Shown here: one piece after another, positions 1 through 64,000 of the stretch
Layout: every line of letters begins with the position of its first letter
Position numbering within the stretch: the first letter of the stretch is position 1
From: Chrysophaeum taylorii
Lineage: Eukaryota > Sar > Pelagophyceae > Pelagomonadales > Pelagomonadaceae
Assembly (NCBI GenBank): GCA_029834535.1
Contig: JAQMWT010000105.1
Span: 80,822-144,821, forward strand
DNA: 64,000 bases
Direction of reading: 5' to 3'
Notes under the pieces: model-generated
Told to the model about the DNA's origin: nothing
Database searches by the model: none
What the model saw: only the letters and a program-made list of their open reading frames with translations
Program-made: the position numbers and the translations under genes

Positions 1-1142
1 GTCACTTCGACTACGAATTCGACGATCGCGAGTTGATTGCCTTCCTTCTTGACTTTCGGACTATCAACTGCCGGCAACTGTCGTCCAGTCCAATCAGAGA
101 GCTCGGGCCAGGAAGTTGCTCACGGAAGAATATGTGATTTACGCACACGGACTGCGTTCCACCACGAAAAAAAGGCAAAGACTTCCTCCGAGCCTGCGCC
201 GCCCTCCGAGCCTGCGCCTGCCCGCAATCTCTTGGCGGCACTCGACGCACCCGACGCTTGGGACGACGACATTAGTGGCGATGAGCCTTCTTTTGCTATG
301 CCTGAGAACCAGAGATGCCCGATTTCAATGTGGAGGAGTTTGAACAGGTCTTCACTCAATGGATCATCAGGCTGTCGAGATCGCGCAACTGGAAAGAGCA
401 TTATCCTGAACTTGAGAAGAAGGATGAAGTCGGCTTCAGAGATCTGGCTGCTGTGCTCGACGTTGGGCAAGCTGTATCGACCGCTCACCAAGGAAGGAGC
501 AGTATGGGTTCGTTTCTTCCGGACGTGGCGAGAGCCTGCCTCTAAGGGTTTTTTCAATTGGAACACATGGCGCGCAGAGCTACTTTAAGCGCTGCCTGAG
601 CATTGGAAATCTTGTCTCCTGACCGAGGGAAACACGTTTCTCGTCGTGCGGACGAGACGGACAAAGTTGCCCTACTGCGCATGAACAAGAATTTCGTTGC
701 GGCGGCGGCCCGGATTAAGTACAGGGACCTCGTGTGACACGAGACCGAATTTTTCAAACACGCCGAGAGCACCATCCCCGAAGACTCTTCGGAGATGGAG
801 GTTGATGAGGAAGAACCAGACGAAGATACCGAGGTCGTTCGTTCACGTCGCCTAAAGTAAGAAACACTGAACCCCATGCGCGGTAACTCCTCCTTTGCCC
901 CGAAACTCGAAAGAATCTAAGAGCACCAGACCTAGGCAATAGTGCGCGGGGGGCACGGAACTGACGGTGCGCGACAGGGACCGGCGCTGGCGTAAAAAAA
1001 AAAAAAAAAGCGGCGTTCACTTCACAAAGGTTCACGATGGCCACCCACGTAGGGCGACGTGTTCACTTCAAATCACTTCACCAATATTGCGTGGCTGGTG
1101 AAGTGGTTCACGTTCACTTGCTGAAGTGAATTCCCAACGCTG
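1..1142 (+). mobile_element. hAT-1 transposon copy A, 3' part
   Basis: The 3' end of a hAT-type DNA transposon; the window begins inside it. The whole stretch aligns with 19498-20678 of copy B, with scattered substitutions and small indels. It ends in the terminal inverted repeat AGTGAATTCCCAACGCTG (1125-1142), which matches the CAGCG start of copy B and fits the hAT end rule YARNG. The last 130 bases repeat the motif TTCACTTCA in both orientations, as expected for hAT subterminal binding sites. Bases 1-590 hold the remains of the transposase C-terminus, broken into several frames. A run of 16 A lies near 997. The 8 bases after the end (AAACACTT) would be one side of the target duplication; the other side is outside the window. 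Confidence 0.8.
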
Positions 1143-1243
1143 AAACACTTGGATCTTTTTGGGGGGGGGGCGCAGTCTCAGCTCAGCTCAGCTCAGCTCA
1201 GGTCAGCTCTTTTCTTTGCGGACCTTCTCGAGAAGCCATAATT
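1143..1243. repeat. Short low-complexity spacer
   Basis: A run of about 10 G followed by tandem AGCTC pentamers (about 1173-1205). No gene is seen. Confidence 0.6.
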
Positions 1244-1933
1244 TCATGGCGTGACGGCGTACTCGCGATCACATCGTCGTGGACCGTTGAATCCTTGCGC
1301 TTGGAGCCGACGACGGTCGCCAGCACCTCGGCGGTGGCGGAAGTTCATGAGCACTCCCTGACGTGGTTCTGATATGCTTCGAAATGAACGAACTTCGCGC
1401 AGTTCGAGTTGGTGTACTCGACGACGTCGTTTGCGCGCATGGCGACGAAGCCCACGACCCGGAGGGCGGTCCTTTGCCAGTGCCATCGCCGTAGCAGCGA
1501 TAGAGCGCCCGGCCAAGGACCGAAAGCGGGCGAGCTTCCACCGCCTTGCCGTTGACGCAACGGACGATCGGGCCGAGGTTCTACTCGCGAGCTCGTTTTC
1601 GAAGAATTTCCAGAGATGCCCGGCGAGTGCCTGCAGGCCCGCTCCAGCGCCTCTTGATCATTCCGCGGGGCTTGTCTGTTTGACCTCTGAAAGGCCTCGA
1701 CCGCCACCACGTCACCGCGCGCGTCCTCCGAAGTCCCTGACGACGAAAAGAGAGAATGCGATGAACTGTAGCACGCGATAGTCCGTCCGCTTGATATGCA
1801 AGCAGTCGAGCGGGTCGCGAGGACTCCGAGGAGGAGGTGCTTCTGGAGGTGGAAAAGGGCGAGGCAGACGATGACGTTCTGGCAGCCCTCGTAGTCGAAA
1901 ACGCTGTACAGGTCATAGAGCAAGGCTCCGGGT

Positions 1934-1964
<31 letters not shown>

Positions 1965-3694
1965 GTCCGGGGAAGGGAGGTTGACTGCGACGCGGATCTT
2001 CGTGATGGCAACCAAGATGATGTTTTTTCTTGAGATCCTTCAACGAGCCTCGAGCGATGGCTGCACTATCCTGTCCCGGGCCGGGCCCTCAGTTGGGGAT
2101 TCGCGGCGGCTGCGCTTCGTGAGGGTCTGGTGGCGGCCGAAGAGGTCGATGCCGCTCGTGTCGAGGCACACGGTAGGAAGGTTCGAGGTATTGTACTCGG
2201 TGAAGAAAGCCTTGTTGCGGGTTGTGAAGTTGGGCGCGGCGACGGGCTCCATCGCCGGCAGCCGAATCGGGTTGCTCGACAGCTCGCACTCGCCGCCGGA
2301 GATCGGTGGGGATCGGCAAGGCGAGCATGGTGATGATGTAAATCGAGCGAGGGAACGGCGACCCGTCGTCGGGGTGGCGCTCGAACTGGAGGAATGCCTT
2401 GTTGTCGAAAATGATCACGATGCTGCAACACCGAGAAAGCTGAGCCACTGTTGTTCGATGCGCCCGGCGATGGCTTTCTTCCACTGACGTCCGTCTCGTA
2501 AGCCAAAATGTGTGACAACGCGGCTCTTGATCACGTGACGTTTATGGCGAGAAGCGTCAGGATGCGAAGGTCGAGCTTCGTCCGCATCTGGGCGAGGACC
2601 GACTGGAAGGACAAGGAAGGAACGTCGGGGTATCGGTACTCGCCCGCCAAAGGGCCCTTGTCTTCGGATGCTCTCGGCCTGCCGGCGGATCGCGGACTCT
2701 ACTCGCTTGACGACGTTGGCTTCGAGGTGACAGAGGTTGAGTGCACGGCGAGGACCGACGTCCTCGCCGAGTCCGCGGACAATCGATATGGTTTCGCTCA
2801 GGTCCAAGCCGCGCGAGGTTGTCGACGTAGTTTCCCGCGGCTGTTTTGGCTGCGCAGGAGAGGCCGGTAGTGATCGCCTTGGGCCTCGAGATTTCCCGCA
2901 AACCCACGATCTCTCGAGGAGCCCCCAAGTTCTTGGCCTCTAGCTGCGCCACCTCCTGTTCGAGCTCCCTTTTCTGCGCAGCAACCTTAATGGACTCCAT
3001 GCGGGCGAAGTCTCGAGCGCCGTCGTAGTAGTGTGCAGCAGCAGTGTCAGTGTTCGCGATGACGTCGCTTCTCGTCGATCTGGGCTCGTTGCGCGGCGAT
3101 CTTAGCGGTTGCGTTGATGACCGCGCGCTGCTTGTCGATGGTGGCGTCGCGTTCCTCGTAGGCGGCGATGATGAATCGCAAGTTGTAGAGCTCATTGCGC
3201 AAGTCGACAATGGTTACCTCGGCAACGGAGACCGCCGTTTGAGTCTCGGAGAGCTCCTTTTTGAGTCTTTTTTGGTCACTAGTTAGTGTTCTTGACGAGC
3301 TGGTTCTCCCCGACCAGGCGCGACATGTCGCGCCGTACGTCGCCGGTAGGGATCTTGCCCATCCCGAGGACGGCATTGGGGTCACGAGCAGGCGCCGGTG
3401 CATCCTTCTGCGGTCCCTTGGCCGGCGTCGGGTGCGCACGCCGTTTCTCTCGTTGGCGGAGGATCTTCCTGCGTCGGCGCCGGAGTAGCGGCCGACGTCG
3501 GGGAGTCCGGAGCGTCTGGTTCTCCAGGCCGCCGGCGAGATGACCCCCAGGGAGGTGCATTGGAAAAGTTCCAGCGGTGGCAGCCGAGCTGGTGGTCCTT
3601 CGCATCGGCGTCGGCTGGCAAAGTTACACGCGCAGCCAAAGCGTCTAGGAGAAGTTGGAACATGGCAGGACTGCTGTTGTAGTGCTGTCGGCAC
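1244..3694 (-). pseudogene. Decayed unrecognised coding region with coiled coil
   Basis: On the minus strand, protein-like segments continue from one frame to another, from about 3694 down to 1244. Reading 5' to 3' there is a Pro/Ala-rich start, then a strong heptad-like coiled coil (about 3047-3290, with KRLKKELSE and AAYEERDATIDKQRAV). A second coiled-coil stretch follows (about 2860-3030, KRELEQEVAQLEAKN), then mixed segments. A (GAC)9-10 run at about 1936-1965 codes for homopolymers. At least four frame changes interrupt the reading, so it is either a multi-exon gene whose splice sites I cannot fix or a decayed one. I do not recognise the family. Plus-strand frames here look like shadows. 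Confidence 0.35.
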
Positions 3695-5130
3695 TTTGGT
3701 ACTAACGCTCGATGGTGTCTAATGTTTTGCTAAAAACCTGGTTGAGCTCGCTGCGAGAGATTGGATTCGTGATTGGCTTCGCTCGGAGACACGGTCCGCG
3801 AAGTTCGAATTTATAATAACCCAGCGCCCCGCCGTGCAAACTTGCGACGCGGCCTCGCGGATTCGGTCATTACAGCGCTTCGCAGCCGTCTTGAGAAGCC
3901 GTGTCACGACGCGTCCCGTAGGGCGTCCGCTTTCCACTCCTCTCCGCTTCACAATGACTCGACCGTTGGATGAGGGAGTCGAAAACTTGCTTTGGAATTT
4001 TAATCAATAAAGTCCGTTGGAAACGTATCTTGAATTATTGTTTGCAACTCCCAGGCTCAAAGAGCCTCATGAGCGCATATCTGTTCTTCTATCATAAACG
4101 AGATCTCCGAGCCTCAGGTGAGAGGTTTGCGTGTTTGTGGCGACGACGCGAAGTAACAAAACCAGAAGACTGCACTCCTGAGAGCGTGATTGACGTAAAG
4201 GGGGGAGCGTGTGGTGGGTGGACACAGTCTTCGTAACTCGAACTGTTCTTCAAGCAAAAACTGTAGATAACAAGGGTCTAGGGTCACTATGAAAGGGCTA
4301 GGGTCACTAACGAAGGGTTAGGTGCACTGAACACCCCCTCGAGTGATGCTCTGGTGTACGCAGGTGCACGTGGCTCACTCGGTGGTGCGTCGTAATGTTT
4401 CATTCGCTGACCATGTAATGACGGAGAGCTTGAGAGTCATACAAGTCGGTGAGGAGCAGCTTCGTTGGAGTGTCCGAGAAATGCGGTAAGTCGTCACACG
4501 AAGTATCTAGGGGAGAACCTCCTTCGTCTTAGTGTGTGAGGATGTCCTTTTGCTCCTCGTTGTATTAAATCCACGTTCACCCGAAATCGTGCAAGTCGTG
4601 TGGGAAGTCAGTCCACGGTTGGCTGGAGCTTCGAGAAGAAAGAAGTTCTGCCACATTGGTCTTTCTTTGTTGGAGACACCAGAAACAGCGCACGCGACGT
4701 GGGTCACCATGATCGCCCGCGCTGATAGTCGAAAAGATCCTTATGTCGATATCTTTGGATGGTTGGCTGTCGATACAGCTCCCTCGTTGTCAATCAGCAC
4801 GGGTATTGCTGTGACCTCGTGACAGGTGGAAAACCCGAACATGAACGGTACCGGTTCCATAGGCGCATGGAACCATACTGCTTCATCTGCAATGGATGCA
4901 GCAGCAATGATCTCTGCATGCAGTGTTGATTTAGCCGTGATGGTTTGTCTCTTGGAGGACCAGTCGTGAGTCGAGCCGCAACATTCTTGTCTCGGGCTTA
5001 ATGCTGCGTTTCTTAGGGCTTACCCTAAATAACAGAGGGTTTATAAGATTATGGTCGATGATGACGTGGAGTGCAAGAATGTTGACGTGGCGGAGAGCGA
5101 AGACACTAGCGCATTGCCATCCCCCTTACA
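3695..5130. other. Intergenic, with an LTR-like scrap
   Basis: No supported gene. Bases about 4090-4165 resemble the middle of the Gypsy-1 LTR (shared ATCATAAACGA, GCCTCA..TGAGAGG and TGTGGCGACGA), so this is probably a remnant LTR of a related element. Bases about 4270-4330 contain irregular copies of AGGGTCACTA. A 96-codon frame at 4532-4822 has no recognisable features, and I do not call it a gene. Confidence 0.45.
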
Positions 5131-5260
5131 CCCACTCACCCCACTCTCCTTTCAGCTCGACGCTCTCACCCCCGCCAATCTAAGCTGCTGCTTTGATCAG
5201 CGCACGCTCCGCCCTCTAGCCTTTGAGTTTACTCCTAAACCCGTGTGAACACCCCACCGC
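5131..5260 (+). repeat. Dispersed repeat R2, copy 1
   Basis: A segment containing CCCCCGCCAATCTAAGCTGC and TTTGAGTTTACTC. It recurs at about 54477-54585 in the same orientation, and partly at about 17155-17235 in the opposite orientation. It directly abuts the Gypsy-1 5' LTR. No coding potential or terminal repeats were seen, so its class is unknown. Confidence 0.6.
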
Positions 5261-5279
5261 CAATCTAAGCTGCTTTTCG

Positions 5280-5617
5280 TGTAGGCGTAAACTTCTGCTT
5301 CTTAGGGCTTACCCTACCTCTTAGGGCATACCCTACCTCTCAGGGCTTACCCTACCTCCTTTCCTCTGACGTCAATGCCACCTGTATTGGCGACGTCACT
5401 TTATTTCCGTGACATTGCGTCACCCGTTTTTCTTCACCAAGGGTATCTTTTTATCATAAACGAACTCCCAACCTCAAGTTAAGAGGCTTGGCGAGTGACT
5501 TGTGTGTGGCGACGAACGGCCGGCCCCTAGCCTAGCACGCCGACCTCGAGTCTAGAGGTGATCGATGTGTCGGCGAAACACCCCTGAGCCGGGCCCGGAG
5601 CCGTTTCTCCCCCCACA
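5280..5617 (+). repeat. Gypsy-1 5' LTR
   Basis: It begins TGTAGGCGTAAACTTC, matching TGTGGCGGAAACTC at the 3' LTR start. It ends ..CCCCACA two bases before the primer-binding site, the same spacing as in Gypsy-2. It contains three tandem copies of a 20-base unit around AGGGCTTACCCTACCTC (about 5300-5360), present about once in the 3' LTR. The downstream part shares CTCAAG..GAGAGG..TTG and TGTGTGGCGACGAA with the 3' LTR. Confidence 0.7.
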
Positions 5618-5619
5618 AG

Positions 5620-5629
5620 TGGTGGAGGA
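5620..5629 (+). promoter_or_regulatory. Gypsy-1 primer-binding site
   Basis: TGGTGGAGGA lies two bases after the 5' LTR end. Gypsy-2 has the same ten bases at the same spacing (35973-35982). The leading TGG would pair with a tRNA 3' CCA end. I have not identified the primer tRNA. Confidence 0.6.
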
Positions 5630-6071
5630 CACGAGACTACGACGACTACATCGGTCGCCGCGAAACGAGCGTCTTGCTGTTGCTCTACACGGTCGGAATC
5701 AGCGTGCACGCCTTGATCAAGCGTGCCGAAACGTTCCCGAACGACCGTATTTACGCGTGAGTATCTCCGCGTACTTTTTTCGTTTACGTACATTATCCTC
5801 GAATCGTACGAGCGCGCATCGTTCTCGGCGACGCGCTATCCGGATTTGCCGCCGAGAGTATCCTGTCCGCGGAGTGGTGTCGCGAACCACAGGCATCTGA
5901 AGTGCACGAAGCAGAAGAGGTTCCCCGCACACGTTTTAACTTTGTTTTGGTCGACGTGAGTACGCACGATTACCGATTGCGGATCGCGTCGTGGGCATTG
6001 TTGAGCCCGAATTTGCGCCGAGTTGAATACGGCACCTTCACTCTTTTGGAACTGTTCTGCACTCGGTCGAC

Positions 6072-7381
6072 TTGGGCGAACGGCGATGGCGGCAGAGTCG
6101 GCTGACGAGCCGGCGAACCGCCCCCCAACTCCAATACGTCAATTCGAAGACGAGAAGGTTGACGATGTTGAAGAAGTCAGAGAGAGAGATGATGATGATG
6201 ACGACGACAACGACGGCGAATAGTCAAGCCGCCGACCGCCGACGGCGCCGCACCCAGGACCAGCTCCAGCGCCCGGCAGAGGTCCAGTTGACGACCAAGA
6301 AGAATACAACGCGATGGCGTACTTTCAAGCCGAGTTGGAAAGGACAACTGCGGCAAGGAAAGTTCTTGAAGCTGAGTTACGACGGCAGCAAGAGGAGGAT
6401 GAGGAGCTGCTGCGCCGACAAGAAATGGACGCGATTCGTGCAGAGCTGCAACGAGAACGAGAAAGGCTGCATGCACTCCGAGAAGAGTCCAATCGACGCC
6501 GCCGTGAGGCCGAACACAAGTCCGCAGATATGAACGCCGATGAGCCAAGAGGCACGGGTCGATGCCGTCGAGTTTCGGCGGAACAATCGGCTCGAGATCG
6601 TGACGCCGACGTTCCCAACGTAAGATCCACGAGCAACGACGATGAGGGCAAGGAGATGAAGTTTTTCAAGGGGTTATCCGAAGCGTTTTCGACAGCAATC
6701 ACCAAAGCCATCACGACCTCTAGACGACGATCGAGCGGTGGACTGAAGACCGTAACCTTTAAATTGATTATTGATGGACGTGATCAAGATCAATTCGACC
6801 TGGATTCGGCAGTCGTGATGACTGCGTTATCCGAGGAGCATTATAGCTTAGAGAAGCTGCGCTACCTTCTGCCGGTTCATCTCCGCGACACAGTTGCATC
6901 TCTTTTCAGGGAACATCTGCTAGAGCATGAAAGTCATTGCGAAGAGCTGGCACATCCCTCGCAATTCTACCTGCGGTTGGACGTTGGCGACGAGGATTAT
7001 GTATCAGAAGTCCGACGTTTACGGCAGTTCAATAAGCGTTTTAACCGCCGCGTTTTGGATTACTTCCGGTCTACCTGCCGACCTCCACGGATGCAAGAAG
7101 AGCTGATAAGAAAGTTAAGAGGGGTCACCCAGGACATGATTCCGAAGAAGAGTAGCGAACGCCGTGTGCATACCTACTGCACGAAATTTCAAAACGAAGC
7201 CCTGGCTTTTTGTGCCGCCTCTGGCCGCAGTGTCGATGATGTGGAGAACTTGGATCATTCGGCTCGCGGTTTGGAGTCGGAACAGCTCAGACGGAGGGTC
7301 CGCAACACGCGGAGCGGCAACCCAGACCTCTACACGACGTTCGCGGGGACGATGGCCTTGATCCTGCGGTTGGGAAAATGA
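6072..7381 (+). pseudogene. Gypsy-1 gag, N-terminal and capsid-like part
   Basis: Structural protein of the retrotransposon particle. The longest frame is 6314-7381 (355 codons). It starts with a highly charged coiled coil (residues about 1-70, Arg/Glu-rich). A conserved capsid-like region follows, recognisable by close similarity to Gypsy-2 gag (shared IDGRDQ.QF.LDSA, YFRSTCRPPR and PKKS.ER.V.TYCT.FQ.EAL). A GAT/GAC run at about 6187-6215 lies in the upstream part, which reads in another frame. The frame closes at 7381, 8 bases before the next gag frame begins, so gag is split by a frameshift or stop relative to Gypsy-2, where the two parts are continuous. Confidence 0.7.
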
Positions 7382-7388
7382 CCATGTT

Positions 7389-8648
7389 TTGTCGCTGGAA
7401 GAGAGGAAAGAGCGTGGCCAGCGACCGCCTCTAAACCCGAACCGGCCGCCGCGAGTACGTGGAGCTCGTGCTATGGCGACTTCCCACAGAGGACCAAAAC
7501 CGTCGGAAGATGAGTATTCCAAGCTATTCGACGACCCAACGGCCTGGTTCAAATTGCCGTGTATGAGCTGTGGGTTCTTCTTGTCGACTCACGATGATGA
7601 AGCGAATGTAGATTATGTGCGTACCCGCGATCCGGATCCTTATAATTGCGCCATGTACGCGCGTATCGAAAATGGAGGACAGCCAATGTCTCGCAAAGTG
7701 TGGGCGCGGCACCCTCGACGCAAGAAGGACGAGCCATCTAATCGACGCCGACACGAGAACCCGAAGCGCGAGGAGCCGCACAAGGACAGAAGCAACGCCA
7801 ACGCGACCATTGGCTCTGTTGATACGGCGCTGTTGAACGAGTTCCTCAAGGATTCCAAAGAGAATAAGGCGAATTCGACGTTCTCAGCGAAATCTCGATC
7901 GTCGAGTCGGCGGCGCAGTCGCAGTCCCCGACGGCGCAGTCGCAGTCCCCGTAAACGCCACCCGCGCGATGAAGAGGACAGGCACAGCGACCGATCCGAT
8001 GCCGGCCGCTACTGGGAAGAGTCGGGCCATTCGAGTGCTACCTTTGCGTTTCTTCGGTTGTCTTCGGCTATGACGGTGCCTTATGGCGCTTATTTCTACC
8101 CGAACACGGTCACCGAAACCAACCAATCCACCCAAGTCCCCACAGGTTCAACCACCCCGGATAGCCTCGCTCCTCAACAGCCTCTCGCACTGGTTCCGAT
8201 GGCTTCCGATGCGAGCACCGTTCGGAGGGATTCTACTCAGGCTTTCGACGAGTTAACAGGTGATGAACTGGAAGCTCCCTTGCGGTCCGCCGAGGACCAG
8301 TCGCTCCGAAGCGCCCCGCGCTACTGGACCGACGGCTCGGACTCCGGTGAAGAGTTTTTGGATCTTTTCGACCCAGCGTCCCGTTCTGCGGGACAACATG
8401 ATTCGTCGTACGACGACTCCACTCGTGTTTTTGACGATGCTGCGCTTGATGCCATTGGTTTGGACTCGAATTCTCCTCCGGATGATCAGCCAGAGGCTGC
8501 TCCAATTCCCGAGTTGATTGATCACCCCTCCGAAAGCGAGCTCTCCGATGAATCCAGCTATGTTACCGACGATGGCCTTTTGTTGCTAGATTTGACGTCG
8601 AGGACGACGCCTTCCTTTTCTGCAGCCCACCCCCGACCAACCGTTTAA
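7389..8648 (+). pseudogene. Gypsy-1 gag, zinc-binding and SR-rich part
   Basis: A 419-codon frame that continues gag. Near residues 58-90 it has a Cys/His cluster (CMSCGFFLSTHDD, then a Cys about 30 residues on). This matches CPHCGFFWTTHDED in Gypsy-2 and occupies the place where Ty3/Gypsy elements usually have a CCHC zinc knuckle. Residues about 170-195 are Arg-Ser repeats (RRRSRSPRRRSRSPRK). The C-terminal half is acidic and Ser/Asp-rich, and ends in a Pro-rich tract that also occurs in Gypsy-2 just before its deletion point. A nucleic-acid-binding role for the Cys/His and SR parts is inferred from position and composition. Confidence 0.65.
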
Positions 8649-8655
8649 ACCGCTT

Positions 8656-9843
8656 TTGATCACTTCGATCTCGAGTGCGACGGCCAAGGAGGTAGATGTG
8701 GATGCGCGAGGAATATCGGACGAGATGCTGCAAGATTCGTTCATGGAATCACAAGATGACTCTCGCGTTTCGCCAACAAAGGATTGCCAGGCGCCGCCCT
8801 CGATTGATGAGAGCCGCGTGATTTGGGAGGAACCCGAGCGGACTATGGCCGATGAGAGAAGCCGCCGCCAATTGTCCAATGTTGGTCGCGAGAGTGACGA
8901 TGATGAGACGAAATCGAGTTTACAGAAGCTGTGGACAAGAGTGCAAACTTTCTAGCGAAGAAACCGCCAGAACGGAAAGAAGTTCGATTCCGGCGTGAAG
9001 GCCAGGAGCTTTTTGCTGATGAAGGGTTAATCGGAGTCTGGTTTTGCTCTCGACAAGAGGATGACGAGGGTCGAAGCAATGGAAGAAGTCTGGAAGAGCT
9101 CCGATGTCGCAGTTGGGTGCGAAGAAGAGGCCGAAGCCCATTTGCTGAGCCCCGTCGAGCTGCCGCCGGAATGGGATAAGGAACCTCTAGACAAAGTTTT
9201 CGAGGATGAGACAGATTTTTGGACGACGGCATAATCCTTTATGTGGAGAATCGCGTCTGTGACAATGCCAGAGCCCGGCGACGCGAAGCCCAGGTCCAGA
9301 TGTTATCAAACACGCTCTCGCCGAAGGACGGAAGGACGATCGAACAAGATCGAGTGACCATCAGCTGTTTAGACCCGGGTACGTTAACGTTCATGGGAGG
9401 TCAAATGGACAAGGATCGAGACAGACCGAAGTACGCTACGACACTTGGCGTGGATGATGTTTCCTATATCTGTCGAAATTTGGCTGCCCAACTCGAGGAT
9501 GAAGGCCTGATTATGGGCCAAGGAGAGCTAGCTGCCCGTGAAACGCACCCTCTATGGGTCAGGTTTGAATAAGACGACCATCCATAAATGGATCGCTTTA
9601 CGCGTTGCATTGGCTGACAAAGTCACAGCCCCGATAGTTGCCATTGTCGCTGATACCGACCGATTGTTCCTGCTTGGAGGCCGCGACCTGCGCGTGATGG
9701 GAGCTGTCGTGGATTACCCTCGTAATCGGATTTCCTTTTATCGGACTCGAGTCGCGTATGGTCGCCAGTCGGTGTCGACGACAATTGGAGTACCACCAAC
9801 CCTGCCTTCTCGGATGTCAAAAGAATCTGATAGACCGAAGTGA
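8656..9843 (+). pseudogene. Gypsy-1 aspartic protease region, decayed
   Basis: Several frames together resemble a gag-pol linker followed by a retropepsin. The best segment is near 9680-9760: FLLGGRDLRVMGAVVDY followed by PRNRISFYRTRV. It fits the C-terminal retropepsin pattern (hydrophobic-LG.D.L...GA.VDY...I.F) and recurs in Gypsy-3 (VDFPHDRICF region, about 62860-62923, minus). An upstream FLAKKPPERKE segment (about 8950) is also shared with Gypsy-3 (about 63640-63690). I could not place the catalytic DTG confidently: VADTD at about 9650 is too close to the C-terminal motif, so the true site may be lost in a frameshift. The whole block is absent from Gypsy-2. Confidence 0.55.
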
Positions 9844-9982
9844 TCGCCTATGCCGCGCGCACCCTAATGGTTGAGCCCGGTCGAACCTATAATGTTCCAG
9901 TTTCCCTTTCGCAGCCCTGCAACCCGGTCAAGTCTTCGTCTCGACGTCTGCGAGCTACGAACAGCTAGGACTTGTCAGCGGC

Positions 9983-11267
9983 ATGTGTTCTTCCTGTGAC
10001 GAACAGGACAAGCGATCCGCTCGAGTGGCTGTGTTACAAGAAGTGCCGACCACTGTGATGCAAGGCGAGGTTATCGCTCTAGGCGACATTGTTCGGTACC
10101 AGGACGAGTTGAACGTGGAAGCAATCGAGGCTGTAACGAAGGAGCTTGGTGCCAGTTACGACAAAGGGAGTCTCTCCTTCACTGTCTCTGTCGAAAGTTA
10201 TTTGAGTCACAGCGATGAATCCTCTCCGCCGATGCTGTTGGGAGCCACTTCGAATGGTCTTCGTTCGCCTGAGCCAGTTGCGTCTGCTCGAAAGGACGAG
10301 ACAGCCGAGGACGATTTCGTTTACCGATCTGACGAGGACGAGCGGAGGTGTCGATACGCTACCAAAAGTGAGATTCGCAAGCGGTATGAAAAGGCCCAAT
10401 GGCTGCCGATCACCTATCGCAACGTGGCTATGCTGTTCAGCGGACCCGGGGGATGCACTTTAGGATTGCAACGAGCTAACGAGATGTGCGAGATGTCTTT
10501 TCGGGTCGTCTAAGCCCTCGACTCTCCCGAAACTGCCAACAAGATTCATCATGCGAACTTCCCGAATATCCCGATTGTTCAGCATACTCTCTGCGGTCGG
10601 TATGACACAGCCTTGCGTTTGATCAACATCATATTTGATAGGGAAAGAATGGTCATAATCGATGTGCATTGCTTCGCCGCCTTGCGTGCATTCCGCAGTG
10701 CAATCTGACTTTAAGGGATGTGGGCAAGGGTGTCACTGCAAGTCACAATGGACCATTAAACTGTGCAAGAAAGCCGGCTTTCTACTCTGGTTAATTGAAC
10801 AAGAAGCCTCGATCATCTCCTACGTGGCCCAATTGCACTCTTTCGTTTATGTCGTCAATTTTTACGACATCACGCCCAACCTGATGAGCTGCCGCGTGCG
10901 TTTGTTGATTTCCAGTCACCCGCTGCACCTGCGAGAAGCCCCAAAAAACTTGCTCGAACATGCACAAACCAAGTTCGCAGCACAGCCTGGCTATGGTGGC
11001 GAGCGACATTTAGTGCTTCAGATGAACGATCTTGGTTCGTCCCGAGACGCCACGGAGGCCGCCTACACGGTCACGCGTGTCCCTCTTCGAATGGGGCCCC
11101 ATCGCTCCGAGGCCAAGCCGTTGACCCTCAAGATGACCACCGAATTGTTGACTATGCCGCCGGATTATATGATTGGGCAGGCTTATCCAAGACAGCCTCG
11201 CTCAAAAATCTAGCGTCTATCGTACCTCCAGACACTCTCGCTATCCTAGCTACCAATCTGCACAACT
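9983..11267 (+). pseudogene. C5 cytosine-DNA methyltransferase inside Gypsy-1, decayed
   Basis: The remains of a DNMT-type enzyme, which would methylate cytosine at C5 using S-adenosylmethionine. Motif I is at 10424-10468 (AMLFSGPGGCTLGL, the F.G.GG...G SAM loop). After it comes VV-stop-ALDSPETANKI..ANFP (motif II region), where a TAA at 10511-10513 sits where acidic residues are usual. Motif IV has the catalytic ASPPC at 10671-10685. Motif VI is LLWLIEQ with the Glu at 10797. Motif VIII is YDITPNLMSCRVRLL at 10863-10907. A motif IX-like stretch (TELLTMPPDYM) lies near 11139-11170, and a motif X-like stretch (SIVPPDTLAILATNL) near 11215-11265. Order and spacing fit the family. One stop and at least two frameshifts (near 10640-10660 and 11170) kill it. 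It sits between protease and RT. Gypsy-3 has the same domain; Gypsy-2 lacks it. The 9983-10400 part is a Ser/Glu-rich linker without a recognised fold. Confidence 0.72.
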
Positions 11268-11269
11268 CC

Positions 11270-12690
11270 GTGTCCAAAGGATTCCATCAAATTGGTGAAA
11301 TCTTACCGACCGCGATGAGTCCCGCAGACCAGCCTTCCGAGAGTTATTTGCAAGTCACCGACACTACTCTCCGGCACGTGCAAGTTCCACTGATGAACAC
11401 GCGCATCCGTGTCGTCGTCGTCAAACAGGTGTCCGCTGCAGATCGACAGGATCGCACCAAGTGGGAACCTCCCGAAATACCTTTGCTTCCGCCTACAACA
11501 GATACGTCGGGGACGTCCCATGCTTCTTCTTCTGCTGACCCCCCCCGACAACCCAAATTGGACGTTCCGCCGGATCCTGAGCAGAATAAGGAACCGAAAG
11601 TGAAGAGCGAACCAAGCGTGCGAGTCAAAGGCGAGAAGATTAACAAAAGAAGTGAGGTTCAAATATGAGGAAAAGTTCGATGTGCCGTGGAAGAATGCAC
11701 CGCTTGATACAGATGGCGTGCCTTTGCCGCAAACTCCCGAGCACGTTAAGGATAATAAAGAGATGAAAGTGAAGCTGCCGACGAAAGAAGAACTCAAGAA
11801 AGTCGTGAAGGAATTTGGAATACCGGACAATCCGCACCTGTGTGATGATGATGCAAAGCTGATGCTCAGTCACTGCGTTCAATATGCATGGGCATTTTCC
11901 GACCCGATCATGAGACCAGTGGACTCGCCGCCGGTATCTTTGCGTTTTAAGGACGCGAACCCAAGGCCGATCAAGATGACGCCTTATCGTTTGATTCCGG
12001 CTAAGCTCGAGATTGCCTTCGCAAGCAGAATACTGTGTGGTGTCGCGATGGAGTGATCCCACTTGCGAATTCTCCAAGAGGATTTCCCGTGCTCGTGCTG
12101 CCCAAGAAAGGAGCTGAGATTGGGACGTCGAACGCTATTCGTGCCGCCGTAGACTTGCGACAGCTCAATGATCAGCTGGTCAATGATAGCTGGCCGACCA
12201 TTCGACAAGATGATGCCTTAGCCTTTCTTGCGATGCGCCGCTGGAGAACATGTATTGACATACGATGGGGATATCATAATCTTCGTTTGGAACCTGCAGC
12301 TCAGCACGCTGTCACGATGGTCAGCCCTCTTGGAGCCCGTAGTTTCCTACGCTTGCTTCTAGGAGTGAAAACCGCTGGAGCCCTCTTCTGCAAGCAGATG
12401 GCCAGCGATGTGTCGACATGGATGTACAAGGATTTGATTGCTTTCATTGGCGATACATCATGATGGGATCGGACGATCTCCACCGTCATCAACAAGTTAT
12501 AATCGAAGTTTTGTGCCACTTGGCGCAACGAGGATATAGCGGTCGAACCGCGAAGTTTCACCTTCTCCAGGATGATATCGAGTTTCTGGGCCATATTTCT
12601 ACTCCTGACGGTTTGAAGCCGAAGCCGAATCCTAAGACGCTGGAAGCACAGCAGAACATGCCAATTCCATTGACCCTTCCCAACACTTAA
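11270..12690 (+). pseudogene. Gypsy-1 reverse transcriptase, decayed
   Basis: Shows strong similarity to the intact RT of Gypsy-2 (39031-40300), spread over three frames (11270-11668, 11652-12056, 12035-12690). Recognisable blocks are KMTPYRL (primer grip side), FPVLVLPKKGAEIGTSNA, AVDLRQLNDQLVNDSWP, CIDIRWGYHNLRL (first catalytic Asp), and STWMYKDLIAFIGDTS. In Gypsy-2 the last block reads AFVDDIMMGS, so the first Asp of the DD pair is Gly here and the frame stops just after. FHLLQDDIEFLGHISTP follows. Loss of the Asp pair means no polymerase activity even if the frameshifts were ignored. Confidence 0.8.
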
Positions 12691-13613
12691 CCAAAGACTC
12701 AGATGAGGCCCTTCATCGGCATGAGCAACTACTGCCGCCGCCGATACGTAGACGACGACTCCTAAATTGTGGAGCCGCTGAAACGGGTGTGTCTTGAAGG
12801 TGTACCGTTCAAGTGGACGCCCGAATGCCAGGGATACGATCATCGCTGCCTTAGTCGATTCCAGAGGAGTGTATCACCCTGACTACGACTCGCCGTTTCA
12901 GATCCGTTCGGGCGCGTCTAAAGATGGTCTTCGCGCCTACCTCTTCCAAATTGTCGAAGTCAAGGACGATAGTGGAAAGGTTTCGCGAGAGGAGCGAGTG
13001 ATCGAGTATTGGAGCCGCGCTGTGCCGAAGGAGATGCGATATTACGAGCCCCGTAGGTTGGAGCTATTTGCAGTCATCCTCTCCCTGGAACATTTTCGAG
13101 CATACGTCGAAGGTCATAGGACGGTTCTCGAGACGGATCATCGCAACTTGATGTTGTTGCGGAAGGCTACTCACTCTTCTGGCCAACTCGCTCGATGGAC
13201 GATGCGACTCGCGAACTTTGATCCCTAACTTGGATACCAAACTTGGATACAAGCCGGGAAAGTCGCCGGGAATGATGATCCCCGACTGTCTCTCTCGCAG
13301 TCCCATAGATCAACATGCTATCGAGACTGACGAGTTCGGCGAGCCTCTCAATCACGCTTGTTTGGTGTTCCAAGAGTTGCCGAGACCTATCGATGAGAAC
13401 GGAGTGCCCTTATCCGGATGCCATGTCATATTGTCGTTTATCACGACCGACTTAATGGAGGAGGAGGAAACAGACCCTCCAGACGATCCTATGTATTTAG
13501 CAGTCAGTCTCCAACGCGACGATGCAACGTCGGACGTGTCGATTACAGACCCAGCCGAGTCGGATGCTGCTGCTAACCGGGGGCACATCGATAAGAGACC
13601 CCTGACAATCTGA
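12691..13613 (+). pseudogene. Gypsy-1 RNase H and connecting region
   Basis: Begins with a damaged copy of the RT tail (FIGMSNYCRR at about 12715). An RNase H-like domain follows in frame 12794-13228 (QIRSGASKDGLRAYLFQ, EPRRLELFAVILSLEHF, LETDHRNLMLL). The first catalytic position, RSDAS in Gypsy-2, is RSGAS here, so a catalytic Asp is lost. 13218-13613 is the acidic linker toward integrase, which in Gypsy-2 is continuous with it. Confidence 0.75.
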
Positions 13614-15414
13614 CGATCGAGGAGATAATTCGAGAGCAGAAGGAAGGAAGATCCTACTTGTGAAAATATCCTCTCGCGGATGGCTCAGGGCCACTCTCTC
13701 CGCCGTTATGGAGCGAACACCCGCTCCGAACGTGTAAAAGAAGTTCTCTACCGTGCTGCCGTAGATTTGCACCCAAGGATTGTCGCTCCTGCTAAACTCC
13801 GTATCATTCGACTGTACCATGATAACACCGTCAACGGTGGTCACATTTGGTCGCGAGAGTACTGTTCAGTCCACATTGGAGCGCTCGCTTTTGGTGGCTG
13901 CACATGTCGAACCAAGTTGGAGCCTTTAATTATTGGCCCAATGTTTGGTGTGTCAGAAAGCTCGTACGCCCGAGCCGAAGAGAGCCGGTCTCCTCCTACA
14001 ACAACCCGTGTATGATGGTGATGGTGCCGTTCTTTGTATGGATCTGTTCGGACCCTTGACGTATCTTATCGTGTTTTTCGACCCTTTCTCCCATTTTCTG
14101 ATTTTGGACGTCCTTCACAACAAAACTGCTGAGTCTATTCTCGAATCCTTTGTCACCAACATACTGCTCAAGGGATATTTGCCTCAGTTGATCCGTACGG
14201 ACAATGGGAAAGATTTTGTCACCAAGTTGATGGAGGAGTTTTGTCAGCTCTTTCTAAAATTCGCGATCAGACCAAGATCCGTAGAGATAGAAAATTTTTG
14301 AATTAGGGTTAGTACCCCCTATTCTAGGGTTAGTGCCCTTAACTTTAGTACCTTTTGATTTAAGAAAACGCGGTGTTTTTCACACCGGCTGTCCTCGTTC
14401 TAGGAGACAGATTCGAGGGCAGACTACCACTGCTCTCTCGCTCTGCTGAAGGGCAACACAGTTGAAATTACTGTTCTCTAATCCCTTATCATGCCCAATC
14501 GAATCCAGCTGAGCGTGTTGTGAACCGCTTTATCGAGGCTTTTTTTCGTGCCTGCCGTCAGTGCCGGAATATTACTGACTGGCCCGCTTTCACTCACAAT
14601 GTCGCATTTTGCTACAATCGCAAGTTCATTCCGGGCACCGAGATATCATGCTTCGACTCAATCGCCAGGCCACGATGTGGATACTAGCAGGCTGCCTAAG
14701 ACTCGTACGGATGCGCTGACTGAAACCCGAGAGGCGTTGAAGTTTTACACACAAGTTTTTGTCAGAGACGCCCGTGACAAGGCTCAGCGTAAGCAGAAGT
14801 TGGCCTACGATGCAGATCATGTGGATTGTCGAATACGATGAAGGAACCCATGTTTAGCTGTACATTCCTCACGCTCAGAACAAGTTGCGTCCGGAATGGC
14901 GAGACCCGTTTCTGTTATCGTCGAACGACTTTCGCCTGTCACCTACAAGAATGAGTCTCTTGACTCACCACGGCAGCGACGCTATGCCCATGTCCAGCAG
15001 ATCAGACCTGTTATGGTCCCTCCGATAGTCGATCGCGCAATTCCAAAGCCGAAAGAAACTTTCCGCGACGACTACAACCATGGCAAGTTCGTTGTTTACC
15101 GGATTCCCGATCACAAGAAGTCCAATTGGCGCAAGAAGATTTATGTCGCCGAAGTTTATGAGCCTTACGAGAATGAATGACCCTGTTGCACTTCTACTAC
15201 TCGGATCTTGGTCCACAACACAAAAAAGTTTCGTAAGCCTACTTCTCATCTGTCTACCCGCAAGCTCAAGCCAGAATACGACAAGGATTTTGACGGTAAA
15301 AGTTTCACCGACAAGTCCAAAGTCACCGCTAGTACTACGCCCTGTGTCACCGACTTTTCTCCGCACGAGATTGATGTGTTAGTTCCCAAGTTCGCGCAGC
15401 GGTCGCGTTCCTGA
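13614..15414 (+). pseudogene. Gypsy-1 integrase and C-terminal extension, decayed
   Basis: Split among frames at 13680-14015, 13933-14301, 14548-14841, 14896-15180 and 15208-15414, and physically interrupted by a MITE at 14279-14478. Recognised parts are an HHCC remnant, the core (VLCMDLFGPL, IRTDNGKDF), then after the MITE SNPAERVVNRF-like DNA and the C-terminal part (ITPVMV.P.VDRA.PKPKETFRDDY and HGKFVVYRIPD). The equivalent intact protein is in Gypsy-3 (57308-58858). Confidence 0.75.
14279..14478. mobile_element. MITE-like element, copy 1, inside Gypsy-1 integrase
   Basis: A 200-base insertion that begins TAGAGATAGAAAATTT and ends AAATTACTGTTCTCTA, which are imperfect inverted repeats of each other. 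It is flanked by ATCCG and ATCCC, a probable 5-bp target duplication with one mismatch. Comparison with Gypsy-2 shows the integrase sequence resuming directly after it. A second copy with the same ends is at 35203-35571. No coding capacity; superfamily unassigned. Confidence 0.65.
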
Positions 15415-15525
15415 GGGGAGCCTCTGTCGTCAAGCGCACGTACAACCGAATTAGGTCCCGAGATGCTCAAGATGCAAAGGCTCTCTCTCGCGCTGAGGCT
15501 AGCTCGAAATCTCACTCGCTCGTCC

Positions 15526-15825
15526 TGTGGCGGAAACTCGCTCCTGCTTCTTTAGGGGAAGGCTTACCCTACCTCCTTTCCGTCAATGGTGCCGCCTGTA
15601 TATTGGCGACGTCAGTTGTTTATTTCTGTGACATTACGCCACTCCCCTTTTCTTTCTTTCTTTCTTCAGCAAGAGTATCTTTAGCATAAACGAAGAAGTC
15701 CCAGCCTCAAGGTGAGAGGTTTGGCGAGCGAGTTGTGTGTGGCGACGAAGGGCCGGCCCCTCGGCTAGCACGCCGACCGCGAGTCTTCTAGAGGTCATCG
15801 GTGTGTCGGAGCCGTTTCTCCTGGG
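15526..15825 (+). repeat. Gypsy-1 3' LTR
   Basis: Begins TGTGGCGGAAACTCGC and aligns with the 5' LTR through GAGCCGTTTCTCC (about 15808-15821). The last bases are not shared, so the end is uncertain by about 10 bases. It differs from the 5' LTR by a missing duplication block, a CTTT run (about 15650-15668) and many substitutions. Confidence 0.65.
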
Positions 15826-15960
15826 CGGCCCGTTGCTGCCTCTCTAGGGTAAGGGTCAAAAGAATCTGAAGGGGGGTTAGCTATTATTGTTGGGTATTTG
15901 AAGGAAGCGATGGTAGGAGGCGGGAGTGGATCCAAAATGAAGTTGTTGTAGGCGGAGGCG

Positions 15961-16732
15961 ATGGTGAAGAAGGAGCTGGAGAGCTGGGAGGAGGAGCCGC
16001 AGAGAGCACGGGGTGGGTGGGTGTTTGTCGTTTTGTGGGACGCTTCTTTAGGCCGGTCGCGGCGCGAACTTCCGGCGCACGCCGTCACAATCTTAAAGGC
16101 GTGGCTTGTGAGCCCAGAGCATTTTCACCATCCGTAAGTTGTATGATCGTCCGTGGTGGATCAAGTGTTGTGATCGCCGCCTGTCTGTGGTAGCCGGCTA
16201 ATTATCGTCGGGAGTCAGCCCGCTGATCGTGTGCTAGGTACCCGACGGCCCAAGACCAGGCGCAGTTGATGGTGAGGTTTGAGTTATATTTTTGAGTTGA
16301 ACTCAGGCGGAGACGGGTATCGACAAGAAACAGCTGAAAAATTGGTTTACGAACGCGCGGAGACGAATCTGGAAACCGCTCGTAAAGCACAAGCTTCAGC
16401 AGGAAGAGCCGGACGAAAGGGGATCAAACAACTCGATGGCCTCGCGGCGGACGAACTCTAGTTTTTTGGATCTACTCGCGACTGCCGTGGACGGCGAGAA
16501 CTTTCGCGCTCAGGAACAAAGGGACGACGAACCAGTCCGCGTCTCGCCCACCACCGCCTGCGCCTTTTGCCTCCGGGACCGCGTCGACACCCAGCTCATG
16601 CCCTGCAAGCACGTCTTCCACGGCTGCTGCCTCCGCCCCTGGCTCGAGGCCACCGTCACTACCCCATGCTGCCCCGTCTGCTCCGTCGCGATCGCGAACT
16701 GTGTCCTCGCCGATACAACGCACGACGCCTGA
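15961..16732 (+). CDS. TALE homeodomain-RING finger protein, three exons
   Basis: A probable DNA-binding regulator fused to an E3-type RING finger. The exons are 15961-16133, 16238-16271 and 16307-16732, with introns GTAAGT..CTAG (104 bases) and GTGAGG..TCAG (35 bases). Splicing leaves one frame of 210 codons. Exons 1-3 build a homeodomain: AWLVSPEHFHHP, then YPTAQDQAQLM, then GIDKKQLKNWFTNARRR and IWKP. The three extra residues and the WF.N.R.R recognition helix mark the TALE class. Exon 3 continues into a C3H2C3 RING (CAFC, MPCKHVFHGCC, CCPVC) that would bind two zinc ions and recruit an E2 enzyme. The start is uncertain: 15961 is the first in-frame ATG, but a TTGTTGTAG acceptor-like site ends at 15951, so 5' exons may be missing or lie beyond Gypsy-1, which ends 135 bases upstream. 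A T-rich tract follows the stop. Confidence 0.78.
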
Positions 16733-17262
16733 TTTTTTTTTATTTTTCGAGTAGCCGAATCTTCTTGGGTCGTCTGGGGGGCGCTGATGATTAAAGCACC
16801 TTGGGATTGATTTGCGGGGGTGAGGGGAAGGTCGTTCCCTGAAGTGTGCCCGCAATGCCGGAGGTGGCTGCACCGCCTCCGAAATACTACTGGTGGCCCG
16901 CTAGGAGGAGGAGGAGGAGGAGAGGGCTCGCAGTGCACCGTGATCATGGAGAGACGCCGGTAGAGGCGGCGCGTTGTCTGATCTGCCGCCGCGAGGGCAG
17001 TAGTGAGTTGATGCCAATTTTTGACGGTGGAGAAGGCCACGTAGTATTAGGTTTGGCGATATTATTAATTACCAACAACAACAACAACAAACAAACCCCC
17101 GGCAATCCAAACTCCGCGAGGCGGTCCCGAAACGGGCGCGCGATCTGCAAGGGGCTTAGGAGTAAACTCAAAGGTACCCTGATCGAAGCTCAGATTGGGG
17201 GGGGGGTTAGGAGTAAAATCATTGGCGGGGGGTTAGAGTCTCTTGATTTTCGGTACAAATTC

Positions 17263-17304
<42 letters not shown>

Positions 17305-17622
17305 GACCGTGACAAGAGGTCGGCTGCGCACGTACTGGAAGTGGTGCTGGACACTCCTACAACTGTTGATGGCCTCCTCAACGGACGACGAAACGCGCTT
17401 CAACTCCGCGGGACTACGCAACAACTCAGGTGACAAGCATGACAAGTAGCGACCAAAGATCCCGATTCTTAAGACGGACGACAACGAATTTCAATCACGC
17501 CCTTTGAAAAGGTCTTCCTATCTGAGCGTTGCGTCAAGTGGGTTCAGTCTCCAGACGCTCAAGACTTCTCGGACAATATTCTTCTTTGGGTCGAAGACGT
17601 CCTCGCTGTCGTGGTGATTTTT
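16733..17622. other. Intergenic with microsatellites
   Basis: No convincing gene. There is a CAA run at about 17080-17095 and a (GAAA)n microsatellite at about 17264-17304. A partial, inverted copy of dispersed repeat R2 lies at about 17155-17235. An Arg-rich frame at 16846-17433 crosses these simple repeats and is probably spurious. Confidence 0.55.
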
Positions 17623-20600
17623 CAGCGTTGGGAATTCACTGGGCTCACTTCATTTCACTTCACTTCACTTCACCGAATTTTTGTTGTCCGAAGTCCAATG
17701 TTCACTTCATATTCATCCACTTTGGCTGACGGCCTGACCCTGACCCCGTCTGCTGCTGATGAGCCAAGTCGAGCCGGGCTACCTCGAGGTGGAGGATACT
17801 GTTGATGATGAGGAGGAATTTAAACGCGGTGTTCACAGAAGGAGGAAGTTCACAAGAACGACGCGATGGCGATGTTGTGACGTCGAACACGCTTGGCACC
17901 AAAAGTGGACGATCAACAACCAGGTTTTTCTTTCCAAGGTGTGGTGGTGGGACTGCGTGCGTCGACCGAAGGAAAATCATCCTGACTACCGCGTTGACCA
18001 GTGGGAAGGCGACGACGCATGTGTGTATCCTGTGCTGGGAGCGCCTGAAGGTGGTGACGAGAGACTTCAAGAAAGGCACGTGGCAGACAGACGACCATGC
18101 CCTCTTGGGGCCGACCCACTTCAAGGCTGCGCATCCGGAGGAGGATTCGATTCGACGACCTGGGACGTCAACAGCTCACCAAGAAACAGAAGACAGACCA
18201 AGAAAAGGAGGAGGGCGTTTTTTATGACGGCCGTGGGCGTTGTGGCAGCCTCGAAGGGTAAATCGGATATTACGAGATACTTCATGGAACAGGCAAAAAA
18301 GCACTCTTCCCTGATGGCGGCGTTCTCGGCTCGGCACTACGTGAACACGTCGCAGCGGATTTTTTCCAAGCGCACCTTTGACTGACGACGAAGATCATCG
18401 CAACCTTCTTGAAGCGTATTACCGCGGCGGTGCCGGGAAAGGCAAGCGCGCCCTCGTTCATGACTCGAAAAGCGCTGTTTGAATGGGTGGACTCTGAATA
18501 TCGTTGCTTTGTTCGGATCTTGAAGCACGTCGCTAAGGAGTGTTATGAAGCGGCTTTTGGCAAACCACTCGCCCAGGTACTGCATGACGGCGGGACACTC
18601 AAGGATAAGTTCAAGCGACAGGCCATTGGCCTATCCTTCATCTGGCCCGATTGGAGTGGCGTTGAGACGGTGTTCCCGCGTGGGCCTCGTTCCAGCTGAC
18701 GACGGAACCGATTCCGGCACGTCTTCTCTGCTCCGTTCTGTGGTCGCGGAGCGTGCGGGAATCGATATCGATTTGGCGGCTCCAACCATTGTTCACGAGA
18801 CCGGGCTCCAAAATCGGCGTCGCCGAAGAATTTTTTGTTGAGGTCGAAGCGTGTGTCATGCATGATATCTCAAGAAACTCGGCAGCGGCATGTGGCTACT
18901 TGACACGATCCAGAGGCAAGCAGGTGATCAATCCATTCCCAGCTGGCCAGGAGCTGCTGAACAGTGGTGGCCACGATGGAACCAAGTTCTTTTCTTGCGG
19001 CACACACGTTTGAAGGATCTGCATGCGCTTTTGCCATTACAGCCGGGGAAATAAATCGCCGAAGCTCAAGCTCGACCTCAATAAGACGAAGTTCCGGGCG
19101 CGCTACCAACTTATTCGTTCGTTGCTGCGTATGCACCACGTGCTCAAACTGTACACGGCTACCAACATAGGACTCCCCTGGACAATCAGTGATGGGCAAT
19201 GGGTGGCGTTGGCTGAATTCGAGGCGATTTTTGCTTTAGCGGATGACCCCGTTGTTTTCGTGCAACACGAACACTTATACCTGGGGGCGTGCGCCGCATT
19301 GATCAAACACAACATGATCGAGTCTCTGCGAGCTGGGACGCTAGAAGTCATTGATCTCCCGAACATAACTGCGAAATCCATGCCGCGTGAGACTGTCGAT
19401 GTTGACGACCTCAGCGAGATCGGCAAAAATCTGTCTTGGGCGGGCTATACTCGAATGTGAGCGTCGGTTTTGCGGGAATAATGAAAACTACGTGCGTCAC
19501 TTCGACTACGAATTCGACGATCGCGAGTTGATTGCCTTCCTTCTTGACTTTCGGACTATCAACTGCAGGCACCTGTCGTCCTCCAATCAGAGAGCTCGGG
19601 CCAGGAAGTTGCTCACGGAAGAATATGTGATTTACGCACACGGACTGCATTCCACCACGAAAAAAAAGGCAAAGACTTCCTCCGAGCCTGCGCCGCCCTT
19701 CGAGTCTGCGCCTACCCGCAATCTCTTGGCGGCACTCGACGCACCCGACGCTTGGGACGACGACATTAGTGGCGACGTGCCTTCTTTTGCTATGCCTGAG
19801 AACCAGAGATGCCCGATTTCAATGTGGAGGAGTTTGAACAGGTCTTCACTCAATGGATCATCAGGCTCTCGAGATCGCGCAACTGGAAGGAGCATTATCC
19901 TGAGCTTGAGAAGAAGGATGAAGTCGGCTTCACAACAGACCTGGCTGCTGTGCTCGACGTTGGGCAAGCTGTATCGACCGCTCACCAAGGAAGGAGCAGT
20001 ATGGGTTCGTTTCTTCCGGACGTGGCGAGAGCCTGCCTCTAAGGATTTTTTCAATTGGTAGTACACATGGCGCGCAGAGCTACTTTGAGCGCTGCCTGAG
20101 CATGGGAAATCTTGTCTCCCGACCGAGGGAAACACGTTTCTCGTCGCGCGGACGAGACGGACAAAGTTGTTGCCAGCATACTGCGCACGAACAACAAGAG
20201 CTTCTTCATTGCGGCGGCGGCGGCGGCCCGGATTAAGTACAGGGACCTCGTGTGGCACGAGACCGAGTTTTTCAAAAACGCCGGGAGCACCATGATTCCT
20301 TCCCCGAAGGCTCTTTGGAGATGGATGTTGATGAGGAAGAACCAGACGAAGATACCGAGGTCGTTCGTTCGTTCGTTCACGTCGCCTAAAGTAAGAAACA
20401 GTGAACACCATCCACGGTAGTGACCCCTCCTTCGCCCCGAATTTAACGCGAATGAATCTAAGAACACCATACCTAGGCAATGGCGCGCGGGGGGCACGGA
20501 ACTGACGGGGCAGGGACCGGCGCTGGCGTTACAAATTAAAAAAAAATGGCGTTCACTTCACCAAGGTCCACTTTAATTAACCACGTAGGGCGACGTGTTC

Positions 20601-20678
20601 ACTTCAAATCACTTCACCAAAATTGCGTGGCTGGTGAAGTGGTTCACGTTCACTTGCTGAAGTGAATTCCCAACGCTG
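17623..20678 (+). mobile_element. hAT-1 transposon copy B, full length
   Basis: A 3056-base DNA transposon with 18-base perfect inverted repeats, CAGCGTTGGGAATTCACT at 17623-17640 and its complement at 20661-20678. It is flanked by TGATTTTT and AGATCTTT, an 8-bp target duplication matching at 6 of 8 positions. Both ends carry clusters of TTCACTTCA, the subterminal repeats expected for hAT. The inside codes for a broken hAT transposase. Copy A at the window start is a close relative, and diverged scraps of the family lie at about 24440-24720, 25660-25910 and 28700-28975. Confidence 0.88.
17759..20061 (+). pseudogene. hAT-1 transposase, frameshifted
   Basis: This enzyme would excise and insert the element. 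The N-terminus has a BED-type zinc finger (HVCILCWERLKVV, then HFKAAHPEE; C-x2-C..H-x4-H) at about 18010-18150. Next come SDITRYFMEQAKKH (about 18260), VLHDGGTLKDKFKRQAIG (about 18575-18630, a block common in hAT proteins), a region around 18840-18910, and a C-terminal helical part (VDDLSEIG, FLLDFRTINCRHL) up to about 20061. The pieces lie in at least four frames, so no single product is possible. Gaps between conserved blocks suggest point frameshifts and not large deletions. Confidence 0.7.
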
Positions 20679-21035
20679 AGATCTTTTTGGTTCCCTCATC
20701 ACAAGTTACTAAAGAGGTTGACCACTCGTCGGGACACGACTAGTTTGAACCCGATTGCCTCAATGTCAACAACAACATGTTGTCCGGCGGCGGCAAGACG
20801 CAGCGCCTCCTCCGAACCTCGATGAAACTCGATGCGGGCTGCATTGGGCCCCATCATCCGGCCATCGTCGAACTCGAGGTCGGCAGCGGCAAGCGGCAGA
20901 AGGTGGTCCTGTCATGGAACGTCGTCTCGAGCCCGGCCGAGAACAGCTAATGATATTCCAGCCGGGTGATCCGCCGCCATTCAAGCACCCCGACAGGAAA
21001 CCCGAGGCCTTCCGTCGTTGGTTTGATTAAAAAAA
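20679..21035. other. Unassigned stretch
   Basis: Two plus-strand frames overlap (20755-21030, and a shorter one with GGGKTQRLLRTS). Neither is recognisable and neither has a counterpart elsewhere in the window. It ends in a run of 12 A that begins element X copy 1. Confidence 0.4.
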
Positions 21036-21100
21036 AAAAAGGTAAGCTTGGTTGGATCTTTCGATACGAATCTTCCGCAGGCAGTTGGTTGGGTTGGATT

Positions 21101-22099
21101 TAGCGGACCTCCTCGGTTATTAACCGGAAAAGTCTTTCCTCGAGATTTACGGTTAATAATAACCGGTTAATAATTGTCGTCAGGGGGGGTTAATGATCGG
21201 ATGACGTTTTTCCCCGGACACGTCGTGCCACGTAAGCTTACCTCCCAATAATTTTGGACACCACCTCGCCCCACCGCCCCGGCGCGCACCCCGCCCGCCC
21301 CGCCCCGGGCCTTGAGCGCTTGACTCTCACCTCGCAACCGCAATGCAGGTGGTAAGAGGAGGAGATTCTTATGCGCGGGGGAAAGATGGGGTATGGGGCG
21401 GGGAAGGGGAGGGCGTTGTGGGGCGAGGGTGGGTGCATCTTTTTATTCTCTTTCTTCTCCTTGCTGCTGCAAGGCTGCTAGAGGTCATCCTCATCTGTAT
21501 CGTCGGCGGCAGCGACGCGCGCGGGCGGCAGCTCGACGATCTCAACGTCGTCGTCGTCGTCGTCTTTGATCGAAATCTTCTTTGATGCACTCCAAGAGCC
21601 AATCGCCTATCTCCAAAGTGCAAATGTTGAGGAGGCGCAGATTGACGTAGGAGAAGAGGAGCTGGTGGACGCTCTGAGTCTGAAGAGTGGCGAGCCTTCG
21701 CGTGGATGAGGTACGCTCGACGTTGGCAGACTGGACGGCCAGTACATCGAGGCGCGAGGCGATTGGAGCGAGCTTTGGGAATTGCTCGCCTCCTGTGACC
21801 TTCCATTCGTTGAGCGAAGACGGCATTTTTTTCTGCTTCGCGAGTGTTCGCATGCCCACCTCCTCGAGCTTCGTCCCCAAGACGTAGTCGCGAACCGAGC
21901 TCTTAGGGCGCCCGCCCTTCGACATCCGAGCAGCGCAGCAAGCAGCTCGCCGACTTGCCCGCAGAGGTCGACGCGCCTTTTGATGCGCTACTCGAATTGC
22001 ATTATCCAGGTTTGTTGATCTCGGTTAATAATAACTTGTCATTAACTAATCAAAAATCCAAAACCCTCGAACTATTTGATCGGCTAAATAGGTCCGCTA
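21101..22099. mobile_element. hAT-2, 1-kb non-autonomous hAT transposon
   Basis: The ends are TAGCGGACCT and AGGTCCGCTA, perfect 10-base inverted repeats that fit the hAT rule YARNG. It is flanked by GTTGGATT and GTTCGATT, an 8-bp duplication with one mismatch. Inside the left end are further palindromic GGTTATTAACCGG repeats. It interrupts element X, so it is younger than X. At 999 bases it cannot code for a whole transposase. Confidence 0.8.
21542..21925 (-). pseudogene. hAT dimerisation-domain fragment in hAT-2
   Basis: A 127-codon frame. Residues about 48-100 (FPKLAPIASRLDVLAVQSANVER and following) match the C-terminal hAT dimerisation domain pattern (P.L...A...L...A.S...ER, then N..LL). 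The N-terminus (GRPKSSVRDYV) looks like the start of a zinc-finger-bearing transposase, so the frame may be an internal-deletion fusion of the two protein ends. The GAC/GTC run at about 21545-21563 encodes the Arg-rich tail. Not a functional transposase. Confidence 0.5.
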
Positions 22100-22266
22100 G
22101 TTCGATTACCATCGTGACGCGACGCGTCTCCAGGTTGGTTTGGTTTGGTTTGGTGTTTGGTTTGGTGTTTGGTGTTTGGTTTGGTGTTTGGCTTGATTCG
22201 ATTCATTCTCTTCGCCGACGCACGCCTATTTTTCTATTTGTCTCTTCGCCGACGCATTCCTGAACC

Positions 22267-22482
22267 ATGGACGACACAGCTCGAGCTGCACGCCGGGGAG
22301 AGTCGAAGGACCTGTTCGACGAGAAGCTCCGGCTGAAGCCGCCGCTACAACTGTGTACAAAAAAAAAAAAAAAGCGACAGCTTACAAGGAAGACATGCAA
22401 AACCGTTGATTGCATCCTTCTTTGTCGGTTCCATTGCAGGTCCTCGCGCGCCGGCCGTCGCCATGCCGCCGTACGAATATGA
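22267..22482 (+). pseudogene. Element X ORF, copy 1, broken
   Basis: Starts MDDTARAARRGESKDLFDEKL and corresponds to the longer minus-strand frame at 25018-25344. The A15 tract after codon 30 shifts the frame. Confidence 0.45.
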
Positions 22483-22700
22483 GGTGACCAACGCAGAACG
22501 TGTTCGTGACCAAGATTATTTGCCCCAATGATGCGCGTCGCTCTGAAGGAGCGTGTCTCGCAGCCCCAGAAGATGACGCGACCGAGAAATTATGCTGGAT
22601 GTCGGTTTTGGCTTGATGGTTGTTTGCGTTCGTCTGGTTGGTTGGGTTTGATTTTCTAGGATTTCGCCTGGTTGGTTGGGTTTTTGAACAACCTCCTCCA

Positions 22701-23632
22701 GCAGCTCGTCCTAGACCGTACTCTGCACCCAGAGCTCGCCGGGCGATGGTGTTTATGGCTGGGGCCAGTCAAAGCGGCACTACCGGCGCCGACGTGACAC
22801 CGGAACAAAAAGTCAGCGCCGAGGGCACCGCCGAGTTCGAACTTGAAAAAAAAAATAAAGAATCATCTCAAACGCAAACACACCTCCCATCGCAAGATCG
22901 TCAAGTCTATCCGCGGTGACTGACTCCGGAGGCTCTGGTGATGGATGACCTCGGCACACGAAAAGCTTGGCTAGCGACGAGTCGTCGGTGGCTTGGAGCT
23001 ACCACTCGTCGTCCGCTTTTTTTTGGGATGGCGAGAGAGAGGCACTTCTCAACCTTGGCACTCCCCCGAGACCAGAGTTTGCGACCTCGCGGGAGTTGGT
23101 CTTGACGTGTGACGTACTCGGTAAGGAATTCGAAGTGGTGGAACCGGCTCGTCGGGTCCTTGAGGTGCAGGTCTTGGGTCCGATGATGCCGACGACGCGT
23201 TGAGGACGTTCGAGACAGGTTTGACTTTCATGGCCTCTTAGTCGTCCAGTTGCTCTATCCGCGCCGCCAACCGGCGCGCGGACCACGACGAGCCGCCTCC
23301 TCGAACGTCGTCGCTGAGCATGGCATCAACTCGTTCACGCGTCCTTCGTTTTCGACCTCATCGGCGACGCGTGGCGCTTGGACGCCGCAAAATTTGTGGC
23401 TCGAAGTTGTGGTTGGCACGAGACGGCACGCAGCTGTCGAAAAAGGAGGTTGTGACACTTAAAGGTGCTAAAACCCGAGTTCCGTCCCATCGAAGAAGGG
23501 AGCTCCGGCGTCTGGTTGCTGCCCGGAGCGCGTCGTGGTATCATTCGTGTCAGTCGGCGAGGAGAGCCACCTTCGAACGGCCTCGTGGATCGTGGACTAA
23601 GCTACAACCGTCAATATCCTCGGGCTTGCGGC
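22701..23632. other. Unassigned stretch between X copies
   Basis: Short frames on both strands (22620-22919, 22967-23203, minus 22999-23286 and 23255-23458) show no recognisable motif. Nothing here recurs elsewhere in the window as far as I can see. Confidence 0.4.
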
Positions 23633-24403
23633 TTACGGTAGGAAGGCTTGTCCTCCGGACCGAGATCTCGGAATAGAAACGCAAAGCAACGTCGTCATTC
23701 TCGAAATCGTAGCGCTCATAAATCTTCTTACGCCAACGAGGAATGCAACGAACTTGCCACGCTGGTAGTCGTACCGAAGAGTTTTTTTTGGCTTAGGAAG
23801 TGCACGATCGATCATCGGAGGAACCATATCAGGCGTGAAAAGAGTGTGTCCGTCGTTCGGGCGGAATATCAAGAGATTCGATATCGAGAAGGTGGCGGGC
23901 GGAAGTCGCTTGGTGGTGACAAACGGTCCGCGCCACTCCTCGTGTCGCAGTTTGTTGTTCTGTGGACGACGAATGTGCAACAAAAAAAATCCTCGACTTT
24001 ATTGCGCTAACCCTTCTGGTGCAACAACTTGCGCGTGTAGAATAATATCAATGCGCTTTAATTAGTCTCAAATAAGGCACGTGTATTAAGTAAGCAATTG
24101 ACCTACGGGCGGAGTGAGCAAAGCGTCGTCGACTAGTCGGGTATATATCGGCTGGGCACGAATGGTGAATGAAGTTGCGATTGTAGCGTACTTCGCAAAT
24201 GCAGGGCAATCCGTAACACATCGATCTTCTCGAGGACATGCTCGAAGAAAAAAACGGTTCGCTCGAGCATGATAGGGAATCGTTGTCTTGAAACAGAAAA
24301 ACTCTTCCATCAAAAAAGTCACGACACGCTGCGAATTCCCACGCAACGAGATGTTCGCGACGAAAGACATGCCATATGGCGGTCTTAGCGTGAAGCACCA
24401 CAT
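23633..24403 (-). pseudogene. Gypsy integrase fragment
   Basis: The minus strand encodes pieces of the same integrase as Gypsy-1/2/3. TTIPYHARAN with RACPRE and PAFAKY lies near 24100-24300 (core, corresponding to TTIPYHAQANPAERV). EEWRGPFV, PDMVPPMIDRALPKPKKTLRYDY and RGKFVAF (about 23700-23960) are from the C-terminal extension. The part between them is deleted, and several frames are used. It is more diverged from Gypsy-2 than Gypsy-1 is. Confidence 0.7.
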
Positions 24404-24439
24404 ATCAGGGCTGCACCTTGACTCGAAGTTATTGTCGCA

Positions 24440-24720
24440 TCAAAAATCTTGGCTTTGACGTCACGCAGACAGAAAAGACGAGAAATTAAGTCCAAGGTGG
24501 TGGGACAGCGTGCGACGTCTGGCGGCGGAAAATCATCTTGACCGAGCATGTGTAGGCAACGTGTTGGGAGCGACTCAACGTGACGAAAGGCGCCAAGAGA
24601 GGCACCTGGCAGTCGACCCGGCCTCTTGCGCACTGTAAGGCTGAGTATCCGGAGCACGAGCCGGCCCGTCAACCGCTCACACCAAGAAACAAAAGACGGA
24701 CGAAGTACCGTCATTGACAT
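24440..24720 (+). mobile_element. hAT-1 family scrap, BED region
   Basis: Aligns with 17935-18205 of hAT-1 copy B: shared GGAAAATCATC.TGAC, TGTTGGGAGCG, AGAGGCACGTGGCAG-like DNA and CACACCAAGAAAC. Highly diverged. Followed by a 42-base tandem duplication (about 24713-24795, CATTGACATCAACTAGGTGG unit). Confidence 0.6.
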
Positions 24721-24739
24721 CAACTAGGTGGCAGTTCCC

Positions 24740-25590
24740 AGAAAATCAAACGTCATTGACATCAACTAGGTGGCAGTTCCCAGAAAATCAAACCCAACCA
24801 ACCAGCGAAATTTGTTGACCCTAGAAAATCAAACCCAACTAACCAGACGAACTTAATCAACCAGGGCAATCCAACCGCCAAACCAAAACCAACATCCGGC
24901 GTTCTTCTCGGTCGCGTCGTCTTCTGGGGCCCTCAAGGCACGTGCGCCGTTCCTTCAGAGCATCATTGTGGCCAAAAAAAATCTTGGCATGGAGATGATG
25001 AACACGATCTGCGTTGGTCACCTCCCATTCGTACGGCGGCATGGCGACGGCCGGCGCGCTAGCACCCGCCCTGGGACCAAGAAAGAAAGATTCAACCGGC
25101 GGTGTTTTACATGTCGCTTCGTTGTAAACGGTGCAGCGGCCGCAGTCGGAGCCGCCGCCGCCGTTGTCGTCGCTGGTGCCGTTGCTGGTGCTGGCGCTTG
25201 CGGCGGCGCGGGCTCTGCAGCGTATTTCTTTAGGATTTCCTCGACAGCAGCGTCGTACATGTCCTGGGTGAGCAACTTCTTGTCGAACAGGTCCTTCAAA
25301 ATTTTAAACTCCGCCCGGCGCGCAGCTCCAGCTGTCTCGTCCATATGGTTCAGGAATGCGTCGGCGAAGAGACAAAATTATTATATATAGAAAAACAGGC
25401 GTGCGTCGGTGAAGAAAATAAATCAAACTAAACCAACCGAAAAAGCGCACGTCGGCTAAGAAATGAATCAAACCAAACCAACCAGGAGACGCGTCGCATC
25501 AAAATGATAATCCAACCCAACCAACAGATTTGTATCAAAAGAAAGATCCAACAAAAACCAAACTTACCCTTTTTTTTGGGGGGGGGGGGG
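24740..25590 (-). mobile_element. Element X, copy 2
   Basis: The inverted counterpart of 21036-22700, without the hAT-2 insertion. Reading the minus strand, it begins near a C/G run (25574-25590) with AAAAGGGTAAGTTTGG. It passes through GACGCGACGCGTCTCC and CTTCGCCGACGCATTCC and ends in GGTTGGTTGGGTTTGATTTT repeats. Together the two copies form a spaced inverted pair enclosing about 2 kb. Confidence 0.55.
25018..25344 (-). CDS. Element X protein, unrecognised
   Basis: A 108-codon frame. The N-terminus (residues 1-42) is helical and charged (EFKILKDLFDKKLLTQDMY, AAVEEILKKYA), followed by a Pro/Ala/Thr-rich linker and a basic end. The helical part resembles short helix-hairpin segments that follow larger domains, but I cannot assign a family. 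A second frame (24857-25042, MPPYEWEVTNADRV..AKIFFGHNDAL) follows and is conserved at the DNA level in copy 1, so it is probably another exon or a frameshifted continuation. The start codon falls in conserved context (CCTGAACCAT) in both copies, which supports it. Confidence 0.4.
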   Translation of the reverse strand: MDETAGAARRAEFKILKDLFDKKLLTQDMYDAAVEEILKKYAAEPAPPQAPAPATAPATTTAAAAPTAAAAPFTTKRHVKHRRLNLSFLVPGRVLARRPSPCRRTNGR

Positions 25591-25659
25591 GATCAAACCA
25601 GGTTAGATCGGCTCGGCCAATGACGGTAAAGGATCATCATCATCATCTAATGCAGGAAA

Positions 25660-25910
25660 TACCCCTCGCGGCTCTCGACCCCTCCTTCGCCTCAAAACGC
25701 GAATGAGACTAAGAGCACCACCAGGAGTGGGCAGTAGCGGGCGGCGAGAATTGGCGGGGCGGCGGGGACACAGAGCGTTAAATGAAAAAAAAAAAGTGTT
25801 CGCTTCGCCCTAAAGATTCACAGTCGCCACGTGTGGGTCGACGTGTTCACTTCACTAGACTTTTGCGCTGTGAAGTGAGACGTGGGAAGGGTTTAGTGAA
25901 TACGCAACGC
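25660..25910 (+). mobile_element. hAT-1 family scrap, 3' end
   Basis: Corresponds to 20425-20678 of hAT-1 copy B: CCCCTCCTTCGCC, CGCGAATGA.ACTAAGA.CACCA, an A-run, CACGT.GG.CGACGTGTTCACTTCA, and an end CGCAACGCT in place of CCAACGCTG. It is diverged but in the same order, and the TTCACTTCA/GAAGTGA subterminal motifs are retained. Confidence 0.7.
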
Positions 25911-26439
25911 TCGTTTTTTGAAGGTTGATTGCGGAGGGTGGGGTGGTGCGTGCGGGTCTTGGGAGGAGACGCGACCCAAACCCTCGTTCCGTCTGACAAT
26001 TTTGACACACTGTTATGACGGCGTGAGCCATGCATCATGGACCGCCATGCGAACTAGAGGTGGCGTATCACACACCACGCTCAAGACCATTTCCTAGCCA
26101 TGGCACGTTTCAGCAGGAGACCGGCATGGCGGGAAACGGGTCCGCTGGGCAGGCTATGGCAAGGAGCGAAAACAAGGCCACCTCAGGGGGTTCACCTAGA
26201 CACGCCTGCACCTCTCTCTAACACTCGGTGTAGTCGGCCTAGGCGGGGGGTGCGCCTCGCTCGTCGTAACAAAATATCGCTCGCGAAGACCTCTTACTTG
26301 AGGAGGTTGGGAGATCGATCGTTTATGATAGAAGATACTCCTCACAGAATCGAGGTGGTAAGCCCTAAAAGAAGCAGGATGCAAAGTGAACAAACATCAT
26401 CTCGCGAGGAGAAAAGTCGGTAACACTGGGAGTGGAATC

Positions 26440-26575
26440 TTTGGTCGGCTTCGACCCGTCGGACCGTTTGAGCTCTATGTTTTGCAAGCAGAGTGATCTG
26501 TCGAAGTGGATGTACTTGATTGCTTTCATCATCGACGATATTATTAGGATGGGAACGCGCCATCGTCATAGTCAT
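26440..26575 (+). pseudogene. Gypsy RT scrap
   Basis: Encodes MFCKQSDLSKWMYLIAFIIDD, a diverged copy of the Gypsy RT block FCKQMASDLSTWMYKDLVAF VDD around the catalytic Asp pair. No flanking RT blocks remain. Confidence 0.65.
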
Positions 26576-28184
26576 TTCCTAGTCTTGATACAAGTTCTTT
26601 GCCCACCGAAGTTAAGCGCTGAACGACGTGCGGACGACGAAGTGGAACCAAGGGCCAACACTCTGTGTGATACGGCGACCCGCACCGTCGTGGAAGCTTG
26701 CCCGGCACCCCCCGCAGGTGTTCCAAAAGGCCCGGCGTCGCGCGACCGCGATTTGGCCGAGCTCGGGGTGGTGGCGGCGTCGGCCGTGTTGACGAGCACA
26801 ACACCTCGGAGGCCCTGTGAGAGCGCGGGACGGCGGGCGGGAGGTGACGGGCGGTGGTGGCTACTCGACACATAGGGTCACAGGCGAGCCATGGCCGACG
26901 GTTCCGAGCGTGGCGACGACCGTGGCGCTGCTGCAGGCGCGGGTACCGACGCTCAGATCGAGAGCCGGGCGGCGCCCATCTCTCAGGAAGTCCTGAAGGA
27001 GGGAGTACTTTGCGCGCCAGCAACCGCAGGCGCTGGAAGTCGCCGAAATTACCTCGGGCGAATGCCGACTCTGAACTCGACGCGATCATTAACAAGTTTG
27101 GGCTTTGAGGCAGCAGCAGCAGCAGCAGAACATCCCTTTTTTCTTGTCAAATTCTCCGCTGACCCGGAGACGTTGACGTCAGCATTGGTGGTTTTAAATG
27201 CGCCGTCGACCACACAACCTCGAAGTTATTTAGGCGAGTAATATTACTGCATAGAGTTGCTGCCCGGTCGTCGGCACCCAGATGTAGAAGTGCGGTTGAG
27301 ACCCGGCCGCCGACTTGCACACAATGTTGTGTGGTAAGCGAAGTGCGGCTTGGTCCGGCTGGAAGAGTACGCCCATGCTCTCAGCAGTCAACGTGGACGC
27401 GTCGTCATCATCGTCGTCTTCGGCACCGTGTCGCCGTAGCCCATAGCCCAGATCCAGTAACAAGTACCACCAGTCCCGCGCCGACTCCGGCAGCGCCAAA
27501 ACGAGACGAACGACGGTCGATGGCGCCGGCGACACACACGTAATACATGACTGCCTCGCCATAGACGTTGCGAACGCTCCGATGCTTCTTCACGGTGCTG
27601 ACGTAGATGCCTTTCCTTACTGGCGAGATCTTCCACCGTCTTGCTCAACAACTTGTCCTACCACCAGGAGCAAGGGGTCTGTCTGCCCGCACAATCAAGA
27701 GGTTCATGATGTATGGTAACACGATAGTCACGCGCTCAGAGCCAACAGGGCGCGGACTCGGGTGGTAGATTAATCCAAAAGGAAACAGCACAAAGGGGAG
27801 CTTCTCATACAGCGAGGTCATGACCGAAATCTGGACTGACGCGCGGTATAGTCGCCAAAACATACGAACGACACACAGACATCGCCAGGCCAAAAAAAAA
27901 TTGTCGATCCCGAGCCGGCACTAACGGATTAGGATCACCTCCGACACGACCTTGGTCGACCAACAGACTTCGCACCAAGCACGTTGCGCCGGGTTCTGAA
28001 ATAAGTTGCGGAGGTAGGTCGGGTCGTCGACGGAGGCGTCGTCACTCGCCGCGACCTTGTGGGGATCCGCCCGGTCTCGAGGCTGTTCTGCAGGCCGCCT
28101 CATCGTTGTCTTAAAGCACAAACTACGGTTTTCACAAGCTTGGGCCGAGCAATGAGGCTCTGTTAAGCCTTGTTTCCACCCCAG
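26576..28184. other. Unassigned decayed region
   Basis: Frames on both strands (minus 26544-27095, plus 26891-27241, minus 27230-27562, minus 27645-27893) have codon-like composition but no motif I recognise. A CAG run at about 27113-27130 encodes poly-Ala. Some plus-strand DNA may be residue of further Gypsy copies. Confidence 0.35.
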
Positions 28185-28330
28185 ATGGTTCCATCTTCTC
28201 GAGGATGATATCGAATTTATAGGCCATATTTCATCGCCCGACAGTTTCAAGCCGACGCTGGAAGAAGAATATGCGCGCACCCGAAACACTTCACCAAAGA
28301 CTCGATCTTTCATTCGGATGAGACCGATAT
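28185..28330 (+). pseudogene. Gypsy RT-tail scrap
   Basis: Encodes FHLLEDDIEFIGHIS.P, followed by PKTRSFIRMS, matching FHLLKDEIEFSGHISTPEG and the FIGMSNY region of Gypsy-2 with a deletion between them. Confidence 0.65.
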
Positions 28331-28699
28331 TATGCGATGGATTACTCCACGATCGCAGAATCGCTCAGACGCCGACATGCGGGCCGACACTAAACATTAC
28401 AGTTTTGTTGCCAGGGCCGTACCATGGACTCGACCAAGATGTGAGACGCTCGGGCGCACTCCCGACGACTCTCCTTTCGGACCTGGGGCACGCAGTACCC
28501 CATTTTGAACGTGATCGTCGTATGGTGTGGGGTAATGTCAAGCAGTACCCGGCGGTAAAATTTACCAGGCACGGGGAAGAATCGGATGGCGAGCCACACT
28601 AGGTGTCGAAATACGCACGAACGTAGCTCCCGGAGTGTCGGAGGGATCCCTGGGAGCTAGCTGCTTTGGGGCGGGTTTGAGGTAGCTGGTTGGTTCGTG

Positions 28700-28975
28700 G
28701 CTGGGCTTGGGTGTGTTGCCCGTCAGCATCGACGCCTCAACCGGCTCCTGCTCGCGCTCCTCCTTCTGCTCCGCCGGCGCCGTTTCTTCCTCCTCATCGA
28801 CATCATCCTCCGCCTCTAGGTACTGCGGCTCCACCACGTCGCGCATATACGTAGACGGAGGGTCGGCCGTCAGCTCGGTGGATTGAATGTGAAGTGTATT
28901 TAGGCAGGGGACAGAACAGCAAAGTGAATGCGAATGTGAATTTGGTGAAGTGAGCAAGGGTTTTTTGAATGAACG
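28700..28975 (-). mobile_element. hAT-1 family scrap, 5' end
   Basis: The minus strand carries TTCAC motifs, then CTGACGGCC.GACC, then a start coding VEPQYLEAEDDVDEEEE, equivalent to VEPGYLEVEDTVDDEEE at the start of hAT-1 copy B (about 17765-17820). The protein frame continues to 28562 as an acidic, Pro-rich sequence not present in copy B. Confidence 0.6.
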
Positions 28976-29464
28976 AGTTGAGAGGCGCAGACCTTTTTTT
29001 CTTTTTTTTCCAGTAAGTACCCCATACATCTGCTTTTTTTGATACGGGGTGATCGTTATAAAAAGCAGTGGGGGTCCCTTGTGACAGACGGTCGCAAGAC
29101 CGTCGGCGATGCGTTCCTGCATGTCGCGTGGTGACTGACCCCACGAATGACGACAGTGGTGGAACCACAGTCTTTATTTCATTGTCATTGTCATCACTTC
29201 TACACGAGAAACCGGCCAAACGGTCTTGGTTGCCGGCTAAATATTTCAGCCAGTTATCCTCTGTGGATTAGAACATGTCGAGAGTGGCTTCGTCTCTCAG
29301 GCGACCAAAAAAATATCGAAAACCGGCGTCGTTGTGTTGATCCTGGCATATCGTGGTACCTGGGGGGGGACTTTGTCGGTAGTTCGAGATATTCGGGCTC
29401 TCTTGTTCGTAAGGGGCGGTGGCCTCCGCACGCGAGAAACGCGTCGTTTTGCATTTTCAGCGCG
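28976..29464. other. Unassigned stretch
   Basis: No supported gene. It contains short T and A runs and no repeat shared with other parts of the window. Confidence 0.4.
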
Positions 29465-29730
29465 GTGGCTATATGTGTCATATGAACTATAATATTTGTT
29501 ATACGTGAAATTATAGTACATTTAATTGTTATAAGTGTCATTTTATGTACGTAAAATATTTTAAGTGTCACGCTTTTATGTAAATTGTATTATGTGTCAC
29601 AAATTTTATTTTAATGTTATAAGTGTCACGTCCTAATTTTTGTAATATTTTTATATGTCACTTTTTTAGAGTTAATTGTTATAAATGTCACAACTCTTGC
29701 ATTTAAATTTAAGTATTGTCGCAACTTATT
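29465..29730. repeat. AT-rich tract with spaced GTGTCAC motifs
   Basis: A strongly AT-rich 265-base stretch in an otherwise GC-balanced window. The motif TATAAGTGTCAC and close variants occur about eight times (near 29471, 29532, 29561, 29590, 29617, 29652, 29680 and 29714), always on the plus strand and spaced about 27-60 bases. It ends 14 bases before the Copia-1 5' LTR. Confidence 0.6.
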
Positions 29731-29743
29731 TGTAAACACTTAT

Positions 29744-29841
29744 TGTGAGGAAGCTATGACACTTACCCCTCCACCACCTATCCAGTATCCCTACGTCATT
29801 CCCTTATCTGGCTAGTGTAACGCCCCACTCCAGTTGTCACA
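29744..29841 (+). repeat. Copia-1 5' LTR
   Basis: TGTGAGGAAGCTATGACACT to GTTGTCACA. It is followed at once by TGGCAGCAGG, a possible primer-binding site. The first 30 bases are identical to the LTRs at 48744 and 49721; the middle is divergent and 20 bases longer. Confidence 0.7.
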
Positions 29842-30046
29842 TGGCAGCAGGTGTTCTCCACGGTCGAGCCTGTGCTTGACTTCGTGGCGACTCCTCCTCG
29901 GCTTCAGTTCATTGCTACGTGTTCGGTTCGTTCTCGTCTCTCATGTCCTCGATCGCAATTAAAGATAGCATGCTTTCGCAAAAAAACTTGATGCCTTCAG
30001 CGGTGCGCGACATCTTTTCCACCACGGACCACGTCGTCTTGAGAAC

Positions 30047-30710
30047 ATGATCTTTTCTACCGGCGATCACATTATCTCGACCAACGATCCTTGGACTAGC
30101 ATCTCAGCATCTCGCTGCTCTGAGCAGAAGCATCTCGCTGCTCTGAAGGCGAATTTCGCGTCAAGCAACAACGTTGATATCCATGAAAACCGCGACATGA
30201 ACTTCACGCGACTTTACAAGCGCATTACCGATGTCTACATGGGCCGTGGGGATCGCGTAGCGAACTTCCTCAACAAGTTCATCATCGGAGTATACAAGTT
30301 GCTCGGCATTGTACCTATCACCGGCGTTAAAGTTGCTCGGCATTGTCCCAATCACCGGAGTTCAAGTTGCTCGGCATTGTACCTGATCCGACGTACCCTC
30401 GAGTGTGTCCTCGCATTTGCCTACGTGCATCGTGCTTCAAGACTTATTGGCTTTGTTTTATCGTCTCGCGTTTCGCACCGATGAATGTGGTTGTACCCTT
30501 GAGAAGTTCAACAACAAACAATTTGGATGGCAACCACAACCACTACCGTCGCGCTATCCGCCGCGTCGTCAGCCACGACTTCAGACAACTGACCTACCCT
30601 AGACGCTCACGTTTCCCAACAACCTGGCTCTACTCGATTCCGACGCACTACCCAATGTCATTTTGGCGGCTCCAAGGATCACTGTAAGGGGGACTGCCGC
30701 AAGTTTCAAA
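30047..30710 (+). pseudogene. Copia-1 gag remnant
   Basis: A frame at 30047-30484 has DMNFTRLYKRITDVYMGRGD and FLNKFIIGVYKLLGI. It continues in another frame (LQDLLALFYRLAF.TDECGCTLEKF), a pattern typical of Copia gag. A Cys/His remnant (QCHFGGSKDHCKGDC, about 30650-30695) is the likely zinc knuckle. A short CGGCATTGT.CC.ATCACCGG segment is repeated in tandem at about 30303-30380, causing a frame break. Confidence 0.6.
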
Positions 30711-31099
30711 GTTCCTAGCTATTCCACGACAACGCCCTACCCACCATCGCCGTTCTTCTCAACAGCGCAACAATCCCAATGACTCCAACAACACCCAACA
30801 ACACCAACCCACCAAAACCAACACCAGTAACACTACCTTTTCTGCTCCTATGCCTACTCCAACCTTGACTGATTCTAGTTCCACTCCGCCGCTTTTCTTA
30901 ATACCACCACCTATTACACATCTTTGCACATTTCTGCCAATCAAGATAATTCCAAGTCAGCGTGTGTACCGCCGATTTTCTGACGAAAGCACATCAACAA
31001 CCCCATCCCACGGAAGCCCCTCGTTTTTGTGAAGGAAAAGTGTTTTTGTGGAAGCCCCTCGTTTTTGTTTTTTAGCTCCCATTGCACAGGCGCCCTTCG

Positions 31100-31640
31100 T
31101 TCTGTATTTTCCGCTATTCGTTGCTCAACCCCCCGTTCTGTATTTTCACCTCGTCGCTGCTCCTCTCCTCGTTCTGTATTTTCCCCTCGTCGTTGCTCCT
31201 CTCCTCGTTCTGTCTTTTCACCTCGTCTTTGCTCCCCTCCTCGTTCTATATTTCGCCTATTCGTTGCTCCACTCCCCGTTGTGCACTTTCAGCTATTCGT
31301 TGATCCACTCCCCGTTGTGCATTTTCAGCTATTCGTTGATCCACTCCCTGTTCTACATTTCTGCTATTCGTTGATCCACTCCCCGTTGATCCACTCCCCG
31401 TTGTGCATTTTCAGCTATTCGTTGATCCACTCCCTGTTCTACATTTTCTGCTATTCGTTGATCCACTCCCCGTTGTGCATTTTCACCTATTCGTTGATCC
31501 ACTCCTCGTTGTGCATTTTCACCTATTCGTTGATCCACTCCCTGTTCTACATTTTCTGCTATTCGTTGATCCACTCCCCGTTGTGCATTTTCACCTATTC
31601 GTTGATCCACTCCTCGTTGTGCTTGTCGGTTTTGGTAAAA
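31100..31640 (+). repeat. 36-base minisatellite in Copia-1
   Basis: About 15 tandem copies of a 36-base unit, for example CTATTCGTTGATCCACTCCC followed by CGTTGTGCATTTTCAG. The left units are a variant form (CTCGTTCTGTATTTTCCCCT core). Because 36 is a multiple of three and the unit lacks stops, long frames are open on both strands (plus 31029-31820 and two others; minus 31353-31652). These are probably not genes. Confidence 0.8.
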
Positions 31641-31687
31641 CCAGCGACTCACGTTCCATCGCGCATTTCACCCGCCACAACTAAGCT

Positions 31688-33002
31688 GTGCCTGTCAATT
31701 TTTCGCGTGCGCAGCTTTCGTGCTTGGATAGCTCATCTTCGGGATCCTGGACAGACGCTTCTTTGCTGTGTGATTTGTGGTTCTCCTTCGCGCACTCTCG
31801 TCTTTTCGCCGTTTTTCTGACCTTTAAAATCTGGTTTTGCTATCGCAGTCAATTCCGTGCTCAGCACCCGCGACGCTATCTGCAATGTTCTTGCGTGTCA
31901 CTGCGACGCTATCTGCAACGTTCTTACGTGCCACAACTGTTTTGCCACAATCGCCAACTTCTACCGCGGTCTATTCGAGTATGACGAGCAAAGATCGCCG
32001 CTTGCTCCTCCAACGTTGGCCCATAAGGCAACTTCGTTCTTGCGAATGCGAAAACGGGCCACTTTCTTATCTGCCACAGCAGGCTGGCATACAGCAGCCT
32101 GGTCTCCCCGTGTTCGTTCCTTACACCGCTGGCGCATCAGAAGTCTTCCATCTTCGCGTACAGGACGCGATCGTGCCCACGGCAACTTGCTCGCGCCACA
32201 ACAACCAAACATCCAACGTTCGCATCAACCCTGTTTACGCCTGTTTTTGCTTCAGTCGCCTCCGACCATCGTCATAACCTGGTCACCATACAACATATCT
32301 GACCAAAGGCACCGTTCTCATCAGACGTCTGGTACACTGCCCTTATATATACCAGTTCCCGCTATCTTTGCCCCGCTGCGATTCTCAGTGGTACCAATCG
32401 TCTAACGCACGTCATCCCAGGCACTTTTGTCGCTATTGTTCTTCAGACCTCGATTTCGCTGACAGTTTCGCTTATCAGATTTCCTGCAATGTCAACCACC
32501 GAAGGAACTTCAACGTTGTTCTGACTTTCTCGAATCCTACTGTTGCCCCATTGTCACCTGTTCCTGCTGTTGCCCGATTGTCACCTGTTCTTCCGCTGTT
32601 GCCCCCTTGTCCCCTGTGTTTGATGAGAATGCGCCGGCTTCACTGGGACTGATCACCCCATCACGTGAACCGACCATTCTACGAGCTCATGAACTCCGAC
32701 GAACCAAAGAGAGAAAACAACAAAACGTGCACAACAAAGTCGAGCCAACCAGAGCCGACAAAACAACAAGCATGCGAAACAAAAAGCATGCAAAACAAAG
32801 TCGAGCCAAACGGAGCCGACCGCGCAAAGTCGACAAAAAGCGCACATCATTCAGAAACAAATGGAGAACCAACTCAAACCCACAATACTGGTGTTTTACC
32901 ACGCACTGTCGATTCTGTGTCATCTTGTCATTCGCTTCGATTCTGTGTCATCTTGTCGTTCCCTGTACGTTAATTATTCTAGCTTTCGTTTGTTAGTTCA
33001 TT
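31688..33002 (+). other. Copia-1 middle, no recognised domain
   Basis: Expected to hold protease and integrase, but neither the DSG/DTG nor the HHCC/DDE pattern is visible. A short imperfect repeat of CGAGCCAA.C.GAGCCGAC lies at about 32745-32830. Confidence 0.45.
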
Positions 33003-34561
33003 ATGTCTTCCTTCCCCTCTCCAAATCCTGCACGTCGGTTACAAGCCATTGCCAAAGAATATCATTCCCTCCGTCAGCTCGGTTGCTGGGATGTTGTTCG
33101 TGTTCCTTCTACTTTTTCTGGCACCAGATATCTGCCCTTTGAAGTGGGTCCACCGCACGAAGTATGAATCTGGCCGCTTCAAATCGTACACTGCTCATCT
33201 CGTTGTCCGCGGTTACACCCAGGTTCACGGCATTGCTTACCACGACACGTACCGTCCTGTAGATGTCATCTCTGCTTTCATACAAGCCCCTGTCTGGCGT
33301 TGCTGTTCACGACTGGGATTTGCATAAGTTGGATGTCAGCTCCGCTTTTATCCAAGCTCCCATTGACGAAGACATCTATGTCTGGCCACCCGAAGGTTAT
33401 GCTCCTCGCCAACCCACCGATGGTTTCAAAATCATTTACACGCACCGTCGCTCTTGGTATGGTTGCAAACAAGCTTGTCGTAATTGGTGGCTTTATTTGG
33501 CACGCTTTCTCGTCAGTGACTGTGGCTTCGTCCGCGGATCTGGTGACACTTGCCGTTACAAGCTCGTGCTTAATTCTACCGTTGTCCTACGTCTCGTTCT
33601 TGTCGTCGATGATCTTCTTGTGGCGCACCCTCGTCCTTGCCTTGGTCATTACCCAGCCTTCTTCCTCCGTTTCCGAACCTTCACTGATGTTAACGAGCTT
33701 GATCTGACCACTTACGTTGGTCTCCGCATTACGCGTGCTCGCGCACAACCAGACTTGACTCCCGCTCCCAAAGTTCTTCCTCTTTCCGCGGCTGCTTCTC
33801 CTGCACCTGGCTCCCCTGCTCACGTCTTCATGGCACGCATCCCTTTTCGTCGTATCTTCCGTTGTGTCTTGTTTATCTCTGTCATGACTCGCCCTGATAT
33901 CACTTGGTCCGTCAATCAGTGTGCGCATTTTTTTTTTTTACACAATCCTGGTACACCCCACTGGCACGCTTTATCCCACACCCTTCGTTATCTCAATGGT
34001 TCTCTAGATCTTGCCCTTCTTCTTGGTCGCGATTCTACCCTTCGTCTCTGTGGTTATTCCGACTCCAGCTGGACCGACGACCCTGATGACCCTGATGACC
34101 GCCACTCCACTACTGACTTTTGTTTTCTCCTTGCTGGCTCTATGATATCCTACTGCTCACGCTCGCAGTACCTGCTCGCCCGCTCCTCTTTTGAAGCTGA
34201 ATTGCTCGCTCTTTACGCCGCTACTGCTGAGCTCTCTTGGCTTCTCAAACTTTTTGATGCCTTTGATCTCCCTCGTCTCACGGTCCCAACGTATGTCGAT
34301 AACACCACCACCGTCACCCAAGTCCGTCTCCAATGTCTCATGCGGCGCACCCGCCATATTGCCATTCGCTTTTACAGCACCGCTGAATATCATCGCACCC
34401 ACATCATTGATCTCCAACACAATCCCCGCCTTGACAACCTTAGCGATATCTTCACCCGTAGTACGGAAGCTCCTCCCTTCCTCCGGCTTCGTGCTCGTTA
34501 CCTCACCTCGCGACTTCGCCCTGATATCTCCTGTCTCTTTCTGCCACACTGCCTCTCCTGA
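33003..34561 (+). pseudogene. Copia-1 reverse transcriptase-RNase H
   Basis: Encodes the Copia RT start (KEYHSLRQLGCWDVV, KWVHRTKYESG, TYRPVD) in two short frames. The long frame 33263-34561 (432 codons) follows: LDVSSAFIQAPIDEDIYV (first catalytic Asp), LVLVVDDLLVAHP (Asp pair intact), MTRPDITWSVNQCA, then RNase H (GYSDSSWTDD, SRSQYLLARSSFEAELLA, VDNTTTVTQV). A partial duplication of the ..SAFIQAP segment at about 33260-33350 marks the frame break between the two parts. A TTTTTTTTT run at 33926 adds residues in NQCAHFFFLHNPG. The RT active-site residues look intact, but the N-terminal frameshift makes it a pseudogene. Confidence 0.8.
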
Positions 34562-34694
34562 CGTCTTCCTTCAAGCTTCTCCTCTGTGAGCGTCTCACTT
34601 ACCCCTTTTTCCCTTCTTCCTTTTCTTTCTTTTCCAGCACCTGTGTGAGGACCTCACTTCCCCCTTTTTCCTTTTCTTTCTTTTCCAGCACCTG

Positions 34695-34842
34695 TGTGAG
34701 GAAGCTATGACACTTACCTCTGCACCACGTCCCCATTATAGTTCTCACATCCCATTTCAGTTGTCTTTAAATGTCGACTGCTAAGAGGGGGGTGTGTGGG
34801 GGGAGCATGAAGGATGTGGGTGGGTCCATTTCAGTTGTCACA
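34695..34842 (+). repeat. Copia-1 3' LTR with inserted LINE scrap
   Basis: TGTGAGGAAGCTATGACACT to GTTGTCACA, 74 bases once the insertion at 34766-34825 and one copy of its 14-base target duplication are discounted. Confidence 0.7.
34766..34825 (-). mobile_element. LINE 3'-end scrap, 60 bases
   Basis: TTTAAATGTCGACTGCTAAG to GGATGTGGGTGGGT, flanked on both sides by CCATTTCAGTTGTC (34752-34765 and 34826-34839), a 14-bp target duplication inside the Copia-1 LTR. The sequence equals the last 60 bases of the LINE at 46386-47465. Confidence 0.8.
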
Positions 34843-34979
34843 GGATATATAATTGCGGAAGGGTAAGGAAAGGAAGCAGAGGGAAAGCCGTATTACGCGG
34901 AGAGAAAACCCTCAAGTAGAAGAAGTGGAAAAGGGGGAGTAAGGAATGCCAGTGTCGTACACATTGTAGTGTAGCGCTC

Positions 34980-35200
34980 TGGACAGGTGACCCAGGCCGC
35001 CGGTCCATCCGGCCTACCCAGGCTATCCAGGCTATCCAGGGTGGCCAGGTGACCCAGGCCGCCGGCTCATCCAGCCTACCCAGGCTATCCAGGCTATCCA
35101 GGGTGGCCAGGCGACCCAGGCCGCCGGTCCATCCGGCCTACCAGGCTATGGGGTAGGGTCGGCGGCCAGATAGCCTATCCAGCCAATCCAGTGTGTCCAG
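34980..35200. repeat. 62-base minisatellite, three copies
   Basis: Three copies of a 62-base unit (CAGGTGACCCAGGCCGCCGG start; at about 34985, 35047 and 35109) containing nested CTATCCAGG repeats. Related ATCCAGGGTG DNA continues at 35570-35640 and, after Gypsy-2, at 43155-43240. The array was therefore one block before Gypsy-2 and the MITE inserted. Confidence 0.75.
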
Positions 35201-35202
35201 TA

Positions 35203-35571
35203 GAGATAGAAAATTCCCATCTAGGGTTAGCCTTACCACCACGCACTAAGAAACCAGAAATCGCTGTGTTATCAACACCGTGCTGCCCTTCGTCGTTAGA
35301 GACAGGACACGGGGCAGCATGCGTACGACCTACGGGCGGGGCCCGTCCTCTCTTCGCCTGCCCCACGCCTCGGCGATGACCCCGACTAGGTCCCGCGTAC
35401 TTATCTCCGCCCGTCAGGCACATCCCTCATACCCCACAAACCCACCCACATCCTTCATGCTCCCACACACACCCCCCCTCTTAGCAGTCGACATTTAAAG
35501 ACAGGACACGGGGCAGCCTACCACTTCTCATCTCTACCGAAGGCGAACACCGTAGAAATTGCTGTTCTCTA
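35203..35571. mobile_element. MITE-like element, copy 2, with nested LINE scrap
   Basis: Ends TAGAGATAGAAAATTC and GAAATTGCTGTTCTCTA, as in the copy at 14279. Flanked by TCCAG on both sides (5-bp duplication) within the ATCCAGG satellite. It carries a LINE fragment at 35319-35498. Confidence 0.65.
35319..35498 (+). mobile_element. LINE 3'-end fragment, 180 bases
   Basis: Equivalent to the reverse complement of about 46386-46570. Both sides carry AGACAGGACACGGGGCAGC (35300-35318 and 35499-35517), a perfect 19-bp target duplication. It ends in GTCGACATTTAA, the common 3' end of the family. It is 5'-truncated, as usual for target-primed insertion. Confidence 0.85.
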
Positions 35572-35645
35572 TCCAGGGTGTCCGGCTTATCCATCCAGGG
35601 TGCCCAGCCTGTTTAGGGTATCCAGTGTATCCAGCGTGTCCTTGG

Positions 35646-35970
35646 TGTGGCGGCAACTCCTGACCGCTAAGCCTAAGGCTTACCCCCCCTCTCTCAAGGC
35701 TTGATACCCGTTCAACGGGACACCTTTCCCGATCTTAGTGACATCATACCTCTCTTTTGTGAGAAGCATTCTTGCTGTATTCTTGTAGTTTCCTTGCTAT
35801 CATATTCCATCTCTCCATCTTGTTGAGAGGCTTGGTGAGCGTGAGCAAGGTGTGTGGCGAGCTTATCCGACCCCGCGTCCGTGTTTTCCTCGTTCAGTGA
35901 GGTCTCGGACGAGTCGGTGAGTACCCCCTTTGTCACCCGGGGGTCGGGAAGTTTTTTCTGTGCCGCCATA
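35646..35970 (+). repeat. Gypsy-2 5' LTR
   Basis: TGTGGCGGCAACTCCTGACC to GTGCCGCCATA. The ten terminal bases are inverted repeats with one mismatch. No clear TATA box was identified. Confidence 0.9.
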
Positions 35971-35972
35971 CG

Positions 35973-35982
35973 TGGTGGAGGA
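35973..35982 (+). promoter_or_regulatory. Gypsy-2 primer-binding site
   Basis: TGGTGGAGGA lies two bases after the 5' LTR, identical to the Gypsy-1 site. Confidence 0.65.
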
Positions 35983-36400
35983 TATGAGATCGTGCGACTA
36001 CATCGGTCGCCGTCGAGCGAGTGCTGCCGTACGTGTTGTATTTCGAGGTCCGGATTTGTACGTGCGCCCTGATCAAGCACACGGAGTTCCATTGGACCGG
36101 TTTGCGTTGAGAATATACGCGAACGTTGTTTGTGTTCGTACGATCCGAGTGACGACGAACACGCGTGCGAGTTGGAATCGCAGCGCATTCTCCCGGGAAT
36201 TGATTTTGGTATAGCTGAACGGTGGAAGCTGTTTAGCGAGTGGGATCGCTACCCACGGGCATTTTTGAATTGCCAGCGGATTGGAATTCCGTGAGTGCTG
36301 TTTTTACAGCGACAGATAGCGTTGTTGGAATCAACGTGAATTACTTCGAGTGATCGGATCCGGACGTGTTTCGAGATTCTTGATCGATATTTGATACAGT

Positions 36401-39076
36401 ATGGAGATAAACGCAGACGTGCGTGAGGAAGAATCTCCTCCAGTTCTTCCCGCCGCCCCTGAGATAGGCCGCGAGGAAGGTGAATTAAGAGAGGCCAAGG
36501 CAGTCGACGTTGCTGACGTGCCCCCTGATGTGCCTCCGGATGCTGCCATTTTTTCGCCGTTGAGTCCAACGACTCCGGATCGTGGCGAGCGTGTTACTAT
36601 TGAGCGCGGATCTGCAGCCCGAATTCGACTTCGTGAAGACCTCGAGCGGAGACGTCGCGAAAATGAACGATTAGCTGAGCTTTTGCTCGTGAAAGGGCTG
36701 AAGCGAAAGAGGAAGCGGCTCGACGAGAAGTTGATATGCTCAATGATGCATTACAGCAAGAGATCGAGACCTTGAAGACCCTACGCGAAGAGGTTGAACG
36801 ATTTCGTCGTGAACGAGATGAATTGTTAGCCGAACGTACGCGTCGGGAGAGTAGCCGCGAACGACCCGTGAGTCGACCCGAACCGGAAACGCCCGTGAGG
36901 CCGCCTGAACCGGAAAGGAACACTGAAACGGGGAATGAACCTCCGCCCCGAGTCGATACGGAGAATGAGGGTAGGGCGGACATTGAGAATGAAAGTACGA
37001 AAATTTACGGGAATTATCGCGGGGAATATCGCAGACGGTTGCCAACGCCTTCGAAAAGGGCAACTTGAGCCGATCCCATCGACCCACTTCCAGTTTGAAG
37101 CCTGATACCTTCAAACTCGTCATCGACGGCCGAGACCAACGGCAATTTAATTTGGATTCGGCGGCGATGATGCATACTTTAGCAGATGACCATTACTCGG
37201 TCGAATATTACGTTATTTACTACCTGTGCATCTACTGGACACCGTTGCACCAATTTTTGAGGAACACTTGCAGAAATACGAGGAGCTCTGCGATGAGCTA
37301 CCACACGGTCCGTCGTTTTACTTGAAATTAGATATTGACGATGAAGAGCATGGAGTCTCGGTTCGTCGTATCCGTCGTCTTAACAAGACGTACTGCGACA
37401 AGATTTTGGATTATTTTAGATCGACTTGCCGACCTCCACGCACGCAGCAGGAGCTGCTTGACAAACTGCGGAAGGTCACCCAGGCTTCAGTTCCGAAGAA
37501 GTCTGGGGAGCGGCACGTCCAAACGTACTGTACCCGATTCCAATCTGAAGCCTTGGAGTTTTGTTCCGTGTCCAGCCGCACGATGGATGATGTCGATATC
37601 CTCGACCAGCTTATCAGTGGATTGACGTCCAAGGAGTTGAGGACCCGTGTGCGGACTATGAGGAGCGGACATCCTGATAGTTACGTGACTTTTAAGTCGA
37701 TGGTAGCGCTTATTACGCGGCTCGAGAACGACTTACGAAAGTTGATGGAGAAGGAGAAGGACCAATGCCCACCTAATCCGAAATCGAATAAACCGCCGCG
37801 ATGGCGCGGAGTTCGAGCTATGGCCTCCGATCAACAAGCCAAGCAAGATGCGGATAAACCGTCTGGGAATACGGACCCGCTGATTTTACGAGATCCTTTT
37901 TTGTGGGGCAAGCGAACGTGCCCGCACTGTGGGTTCTTCTGGACCACCCATGATGAAGATGAACACGGAAATCGCGTAGTTTGCAACCGCGATCCGGATC
38001 GTCATTACTGTGCGATGTGGAAAAGAATTCGTAAGCAGAAGAAGCAGCCCACATCGCGGTCCGATTGGGCAAAGCGTGATGATGCATCTAATGCGAACGC
38101 CACGCACGGATCGGAGCCTTCTCATGAAATTCAAACGGCCGTCATCGATCTTGGAATCACAATGGCGACCATGGTGAGCGAGGTCAGAAGCATCAAGGAT
38201 ACTACGTCGTTTTCTACACGACAGCGAGACGGACGATCACCTTCTAGACGATCGTCACGCCGACATCGAAGCCAGAGCCCTAATCGAAAAGCCCATACTG
38301 CTCAAGACAGCCCGAGTCCTTGCTGTCACCGGAGCTCTAGTCACAATTCGCGCCGGCGCCGACGTCATCGACATTACGATGACGAGTATGACGGAGGCAG
38401 ATATCAGGATAGTTCGGGACATTCGAGCGCATCTTTCGCGTTCAAATCTTTATGCGACGCGCCGCCAATGTCGGGGGTTGTCTTTTACCCGACGGCGCGC
38501 CCTGCCCGAGTCTCCGACGATGTTGCCGATGTCGCTGTGACGAGCAGCCATCGTTTGCAACAGGAGCAACATACCACCAACGCTCGGATCGTTCGGTGGC
38601 CTTCTACATCGTATGTGGAAGCAATGTCAGATGCTACTTGGGATTCTCCGCACTATTGGGAAGACTCAGATTCGGAGACCGACGAACCCATGCCGCAGGT
38701 TCCAGTGTCCCCCCATTCGTCAATGTGCATGTCTTGCAGGGCAGTTCACGATGATGACGTTAGACCTTTTGAGTTGACGTCGGGGACGACGTCTTCTTTT
38801 CCTACGCCCCCCCCCGAGACCGTTTTAGCCGTTTTAGCCGATGTTTTAGCCGATACAGTTTTGGTCGCAGCAGAGCAGACCACAGCGGCGCCGATGGAGG
38901 AGAAGTTGACGGGAATGTCCGATTTGATGGACGAGAAACGACGATTACCAGAAGTTCCTATGCTTCCGCTTCCAACTGATGCGCCGGGGACGGCTCATGT
39001 TTTTTCTGCTGCCCCCCCAGACAATCAAAAGTGGACGTTCCGCCGGATCCTGAACCTGAACAGGAGCCGAAAGTAA
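36401..39076 (+). pseudogene. Gypsy-2 gag polyprotein, frameshifted
   Basis: The frames are 36401-36775 (acidic N-terminus and start of a coiled coil), 36736-37068 (coiled coil, EEVERFRRERDELLAERTR, then a Glu/Pro-rich linker), 37065-37325, and 37226-39076 (616 codons). The last holds the capsid-like part (YFRSTCRPPRTQQELL), the Cys/His cluster (CPHCGFFWTTHDED..C..CAMW, residues about 231-268), an Arg/Ser-rich stretch and an acidic tail. It reads straight into the pre-RT linker because the protease-methyltransferase block is gone. Frame changes near 36720, 37065 and 37220 would prevent a normal Gag product. Confidence 0.75.
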
Positions 39077-41406
39077 GGAGCGAGCCGAATGTGCGCGTCA
39101 AAGGTGAAAAGATCAATAAGAGCCACCCTGAGGTGAGGTTCAAATACGAAGAAAAGTTCGATGTGCCATGGAAGGATGCACCGCGCGATGCGGACGGTGT
39201 ACCGTTACCGCAGATTCCCGAGCACGTCAAGGACAATGATGCGATGAAAGTCGTAATTCCGACGAAGGAAGAAGTTGAAAAGGTTGTTCGAGATCTAGGA
39301 ATTCCCGACAACCCGCATCTGGATGATGATGCGAAGATGATGTTGAGCCATTGCGTGCAATACGCGTGGGCTTTCTTTGATCCGATTATGAGACCCGTGG
39401 ACTCGCCACCGGTTTCTCTACGCTTTAAAGACGCAAACCCACGACCGATCAAGATGACGCCGTATAGGTTGACGCCAGCAAAGCTCGAGTGTCTCAGAAA
39501 GCAGATCACTGAGTGGTGTCGCGATGGAGTCATCCGACCGGCGAACTCTCCGTGGGGATTTCCTGTACTGATGCTGCCTAAGAAAGGAGCAGAGGCCGGG
39601 ACGTCGAATGCTTTTCGTGCTGCAGTTGACTTGCGTCAGCTCGATGATCAGCTGGTCAATGACAGTTGGCCGAATATTCGTCAAGATGATGCTTTGGCTT
39701 TTCTTGCCATGCGCCGTTGGCGGACGAGCATTGATATTCGATGGGGTTATCATAACTTGCGTTTGGACGCCGCTGCTCAGGACGCTGTTACTATGGTTAG
39801 TCCACTTGGAGCCCATAGTTTCTTGCGCTTGCCTCTAGGAGTAAAAGCAGCAGGAGCTCTCTTTTGTAAGCAGATGGCTAGCGATTTGTCCACATGGATG
39901 TATAAGGACTTGGTCGCGTTTGTCGACGATATTATGATGGGATCGGATGAACTCCATCGACATTTACAAGTTTTGATTGAAGTGTTGTGCCATTTAGCAC
40001 AGCGAGGATATAGTGGACGAACTTCGAAGTTCCACCTCCTCAAGGATGAAATCGAGTTTTCGGGACATATTTCGACTCCGGAAGGCTTGAAGCCGAATCC
40101 CAAGACGTTAGAAGCGTTGCAGCAGATGCCGATTCCCGGTACGTTGCCCAATACGTCCCCGAAGACCCAGATTCGATCTTTCATTGGTATGAGCAACTAT
40201 TGCCGCCGATATGTGAAGAATTATTCGAAGATTGTGGAGCCGCTTAGGCGATTGTGTCTTGAAGGCGTTAAGTTTGAGTGGACGCCTGAGTGCCAAAAGG
40301 CATGGGACGCGATCATCGAAGCTTTGGTGGATTCTCGTGGAGTTTATCATCCTGACTACGATCTTCCTTTTCAGATCCGCTCGGATGCTTCCAAGGATGG
40401 TCTGGGTGCGTATCTTTTTCAGCTCGTGGAAATCAAGGACGAAACTGGCAAGGTGACACGAGAGGAACGAGTAATTGAGTATTGGAGCCGAGCTGTGCCG
40501 AAAGAGATGCGGAACTATGAGCCTCGCCGGCTAGAGCTCCTGGCAGTTATTCTGTCTCTTGAGCATTTCCGCTTGTATATTGAAGGTCACAAGACGATCC
40601 TTGAAACAGATCATCGCAACTTGACGTTTTTACGAAAGGCGAAGCACTCGTCTGGGCAGTTGGGTCGATGGGCGATGCGGCTCGCCAATTTTGATCCTGA
40701 ATTGGGTTACAAGCCAGGGAAGTCGCCGGGAATGAGCATCCCTGACTGTCTCTCTCGCAATCCTATAGATCATGTCATCGAGACGGACGAGTTTGGTGAA
40801 CCCTTGAACCACGCGTATCTAGTGTGCCAAGAACTCCCTCGTTCTGTTGATGATGAAGGAGTACCTTTACCTGGGTGCCATGTCATTCTGTCGTTTGTTA
40901 CGACTGAGTTGCCTGTGGAGGAAGAGGAAGAGGAAGAAGACCTCGATGATCCGATGCAATTGGTCACGTCTCATGCTACGAAACAACGTCAGAAGCAACG
41001 ACTTCAGACCCAGCCTAGTATTTTCCGTGATGCCGATGATTACCAAGAGCACATCGACAAGATTTCGGATAATTTGACTTTGGAAGAGATAGCCAAAGAG
41101 CAGATCACTGATGCTACTTGCGAGGACATTCGTTATCGCATGGCTCAGGGCCATTCTCTTCGTCGGTACGGAGCCAATTATCGCTATCAAGTGGTGAAAG
41201 GAGTTCTCTACCGTGCCGCACCCGACTTGCACCCGATGATAGTCGCACCCCGAACTTTACGGACGCGCATCATCCGATTGTACCATGACACACCTCTCAA
41301 TGGTGGTCATATGGGTCGTCAAAGTACAGTGCAGTCGATACTTGAACGTTTTTGGTGGCCTCATATGTCTAATGAGGTAGGTGCTTTTGCATTGCTGGTT
41401 GCATAG
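39031..41406 (+). CDS. Gypsy-2 reverse transcriptase-RNase H-integrase N-terminus
   Basis: A 791-codon open frame. RT blocks are FPVLMLPKKG, AVDLRQLDDQLVND, SIDIRWGYHNLRL (catalytic Asp) and VAFVDDIMMGS (catalytic Asp pair, with FVDD where YLDD or FVDD is usual). The RT tail IRSFIGMSNYCRRYV follows. RNase H shows QIRSDASKDGLGAYLF, EPRRLELLAVILSLEHF (Glu) and LETDHRNLTFL (Asp). Then come an acidic linker and the integrase HHCC start (LYHDTPLNGGHMG, FWWPHMSNEV). The frame ends just before the second Cys pair: a small indel near 41395 moves CKKARTPEPK into the next frame (41406-42845). The catalytic residues of RT and RNase H all look intact. No protease precedes it, so processing would need another source. 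Confidence 0.88.
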   Translation: MDVPPDPEPEQEPKVRSEPNVRVKGEKINKSHPEVRFKYEEKFDVPWKDAPRDADGVPLPQIPEHVKDNDAMKVVIPTKEEVEKVVRDLGIPDNPHLDDDAKMMLSHCVQYAWAFFDPIMRPVDSPPVSLRFKDANPRPIKMTPYRLTPAKLECLRKQITEWCRDGVIRPANSPWGFPVLMLPKKGAEAGTSNAFRAAVDLRQLDDQLVNDSWPNIRQDDALAFLAMRRWRTSIDIRWGYHNLRLDAAAQDAVTMVSPLGAHSFLRLPLGVKAAGALFCKQMASDLSTWMYKDLVAFVDDIMMGSDELHRHLQVLIEVLCHLAQRGYSGRTSKFHLLKDEIEFSGHISTPEGLKPNPKTLEALQQMPIPGTLPNTSPKTQIRSFIGMSNYCRRYVKNYSKIVEPLRRLCLEGVKFEWTPECQKAWDAIIEALVDSRGVYHPDYDLPFQIRSDASKDGLGAYLFQLVEIKDETGKVTREERVIEYWSRAVPKEMRNYEPRRLELLAVILSLEHFRLYIEGHKTILETDHRNLTFLRKAKHSSGQLGRWAMRLANFDPELGYKPGKSPGMSIPDCLSRNPIDHVIETDEFGEPLNHAYLVCQELPRSVDDEGVPLPGCHVILSFVTTELPVEEEEEEEDLDDPMQLVTSHATKQRQKQRLQTQPSIFRDADDYQEHIDKISDNLTLEEIAKEQITDATCEDIRYRMAQGHSLRRYGANYRYQVVKGVLYRAAPDLHPMIVAPRTLRTRIIRLYHDTPLNGGHMGRQSTVQSILERFWWPHMSNEVGAFALLVA

Positions 41407-42845
41407 TGTGCAAGAAAGCTCGTACGCCTGAACCAAAGAGAGCAGGTCTGCTTCAGCAACCGGTGTATGATGGTGATTGTGTCGTACTTTGTATGGATTT
41501 GCTTGGACCTTTGCCCAGTGCTGGTCCCGAGACATATTTCATCGTCTTTTTTGATCCATTTTCTCATTTCTTGATTCTTGACGTACTACACCATAAGACT
41601 GCTGAGTCAATCCTCGAGTCTTTTGTCGCGAATATATTACTCAAAGGTTATCTACCTCAGAGGATTCGTACCGACAATGGGAAAGAGTTCGTCAACAAGT
41701 TGATGGAAGAGTTTTGTCATCTTTTCAACGTTCGGTATAGTACCACGATTCCGTATCATGCTCAGGCTAATCCTGCGGAAAGGGTCAACCGCTTTATCAA
41801 GGCTTTCCTCCGTGCGTGCCTTCAAAACCGCAAGATCACGGAATGGCCCGAATTCGCGGAGTACATTGCTTTCTGTTACAATCGTAAATTTATTCCGGGG
41901 ACTCAGATCTCACCTTTCATGCTTCGTCTTAACCGGCAGCCTTTATTGCCAACCGATTACACGATCATGGATCTTGATGTCCACCGCCTGCCGAAAACTC
42001 GCTCCGATGTTGTGGTAGAGACTCGCGAGAGGCTGAAGTTCTATACCGCTACGGCGAACGAAGCTCGTGAGAAGGCTCTTCGTAAACAACGTCTCGCCTA
42101 TAATGCGGACCATGTTGATGTGGAGTATGAAGAAGGTTTACATGTTCTGCTCTACATCCCTTTTCTTCAGAACAAGCTTCGACCGGAATGGCGCGGTCCA
42201 TTCGTTTTCTTGGAACGCTTTTCCCCGGTCACTTACAGGATTGAGTCTCTTGATTATCCTCCCGATCGCCGTTGCGTTCATGTTAGTCAGATTACCCCTG
42301 TGATGGTTTCTCCAGTGGTCGATCGAGCTGTGCCCAAGCCCAAGGAGACCTTTCGGGATGATTACAAGCATGGTAAGTTCGTTATTTTTCGGATTCCGGA
42401 TAATAAACGGTCCGATTGGCGAAAGAAGATTTATGTCGCTGAAGTTTATGAGCCCTATGATTTTGTGAATGATCGAGTCGCTCTGCATTTCTATGCTGAT
42501 CTCGGTCCCCATGACAAGGTTTCTTATTACAAGCCTACTTCACATCTCTCTACTCGCAAGCTTAAGCCGGAATACAAGGACGTGGACGGTCGCAGTTTCA
42601 CCGACAAGACCAAGGTCAACAACAGTACCTCTCCTTGTGTCACCGACTTCGGTCCGCATGAGATCGATGTGTTGATTCCTAAGTTCACTCTGCGTGGTGG
42701 ACGCGTTCCTGAACGTGTCGTTGAACGTGCCTACAAGAAGATTCGTTCTCGAGATGCTCATTCAGCCAAGGCTCGTGCTTCTCGCCGGACTCGCGGAGGG
42801 CAGCTCGTGTTCTCACCAGGGGAGTCCTGTGGCGGCAACTCCTGA
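41406..42845 (+). CDS. Gypsy-2 integrase core and C-terminal extension
   Basis: A 479-codon frame, opened by the frameshift near 41395. The first ATG given is simply where the frame is entered. The core has the DDE triad in VLCMDLLGPL, RIRTDNGKEF and NPAERVNRF, and THIPYHAQ-type spacing. A GPY/F-like module (LRPEWRGPFVFLERFSPVTY) follows. Then comes a 190-residue extension (KFVIFRIPDNKRSDWRKKIY, then VAEVYEPYD, KPTSHLSTRKLKPE) conserved in all three Gypsy copies. A chromodomain-like targeting role for it is only a guess. The frame ends inside the 3' LTR start. Confidence 0.85.
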   Translation: MCKKARTPEPKRAGLLQQPVYDGDCVVLCMDLLGPLPSAGPETYFIVFFDPFSHFLILDVLHHKTAESILESFVANILLKGYLPQRIRTDNGKEFVNKLMEEFCHLFNVRYSTTIPYHAQANPAERVNRFIKAFLRACLQNRKITEWPEFAEYIAFCYNRKFIPGTQISPFMLRLNRQPLLPTDYTIMDLDVHRLPKTRSDVVVETRERLKFYTATANEAREKALRKQRLAYNADHVDVEYEEGLHVLLYIPFLQNKLRPEWRGPFVFLERFSPVTYRIESLDYPPDRRCVHVSQITPVMVSPVVDRAVPKPKETFRDDYKHGKFVIFRIPDNKRSDWRKKIYVAEVYEPYDFVNDRVALHFYADLGPHDKVSYYKPTSHLSTRKLKPEYKDVDGRSFTDKTKVNNSTSPCVTDFGPHEIDVLIPKFTLRGGRVPERVVERAYKKIRSRDAHSAKARASRRTRGGQLVFSPGESCGGNS

Positions 42846-43149
42846 CCGCTAAGGCTTACCCCCCCTCTCTCGAGGCTTGATACCCGTTCAACGGGACACC
42901 TTTCCCGATCTTCTTAGTGACATCATACCTCTCTTTTGTGAGAAGCATTCTTGCTGTATTCTTGTAGTTTCCTTGCTATCATATTCCATCTCTCCATCTT
43001 GTTGAGAGGCTTGGTGAGCGTGAGCAAGGTGTGTGGCGAGCTTATCCGACCCCGCGTCCGTGTTCTCCTCGTTCAGTGAGGTCTCGGAAGAGTCGGTGAG
43101 TACCCCCTTTGTCACCCGGGGGTCGGGAAGTTTTTTCTGTGCCGCCATA
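42828..43149 (+). repeat. Gypsy-2 3' LTR
   Basis: A 322-base copy of the 5' LTR with the same ends, followed by the CTTGG target duplication. Confidence 0.9.
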
Positions 43150-43154
43150 CTTGG

Positions 43155-43408
43155 GTTCCAGGGCGTCCAGGGTGTCTAGCCGACCCAGGGTGTAAACGGC
43201 CGATCCAGGGTTTCCAGGGTATCCAGGATTTTGAGGGCATCAGTAGTGCGCCCAGAACAGGCCTCTTGTAAGGTCCAAGCCCCATTATGGTCTGTTATTC
43301 CATGCCAAACAGGGTTGGCGTGCTATCAGCCAGTCTAAACAGGGTTGGCGTGCTATCCAGGGACAGGGGTCTACCTCGGGCTCATTTCATGAAATGTGCC
43401 AGATAGGG
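43155..43408. repeat. Satellite flank and spacer
   Basis: Continues the ATCCAGGGTG array interrupted by Gypsy-2 (to about 43240). Then comes a tandem AACAGGGTTGGCGTGCTATC (about 43307-43361) and unique DNA up to the kinase gene stop. Confidence 0.6.
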
Positions 43409-45115
43409 TTAACCCAGGCCTAATTTGCATACGAGATTCAGGATACGGCGGACACGGTCCTGTCTTGAGTTTGCAGGCTCGGTTTGGCGGTGAACGACAT
43501 GCGCCTCAATTAGGCCAGCTAGATCAGAAAGTGAAGCGTTGTCGAGTATGCACTTCCACGAAGTCTCCAGATTGCCCCTTAGCTTGTTCGAGATCGACGC
43601 AAAGAGGAGTGCGAAGTCCATGCAATAATCATCGGTAAAAACTGACTCCGGGGAAAGTAGCAGGGCATGCGAATAGTCGATCAGCTTGAATTCGCGATCA
43701 ACAACGATAATGTTTTCGATTCGAGCATCAAAATGGACGATGCCTGCGGCGTGGAGCTTGTCGATCGATGCTATGATTGACATGATATGATCAATGCCCA
43801 GCGGGCTATCTTTTCCGTCAGTCGAGGGAACGATCGGTTTATGTGATAGTCGATCTCGGCGAAGTGGTCTGCCAACGGGGAAAGTGAGTATGGCACACGC
43901 TCGTCCATGTGCACCCGGAGGTTCCCATTCGAAACACGAGACGAAGGAGACGCTGCCCGCTTCTTCGGGGAGATTTCGTAGGATTTTCATTTCGTTATTG
44001 GCATATTTCGAAGAATCAGCTCGAATCAATTTCACCGCGATCGGCTTGTCAGCGCTACCTTGGCGGGTCATCTGAAGGACGATGCCAGTCAAGCCGCGGC
44101 CGAGAACTGGACGCTCCTTGTGGAGAACATAATCCCGAAGTTGATTTTGTTCCAGCGCCGACGTCGCAAGTATTTCTAGCGGATCCATGGCAGGCTGACA
44201 ATCTGGAGACGGCATGGTGTACAACTTGCCAGAGACCGGACTAGGTCCCATCAGAAATCGGGCCACGAAACTCTTTGAACCATGGCTGGTGAGTTCCCCC
44301 TGGACACAGCGCAGAAGTCGATCCTCATCCCAAACCGTTGCACGAAACTGCATACTGTCGAGAATTAGAACGTGGATGAGTTTCACGTCTCGGGCATGCC
44401 GGTTATTATTCTTCTTTGCATGATACGATATGTTCGAGGCATACATCTTTGCCTCACCCAGGGCTTGACAGCTATTTGCATTGAAGCCCCTCGTGCCCTT
44501 AATCAAAGATCGAACACACCCGTACAACGGTGGATCGAGGGCAGGCTTACCTTCGCGCTCGCGTTTGGCGTGTTTGCGCGGCTCAAATAGTATCTCGTTA
44601 ATAACGAAGCCGTCGGGTTTCAAATAGTACTTATGAAGACCTAGCCGGCCTCGTCGCAGCCATGGGACGTTCTGACTGTCACCAAGCACCAGCTGCTTAT
44701 GTTGCATGGCATTCCGGAGTGTTGGGAAAAGCACCGACATGACGTCTGCTTCGCTCGCACCCGACGCGATGGGTTCAGCAAGTAGAGGTTCTCCTTCTTC
44801 TGGCTCGTACGGTTCAATTGCGTGACTTAATTGGAACCTCCTCAGCTCCTCGTCACCTTTGCTCGCGGTTGTCGCATCCCCAGAGTTGTACTTAGCGTCA
44901 ATTTGTGCTCTAATTTCTTGCAGGACTTCTTTAATTGATTGCTGGACTTCTTTAATTTCTAGCTGGACTTCTTTAATTGCTTGCTCGTCTTCTTTAATTG
45001 CTTGCTGGCTTTCTTTAAGTCCTCGAATAATATCCATTATCTCCTGTTTTAAGCTGACCCAATCTGCTTCGCGGTGCCGTTTCGATTCGTGCTCCGCAGT
45101 GACGCCGCTGTCCAT
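43409..45115 (-). CDS. PD-(D/E)XK-like plus protein kinase, Crinkler-type effector-like
   Basis: A 568-residue intronless protein. Residues 23-75 form a coiled coil built of repeated (Q)AIKE(D/V)(E/Q) heptads. Residues about 150-290 resemble the restriction-endonuclease-like module of Crinkler/CR-type proteins: KPDGFVI with Pro167-Asp168, then GEAK with Glu221 and Lys223, a PD..ExK arrangement. Residues about 334-500 are a protein kinase: Gly loop LGRGLTG (339-345), Lys362 in AVKLI, Glu375, the catalytic loop HFDARIEN (Asp463, Asn468; HFD in place of HRD) and LIDY (Asp480; DFG equivalent). All key kinase residues are present. No signal peptide or LxLFLAK motif is seen. In known families such proteins act as secreted or intracellular effectors, or in conflict systems. 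Its role here is unknown. Neighbours are Gypsy-2 and a hypothetical gene on the same strand. Confidence 0.75.
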   Translation of the reverse strand: MDSGVTAEHESKRHREADWVSLKQEIMDIIRGLKESQQAIKEDEQAIKEVQLEIKEVQQSIKEVLQEIRAQIDAKYNSGDATTASKGDEELRRFQLSHAIEPYEPEEGEPLLAEPIASGASEADVMSVLFPTLRNAMQHKQLVLGDSQNVPWLRRGRLGLHKYYLKPDGFVINEILFEPRKHAKREREGKPALDPPLYGCVRSLIKGTRGFNANSCQALGEAKMYASNISYHAKKNNNRHARDVKLIHVLILDSMQFRATVWDEDRLLRCVQGELTSHGSKSFVARFLMGPSPVSGKLYTMPSPDCQPAMDPLEILATSALEQNQLRDYVLHKERPVLGRGLTGIVLQMTRQGSADKPIAVKLIRADSSKYANNEMKILRNLPEEAGSVSFVSCFEWEPPGAHGRACAILTFPVGRPLRRDRLSHKPIVPSTDGKDSPLGIDHIMSIIASIDKLHAAGIVHFDARIENIIVVDREFKLIDYSHALLLSPESVFTDDYCMDFALLFASISNKLRGNLETSWKCILDNASLSDLAGLIEAHVVHRQTEPANSRQDRVRRILNLVCKLGLG

Positions 45116-45523
45116 ACGATGCCTGTGGGCGAAAACTCAACTCATTAAGTTCGCAACAAGACATCGATGATGTGTCTTCCAGAATCTGCGATCGAGGGCG
45201 CCAGGCAGCAGGATCAACCGCTTCGCTCTTGCAACGTGCGACGTGGCTACCGCTTGGCGCCGGCACCACGCCGTGCCGCGGCACTGCTCGGCACCGCGAT
45301 CCTCGAGCGCAGCCATCGACTGTTCGACGGAGCCAGCGCCAGCGCGTCGAGGTTGCAGAGGCGAAGCGCGACAGAAGCTCCAGCTGAGAGTCACCCTCGT
45401 GCAAACAGAGATGGAGGCGCGAAAGGCTCGACAAGTTGGAGTTACTCCGGCGGCACGCCACGATGAGCCGAGCAAATCGCGCACACCGACGTGCGAGCAC
45501 GAGATCCTCGGCAAAACGAGAAT

Positions 45524-46105
45524 TCACAAACATGATGAGCAACAACAACGATGAAAGCACAACACATTGCACGCATGACACGAGGGGTTAGTCGACGAGG
45601 AGACGCCGGACACTCGCGGCTCTCGCGTCAACTGGATAACCTGATCTTCTCGAGTAGGGAGGTTGGCTTCTAGCGCGTCGACTTGCTCGGAGGAGAGCTG
45701 CTTCTTCTCGTCCTCTGGTACGCCAGAAAGCGTGCGACTCGCCAAGGCTCGCGCCCGCTTCTCCCTCTGCGCCGCCTCGGGCACCTCGCGCGCCGCCCGT
45801 TCGCGCGCCGCAGCCTTGCGCGCCGCTCGTTCGCGCTCCTCGTATCGATTGACGAACCGCTGCGACCCCTCGCGCTCTAAGTCCGTGATCCCCGCCAGTT
45901 CCAAGCGCGCGCAGTGGGCGCGGTACAGGCCCGCCTCGTCCTCGGGATCCTTCGTCGCGGAAACGATGGCCTCCCACAGTTCGACGATCTTCAAACGCTT
46001 CGCCACCTCCTCGGTCGGGTCGCAGTCAAGCGCGTCGCGCGTGAGCTGCGCTATCCGTTCACGATACGATGAGACGTGTTTCCCATCGCGTCTGGTTTCC
46101 ATCAC
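45524..46105 (-). CDS. Hypothetical charged helical protein
   Basis: 193 codons, about 400 bases upstream of the kinase gene on the same strand. The first 140 residues are rich in Arg, Glu and Ala and predicted helical (RYEERERAARKAAARERAAR). The end is Cys-rich (SCHACNVLCFHRCCCSSC). I do not recognise it. The Cys-rich tail may be read-through of non-coding DNA. The space 45116-45523 holds only short frames. Confidence 0.4.
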   Translation of the reverse strand: MMETRRDGKHVSSYRERIAQLTRDALDCDPTEEVAKRLKIVELWEAIVSATKDPEDEAGLYRAHCARLELAGITDLEREGSQRFVNRYEERERAARKAAARERAAREVPEAAQREKRARALASRTLSGVPEDEKKQLSSEQVDALEANLPTREDQVIQLTREPRVSGVSSSTNPSCHACNVLCFHRCCCSSCL

Positions 46106-46334
46106 GTTCTACCGACGAGTTATTATTACACTAACCCGCCGGGTCTCTCGGCCGCCGGGATATTCACAAGATCCCTTTGAGATCCCGAAGTGCCCCCCGT
46201 TTATTTGTTTGTCCGAAAGTGTCTTCACGCAGCATGCGCACTCGCCTTCAACCAAATCGTCGCGCCGTTCGCGCCTAGCACGCGTATGATGTTCGCGGAA
46301 TCGGGTTCCTCTCGTCGAAATCTTTACTACAAAT

Positions 46335-46385
46335 CGGCAGATGTTTGTCTGTCTGTCAGTCTGTCTGTCTGTTTGTCTGTTTGTC
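46335..46385. repeat. LINE tail microsatellite
   Basis: (TGTC)n/(TGTT)n tract directly at the 3' end of the LINE. On the LINE strand it reads GACAAACAGACAGACA, a simple-repeat tail in place of poly(A). The same GACAAACA repeat lies beside the insertion at about 54320. Confidence 0.6.
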
Positions 46386-47465
46386 TTTAAAGGTCGACTG
46401 TTGTAAGAAGGGGGGGGGGGGGTGTGTGGTGCATGAATGATGTGGGTGGTTTTGTGGGGTAGGAGGGATGTGCCTGATGGGCGGAGATAAGTACGCGGGA
46501 CCTAGTCGGCGGGGTCATCGCCGAGTCGTGGGGCAGGCGAGGAGAGTACCAAGGGCCCCGCCTTGGTACGTCGTACGCATGCTGCCGCCGGACGTATGTG
46601 CGACGAAGGGTGACGTCCTGCTGGGATCGGGCGGCCTGGATGGGGTTCCCCGAGGCGGCGACATGGGTGAGGGCGGTGAGGGCATAGCGAGCCCGGCCTA
46701 ATGCGCTGGCGATCCCCCACTCACGGTAGATGCGGCGAGTTTTTTTTGGGCCGCCTTTGCCTCTGTGAAGTTGGCGCAGCCGCTTGTCACCCAGGTTCGC
46801 GCAGCGATGCGCTCTGCGCATGTTTGGGCGAGAGCGTGGCACGCCGCGCTGGCCTCGCCGAAGGCACCAAAGACGAGGCCGGCGACGGTGCCGTAGCTAC
46901 GTAGCCGCTGGTCGACAGGGCCCAAGAAGCCAGGCGGTGGTGCTGTACCCGGCTGGGGGATGATGGCGTCGATGCCGCGGGCGTGAGCGAGGTATTCGTC
47001 GGAGTGGACTTGCGCTGCGCGCCAATCGACAGGCGACGGGTGGGAGGGATGGAGGGCGTGGGCGGTGTAGAACGAACCCCAAGCGAGGGTTTTGATGTCG
47101 TAGAGTTGCTCCTTGTTGTCGAGCGTGGTGAGGATGTCTGGGACGACTTGACGTCGGGCGAGATTGCCTCGGTACCGGCCGTAGAGGCGCGTGCGAATGG
47201 TAGGGGCGACGACGTCAGCAAAGATGCCGAAAACCTCGGTTTTACAGGGCTGGGGTGCCGGCCTCTTTGACGCTGCAGAGGACGCACTCGAGCTTGCCGT
47301 CATGCCAGGTGGTCCGCGCTCCTCCGCGGTTGACAAGGTTGGCCTGCGTGAGAAGCACCTTGCCGCGAGCGTCGAGAACGACGTCAGTGCCCAGAATGCG
47401 AGTGCCCGCGAGGCCCGAACAAGCTGGAGAGGGGTAGCCAAAGTACTGGGCACACATCTCAGCCC
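46386..47465 (-). pseudogene. LINE 3' part: RT C-terminus with PD-(D/E)XK domain
   Basis: The 3' kilobase of a non-LTR retrotransposon. On the minus strand a Cys/His-bearing segment (AQYFGYPSPACSGLAG, LDARGKVLL, TTWHDGKLECVLC; about 47280-47455) is typical of the region after RT. A nuclease-like domain follows (about 46780-47200): RRQVVPDILTTLDNKEQLYD then IKTLAWG, i.e. PD...DxK, and later GLVFGAFGEAS. The C-terminal basic helix (KTRRIYREWGIASALG) is in another frame. The 3' untranslated part ends in GTCGACCTTTAAA. Two or three frame changes are needed. The left end is defined by five short copies elsewhere; the right end is a junction with Helitron DNA near 47465. Confidence 0.68.
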
Positions 47466-48718
47466 AGCAGAAACGTAATGAAGAATGAGGGTCTGCCGCA
47501 AACTCTGACGATGGCCATGGCATCCTGGTAGGCGGCGCGCATCTCTCGCTGCGACCCCTTGAACGCGGACGGGAGGATGCTGCGTTTGCCCGCGTTGCCC
47601 GCCTCGCCATCCGCGACGGCGTCTTGGAGACCGAAGTAGAGATCGGCGCGCAGCTTCTTTTGGTTCTGGCGGCACCACTCGATGCGCGAGACCTCCATCT
47701 TGACGGCGCCGTCGAGGAAGTACTCGTGGCTCAAGTGGTTGAGGCGGTGGATGAGGGAAAAAACGTGGAGGGCGACGGCCAGTATCGGCGAAGTGTTGTT
47801 GTTGCCTCTCTCTTGGTTTCTTCCTCGGGGCCGGCACGTGGTTTGTCCGGGTTTTGGCGCGCGGAGGTGCGCGCGATAAACGTAATATTCCTTGGGCGTT
47901 ATGGTGGTGAGGCGGGCGGTCCCGTCCGCGGGGTTAATCTTGTTGATCCCGATGTTGTAGCCGCTGGTCCGGCCCGTCGGGAACATGAGGGTGAAGTGCA
48001 GGGGATCGCGCTGCCCGTTGTAGACGCTGACGAGCTCGAGCTCGGGCCGCCCGCGCGCGCCCTCGCAGTGGACGACGATGTCGCGGTTCGGCACGGCGGT
48101 TTCCTCGTCGCCGAGGACGATCATGGCGACCTCGTCGACGACCTGCGCGTTTCCGCGTCGCGCGTGGTGGTCGGCGGGCCTTTGTTCGGCGTGGACGACG
48201 ATTCGCGCGTTGGTTGCGTCGGCGTTCGCGCTGTCGATGTGGGCGTCGGCGTGTCGAAACGTTCGGACGAACCGGTTGTTGGCGAGGATGACGGCCTGGA
48301 CGGTGCGGACCACGTGATCGTTCAGGAGCGAGGACTGGAGGCGGTGCTGGAGTTGCGTGTCGGGATCGAGCAGGTACGTCTGCGCGAACATCGGCGCCTC
48401 GCCGGCCCGCGGCCGCAAGGAGCCCAGGCGGTGGTGTATTTACTCCGAGATGCGCAGGGCGCTGATGGGGCACCGATTGCTGGAGGTCGTGTTGCTTCTG
48501 GCGAACGGGCGCTCGTCGTGGACCTGCATGCTCGCGAACGTGAAAGCGTTGTTGAGCTTGCGGGCGTCGGCTCTAAAGGCCTGGCCGGTGGCGTAGGAGG
48601 TCGTGATGAGATGGACGAACTCCGGAGGCGGGTTCGGAGGGTCGGGAAGCACGATCGTGCCCCCCGAGCAGCACCGGTTGTATTTGTTTATGGTTGTCTC
48701 CGTAGTTGTGGCCAGTAA
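47459..48718 (-). pseudogene. Helitron Rep protein, N-terminal fragment
   Basis: The minus-strand frame 47459-48418 (319 codons), preceded by 48440-48652, matches the Helitron-like N-terminal domain: PPEFVHLITTSYATGQAFRA, LNNAFTFASMQV, DPLHFTLMFPTG, ITPKEYYVYRAHLR, IEWCRQNQKKLRADLY, and ILPSAFKGSQREMRAAYQDA then MAIVRVCGRPSFFITF. In complete proteins the HUH endonuclease and helicase follow; here the frame ends at FITF, where LINE sequence begins. A frameshift separates the two frames. Confidence 0.8.
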
Positions 48719-48839
48719 AGCGTGTAGCAGAACGGACAGACTATGTGAGGAAGCTATGACACTTACCCCTCCACCACGTCCCCATTATAGTTCTCACATC
48801 CCCATTTCAGTTTTCTCACATGGTACCAGAAAATTTGTT

Positions 48840-49471
48840 TCATTTATCTCCATCATGACTCGCCCTGATATCACTTGGTCCGTTAATCAGTGTGCGCGTT
48901 TTTCACACAATCCCCTGGTAAACCCCACTGGCACGCTTTATCCCACACTCTGCGTTATCTCAACGGTTCTCCGGCTCTTGCCCTTGTTCTTGGTCGCGAT
49001 TCTACCCTTCGTCTCTGTGGTTAATCCGACTCCAGCTGGGCCGACGACCCTGATGCCCGCCACTCCACTCCTGGCTTTTGTCTTCTCCTTGCTGGCTCTA
49101 TGATATCCTCCTGCTCACGCTCGCAGTACCTCCTCGCCCGCTCCTCTTTTGAAGCTGAATTGCTCGCTCTTTACGCCGCTACTGCTGACCTCTCTTGGTT
49201 TCTCAAACTTTTTGATGCCTTTGATCTCCCTCGTCACACGGTCCCAATGTATGTCGATAGCACCACCACCGTCACCCAAGTCCGTCTCCAATGTCTCATG
49301 CGGCGCACCCGCCATATTGCCATTCGCTCTCACAGCACCGCTGAATATCATCGCACCCACATCATTGATCTCCAACACAATCCCCGCCTTGACAACCTTA
49401 GCGACATATTCACCCGTAGTACGGAAGCTCCTCCCTTCCTCCGGCTTCGTGCTCGTTACCTCACCTCGTGA
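48840..49471 (+). pseudogene. Copia-2 RT end and RNase H
   Basis: Frames at 48603-49103 (3' part) and 49100-49471. RNase H shows SRSQYLLARSSFEAELLA and VDSTTTVTQV. The first catalytic segment (GYSDSSW in Copia-1) is GLIRLQLG-like here because of a frameshift. Nearly identical to 33880-34530 of Copia-1. Confidence 0.78.
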
Positions 49472-49523
49472 CTTCACCCTGATATCTCCTGTCTCTTTCT
49501 GCCACACTGCCTTTCCTGACGTC

Positions 49524-49580
49524 TTTAAATGTCGACTGCTAAGAGGGGGGTGTGTGTGGGGAGCATGAAGGATGTGGGTC
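49524..49580 (-). mobile_element. LINE 3'-end scrap, 57 bases, in Copia-2
   Basis: TTTAAATGTCGACTGCTAAG to GATGTGGGTC, flanked by TCCTGACGTC (49514-49523 and 49581-49590), a 10-11 bp target duplication. Copia-1 has a single TCCTGACGTC at the matching site, which is the empty-site allele. Confidence 0.85.
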
Positions 49581-49800
49581 TCCTGACGTCTTCCTGCAAG
49601 CTTCTCCTCTGTGAGCGTCTCACTTACCCCTTTTTTCCTTCTTCCTTTTCTTTCTTTTCCAGCACCTGTGTGGCGGCCTCACTAACCCCCTTTTTCCTTT
49701 TCTTTCTTTTCCAGCACCTGTGTGAGGAAGCTATGACACTTACCCCTGCACCACGTCTCCATTATAGTTCTCACATCCCCATTTCAGTTCTCACAGACTA

Positions 49801-51069
49801 TGTATGTCCATGCGTTTCTATAAAAAAAATTAAATACTCATATTGGCTTGGGTCGTGGCTGGTATGTCGCCAGGTTTTGTGCCGTTGCATTCCGCGTCCT
49901 TGCCCCTCGTGGCGACCGCAGCCTCGTAGTCATGCTTGAGTTCATGAACGGCATCACTTTCGCAGCTGGTGCCGAGCGCATCGTCGTCTTGCGTCTCTCT
50001 CGCAGCCTGGTTGTCATCATCGATCGTCGCATTCATGTATCGCATCAGTTTCGCCGGTGGTGTCGACCGCATTATCGTGTTTAGCTTCAACGCTGCGACT
50101 CCTGACGACCGCAGCCTCATGGATCCTCTTCGCGGCCATGCGGTTCGCGTCCTTCGCCGCCCTCCTAATCGCAGCCTGGTCGCGTGGCGCAAGGCGCGCT
50201 CTTGGCTTCGTATCGCGGCGGCCTGCGAGTTGGCGTTCTTCGCCGCCCTCGCAACCTCGTCGCCGCGCGCCCGCTCGTGTCTCTCGCGACCAGGCGCCGC
50301 TCTTTTTGGAGCAGACGCCGTCGCTGGTCCGCGAGTTCCTGAGACGTGGGCATCACTCTTTTTTCCATGCTTTCAGTTCGAAACTTGAACTGCTGCGTTC
50401 ACGAGAAGTCTGTCTGTCGACGCAGACAACTGGCTACCACGAAACAATTAAAATTTTCGAGGCTTTCCATTGTTCTCGGAGTTCTTGGAAGTCGTTATTC
50501 GGAAGAAAGAATTGGTCAAAACTTGAAGTGCTACGTTATTATGAATCTGACGCATGAGCATCGTTCTTGGAATGTTCGAGAGCCCGCTCCTCAAGACTCA
50601 AGAAAAAGTGAAAAGCCACATAACATAGCGGCGTGATTTTCGATGCGGCAGGTAGAAGCTGTCAACACGGCTCGCCTACGACATATTCGACCGTTCTCGG
50701 AATCTTTTTTCAGTCGTTATTGGCAACGGCTCGCACGCCATAATTCAAAATTGTCAACGGCTAGCTTTGGACGCACAAAAAAAAAAAAATCACGAAAGCG
50801 ATGATAAGAGCGCCAAACATACCGAAAATTTGTATTCGTACTAACAGTACATAGCGAAATTTTGTATCTGACAATTACGTCCGTTTCGGCGTCCGTTTTG
50901 AGTACTTTTCAGTACATGACGACACCAAACACCTGGCCCCGATTATTTGGGAATAATGCAACCTTATAAATAATAACCCTTCTTCATGCGGGGGTAAGAA
51001 TTCAGCAGAGATCCACCTTGACGATATAGATCGACGCGAAAAAAAAAGGCGGCACGATGACGATCCGAG
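49801..51069. other. Unassigned stretch
   Basis: Between about 49848 and 50370 both strands are open (for example plus 49969-50388, minus 49830-50192), with weak internal repeats containing GACCGCAGCCTC and GCATC.CTTTCGC. No motif is recognised. From 50640 to 51060 I see only AT-richer non-coding DNA with A runs. Confidence 0.4.
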
Positions 51070-51744
51070 TTGGCGCGTCGACGGCGCCCGTGGTTCAGCG
51101 ATGATACCCGTCCACCAGGAGGGGACTGGGAGACAACGACTTTGAATCGACGTGACGACTCAAGCTACTTCGAGCGCCACCACCAAAGGCAAGGCCTGTG
51201 GCACGAAGACTACCGGGGGCGAGACGATCAACGGCACGCCGATCGAGACCGACGCCGTTTGCAGTCGCAAATGCGACAAGTCCCTGACCATGGAGTCGAC
51301 GAGTTGTTTTGCCGCCAGGACTTGTCGTGCGGCGGTCGAGACGACAAGTTGTTGCGCCGCGAGGAGCAGCGGTGCGACGGTCGAGACTTGAATCGCTCTC
51401 GGTCTCCAAGGCGACGGCTGTCTGGCGCGAACGACAACCGGCAGCGCGACGGTCGAGGCCGGTACCGTTCACGTTCGCCGGCGCGACGTAAGGGTGAGTC
51501 GCAGCGTCGCGCCGACCGTCGCGGCAAAGACGCGAGCCACGAGGGAGACACCAGTAGTGCCGAGGCACCGCGATGGCAGCAAATACAACGGGGAAAGCAG
51601 ATGACGGGCCGCGGTGCGACTCCCGAGACGATTCTTTCGCGCCTCGAGGCGACGAATTTAGCGCTCGGAACTTGTCGACTGCCGCGCACCGCGTTGCCAA
51701 GTTTGGAGGCCGAGACCGCGACTTGCGACGCGATCGTCGCGTGA
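51070..51744 (+). CDS. Arg-rich N-terminal segment of the RAP gene, uncertain
   Basis: A 224-codon frame rich in Arg, Asp and Ser-Arg (RSRSPRRR, RSRSPARRKG) with repeated RRD/GRD units. It overlaps the start of the RAP frame (51573) by 171 bases in another frame. It may be a 5' exon or a frameshifted N-terminus of that gene. SR-like composition alone does not prove function. Confidence 0.4.
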   Translation: MARRRRPWFSDDTRPPGGDWETTTLNRRDDSSYFERHHQRQGLWHEDYRGRDDQRHADRDRRRLQSQMRQVPDHGVDELFCRQDLSCGGRDDKLLRREEQRCDGRDLNRSRSPRRRLSGANDNRQRDGRGRYRSRSPARRKGESQRRADRRGKDASHEGDTSSAEAPRWQQIQRGKQMTGRGATPETILSRLEATNLALGTCRLPRTALPSLEAETATCDAIVA

Positions 51745-53501
51745 TGGCCCTCGCAGACGCTTGTCGGCGCTGCTGCATTCGCGAGTTCGATCCACAGCAT
51801 CTCGCTATCACATCGTGGGCCTTCGCGAAGCTCGATATCGAAGTGACTCAACTCTTCGCGGCGATCGCCGGCGCGGCTCCTTCGCGGCTGGGCGAGTTCG
51901 ATCCGCAGGGGCTCGCAAACACGGCGTGGGCCTTTGCGACGGCGGGCATCGAGGCCCCTCAGCTCTTCGCGGCAATTGCTGGCGCGGCTACTTCGAGGGC
52001 GAACGAGTTCAAACCTCAGAACCTCGCCAACACGGCGTGGGCCTTCGCGAAGGCGGGCATCGAAGCACTTCAGCTCTTCAAGGCGATCGCCGGCGCGACT
52101 TCATCGCGCCTTGGCGAGTTCAATCCTCAGGCGCTTGCCAACACGGCGTGGGCCTTCGCGACGGCGGGCATCGAGGCACCTCAGCTCTTCGCGGCGATCG
52201 CCGGCGCGGCTCCTTCGCGGCTGGGCGAGTTCAGTTCACAGAACCTCGCCAACACGGCGTGGGTCTTCGCGACGGCGGGCATCGACGCACCTCAGCTCTT
52301 CGTTGCGATGGCCAGCGCGGCTACTTTGAGGGTGAACCAATTCAGACCGCAGGAGCTCGCCAACACGGCGTGGGTCTTCGGGAAGGCGGGCATCGAGGCA
52401 CCTCAGGTCTTCGCTGCGATCGCTGATGCGGCTACGTCGCGGCTGGCCGAGTTCAACCCGCAGAACCTCGCCAACACGGCGTGGGCCTTCGGGAAGGCGG
52501 GCATCGAGGCACCTCAGCTCTTTGTGGCGATCGCCGCCGCGGCTCCTTCGCGGCTTGGCGAGTTCAACCCACAGAACCTCGCCAACACGGCGTGGGCCTT
52601 CGCGACGACGGGCATCGAGGCACCTCAGGTCTTCGCTGCGATCGCCGGCGCGGCTCCTTCGCGGTTGGGCGAGTTCAACCCACAGAACCTCGCCAACACG
52701 GCATGGGCCTTCGCGAAGGCGGGCATCGACGCACCTCAGCTCTTCGCGGCAATTGCCTCCGCGGCTCCTTCGCGGTTGGGCGAGTTCAACCCGCAGCACC
52801 TCGCCAACACGGCGTGGGCCTTCGCGACGGCAGGCATCGAGGCACCTCAGCTCTTCGCGGCGATCGCCGACGTGGCTCCTTCTCGGCTGGACGAGTTCAG
52901 TTCACAAAACCTCGCCAACACGGCGTCGGCCTTTTCCTGCGTCGACTGGAAAATTGACCCCGAGTTTTTCGCCGAGCTCGCTCGCAGAGCTGTCGGAGAT
53001 CTCCATGCCCTCGATGATCGTGGCCTGTCGCAGCTCCACCTTGCTTCGCTGCACTTTCACCTCGAGTGGCCCGACTACCGGAACTTTCCTCTGACAAAAC
53101 ACCAGCAGATGCTCCTGGCGGCGCATCAATGCCAGGACCCATCACCATCCCAACTTCAGCATGACGTTGCGACTGCGCTCGACCGAGTTGGCTGGACGCC
53201 GCACATTTTCGAGCACGTGACCGAATTGGGATTGTCGCTCGACATGGCTCAACCCGACACCAAACTTGCGGTCGAAGTCGATGGGCCGTACCACTTTCTC
53301 AAGACAACGAGGAGGGTCGAGAACGGCTCTACGCGCTTCAAGTCCCGACTGTTGCGGCGGTTTGGATGGAACGTGATTCACACCCCTTTTTTCGAGTGGC
53401 AAGCTCTCCACGGCGAGCGAGACCAGGACTCTTACCTCCGGGCTATGCTGCTGCGAAGTGTTCGGTACGGCGCACACGTAACAAAAACAAAGGCTATTTA
53501 G
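51573..53501 (+). CDS. LANTAWAFA-repeat protein with RAP domain
   Basis: 642 residues. Residues 1-70 include EFSARNLSTAAHRVAKF, the usual lead-in helix pair of this family. From residue 71, eleven tandem 37-residue repeats follow (EF.PQ.LANTAWAFA..GI, then APQLFAAIA.AAPSRLG), each predicted as two helices, building an RNA-binding solenoid like OPR/FASTK-type proteins. Residues about 560-625 form a RAP domain (KLAVEVDGPYHF, STRFKSRLLRRFGWNVI, PFFEWQAL), a fold common in organellar RNA-processing factors. Plastid or mitochondrial RNA processing is the likely role; no transit peptide can be assigned because the true N-terminus is unclear. The DNA repeats are 111 bases and so similar that two other frames stay open across them. 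The ATG used is the first in frame; the real start may be upstream. Confidence 0.8.
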   Translation: MAANTTGKADDGPRCDSRDDSFAPRGDEFSARNLSTAAHRVAKFGGRDRDLRRDRRVMALADACRRCCIREFDPQHLAITSWAFAKLDIEVTQLFAAIAGAAPSRLGEFDPQGLANTAWAFATAGIEAPQLFAAIAGAATSRANEFKPQNLANTAWAFAKAGIEALQLFKAIAGATSSRLGEFNPQALANTAWAFATAGIEAPQLFAAIAGAAPSRLGEFSSQNLANTAWVFATAGIDAPQLFVAMASAATLRVNQFRPQELANTAWVFGKAGIEAPQVFAAIADAATSRLAEFNPQNLANTAWAFGKAGIEAPQLFVAIAAAAPSRLGEFNPQNLANTAWAFATTGIEAPQVFAAIAGAAPSRLGEFNPQNLANTAWAFAKAGIDAPQLFAAIASAAPSRLGEFNPQHLANTAWAFATAGIEAPQLFAAIADVAPSRLDEFSSQNLANTASAFSCVDWKIDPEFFAELARRAVGDLHALDDRGLSQLHLASLHFHLEWPDYRNFPLTKHQQMLLAAHQCQDPSPSQLQHDVATALDRVGWTPHIFEHVTELGLSLDMAQPDTKLAVEVDGPYHFLKTTRRVENGSTRFKSRLLRRFGWNVIHTPFFEWQALHGERDQDSYLRAMLLRSVRYGAHVTKTKAI

Positions 53502-53701
53502 GTACATATGGGTTTTAATATAAACAAGTGCAGGCCAGTAAGTTCACCTACTCCCAATCTCTAACCCTAGTAAGTTCACCTGGTCTGGTCCCAGTTTCAC
53601 CTGGTCACTTAGCTCACCTAGTCCCAATCTCCAACCCCAGTAAGTTCACCTGGTCCCAGTAAGTTCACCTACAGTGCGCGTGTAGACGCCGTGAGGGGGG
53701 G

Positions 53702-54250
53702 TTATCGGTATTGCGCAGCACGTGTGGGGTAGGGTGGAGTCGTCGACCCAGATGAGTATATCCTCGGGGTTGCCGATCGACAGAGAGCCACGTAGAGCTG
53801 GACGTGGCAGAAGACGGGCTTGGGCAAGAGGACGCCGACCTCGCGGGGCGTCTGGCCCTGGCTCTTGTTGATCGCTTGGCGTAGGCGGGCCTTACGGGAT
53901 ACAGGTTGGAGGAGCCTCGGTGACAACGACACGATCGATCATGTATCTGGTACCGTTGCAGTGGCCGTGCGAGGTTGCGAAGACTTTAAGCTCGCGATCA
54001 AAGTCAGCATGCCGTTGGCTGTCGGGGAGTTGAAAACTCGACTGTAAAGAGCGAGGCGTCGTCTTCCGACCCAACCTAGTCGGCCGAAAAGAACTCCGAC
54101 GCCTCGTCTCCGGGAAAAAAGGCCGCGGTCACGCGCGCGTTGTCAGCATCGACAACATCGTTTCGACGGGGCGTGAGAATGGCGCGCTGAAAGAGCCGCC
54201 GCGGGTCGTGGAAATAGTCTGCGAGGTCGCCGTAGACGGCTTGGTGGATC
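53702..54250 (-). pseudogene. Helitron helicase C-terminal fragment, unit 1
   Basis: The minus strand encodes LFQRAIL.PRRNDVVDADNA, FFPGDEASEFFSAD-stop, then in other frames GHCNGTRYMIDRVVVTE and INKSQGQTPREVGVLL with PVFCHVQLYVALCRSATP. These are the last Pif1-type helicase motifs of Helitron proteins. A TAG after FFSAD and at least one frameshift make it dead. Confidence 0.8.
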
Positions 54251-54333
54251 ACTGTCTGGCTCTCGCGCCTACCTGATCCTTACTCTCGCGCCTACCTTAT
54301 CCTTACCCTAAATCGAGGGACAAACAGACAAAC

Positions 54334-54383
54334 ATCCTTCATGCTCCCCACACACACCCCCCTCTTAGCAGTCGACATTTAAA
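54334..54383 (+). mobile_element. LINE 3'-end scrap, 50 bases
   Basis: ATCCTTCATGCTCCCCACAC to GTCGACATTTAAA, inserted in the GACAAACA tract of unit 1; the other units lack it. Flanks AGACAAAC/AGACACAA may be an imperfect duplication. Confidence 0.65.
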
Positions 54384-54429
54384 GACACAAGTGCAGGCCA
54401 GTAAGTTCACCTAGTCCAAATCTCTAACC

Positions 54430-54595
54430 CCAGTAAGTTCGGCGTAAACCCAATCTCTTTAGTTCGGCGTAAACCCGCACCCACTCACCCCACTCTCCTT
54501 CGAGCTCGTCGCTCTCACCCCCGCCAATCTAAGCTGCTTTGATCCGCACACGCCGCTAAACTTTGAGTTTACTCTAAAAGCCCCAGTAAGTTCAC
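54430..54595 (+). repeat. Dispersed repeat R2, copy 2, in unit 2
   Basis: Shares CACTCACCCCACTCTCCTT, CCCCCGCCAATCTAAGCTGC and TTTGAGTTTACTC with 5131-5260. Present only in the middle tandem unit. Confidence 0.6.
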
Positions 54596-54735
54596 ACTTG
54601 GTCTCAGTAAGCTCACCTGGTCACTAAATTCACCTAGTTCCAATCTCTAACCCCAGTAAGTTCACCTGGTTCCAGTAAGTTCACCTGGTCCCAGTAAGTT
54701 AACCTATAGTGCGCGTGTAGACGCCGGGAGGGGGC

Positions 54736-55290
54736 TTATCGGTATTGCGCAGCACGTGTGTAGGGTGGAGTCGTCGACCAAGAAGAGGATATCCTCGGGG
54801 TTGCCGATCGACAGAGAGCCACGTAGAGCTGGACGTGGCAGAAGACGGGCTTCGCCAAGAGGACGCCGACCTCGCGGGGCGTCTGGCCCTGGCTCTTGGT
54901 GATCGTTTGGCGTCGGCGGGCCTTAAGGGATACAGGTTGGAGGAGCCTCGGTGACAACGACACGATCGATCATGTATCTGGTACCGTTGCAGTGGCCGTG
55001 CGACGGGTCGAGGTTGCGAAGACTTTAAGCTCGCGATCAAAGTCAGCATGCCGTTGGTTGTCAGGGAGTTGAAAACTCTACTGTAAAGAGCGAGGCGTCG
55101 TCTTCCGACCCAGCCTAGTCAGCCGAAAAGAACTCCGACGCCTCGTCTCCGGGAAAAAAAGGCCGCGGTCATGCGCGCGTTGTCAGCATCGACAACATCG
55201 TTTCGACGGGGCGTGAGAATGGCGCGCTGAAAGAGCCGCCGCGGGTCGTGGAAATAGTCTGCGAGGTCGCCGTAGACGGCTTGGAGGATC
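54736..55290 (-). pseudogene. Helitron helicase C-terminal fragment, unit 2
   Basis: Same blocks and the same TAG after FFSAD as unit 1. Includes ITKSQGQTPREVGVLLAKPV and FCHVQLYVALCRSATP in one frame (54736-54963). Confidence 0.8.
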
Positions 55291-55560
55291 ACTGTCTGGC
55301 TCTCGCGCCTACCTGATCCTTACTCTCGCGCCTACCTGATCCTTACCCTAAATCGAGGGACAAACAGACAAACAAACAAACAAACAAACAAACAAACACA
55401 AGTGCAGGCCAGTAAGTTCACCTAGTCCCAATCTCTAACCCTAGTAAGTTCACCTGGTCTGGTCCCAGTTTCACCTGGTCACTCAGCTCACCTAGTCCCA
55501 ATCTCCAACCCCAGTAAGTTCACCTGGTCCCAGTAAGTTCACCTACAGTGCGCGTGGGGC

Positions 55561-56120
55561 TTATCGGTATTGCGCAGCACGTGTGGAGTAGGGTGGAGTC
55601 GTCGACCAAGAAGAGGATATCCTCGGGGTTGCCGATCGAAAGAGAGCCACGTAGAGCTGGACGTGGCAGAAGACGGGCTTCGCCAAGAGGACGCGGACCT
55701 CGCGGGGCGTCTGGCCCTGGCTCTTGGTGATCGTTTGGCGTCGGCGGGCCTTAAGGGATACAGGTTGGAGGACCCTCGGTGACAACGACACGATCGATCA
55801 TGTATCTGGTATGCAGTGGCCGTGCGACGGGTCGAGGTTGCGAAGACATTAAGCTCGCGATCAAAGTCAGCATGCCGTTGGTTGTCAGGGAGTTGAAAAC
55901 TCTACTGTAAAGAGCGAGGCGTCGTCTTCCGACCCAGCCTAGTCAGCCGAAAAGAACTCCGACGCCTCGTCTCCGGGAAAAAAAGGCCGCGGTCATGCGC
56001 GCGTTGTCAGCATCGACAACATCGTTTCGACGGGGCGAGAGAATGGCGCGCTGAAAGAGCCGCCGCGGGTCGTGGAAATAGTCTGCGAGGTCGCCGTAGA
56101 CGGCTTGGAGGATCACTGCC
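55561..56120 (-). pseudogene. Helitron helicase C-terminal fragment, unit 3
   Basis: Nearly identical to unit 2, with the same TAG stop. Part of the GHCNGTRYM block is deleted (CAT..ACC shortened at about 55808). Confidence 0.8.
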
Positions 56121-56254
56121 TGGCTCTCGCGCCTACCTGATCCTTACTCTCGCGCCTACCTGATCCTTACCCTAAATCGAGGGACAAACAAACAGACAGA
56201 CAGACAAACAGACAAACATCTGTCGATTAGTAGTTAAGATAAGAAAGATAAGAA

Positions 56255-56480
56255 AAGATGTCACATCACATCACTGGTTCTCTTAATTTCTCGGGTCACA
56301 TCACTGACTCCTTACCCTCATCACTTCGCCTAATAATAAATAGGACACATCACTCGTCCTCTCGGGCCACATCACTCGTTCCAGGACGGAGCTCCGGAGC
56401 GACACGAAAAACGGGTCACATCACTGGTTCTTAGAAACCAGTAATGTGACCCTGCTTGCCGAAGGCGGAACCAGTGATGT
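56255..56480. repeat. TCACATCACTGGTT array with a hairpin
   Basis: About seven copies of GGGTCACATCACTGGTTC and variants, five in plus and two in minus orientation. At 56413-56452 a plus and a minus copy meet head to head: 17-base arms with one mismatch and a 6-base loop. Not shared with other regions of the window. Confidence 0.7.
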
Positions 56481-56932
56481 GACCCGAAGGTTGACCAGGA
56501 TTTTTTATGGGTAATGGTCACGTCACGGGTTGTTTCGAATATTTCTTGTATCTTGATGCCCGCCGACGGGCCGCGGCGGTGTGCGCGCCTGTGTTACCAA
56601 CGCAATAATGGACGTTGCGAACGGCCGCCGGGCCTGGTGAGTTGCTCGTGCCAGCAGATATGGTCTACTTCATTTTGTGGCACGCGGCGAGGCTCGACTG
56701 CTCTTCGGGGCAATTGTGCCGCGCCGTGACAATAGACGCGGAGCCTCGGCCTGCCCCGGTGCCCCGCGGCCCTGGCCGGGACTCTGCTCGGTCCATTCGC
56801 CAGAACCAGAAAAGTAGTGGGTTCCTACCCCATCTTCCATATACTCTCTAAGTTAGGGCCGGGGAAGTGCTGCGGGGCACTGCTGGTCACCCCCCGGCGC
56901 TTTTCGTCGGTGAACTTCCGGGTGAAGGCCCT
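56481..56932. other. Unassigned spacer
   Basis: Short frames only (56514-56729, 56615-56851) with no recognised motif. It abuts the Gypsy-3 LTR. Confidence 0.4.
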
Positions 56933-57267
56933 TGTGGCGTAAGGAGAATTTTAGGGGCTACCTGGCGTGCCTTCGAATCCTGGCTCGCCGATCGCGTCCG
57001 TGCCCTTGGTGGGATCACTGGACGAGGATGGCCGTTCTCCCGCCACGCGACCACAAACAACTCCTGCGCCTGGTCCTCTCAACTTGAGGATCGGCTGTTG
57101 CTTTATGATCAAGGATAATCGAAATCAGAAATCAGGGTGACACATGTCACGGAAAAGGAAGATGATGTCAGAGAAAACTCTGACATCATCGGAACGGAGT
57201 AGGGTGCCCCTGATGAGGGGGGCCCTAGAAGAGGGGTAAGCCTTAGGAGGCGGGAGTTGCCGCCACA
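56933..57267 (-). repeat. Gypsy-3 3' LTR
   Basis: On the minus strand it runs from TGTGGCGGCAACTCCCGCC to CCTTACGCCACA, 335 bases, close to the Gypsy-2 LTR length. The two ends are imperfect inverted repeats. The start is certain because the same AGGGGAGTCC precedes it as in Gypsy-2; the inner end is inferred from the terminal repeat. Confidence 0.65.
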
Positions 57268-57307
57268 GGACTCCCCTGGTAAGAATTCGAGCTGCCCCAG
57301 CGAGGTG

Positions 57308-58858
57308 CTAGCGCGAGGAGCGCGGCTTCGCCTTACGAGCATCTCGTGAACGAATCTTCTGGTAAACGCGGGTGATGATCGGTTCAGGAACACGACCACT
57401 GCGTAAAGTAAACTTGGGGACCAACACGTCAATCTCGTGCGGAGCGAAATCCGTGACACAAGGAGTTGTGTTGGAGGAAATTCGGGACTTGTCGGTGAAA
57501 CTTCGACCTTCAACGTCCTTGAATTCGGGCTTGAGCTTGCGGTGCGAAAGGTGAGAGGTCGGCTTGAAATAAGCGACATCATCATTCGGACCCAAATCGG
57601 AATAGAAATGTAGAGCGACACGATCATTTTGGTAATCGTAAGGCTCGTAAACTTCGGCAACATAAATCTTCTTGCGCCAATCAGAGCGCTTCCGGTCAGG
57701 AATCCGGAAAACAACAAACTTACCGTGCTGATAATCATCACGAAAGGTTTCTTCGGGTTTGCGGAGGGTTTGATCAACGATCGGAGGTACCATCACCGGC
57801 GTGATCTGACTTACATGAACACGTCGTTCTTCGGGCGGAGAGTTGAGAGACTCAATCCTATAGGTGACCGGGGAGAGGCGTTCCTTGATAATAAACGGCC
57901 CTCGCCATTCCGGTCGAAGTTTGTTCTGAAGGAAAAGGATGTAGAGCAAAACGTGCGATCCTTCCTTGTATTCAACATCAACATGATCAGCATTGTAAGC
58001 CAATCGCTGTTTCTTCAAAGCTTTCTCACGAGCCTCGCGGACGATCTTTGTATAATATTTCAATCGTTCGCGAGTCTCGGCGACTGCATCAGAGCGAGTC
58101 TTCGGCAATAATCGTGTATCAAAATCCATGAGCGTGTAGTCAGTCGGTAGCATCGGCTGACGGTTCAGGCGTAGCATAAAGGGCGAAATCTGCGTGCCTG
58201 GAATAAACTTGCGGTTGTAGCAAAACGCAATATAATGAGCAAAGTCAGGCCAATCCGTGATGTTCCGGCCTTGAAGGCAAGCACGGAGGAAGGCCTTGAT
58301 AAATCGGTTGACACGCTCAGCCGGGTTCGACTGGGCATGATAAGGAATCGTAGTTTGGTATCGGGTGTTGAAGAGATGGCAGAACTCGCGCATCAACTTG
58401 TTCACGAACTCTTTACCGTTGTCGGTACGAATCATCTGGGGCAAGTAACCCTTGAGGAGAATGTTAATGACAAAAGACTCGAGGACAGACTCAGCAGTCT
58501 TATCATTCAAAACACCCAGAATCAAGAAATGCGAGAACGGATCAAAAAATACTAGAAGATACGTCTCGGGACCAGCGCTGGGCAAGGGTCCAAATAAATC
58601 CATGCAAAGAACAGCACCATCACCATCGTAGACGGGCTGCTGCAAGAGTCCAGCTCGTTTCGGCTCAGGCGTACGAGCTTTCTGACAAACTAAGCATTCA
58701 GCAATGAAGACTCCAACTTCGTTCGACATGTGGGGCCACCAAAATCGTTCTTGGATAGCCTGGACGGTACTGTGACGTCCCATATGACCACCGTTAACCG
58801 GAGTGTCATGATAGAGTCGAATAATGCGTTTGCGCAACGTAGCAGGTGCAACAATCAT
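57308..58858 (-). CDS. Gypsy-3 integrase with C-terminal extension
   Basis: The 516-codon frame is the best-preserved integrase in the window. The HHCC zinc domain is complete (LYHDTPVNGGHMGRHST and CLVCQKARTPEPK). The catalytic residues are in VLCMDLFGPL, MIRTDNGKEF and NPAERVNRF. The GPY/F-like module (LRPEWRGPFIIKERLSPVTY) and the extension (KFVVFRIPDRKRSDWRKKIY, VAEVYEPYD, RKLKPEFKDVEGRSF) follow. It would insert cDNA into the genome after cleavage from a Pol polyprotein. The ATG here is internal to Pol; the upstream part is in a different frame (58855-59235), so the polyprotein is broken. Confidence 0.85.
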   Translation of the reverse strand: MIVAPATLRKRIIRLYHDTPVNGGHMGRHSTVQAIQERFWWPHMSNEVGVFIAECLVCQKARTPEPKRAGLLQQPVYDGDGAVLCMDLFGPLPSAGPETYLLVFFDPFSHFLILGVLNDKTAESVLESFVINILLKGYLPQMIRTDNGKEFVNKLMREFCHLFNTRYQTTIPYHAQSNPAERVNRFIKAFLRACLQGRNITDWPDFAHYIAFCYNRKFIPGTQISPFMLRLNRQPMLPTDYTLMDFDTRLLPKTRSDAVAETRERLKYYTKIVREAREKALKKQRLAYNADHVDVEYKEGSHVLLYILFLQNKLRPEWRGPFIIKERLSPVTYRIESLNSPPEERRVHVSQITPVMVPPIVDQTLRKPEETFRDDYQHGKFVVFRIPDRKRSDWRKKIYVAEVYEPYDYQNDRVALHFYSDLGPNDDVAYFKPTSHLSHRKLKPEFKDVEGRSFTDKSRISSNTTPCVTDFAPHEIDVLVPKFTLRSGRVPEPIITRVYQKIRSRDARKAKPRSSR

Positions 58859-60610
58859 CGGTGCAAATCAGCAGAAATGCGGTAAAGAACATCTTTAACG
58901 ACTTCGAATCGTTCGTTCGCTCGGGAACGTCGTGGCGTCTGACCTTGGGCCATTCGGTAGCGAATATCCTCGCACGTAGCATCAGATTCTTGCTCACGTG
59001 CGATCTCCGCGAGCGTCATATTATCGGGTATCTTATCGATATAATCTTTGTAAGCGGCTGCGTCCTTGAAGATCTGTGGCTCATCACGCGCACGGTTCTT
59101 CCGACGTTGTCTCGTAGCGTGAGACGTAGCCAATTTCATCGGATCCTTTTCAGGGTCTTCGTCTCCGTCTTCCGGCAGTTCGGTCGTGATAAACGACATT
59201 ATGAAGTGGCAGCCAGAGACGGGAACCTCGGTCATCGTCGGGGAAGCTCTTGGAACACTAAATACGCGTGGTTCAAAGGTTCTCCAAACTCGTCAGTCTC
59301 GATGACATGATCAATCGGGTTGCGGGAGAGACAGTCAGGGATACTCATTCCCGGTGACTTTCCCGGCTTGTAACCAAGTTCAGGGTCAAAATTGGCGAGG
59401 CGCATCGCCCAACGAGCAAGCTGCCCAGACGCGTCGCCTTACGTAAAAACGTCAAATTTCGGTGATCGGTCTCCAAAACAGTCCGGTGCCCTTCTATGTA
59501 GGCTCGAAAGTGCTCTAGAGAAAGTATAAATGCCAGCAGCTCTAGCCGACGAGGCTCATAAATCCGCATCTCCTTCGGCACAGCTCGGCTCCAGTATTCA
59601 ATTACTCGTTCTTCTCGAGTCACTCTTCCGGCATCGTCCTTGACTTCGACAATTGGAAGAGATATGCTCCAAGTCCATCCTTAAAGCATCGGATCGGATC
59701 TGAAAAGGCAGATCATAATCGGCGTGGTAGACTCCACGGGAATCAACCTTCAATAATCGTATCCCAAGCTTTCTGACACTCGGGCGTCCACTCGAACTTT
59801 ACACCTTCGAGGCATAATCGTCTTAACGGTTCCACAATCTTCGAGTAGCCCTTCACATATCGCCGGCAGTAATTACTCATGCCGATGAAAGAGCGTATCT
59901 GGGTCTTCGGGGAAGTATTCGGTAAAGTACCTGGAATCGGCATCTTCTGCAGTGCTTCCAGCGTCTTTGGATTCGGCTTCAAGCCTTCTGGGGTAGAAAT
60001 GTGTCCCAGAAATTCTATATCATCCTTGAGAGGTGGAACTTCGCGGTTCGACCGCTGTACCCTCTCTGTGCCAAATGACACATCACTTCGATCAAAACTT
60101 GTAAATGTCGATGAAGATCGTCGGATCCCATCATAATATCGTCAACAAACGCAACCAAGTCTTGATACATCCATTTCGAAAGGTCGCTCGCCATTTGCTT
60201 GCAGAAAGAGCTCCGGCTGTCTTCACACCTAGAGGTAATCGCAAGAAACTGTGAGCGCCAAGTGGGCTAACCATCGTGACAGCGTCCTGCGCTGCCGGAT
60301 CCAGACGAAGGTTGTGGTATCCCCACCTAATATCAATGCATGTCCGCCATCGTCTCATCGCGAGAAAGGCGAAAGCATCATCTTGTCGAATGTTTGGCCA
60401 ACTGTCATTGACCAATTGATCGTTGAGCTGACGTAAGTCAACTGCAGCACGGAACGCGTTTGACGTTCCAATCTCAGCTCCTTTCTTCGGAAGCATCAAC
60501 ACAGGAAAGCCCCAAGGTGAGTTGGCCGGACGAATGACTCCATCCCGGCACCACTCGCTGATCTGCTTGCGGAGACAATCGAGCTTCGCAGTCGATCGGT
60601 AGGGCGTCAT
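58855..60610 (-). pseudogene. Gypsy-3 RT-RNase H, frameshifted
   Basis: The frames are 60131-60610 (RT: CRDGVIRPANSPWGFPVL, CIDIRWGYHNLRL), 59743-60081 (RT tail, IRSFIGMSNYCRRYV), 59345-59623 (RNase H, EPRRLELLAFILSLEHF, LETDHRNLTFL) and 58855-59235 (linker). The YLDD-type motif region around 60130-60190 is split by a frame change. The order matches Gypsy-2. Confidence 0.78.
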
Positions 60611-61189
60611 CTTAATCGGTCGCGATTCGCGTCTTTGAATCGTAGAGACACAGGAGGCGAGTCCACAGTCTCATAATCGGGTCGAAAAAGGCCGAGAATA
60701 TTGCACACAATGACGGAGCATCAGTTTCGCCTCGTCATCTAAGTGCGGATTGTCAGGAATTCACACAACCTTGTCAACTTCTTCCTTCGTAGGAATTTTA
60801 ACTTTCATGCTGGTTGTCCTTGACATGCTCAGGAGTCTGCGGCAGTGGTGCACCCTCGGCATCGCGCGGCGCATCTTTCCATGGCACATCGAACTTTTCT
60901 CGTATTTTAGTTTCACTTCCGGGTGGCTTTTGTTGATCCTCGCCTTTGACACGAACACTCGGCTCGCTCTTAATCTTCGGTTCCCGATCTCGCTCAGGAT
61001 CTGGCGGAACGAAATCGGTGACGGACCAGCAGAAGAAGCATGAGACGTCCCCGGCTCATCTGTAGGCGGAATCAACGGTACTCTGGAGGTTTGGTGTGAT
61101 CTTGAAGATCATCCGTCGACACCATCTTATGACACGTGTGCGCGTGTTTAACAGCGGAACAGCGTGACGAAGAGTGGTTTCATCAATCT

Positions 61190-62474
61190 GTAAATAATCA
61201 AACGGTCGGTCTGCAGGACTCAACGCTGACGGCAAGCTTCGCCGCTCAGGTGAAATTCGCTGGTCTAGAGTTGTGCAGATCGACATTAATAAACACATCG
61301 TGTCAGGTGGCACGACGGACGCCAAGACCAACGGTGCGTCTGGAGAAGCCGGCCCACTCAAAATCAGGGCATCGTCAGCAACTCCGAAATCATCCAGATT
61401 CAGAGTCTGTAATCGGACGGTGCGGTCCTACGCGAAGCGGGACACGGCGACAGTATAACTGCGTCTGTCGCGGCTCGTGATGATCTAAATTGTTCATCTG
61501 AAGTAAATGTCGTTCGTCGGCGTAACCAGTGCGGCGGCGAACTTGCTGCTGTTGCACAGAGTGGCCGGAACTGCGCGCAAATGGAGCGGATGGCTGAAAC
61601 CAACAATCGCACGCGACAGCTCATCAAACTAGGAGTTATGTCGTAAAAATTGACGACGTAGCACGGGCAAACGTGCAACGTAAGCAATAAAGCGCCTGCT
61701 CTATCAACCACATGAAGAAACCAGCCATCTTGCATAATTTCATCGTCCAGTGGGTAGCGGTGACTCGCTTCAACATCTCTGGAAGTCAAGTTGCACAGAG
61801 CGGAGTGTACGCAGGGTGGCGACGCGACACATCGACGACGACCATTCCGCGGGTAAATAAGATTCGATCAACCGTAAGGTTGTAACATGCTGACCACACA
61901 ATGTGCTGCACCACAGGAATATTCGGAAAGTTTTGCGTGGTGGATCTGGTTGGCGGTGTCCGACGCATCGAGTGCCTAACACGCTGAAACGACGTCCCCC
62001 GTTTCGTTGGCTCGTTGGAGACCTGTACGTCGGCTCCAATGAACAGCATCACTAACTTGCGATAAGAGATTGGAAGCCATTGAACGGCATATCGGCGGCG
62101 GATCTCCGCTTCGGTGATCTCGCGGCATTTCTTTTATCTTTTGACCTTCGAGCAGAAATCGTCGCTACCTTCAGGCAGGTCGTTTGAGGGTGGACTTGTC
62201 CGTCATAGCGGTCATAGCGTCCTTCTGCACCGTGCTCAACAGCATCGGCGGGGAGATTGGTCGCATCATGCGTCGAAACGACTGACAAACGGTGGAAAGG
62301 GTTCCCACTGTCGTATCCTTCTTCACATTTTTCCGTAAGTTCGTTGATCGTAGAGACGAACTCATCTTCGTACCTAACGATATCACCAATCGCAAGGCTT
62401 CGCCTTGAGTGACGATCGTCGCACTTCTTCGTGGCGGCCGCCACCGAAGCAGGACCGGTCGCGCTCTTCGCCAA
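61190..62474 (-). pseudogene. C5 cytosine-DNA methyltransferase inside Gypsy-3, decayed
   Basis: The second copy of the enzyme. The minus-strand frame 62052-62474 is the upstream linker (AIGDIVRYEDE, as GDIVRYQDEL in Gypsy-1). MLFIGADV.V (about 62040) is a damaged motif I, and FPNIPVVQH follows. In other frames are SPPCVHSA (motif IV with the catalytic Cys, about 61813-61838), LCKMAGFFMWLIEQ (motif VI, about 61695-61735), and YVVNFYDITPSLMSCRVRLL (motif VIII, about 61613-61672). SVVPPDTM (motif X-like) is near 61330 and leads into the pre-RT linker shared with Gypsy-1. More frame changes than in Gypsy-1, but the catalytic motif is conserved. Confidence 0.7.
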
Positions 62475-63300
62475 AACATTTCGTTAACTCGACAATGCTG
62501 TCGTTCTCAACAAACGACGACGAAAGCGTCCTTTTCCATAGCTTCGACAAAATAACCGGTAGGTTGTACGTTCGACCGGGCTCGATTTGAAGCGTGCGCG
62601 CAACGCGCGTTACTTCTGCGCGTCTTCTCCCGGAGCTGGGGAGAATTTGGTCGGAGCATGTCCCGCATAGCGCCTGGCCTTACGTTCCGGCGGCGGGCTT
62701 CGGAGGGTGGCTGTCGTGCTCAAACGAGCGTAAACTCGAGTCTTGACCAGGTGAGACTCTGCCGAAAGGCATCGGTTGTGATTGTAAATCGACGGTTATC
62801 GGTTCCGATCGTAATCGACCGGGTCACGATTGGTGCATCGACTCGTTCATCCTTTACTTTAATCTTGCGCCCGTAGACGACTTGGGTTCGACAAAAACAG
62901 ATCCGATCATGGGGAAAATCCACGATGGCTCACTAAAACTCGTATATCGCGCCCTCCCAACAGGAACAGACGATTACGTATCGACCTTAATAGCGACAAT
63001 GGGCGGCGTCATCGGCGAGCGACCGAAGGGCGATCCAACGATGGATCGTCGTCGTATTCAACCTGATCCGTACAGCTTGCGCTTAATCGGAGTTCGCCTT
63101 CATCGAAAATCAACTGATCTTTGGTCAACTTTTTGACCATTTCTCGGCTAACGCTAAGAAACATCTGCCATTCCATCGACACCAATGGTCGTCGAGGGTT
63201 TTGGACCGTCACGATTTTGTAGGTAGGTGACAGACGCAGCGTTAGAGAACCGTATCTAAACAATGAGGGTAATCAAATCTTCGATCGTCTTGCCATCTCG
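62475..63300 (-). pseudogene. Gypsy-3 protease region, decayed
   Basis: The frame 62720-62923 (FPHDRICFCRTQVVYGRK) matches VVDYPRNRISFYRTRV of Gypsy-1, the C-terminal part of a retropepsin. Upstream DNA (about 62960-63020) encodes PIVAIKVDT in another frame, matching APIVAIVADT. 63009-63263 is the linker. Confidence 0.55.
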
Positions 63301-64000
63301 CGTCAACGAAGTGTGAGCATCGGAGCTCTGATCGGCTGTCTCCGGGGTTGGGCATCGATACCGCGGCGAGCTTTTGATATTGTCTGTTTGTTGGCGTCTT
63401 CGCCATAATGCTCGCCAGGCCTCTTTATCTGGCGGCTTTCTTTAAGACAATCTCAGAGGGGAGTCCGTGCTGGTAGGGGATCCTGGTCTTCGTAGTTCAC
63501 GGAAGCAAAGGACCCCTCCATAAATGAGCATTTCGTCTTTTTAAGAATACATCTGTAAATTCATTCGTCGCCTGCTGATCCTCATCAGCATCGGCGATCG
63601 GTTCCGTGTCAGCTGCGGCTTTGAGTCTGCAGCTGCGCGTTTGTTCTGGCTTCTTCAGCAAGAAATTCTGAGCTTTCGTCCACCAATCCTGCAGGTTCAT
63701 TCTGAGTCGTCTTCGTCACACTCGAGAACGCTGCATCTTCTTCATAAATCTATCCTTCCGGCAGCGTATCGGTCTCGATCCGTAGTAATCGAAACCGTTT
63801 CGGGGGTCCGCAGGAAAAGATGGCGTCCCCCGACGTCAACTCTGTCATAAAATCGTCATCTGCAACACTCGCGCTGGTCATCGTCCTTCAGTCGAATGCG
63901 CGCACGAGCTATCACTGCAGAAATTCATGGAGCTCACAGCCAGTTCGGTCCTCCAGCGGTCGTCTTTGGAGGGTCAAGAAAGAGATAAGCCATTTGAATA
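63301..64000 (-). pseudogene. Gypsy-3 gag-protease linker
   Basis: The frame 63497-63700 (WWTKAQNFLLKKPEQTR) matches LWTRVQTF..AKKPPERKE of Gypsy-1 (about 8920-8980). The rest is acidic and poorly conserved. The window ends before gag. Confidence 0.55.

Follow-up and report, generated by a model that had tools for sequence, protein, structure and literature searches.

The window analysed here, a stretch of 64,000 nucleotides from the pelagophyte Chrysophaeum taylorii, contains at 5344–15809 what is, judging by its sequence, an old and dead Ty3/Gypsy element from an abundant family. Its parts are listed in Table 1 together with two further family copies. A broken domain of a C5 cytosine methyltransferase (MTase) lies between its protease-like region and its reverse transcriptase (RT). 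The order of the domains is that of Ty3/Gypsy elements. In an open-frame relative, L031 (G000:C5:542400-551000), the 3' part matched RVT_1 (PF00078), RT_RNaseH (PF17917), Integrase_H2C2 (PF17921), rve (PF00665) and Integrase_p58_C in this order in Pfam. The window element, which is collinear with L031 across 9079–15488, has an RNase H match (PF17917, 12782–13228, E = 1e-22) followed by an integrase match (PF00665, 13930–14301, E = 1.2e-6) that at 29.1 bits remains just below the cut-off of 32.6. Flanking long terminal repeats (LTRs) were found as well, with an identity of 84% over the best 151 columns (88% over 92 nt) in the window element and of 96% in the copy at 35646–43154. A Pfam scan of the gag-like frames at 6224–8648 gave no match; no Pfam protease was matched in L031, and the retropepsin reading of the protease-like region is by eye only.

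Table 1. Features of the window element and of two further copies of its family (positions in the window).
Feature	Position	Strand	Basis
LTR-like repeat, 5' side	5344–5573	+	79–84% identity to 15561–15809; best-aligned part 5429–5573
Gag-like open frames	6224–8648 (6224–7381, 7362–8648)	+	by eye like the gag-like frame at 37190–39073
Protease-like region and spacer, broken	9079–10366	+	collinear with the L031 region before the MTase, 40–78% identity, E down to 2e-50
C5-MTase domain, broken	10367–11464	+	65–78% identity to the L031 domain, E = 1.6e-139
Motif I (SAM binding), LFSGPGGCTLGL	10433–10468	+	motif placement
Motif IV, ASPPCVHSA (ASPPC with catalytic Cys, 10671–10685)	10671–10697	+	motif placement
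Motif VI-like, LIEQEAS (LIEQE replacing ENV)	10791–10811	+	motif placement
Motif VIII, SCRVRLL (R.R)	10887–10907	+	motif placement
TVTR stretch	11064–11087	+	motif placement
Motif IX-like; motif X-like (LASIVPPDT)	11142–11159; 11210–11236	+	L052 counterpart matches PF00145 positions 257–321
Linker, MTase to RT	11498–11921	+	62–76% identity to L031
RT and RNase H, Ty3/Gypsy type	11922–13478	+	75–93% identity to L031
Integrase, downstream of RT (Gypsy order)	13485–15488	+	49–70% identity to L031
LTR-like repeat, 3' side	15561–15809	+	self-comparison with 5344–5573
Second family copy, LTRs 96% identical; protease-like region and MTase absent	35646–43154	+	match to L031
Third family copy; decayed MTase at 61081–62109 (36.5% identity to L031)	57311–63634	-	match to L031

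The initial annotation had placed a retrotransposon-borne C5 methyltransferase at 9983–11267, with motifs I, IV, VI, VIII and an X-like motif in the right order between protease and RT. The enzyme class and its position in a Ty3/Gypsy element agree with the match to L031 (E = 1.6e-139) and with the relatives that pass the PF00145 cut-off. All these motifs were placed in order on the + strand, though across two reading frames, and it is this split that marks the copy as dead. The proposed start was too early: position 9983 takes in spacer, and the domain proper begins at about 10367. A Pfam scan of nine pieces of the element's broken frames (E ≤ 0.01) returned RNase H and integrase only and no MTase, so the MTase identity of the window copy rests on its relatives. 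The profile match foreseen by the annotation is absent from the scanned frames of this copy but present, above the cut-off, in the open-frame relatives L031 and L052. The region also matches the distant domain of L052, a member of a second clade (E = 1.9e-43), and its motif I stretch has a weak match (32.3 bits, E = 0.001) to P0004, a stand-alone MTase of prokaryotic/phage type; among 200 codon shuffles of 10300–11500 the highest scores were 23.9 bits with the L052 query and 23.5 bits with the P0004 query. For a second stand-alone MTase (P0005), the Copia-type domain described below and two host MTases, no match to the window region was listed at E ≤ 10. On these alignments, it is almost certain that the region is a C5-MTase domain belonging to the element.

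The open-frame relatives fall into two clades. In clade 1, to which the window element is closest, L031 lies within a frame of 3063 amino acids (aa), 2172 of which were analysed, and a second frame of 3067 aa is open through MTase and RT. The L031 domain (L031:5885-7000, - strand) matches PF00145 with 24.9 bits (E = 1.7e-5, cut-off 22), mainly in the motif I-II part. Clade 2, formed by L052 and L053, is 57–67% identical to L031 in RT-RNase H and 37–38% in the MTase, which occupies the same position. L052 has a single frame of 2129 aa running from a gag-like region through the MTase into RNase H, and its domain matches PF00145 in two stretches (37.7 bits, E = 2.1e-9), the better one covering profile positions 257–321 (motifs IX-X). 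From the shared place and the homology we infer that the MTase was acquired before the split into the two Gypsy clades seen here. The glycine-rich SAM loop, the PC dipeptide, the Glu of motif VI and the R.R of motif VIII are present in this order, and F.GAGGS.LG, ASPPC, EQE and R.R are invariant in all six rows of alignment A3, which spans both clades. ASPPC is likewise invariant in 12 of 12 clade-1 rows (alignment A1), where motif I and the Gln deviate in single rows. The canonical ENV of motif VI is absent, being replaced by EQE in the six A3 rows with the Glu retained.

Profile comparison by hhalign aligned the Gypsy family with nine stand-alone MTases (eight from the protein database and one from the host) over motifs I-IV, with a probability of 98.3% (E = 1.7e-14). 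The profile phrog_116 ("DNA methyltransferase") was matched by L052 (3.8e-12) and L031 (1.2e-6). Membership in TIGR00675 (dcm) was not reached, the scores being 21.8 bits for L052, 18.1 for L031 and 35.2 for the Copia-type L012 against an NCBIfam cut-off of 100.65. When the best 8000 candidates by shared words were scored in the protein database, A3 gave ten weak MTase matches (E from 1.7e-4 to 9e-3, the best with 33% identity over 29% of the query) and A1 none at E ≤ 1e-3. P0004, the best match in this database, scores as a member of both phrog_116 and TIGR00675. Sequence searches of the PDB gave no significant match for L031, L052, profile A1 or the Copia domain, and the top matches of A1 (E = 0.34) and of the Copia domain were unrelated chains. 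The best non-significant neighbours of L031 were DNMT2-type tRNA enzymes (E = 0.04), and the sole one of L052 was the cytosine-specific methyltransferase 8yf3 (E = 0.048). No DNMT3 chain was among the one match of L052 to E = 10 and the two of L031 to E = 1, all of them non-significant. AlphaFold2 modelling gave mean pLDDT values of 32.6 for the Gypsy domain (A1) and 32.7 for the Copia domain (A2), too low for use. IMG/VR scans with two peptide patterns per domain found no relative of the Gypsy or the Copia MTase domain, and a viral source is therefore unsupported.

The window regions 9893–10513 and 10659–11213 have at least 150 genome matches each, with identities, apart from the self-match, of 52–75% and 67–72%, respectively. 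Given so many matches in the same genome to both regions, the window element is a member of a family with less damaged copies. The clade-1 MTase was found at no fewer than 218 distinct loci, the clade-2 MTase in at least 123 matches (about 113 loci counted) and the Copia domain in at least 129 matches, several of which are pieces of one copy; in each case some may be allelic. Contig pairs such as C10/C297, C25/C521 and C6/C268 repeat matches at parallel coordinates, so that in places both alleles have probably been assembled and the locus counts may include allelic copies. An MTase was listed just upstream of at least 100 of the 150 clade-1 RT matches and of at least 31 of 49 further RVT_1 matches. 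Among the 50 clade-1 RT matches for which none was listed, all three that were checked have the domain and a fourth, in the window, lacks it.

Related elements devoid of the domain, which the annotation had named as evidence against its reading, do exist, and as far as seen they are deletion derivatives. The copy at 35646–43154 lacks the protease-like region as well as the MTase, and its gag-like frame continues directly into the linker. In the clade-2 copy L058, about 1108 bases containing the MTase are absent and there is a frame shift. This junction is common to four loci (C335, C209, C248 and C394) that are 95–100% identical, possibly a mobilised non-autonomous lineage. Clade-2 flanks are about 0.2 kb apart at C51 and C311 (80 kb) and about 0.9 kb apart at C619, compared with about 1.18 kb at the nine loci where the spacing is complete. 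The MTase-less copies look, from their sequences, like deletion derivatives copied in trans and not like an ancestral MTase-free state. Splicing was also considered as their origin in clade 2 and was rejected for L058, where the junction has no GT-AG borders.

In 40 pairs drawn between a clade-1 subfamily of 10 copies and another of 4, the median dN/dS was 0.09 at a dS of 1.4; within the subfamilies it was 0.20 (range 0.02–0.49) and 0.23 (0.12–0.76) at a dS near 0.1. The sample consists of unbroken copies only (14 of 21 retrieved) and leans towards constraint. As dS exceeds 1, this bias is insufficient as the sole cause of the low between-subfamily ratio, and the substitution patterns show the clade-1 MTase to be under purifying selection. 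By part, dN/dS was 0.066 in motifs I-VIII, 0.07 in the TRD-IX-X part (finite in 16 of 40 pairs) and 0.215 in the tail. For the Copia MTase it was 0.18 (9 copies). Most retrotransposon DNMT sequences in the available part of an earlier survey had Ka/Ks ratios below 0.2 (PMC5890265).

CpG decay was sought as a methylation footprint and was not seen between clade-1 copies, in which CpG-to-TpG/CpA differences stood at 0.88 and 0.92 of the level of the GpC control. The same ratio was slightly raised in the Copia family (1.24) and was 1.71 in the single clade-2 pair, which comprises 7 versus 4 events only. Six Gypsy stretches had observed/expected CpG ratios of 1.05–1.32; the ratio was 1.07 for the window MTase region by itself, 1.18 for the whole window, 0.99–1.04 for two Copia loci and 1.31–1.47 for three host loci, which are richer in GC. 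The lack of CpG decay in clade 1 would mean that methylation occurs in a non-CpG context, that a methylated C does not mutate faster or that the copies are little methylated.

The phenomenon proved broader than the single Gypsy element of the initial annotation, given that two Gypsy clades and one Copia family carry C5-MTase domains. PF00145 had 57 matches in the genome. Twenty of these loci were taken with their flanks: one is a DNMT5-like gene (L011), one a small stand-alone C5-MTase (L022) and 18 match the domain of L012, forming a Copia-type family (L012-L021 and L023-L030, on contigs C96, C314, C104 and others of G000). A single 1952-aa frame of L012 contains DNA_methylase (PF00145, 1.1e-7) and RVT_2 (1.6e-38), with rve at a sub-cut-off 17.2 bits, and L013 also has PF00145 and RVT_2. 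Five loci of the family with long frames were scanned, and RVT_2 was found in three (L012, L013 and L018) and not in the frames of L014 and L017. In the L012 MTase, ENV is intact and the catalytic Cys is retained, the latter as LPC instead of PPC, and its motif I is changed or degraded. Between MTase and integrase, a long stretch of L012:3597-9452 (residues about 608–1000) has no Pfam match.

The Copia domain aligned with stand-alone MTases in hhalign (95.2%, E = 2.9e-8), and its profile A2 had no match at 0.01 among 7852 candidates of the protein database. Compared directly by hhalign, the Gypsy and Copia domains gave no match, the profiles being thin. The two were not grouped in the tree, in which their split is weak (64/79), 9 of 14 inner branches are under 80, branches are long and no Dnmt3 sequence is included. 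Both domains lie, by eye, downstream of a protease-like stretch. We consider it conceivable, though somewhat doubtful, that Ty1/Copia and Gypsy elements independently captured C5-MTases of a non-Dnmt3 type, possibly prokaryotic or viral, and fixed them directly after the protease, converging under one pressure on new cDNA.

Regarding the host loci, the open frame L011:2968-9225 encodes 2086 aa, includes both a DNA_methylase and an SNF2 domain and represents a DNMT5-like host gene. The stand-alone C5-MTase of 360 aa (L022:4822-5901, on C634) lies near LHC-like matches on the opposite strand. LHC proteins had 84 matches in the genome, some of them exons of one gene, and fucoxanthin chlorophyll a/c proteins were among their best PDB matches, whose names came from several groups; this indicates an alga with a red plastid.

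The best explanation, fairly likely when taken as a whole, is an abundant Ty3/Gypsy family that carries an additional C5-MTase in its long Gag-Pol frame and would methylate its own cDNA with it. The MTase would be made as part of Pol, packaged together with the RT and act on cytosines of the element's cDNA (or of a replication intermediate) before integration; the methylated cDNA would then be marked as host-like, or a later chromatin state would be set. On the basis of its conserved motifs the domain is predicted, with good confidence, to be catalytically active. That the element's own cDNA is its main substrate is suggested by analogy, and we give this part slightly less than an even chance. 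The initial annotation, which is supported in part, had likewise proposed that the element may methylate its own cDNA, or else interfere with host silencing. Points that weigh against the explanation are EQE in motif VI, the low dcm scores, the lack of significant PDB matches, the missing CpG decay in clade 1 and the existence of MTase-less copies. Self-methylation of cDNA has been proposed for retrotransposon DNMTs (PMC5890265, available part). Among the readings considered it has the strongest precedent, since the same source found that some of these enzymes methylate CG de novo; the SymbioLINE enzyme that was tested there was inactive on DNA in yeast. These data suggest that the elements may use the chemical mark that normally serves for silencing them.

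It is unlikely that the C5-MTase fold has been retained as a pseudo-enzyme with a non-methylating role, such as binding nucleic acids, aiding the folding of Pol or spacing its cleavage. EQE instead of ENV in the six A3 rows, the missing CpG footprint of clade 1 and the degraded motif I and LPC of the Copia domain would fit such a role, but SPPC, R.R and the Glu of motif VI do not vary, motif I is glycine-rich in nearly all rows and dN/dS is lowest across motifs I-VIII. That the enzyme acts on RNA, either that of the element or its tRNA primer, and not on DNA appears rather improbable: the profile matches are to DNA MTase families, and the DNMT2-type neighbours of L031 (E = 0.04, non-significant) are offset by 8yf3 as the only neighbour of L052 (E = 0.048, also non-significant), the lack of a CpG footprint in clade-1 DNA being in favour of RNA. 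Similarly improbable is that the elements, instead of evading the host, methylate themselves for silencing after insertion, as self-restraint, or act in trans on other copies. This would agree with a copy number in the hundreds in a compact genome that has a DNMT5-like gene itself, and with deletion derivatives that could be controlled in trans, but clade 1 has no sign of CpG decay. Chance resemblance of the motifs or a host gene adjoining the element has practically no probability left: the missing Pfam MTase match of the window copy itself would fit it, but it is refuted by the recurrence of the domain at no fewer than 218 clade-1 and at least about 113 clade-2 loci, by the open frames shared with the RT, by the profile matches above the cut-off and by the shuffles far below.

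The MTase-bearing elements found here can be compared with several known systems, which are cited from the available parts of the publications. The annotation had presented its case as an addition to those of dinoflagellates and a charophyte, and this is supported against PMC5890265, which describes DNMT-bearing LINE, DIRS and Gypsy elements in these organisms. KnitGypsy-Dnmt3 of Klebsormidium nitens likewise combines an LTR Gypsy-type Pol frame with a C5-MTase under purifying selection (PMC5890265). Its domain is Dnmt3-related and its repeats are DIRS-like, whereas the elements reported here have ordinary-looking LTR pairs and a Gypsy MTase whose detectable neighbours are of prokaryotic/phage type, the comparison being by description. 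SymbioDIRS-Dnmt3 and SymbioLINE-Dnmt of Symbiodinium also have MTase copies within retrotransposon frames, numbering hundreds in each genome, with Ka/Ks below 0.2 for the majority (PMC5890265). Those are LINE and DIRS elements, in contrast to the LTR elements with rve integrase found here, and SymbioLINE-Dnmt has CG depletion whereas clade-1 Gypsy has no excess CpG decay. LTR Copia and DIRS elements with DNMT3 are mentioned in PMC12344493, which ascribes them to earlier streptophyte and dinoflagellate reports; by description, these Copia elements resemble ours in carrying a C5-MTase, which is there called DNMT3. In PMC6338049, Gypsy and DIRS elements encoding DAM or DCM are noted in several groups including stramenopiles, the kinds of enzyme not being separated. 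DIRS elements with Dam-like N6-adenine MTases (PMC5890265, PMC6338049) also have a methyltransferase as accessory domain, but the enzyme is unrelated, modifies another base and resides in tyrosine recombinase elements. The Gypsy domain also aligns with stand-alone C5-MTases of prokaryotic/phage type (TIGR00675 dcm, phrog_116) over motifs I-IV, and over motifs IX-X in Pfam, but these enzymes are free-standing, have ENV in motif VI and share only distant identity with it.

The available parts of PMC9998398 and PMC3145265 contain no mention of MTase-bearing retrotransposons, and no report of this case was found in open-licence PMC full text. Set against these publications, what is new is a Gypsy MTase with detectable neighbours of prokaryotic/phage type, its presence in two deep Gypsy clades, and Gypsy and Copia carriers in one algal genome of 70.8 Mb. 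A further lineage is thereby added to those in which retrotransposons carry the enzyme class used for silencing them, here in a compact genome and with copies numbering in the hundreds. One and the same genome has open frames, sister copies that lack the MTase and two superfamilies, and so offers a natural experiment on the role of the MTase for the element, in which copies with and without it can be compared for methylation, expression and spread.

Some minor observations concern other repeats. Contig G000:C696 has at least eight RVT_1 matches and may represent an organelle genome that contains group II introns. Within the window, 33872–34762 and 48741–49795 form a repeat pair of 93–95% identity, and the frame at 34001–34558 resembles, by eye, the terminal part of a Copia RNase H, so that this is probably another LTR element. 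The stretches 51781–52933 and 31098–31622 are self-similar, which suggests tandem arrays (steps of about 111 and 36 bases, by eye), and at 53524–56218 blocks of 0.7–0.8 kb are repeated within 3 kb with an identity of 93–95%.
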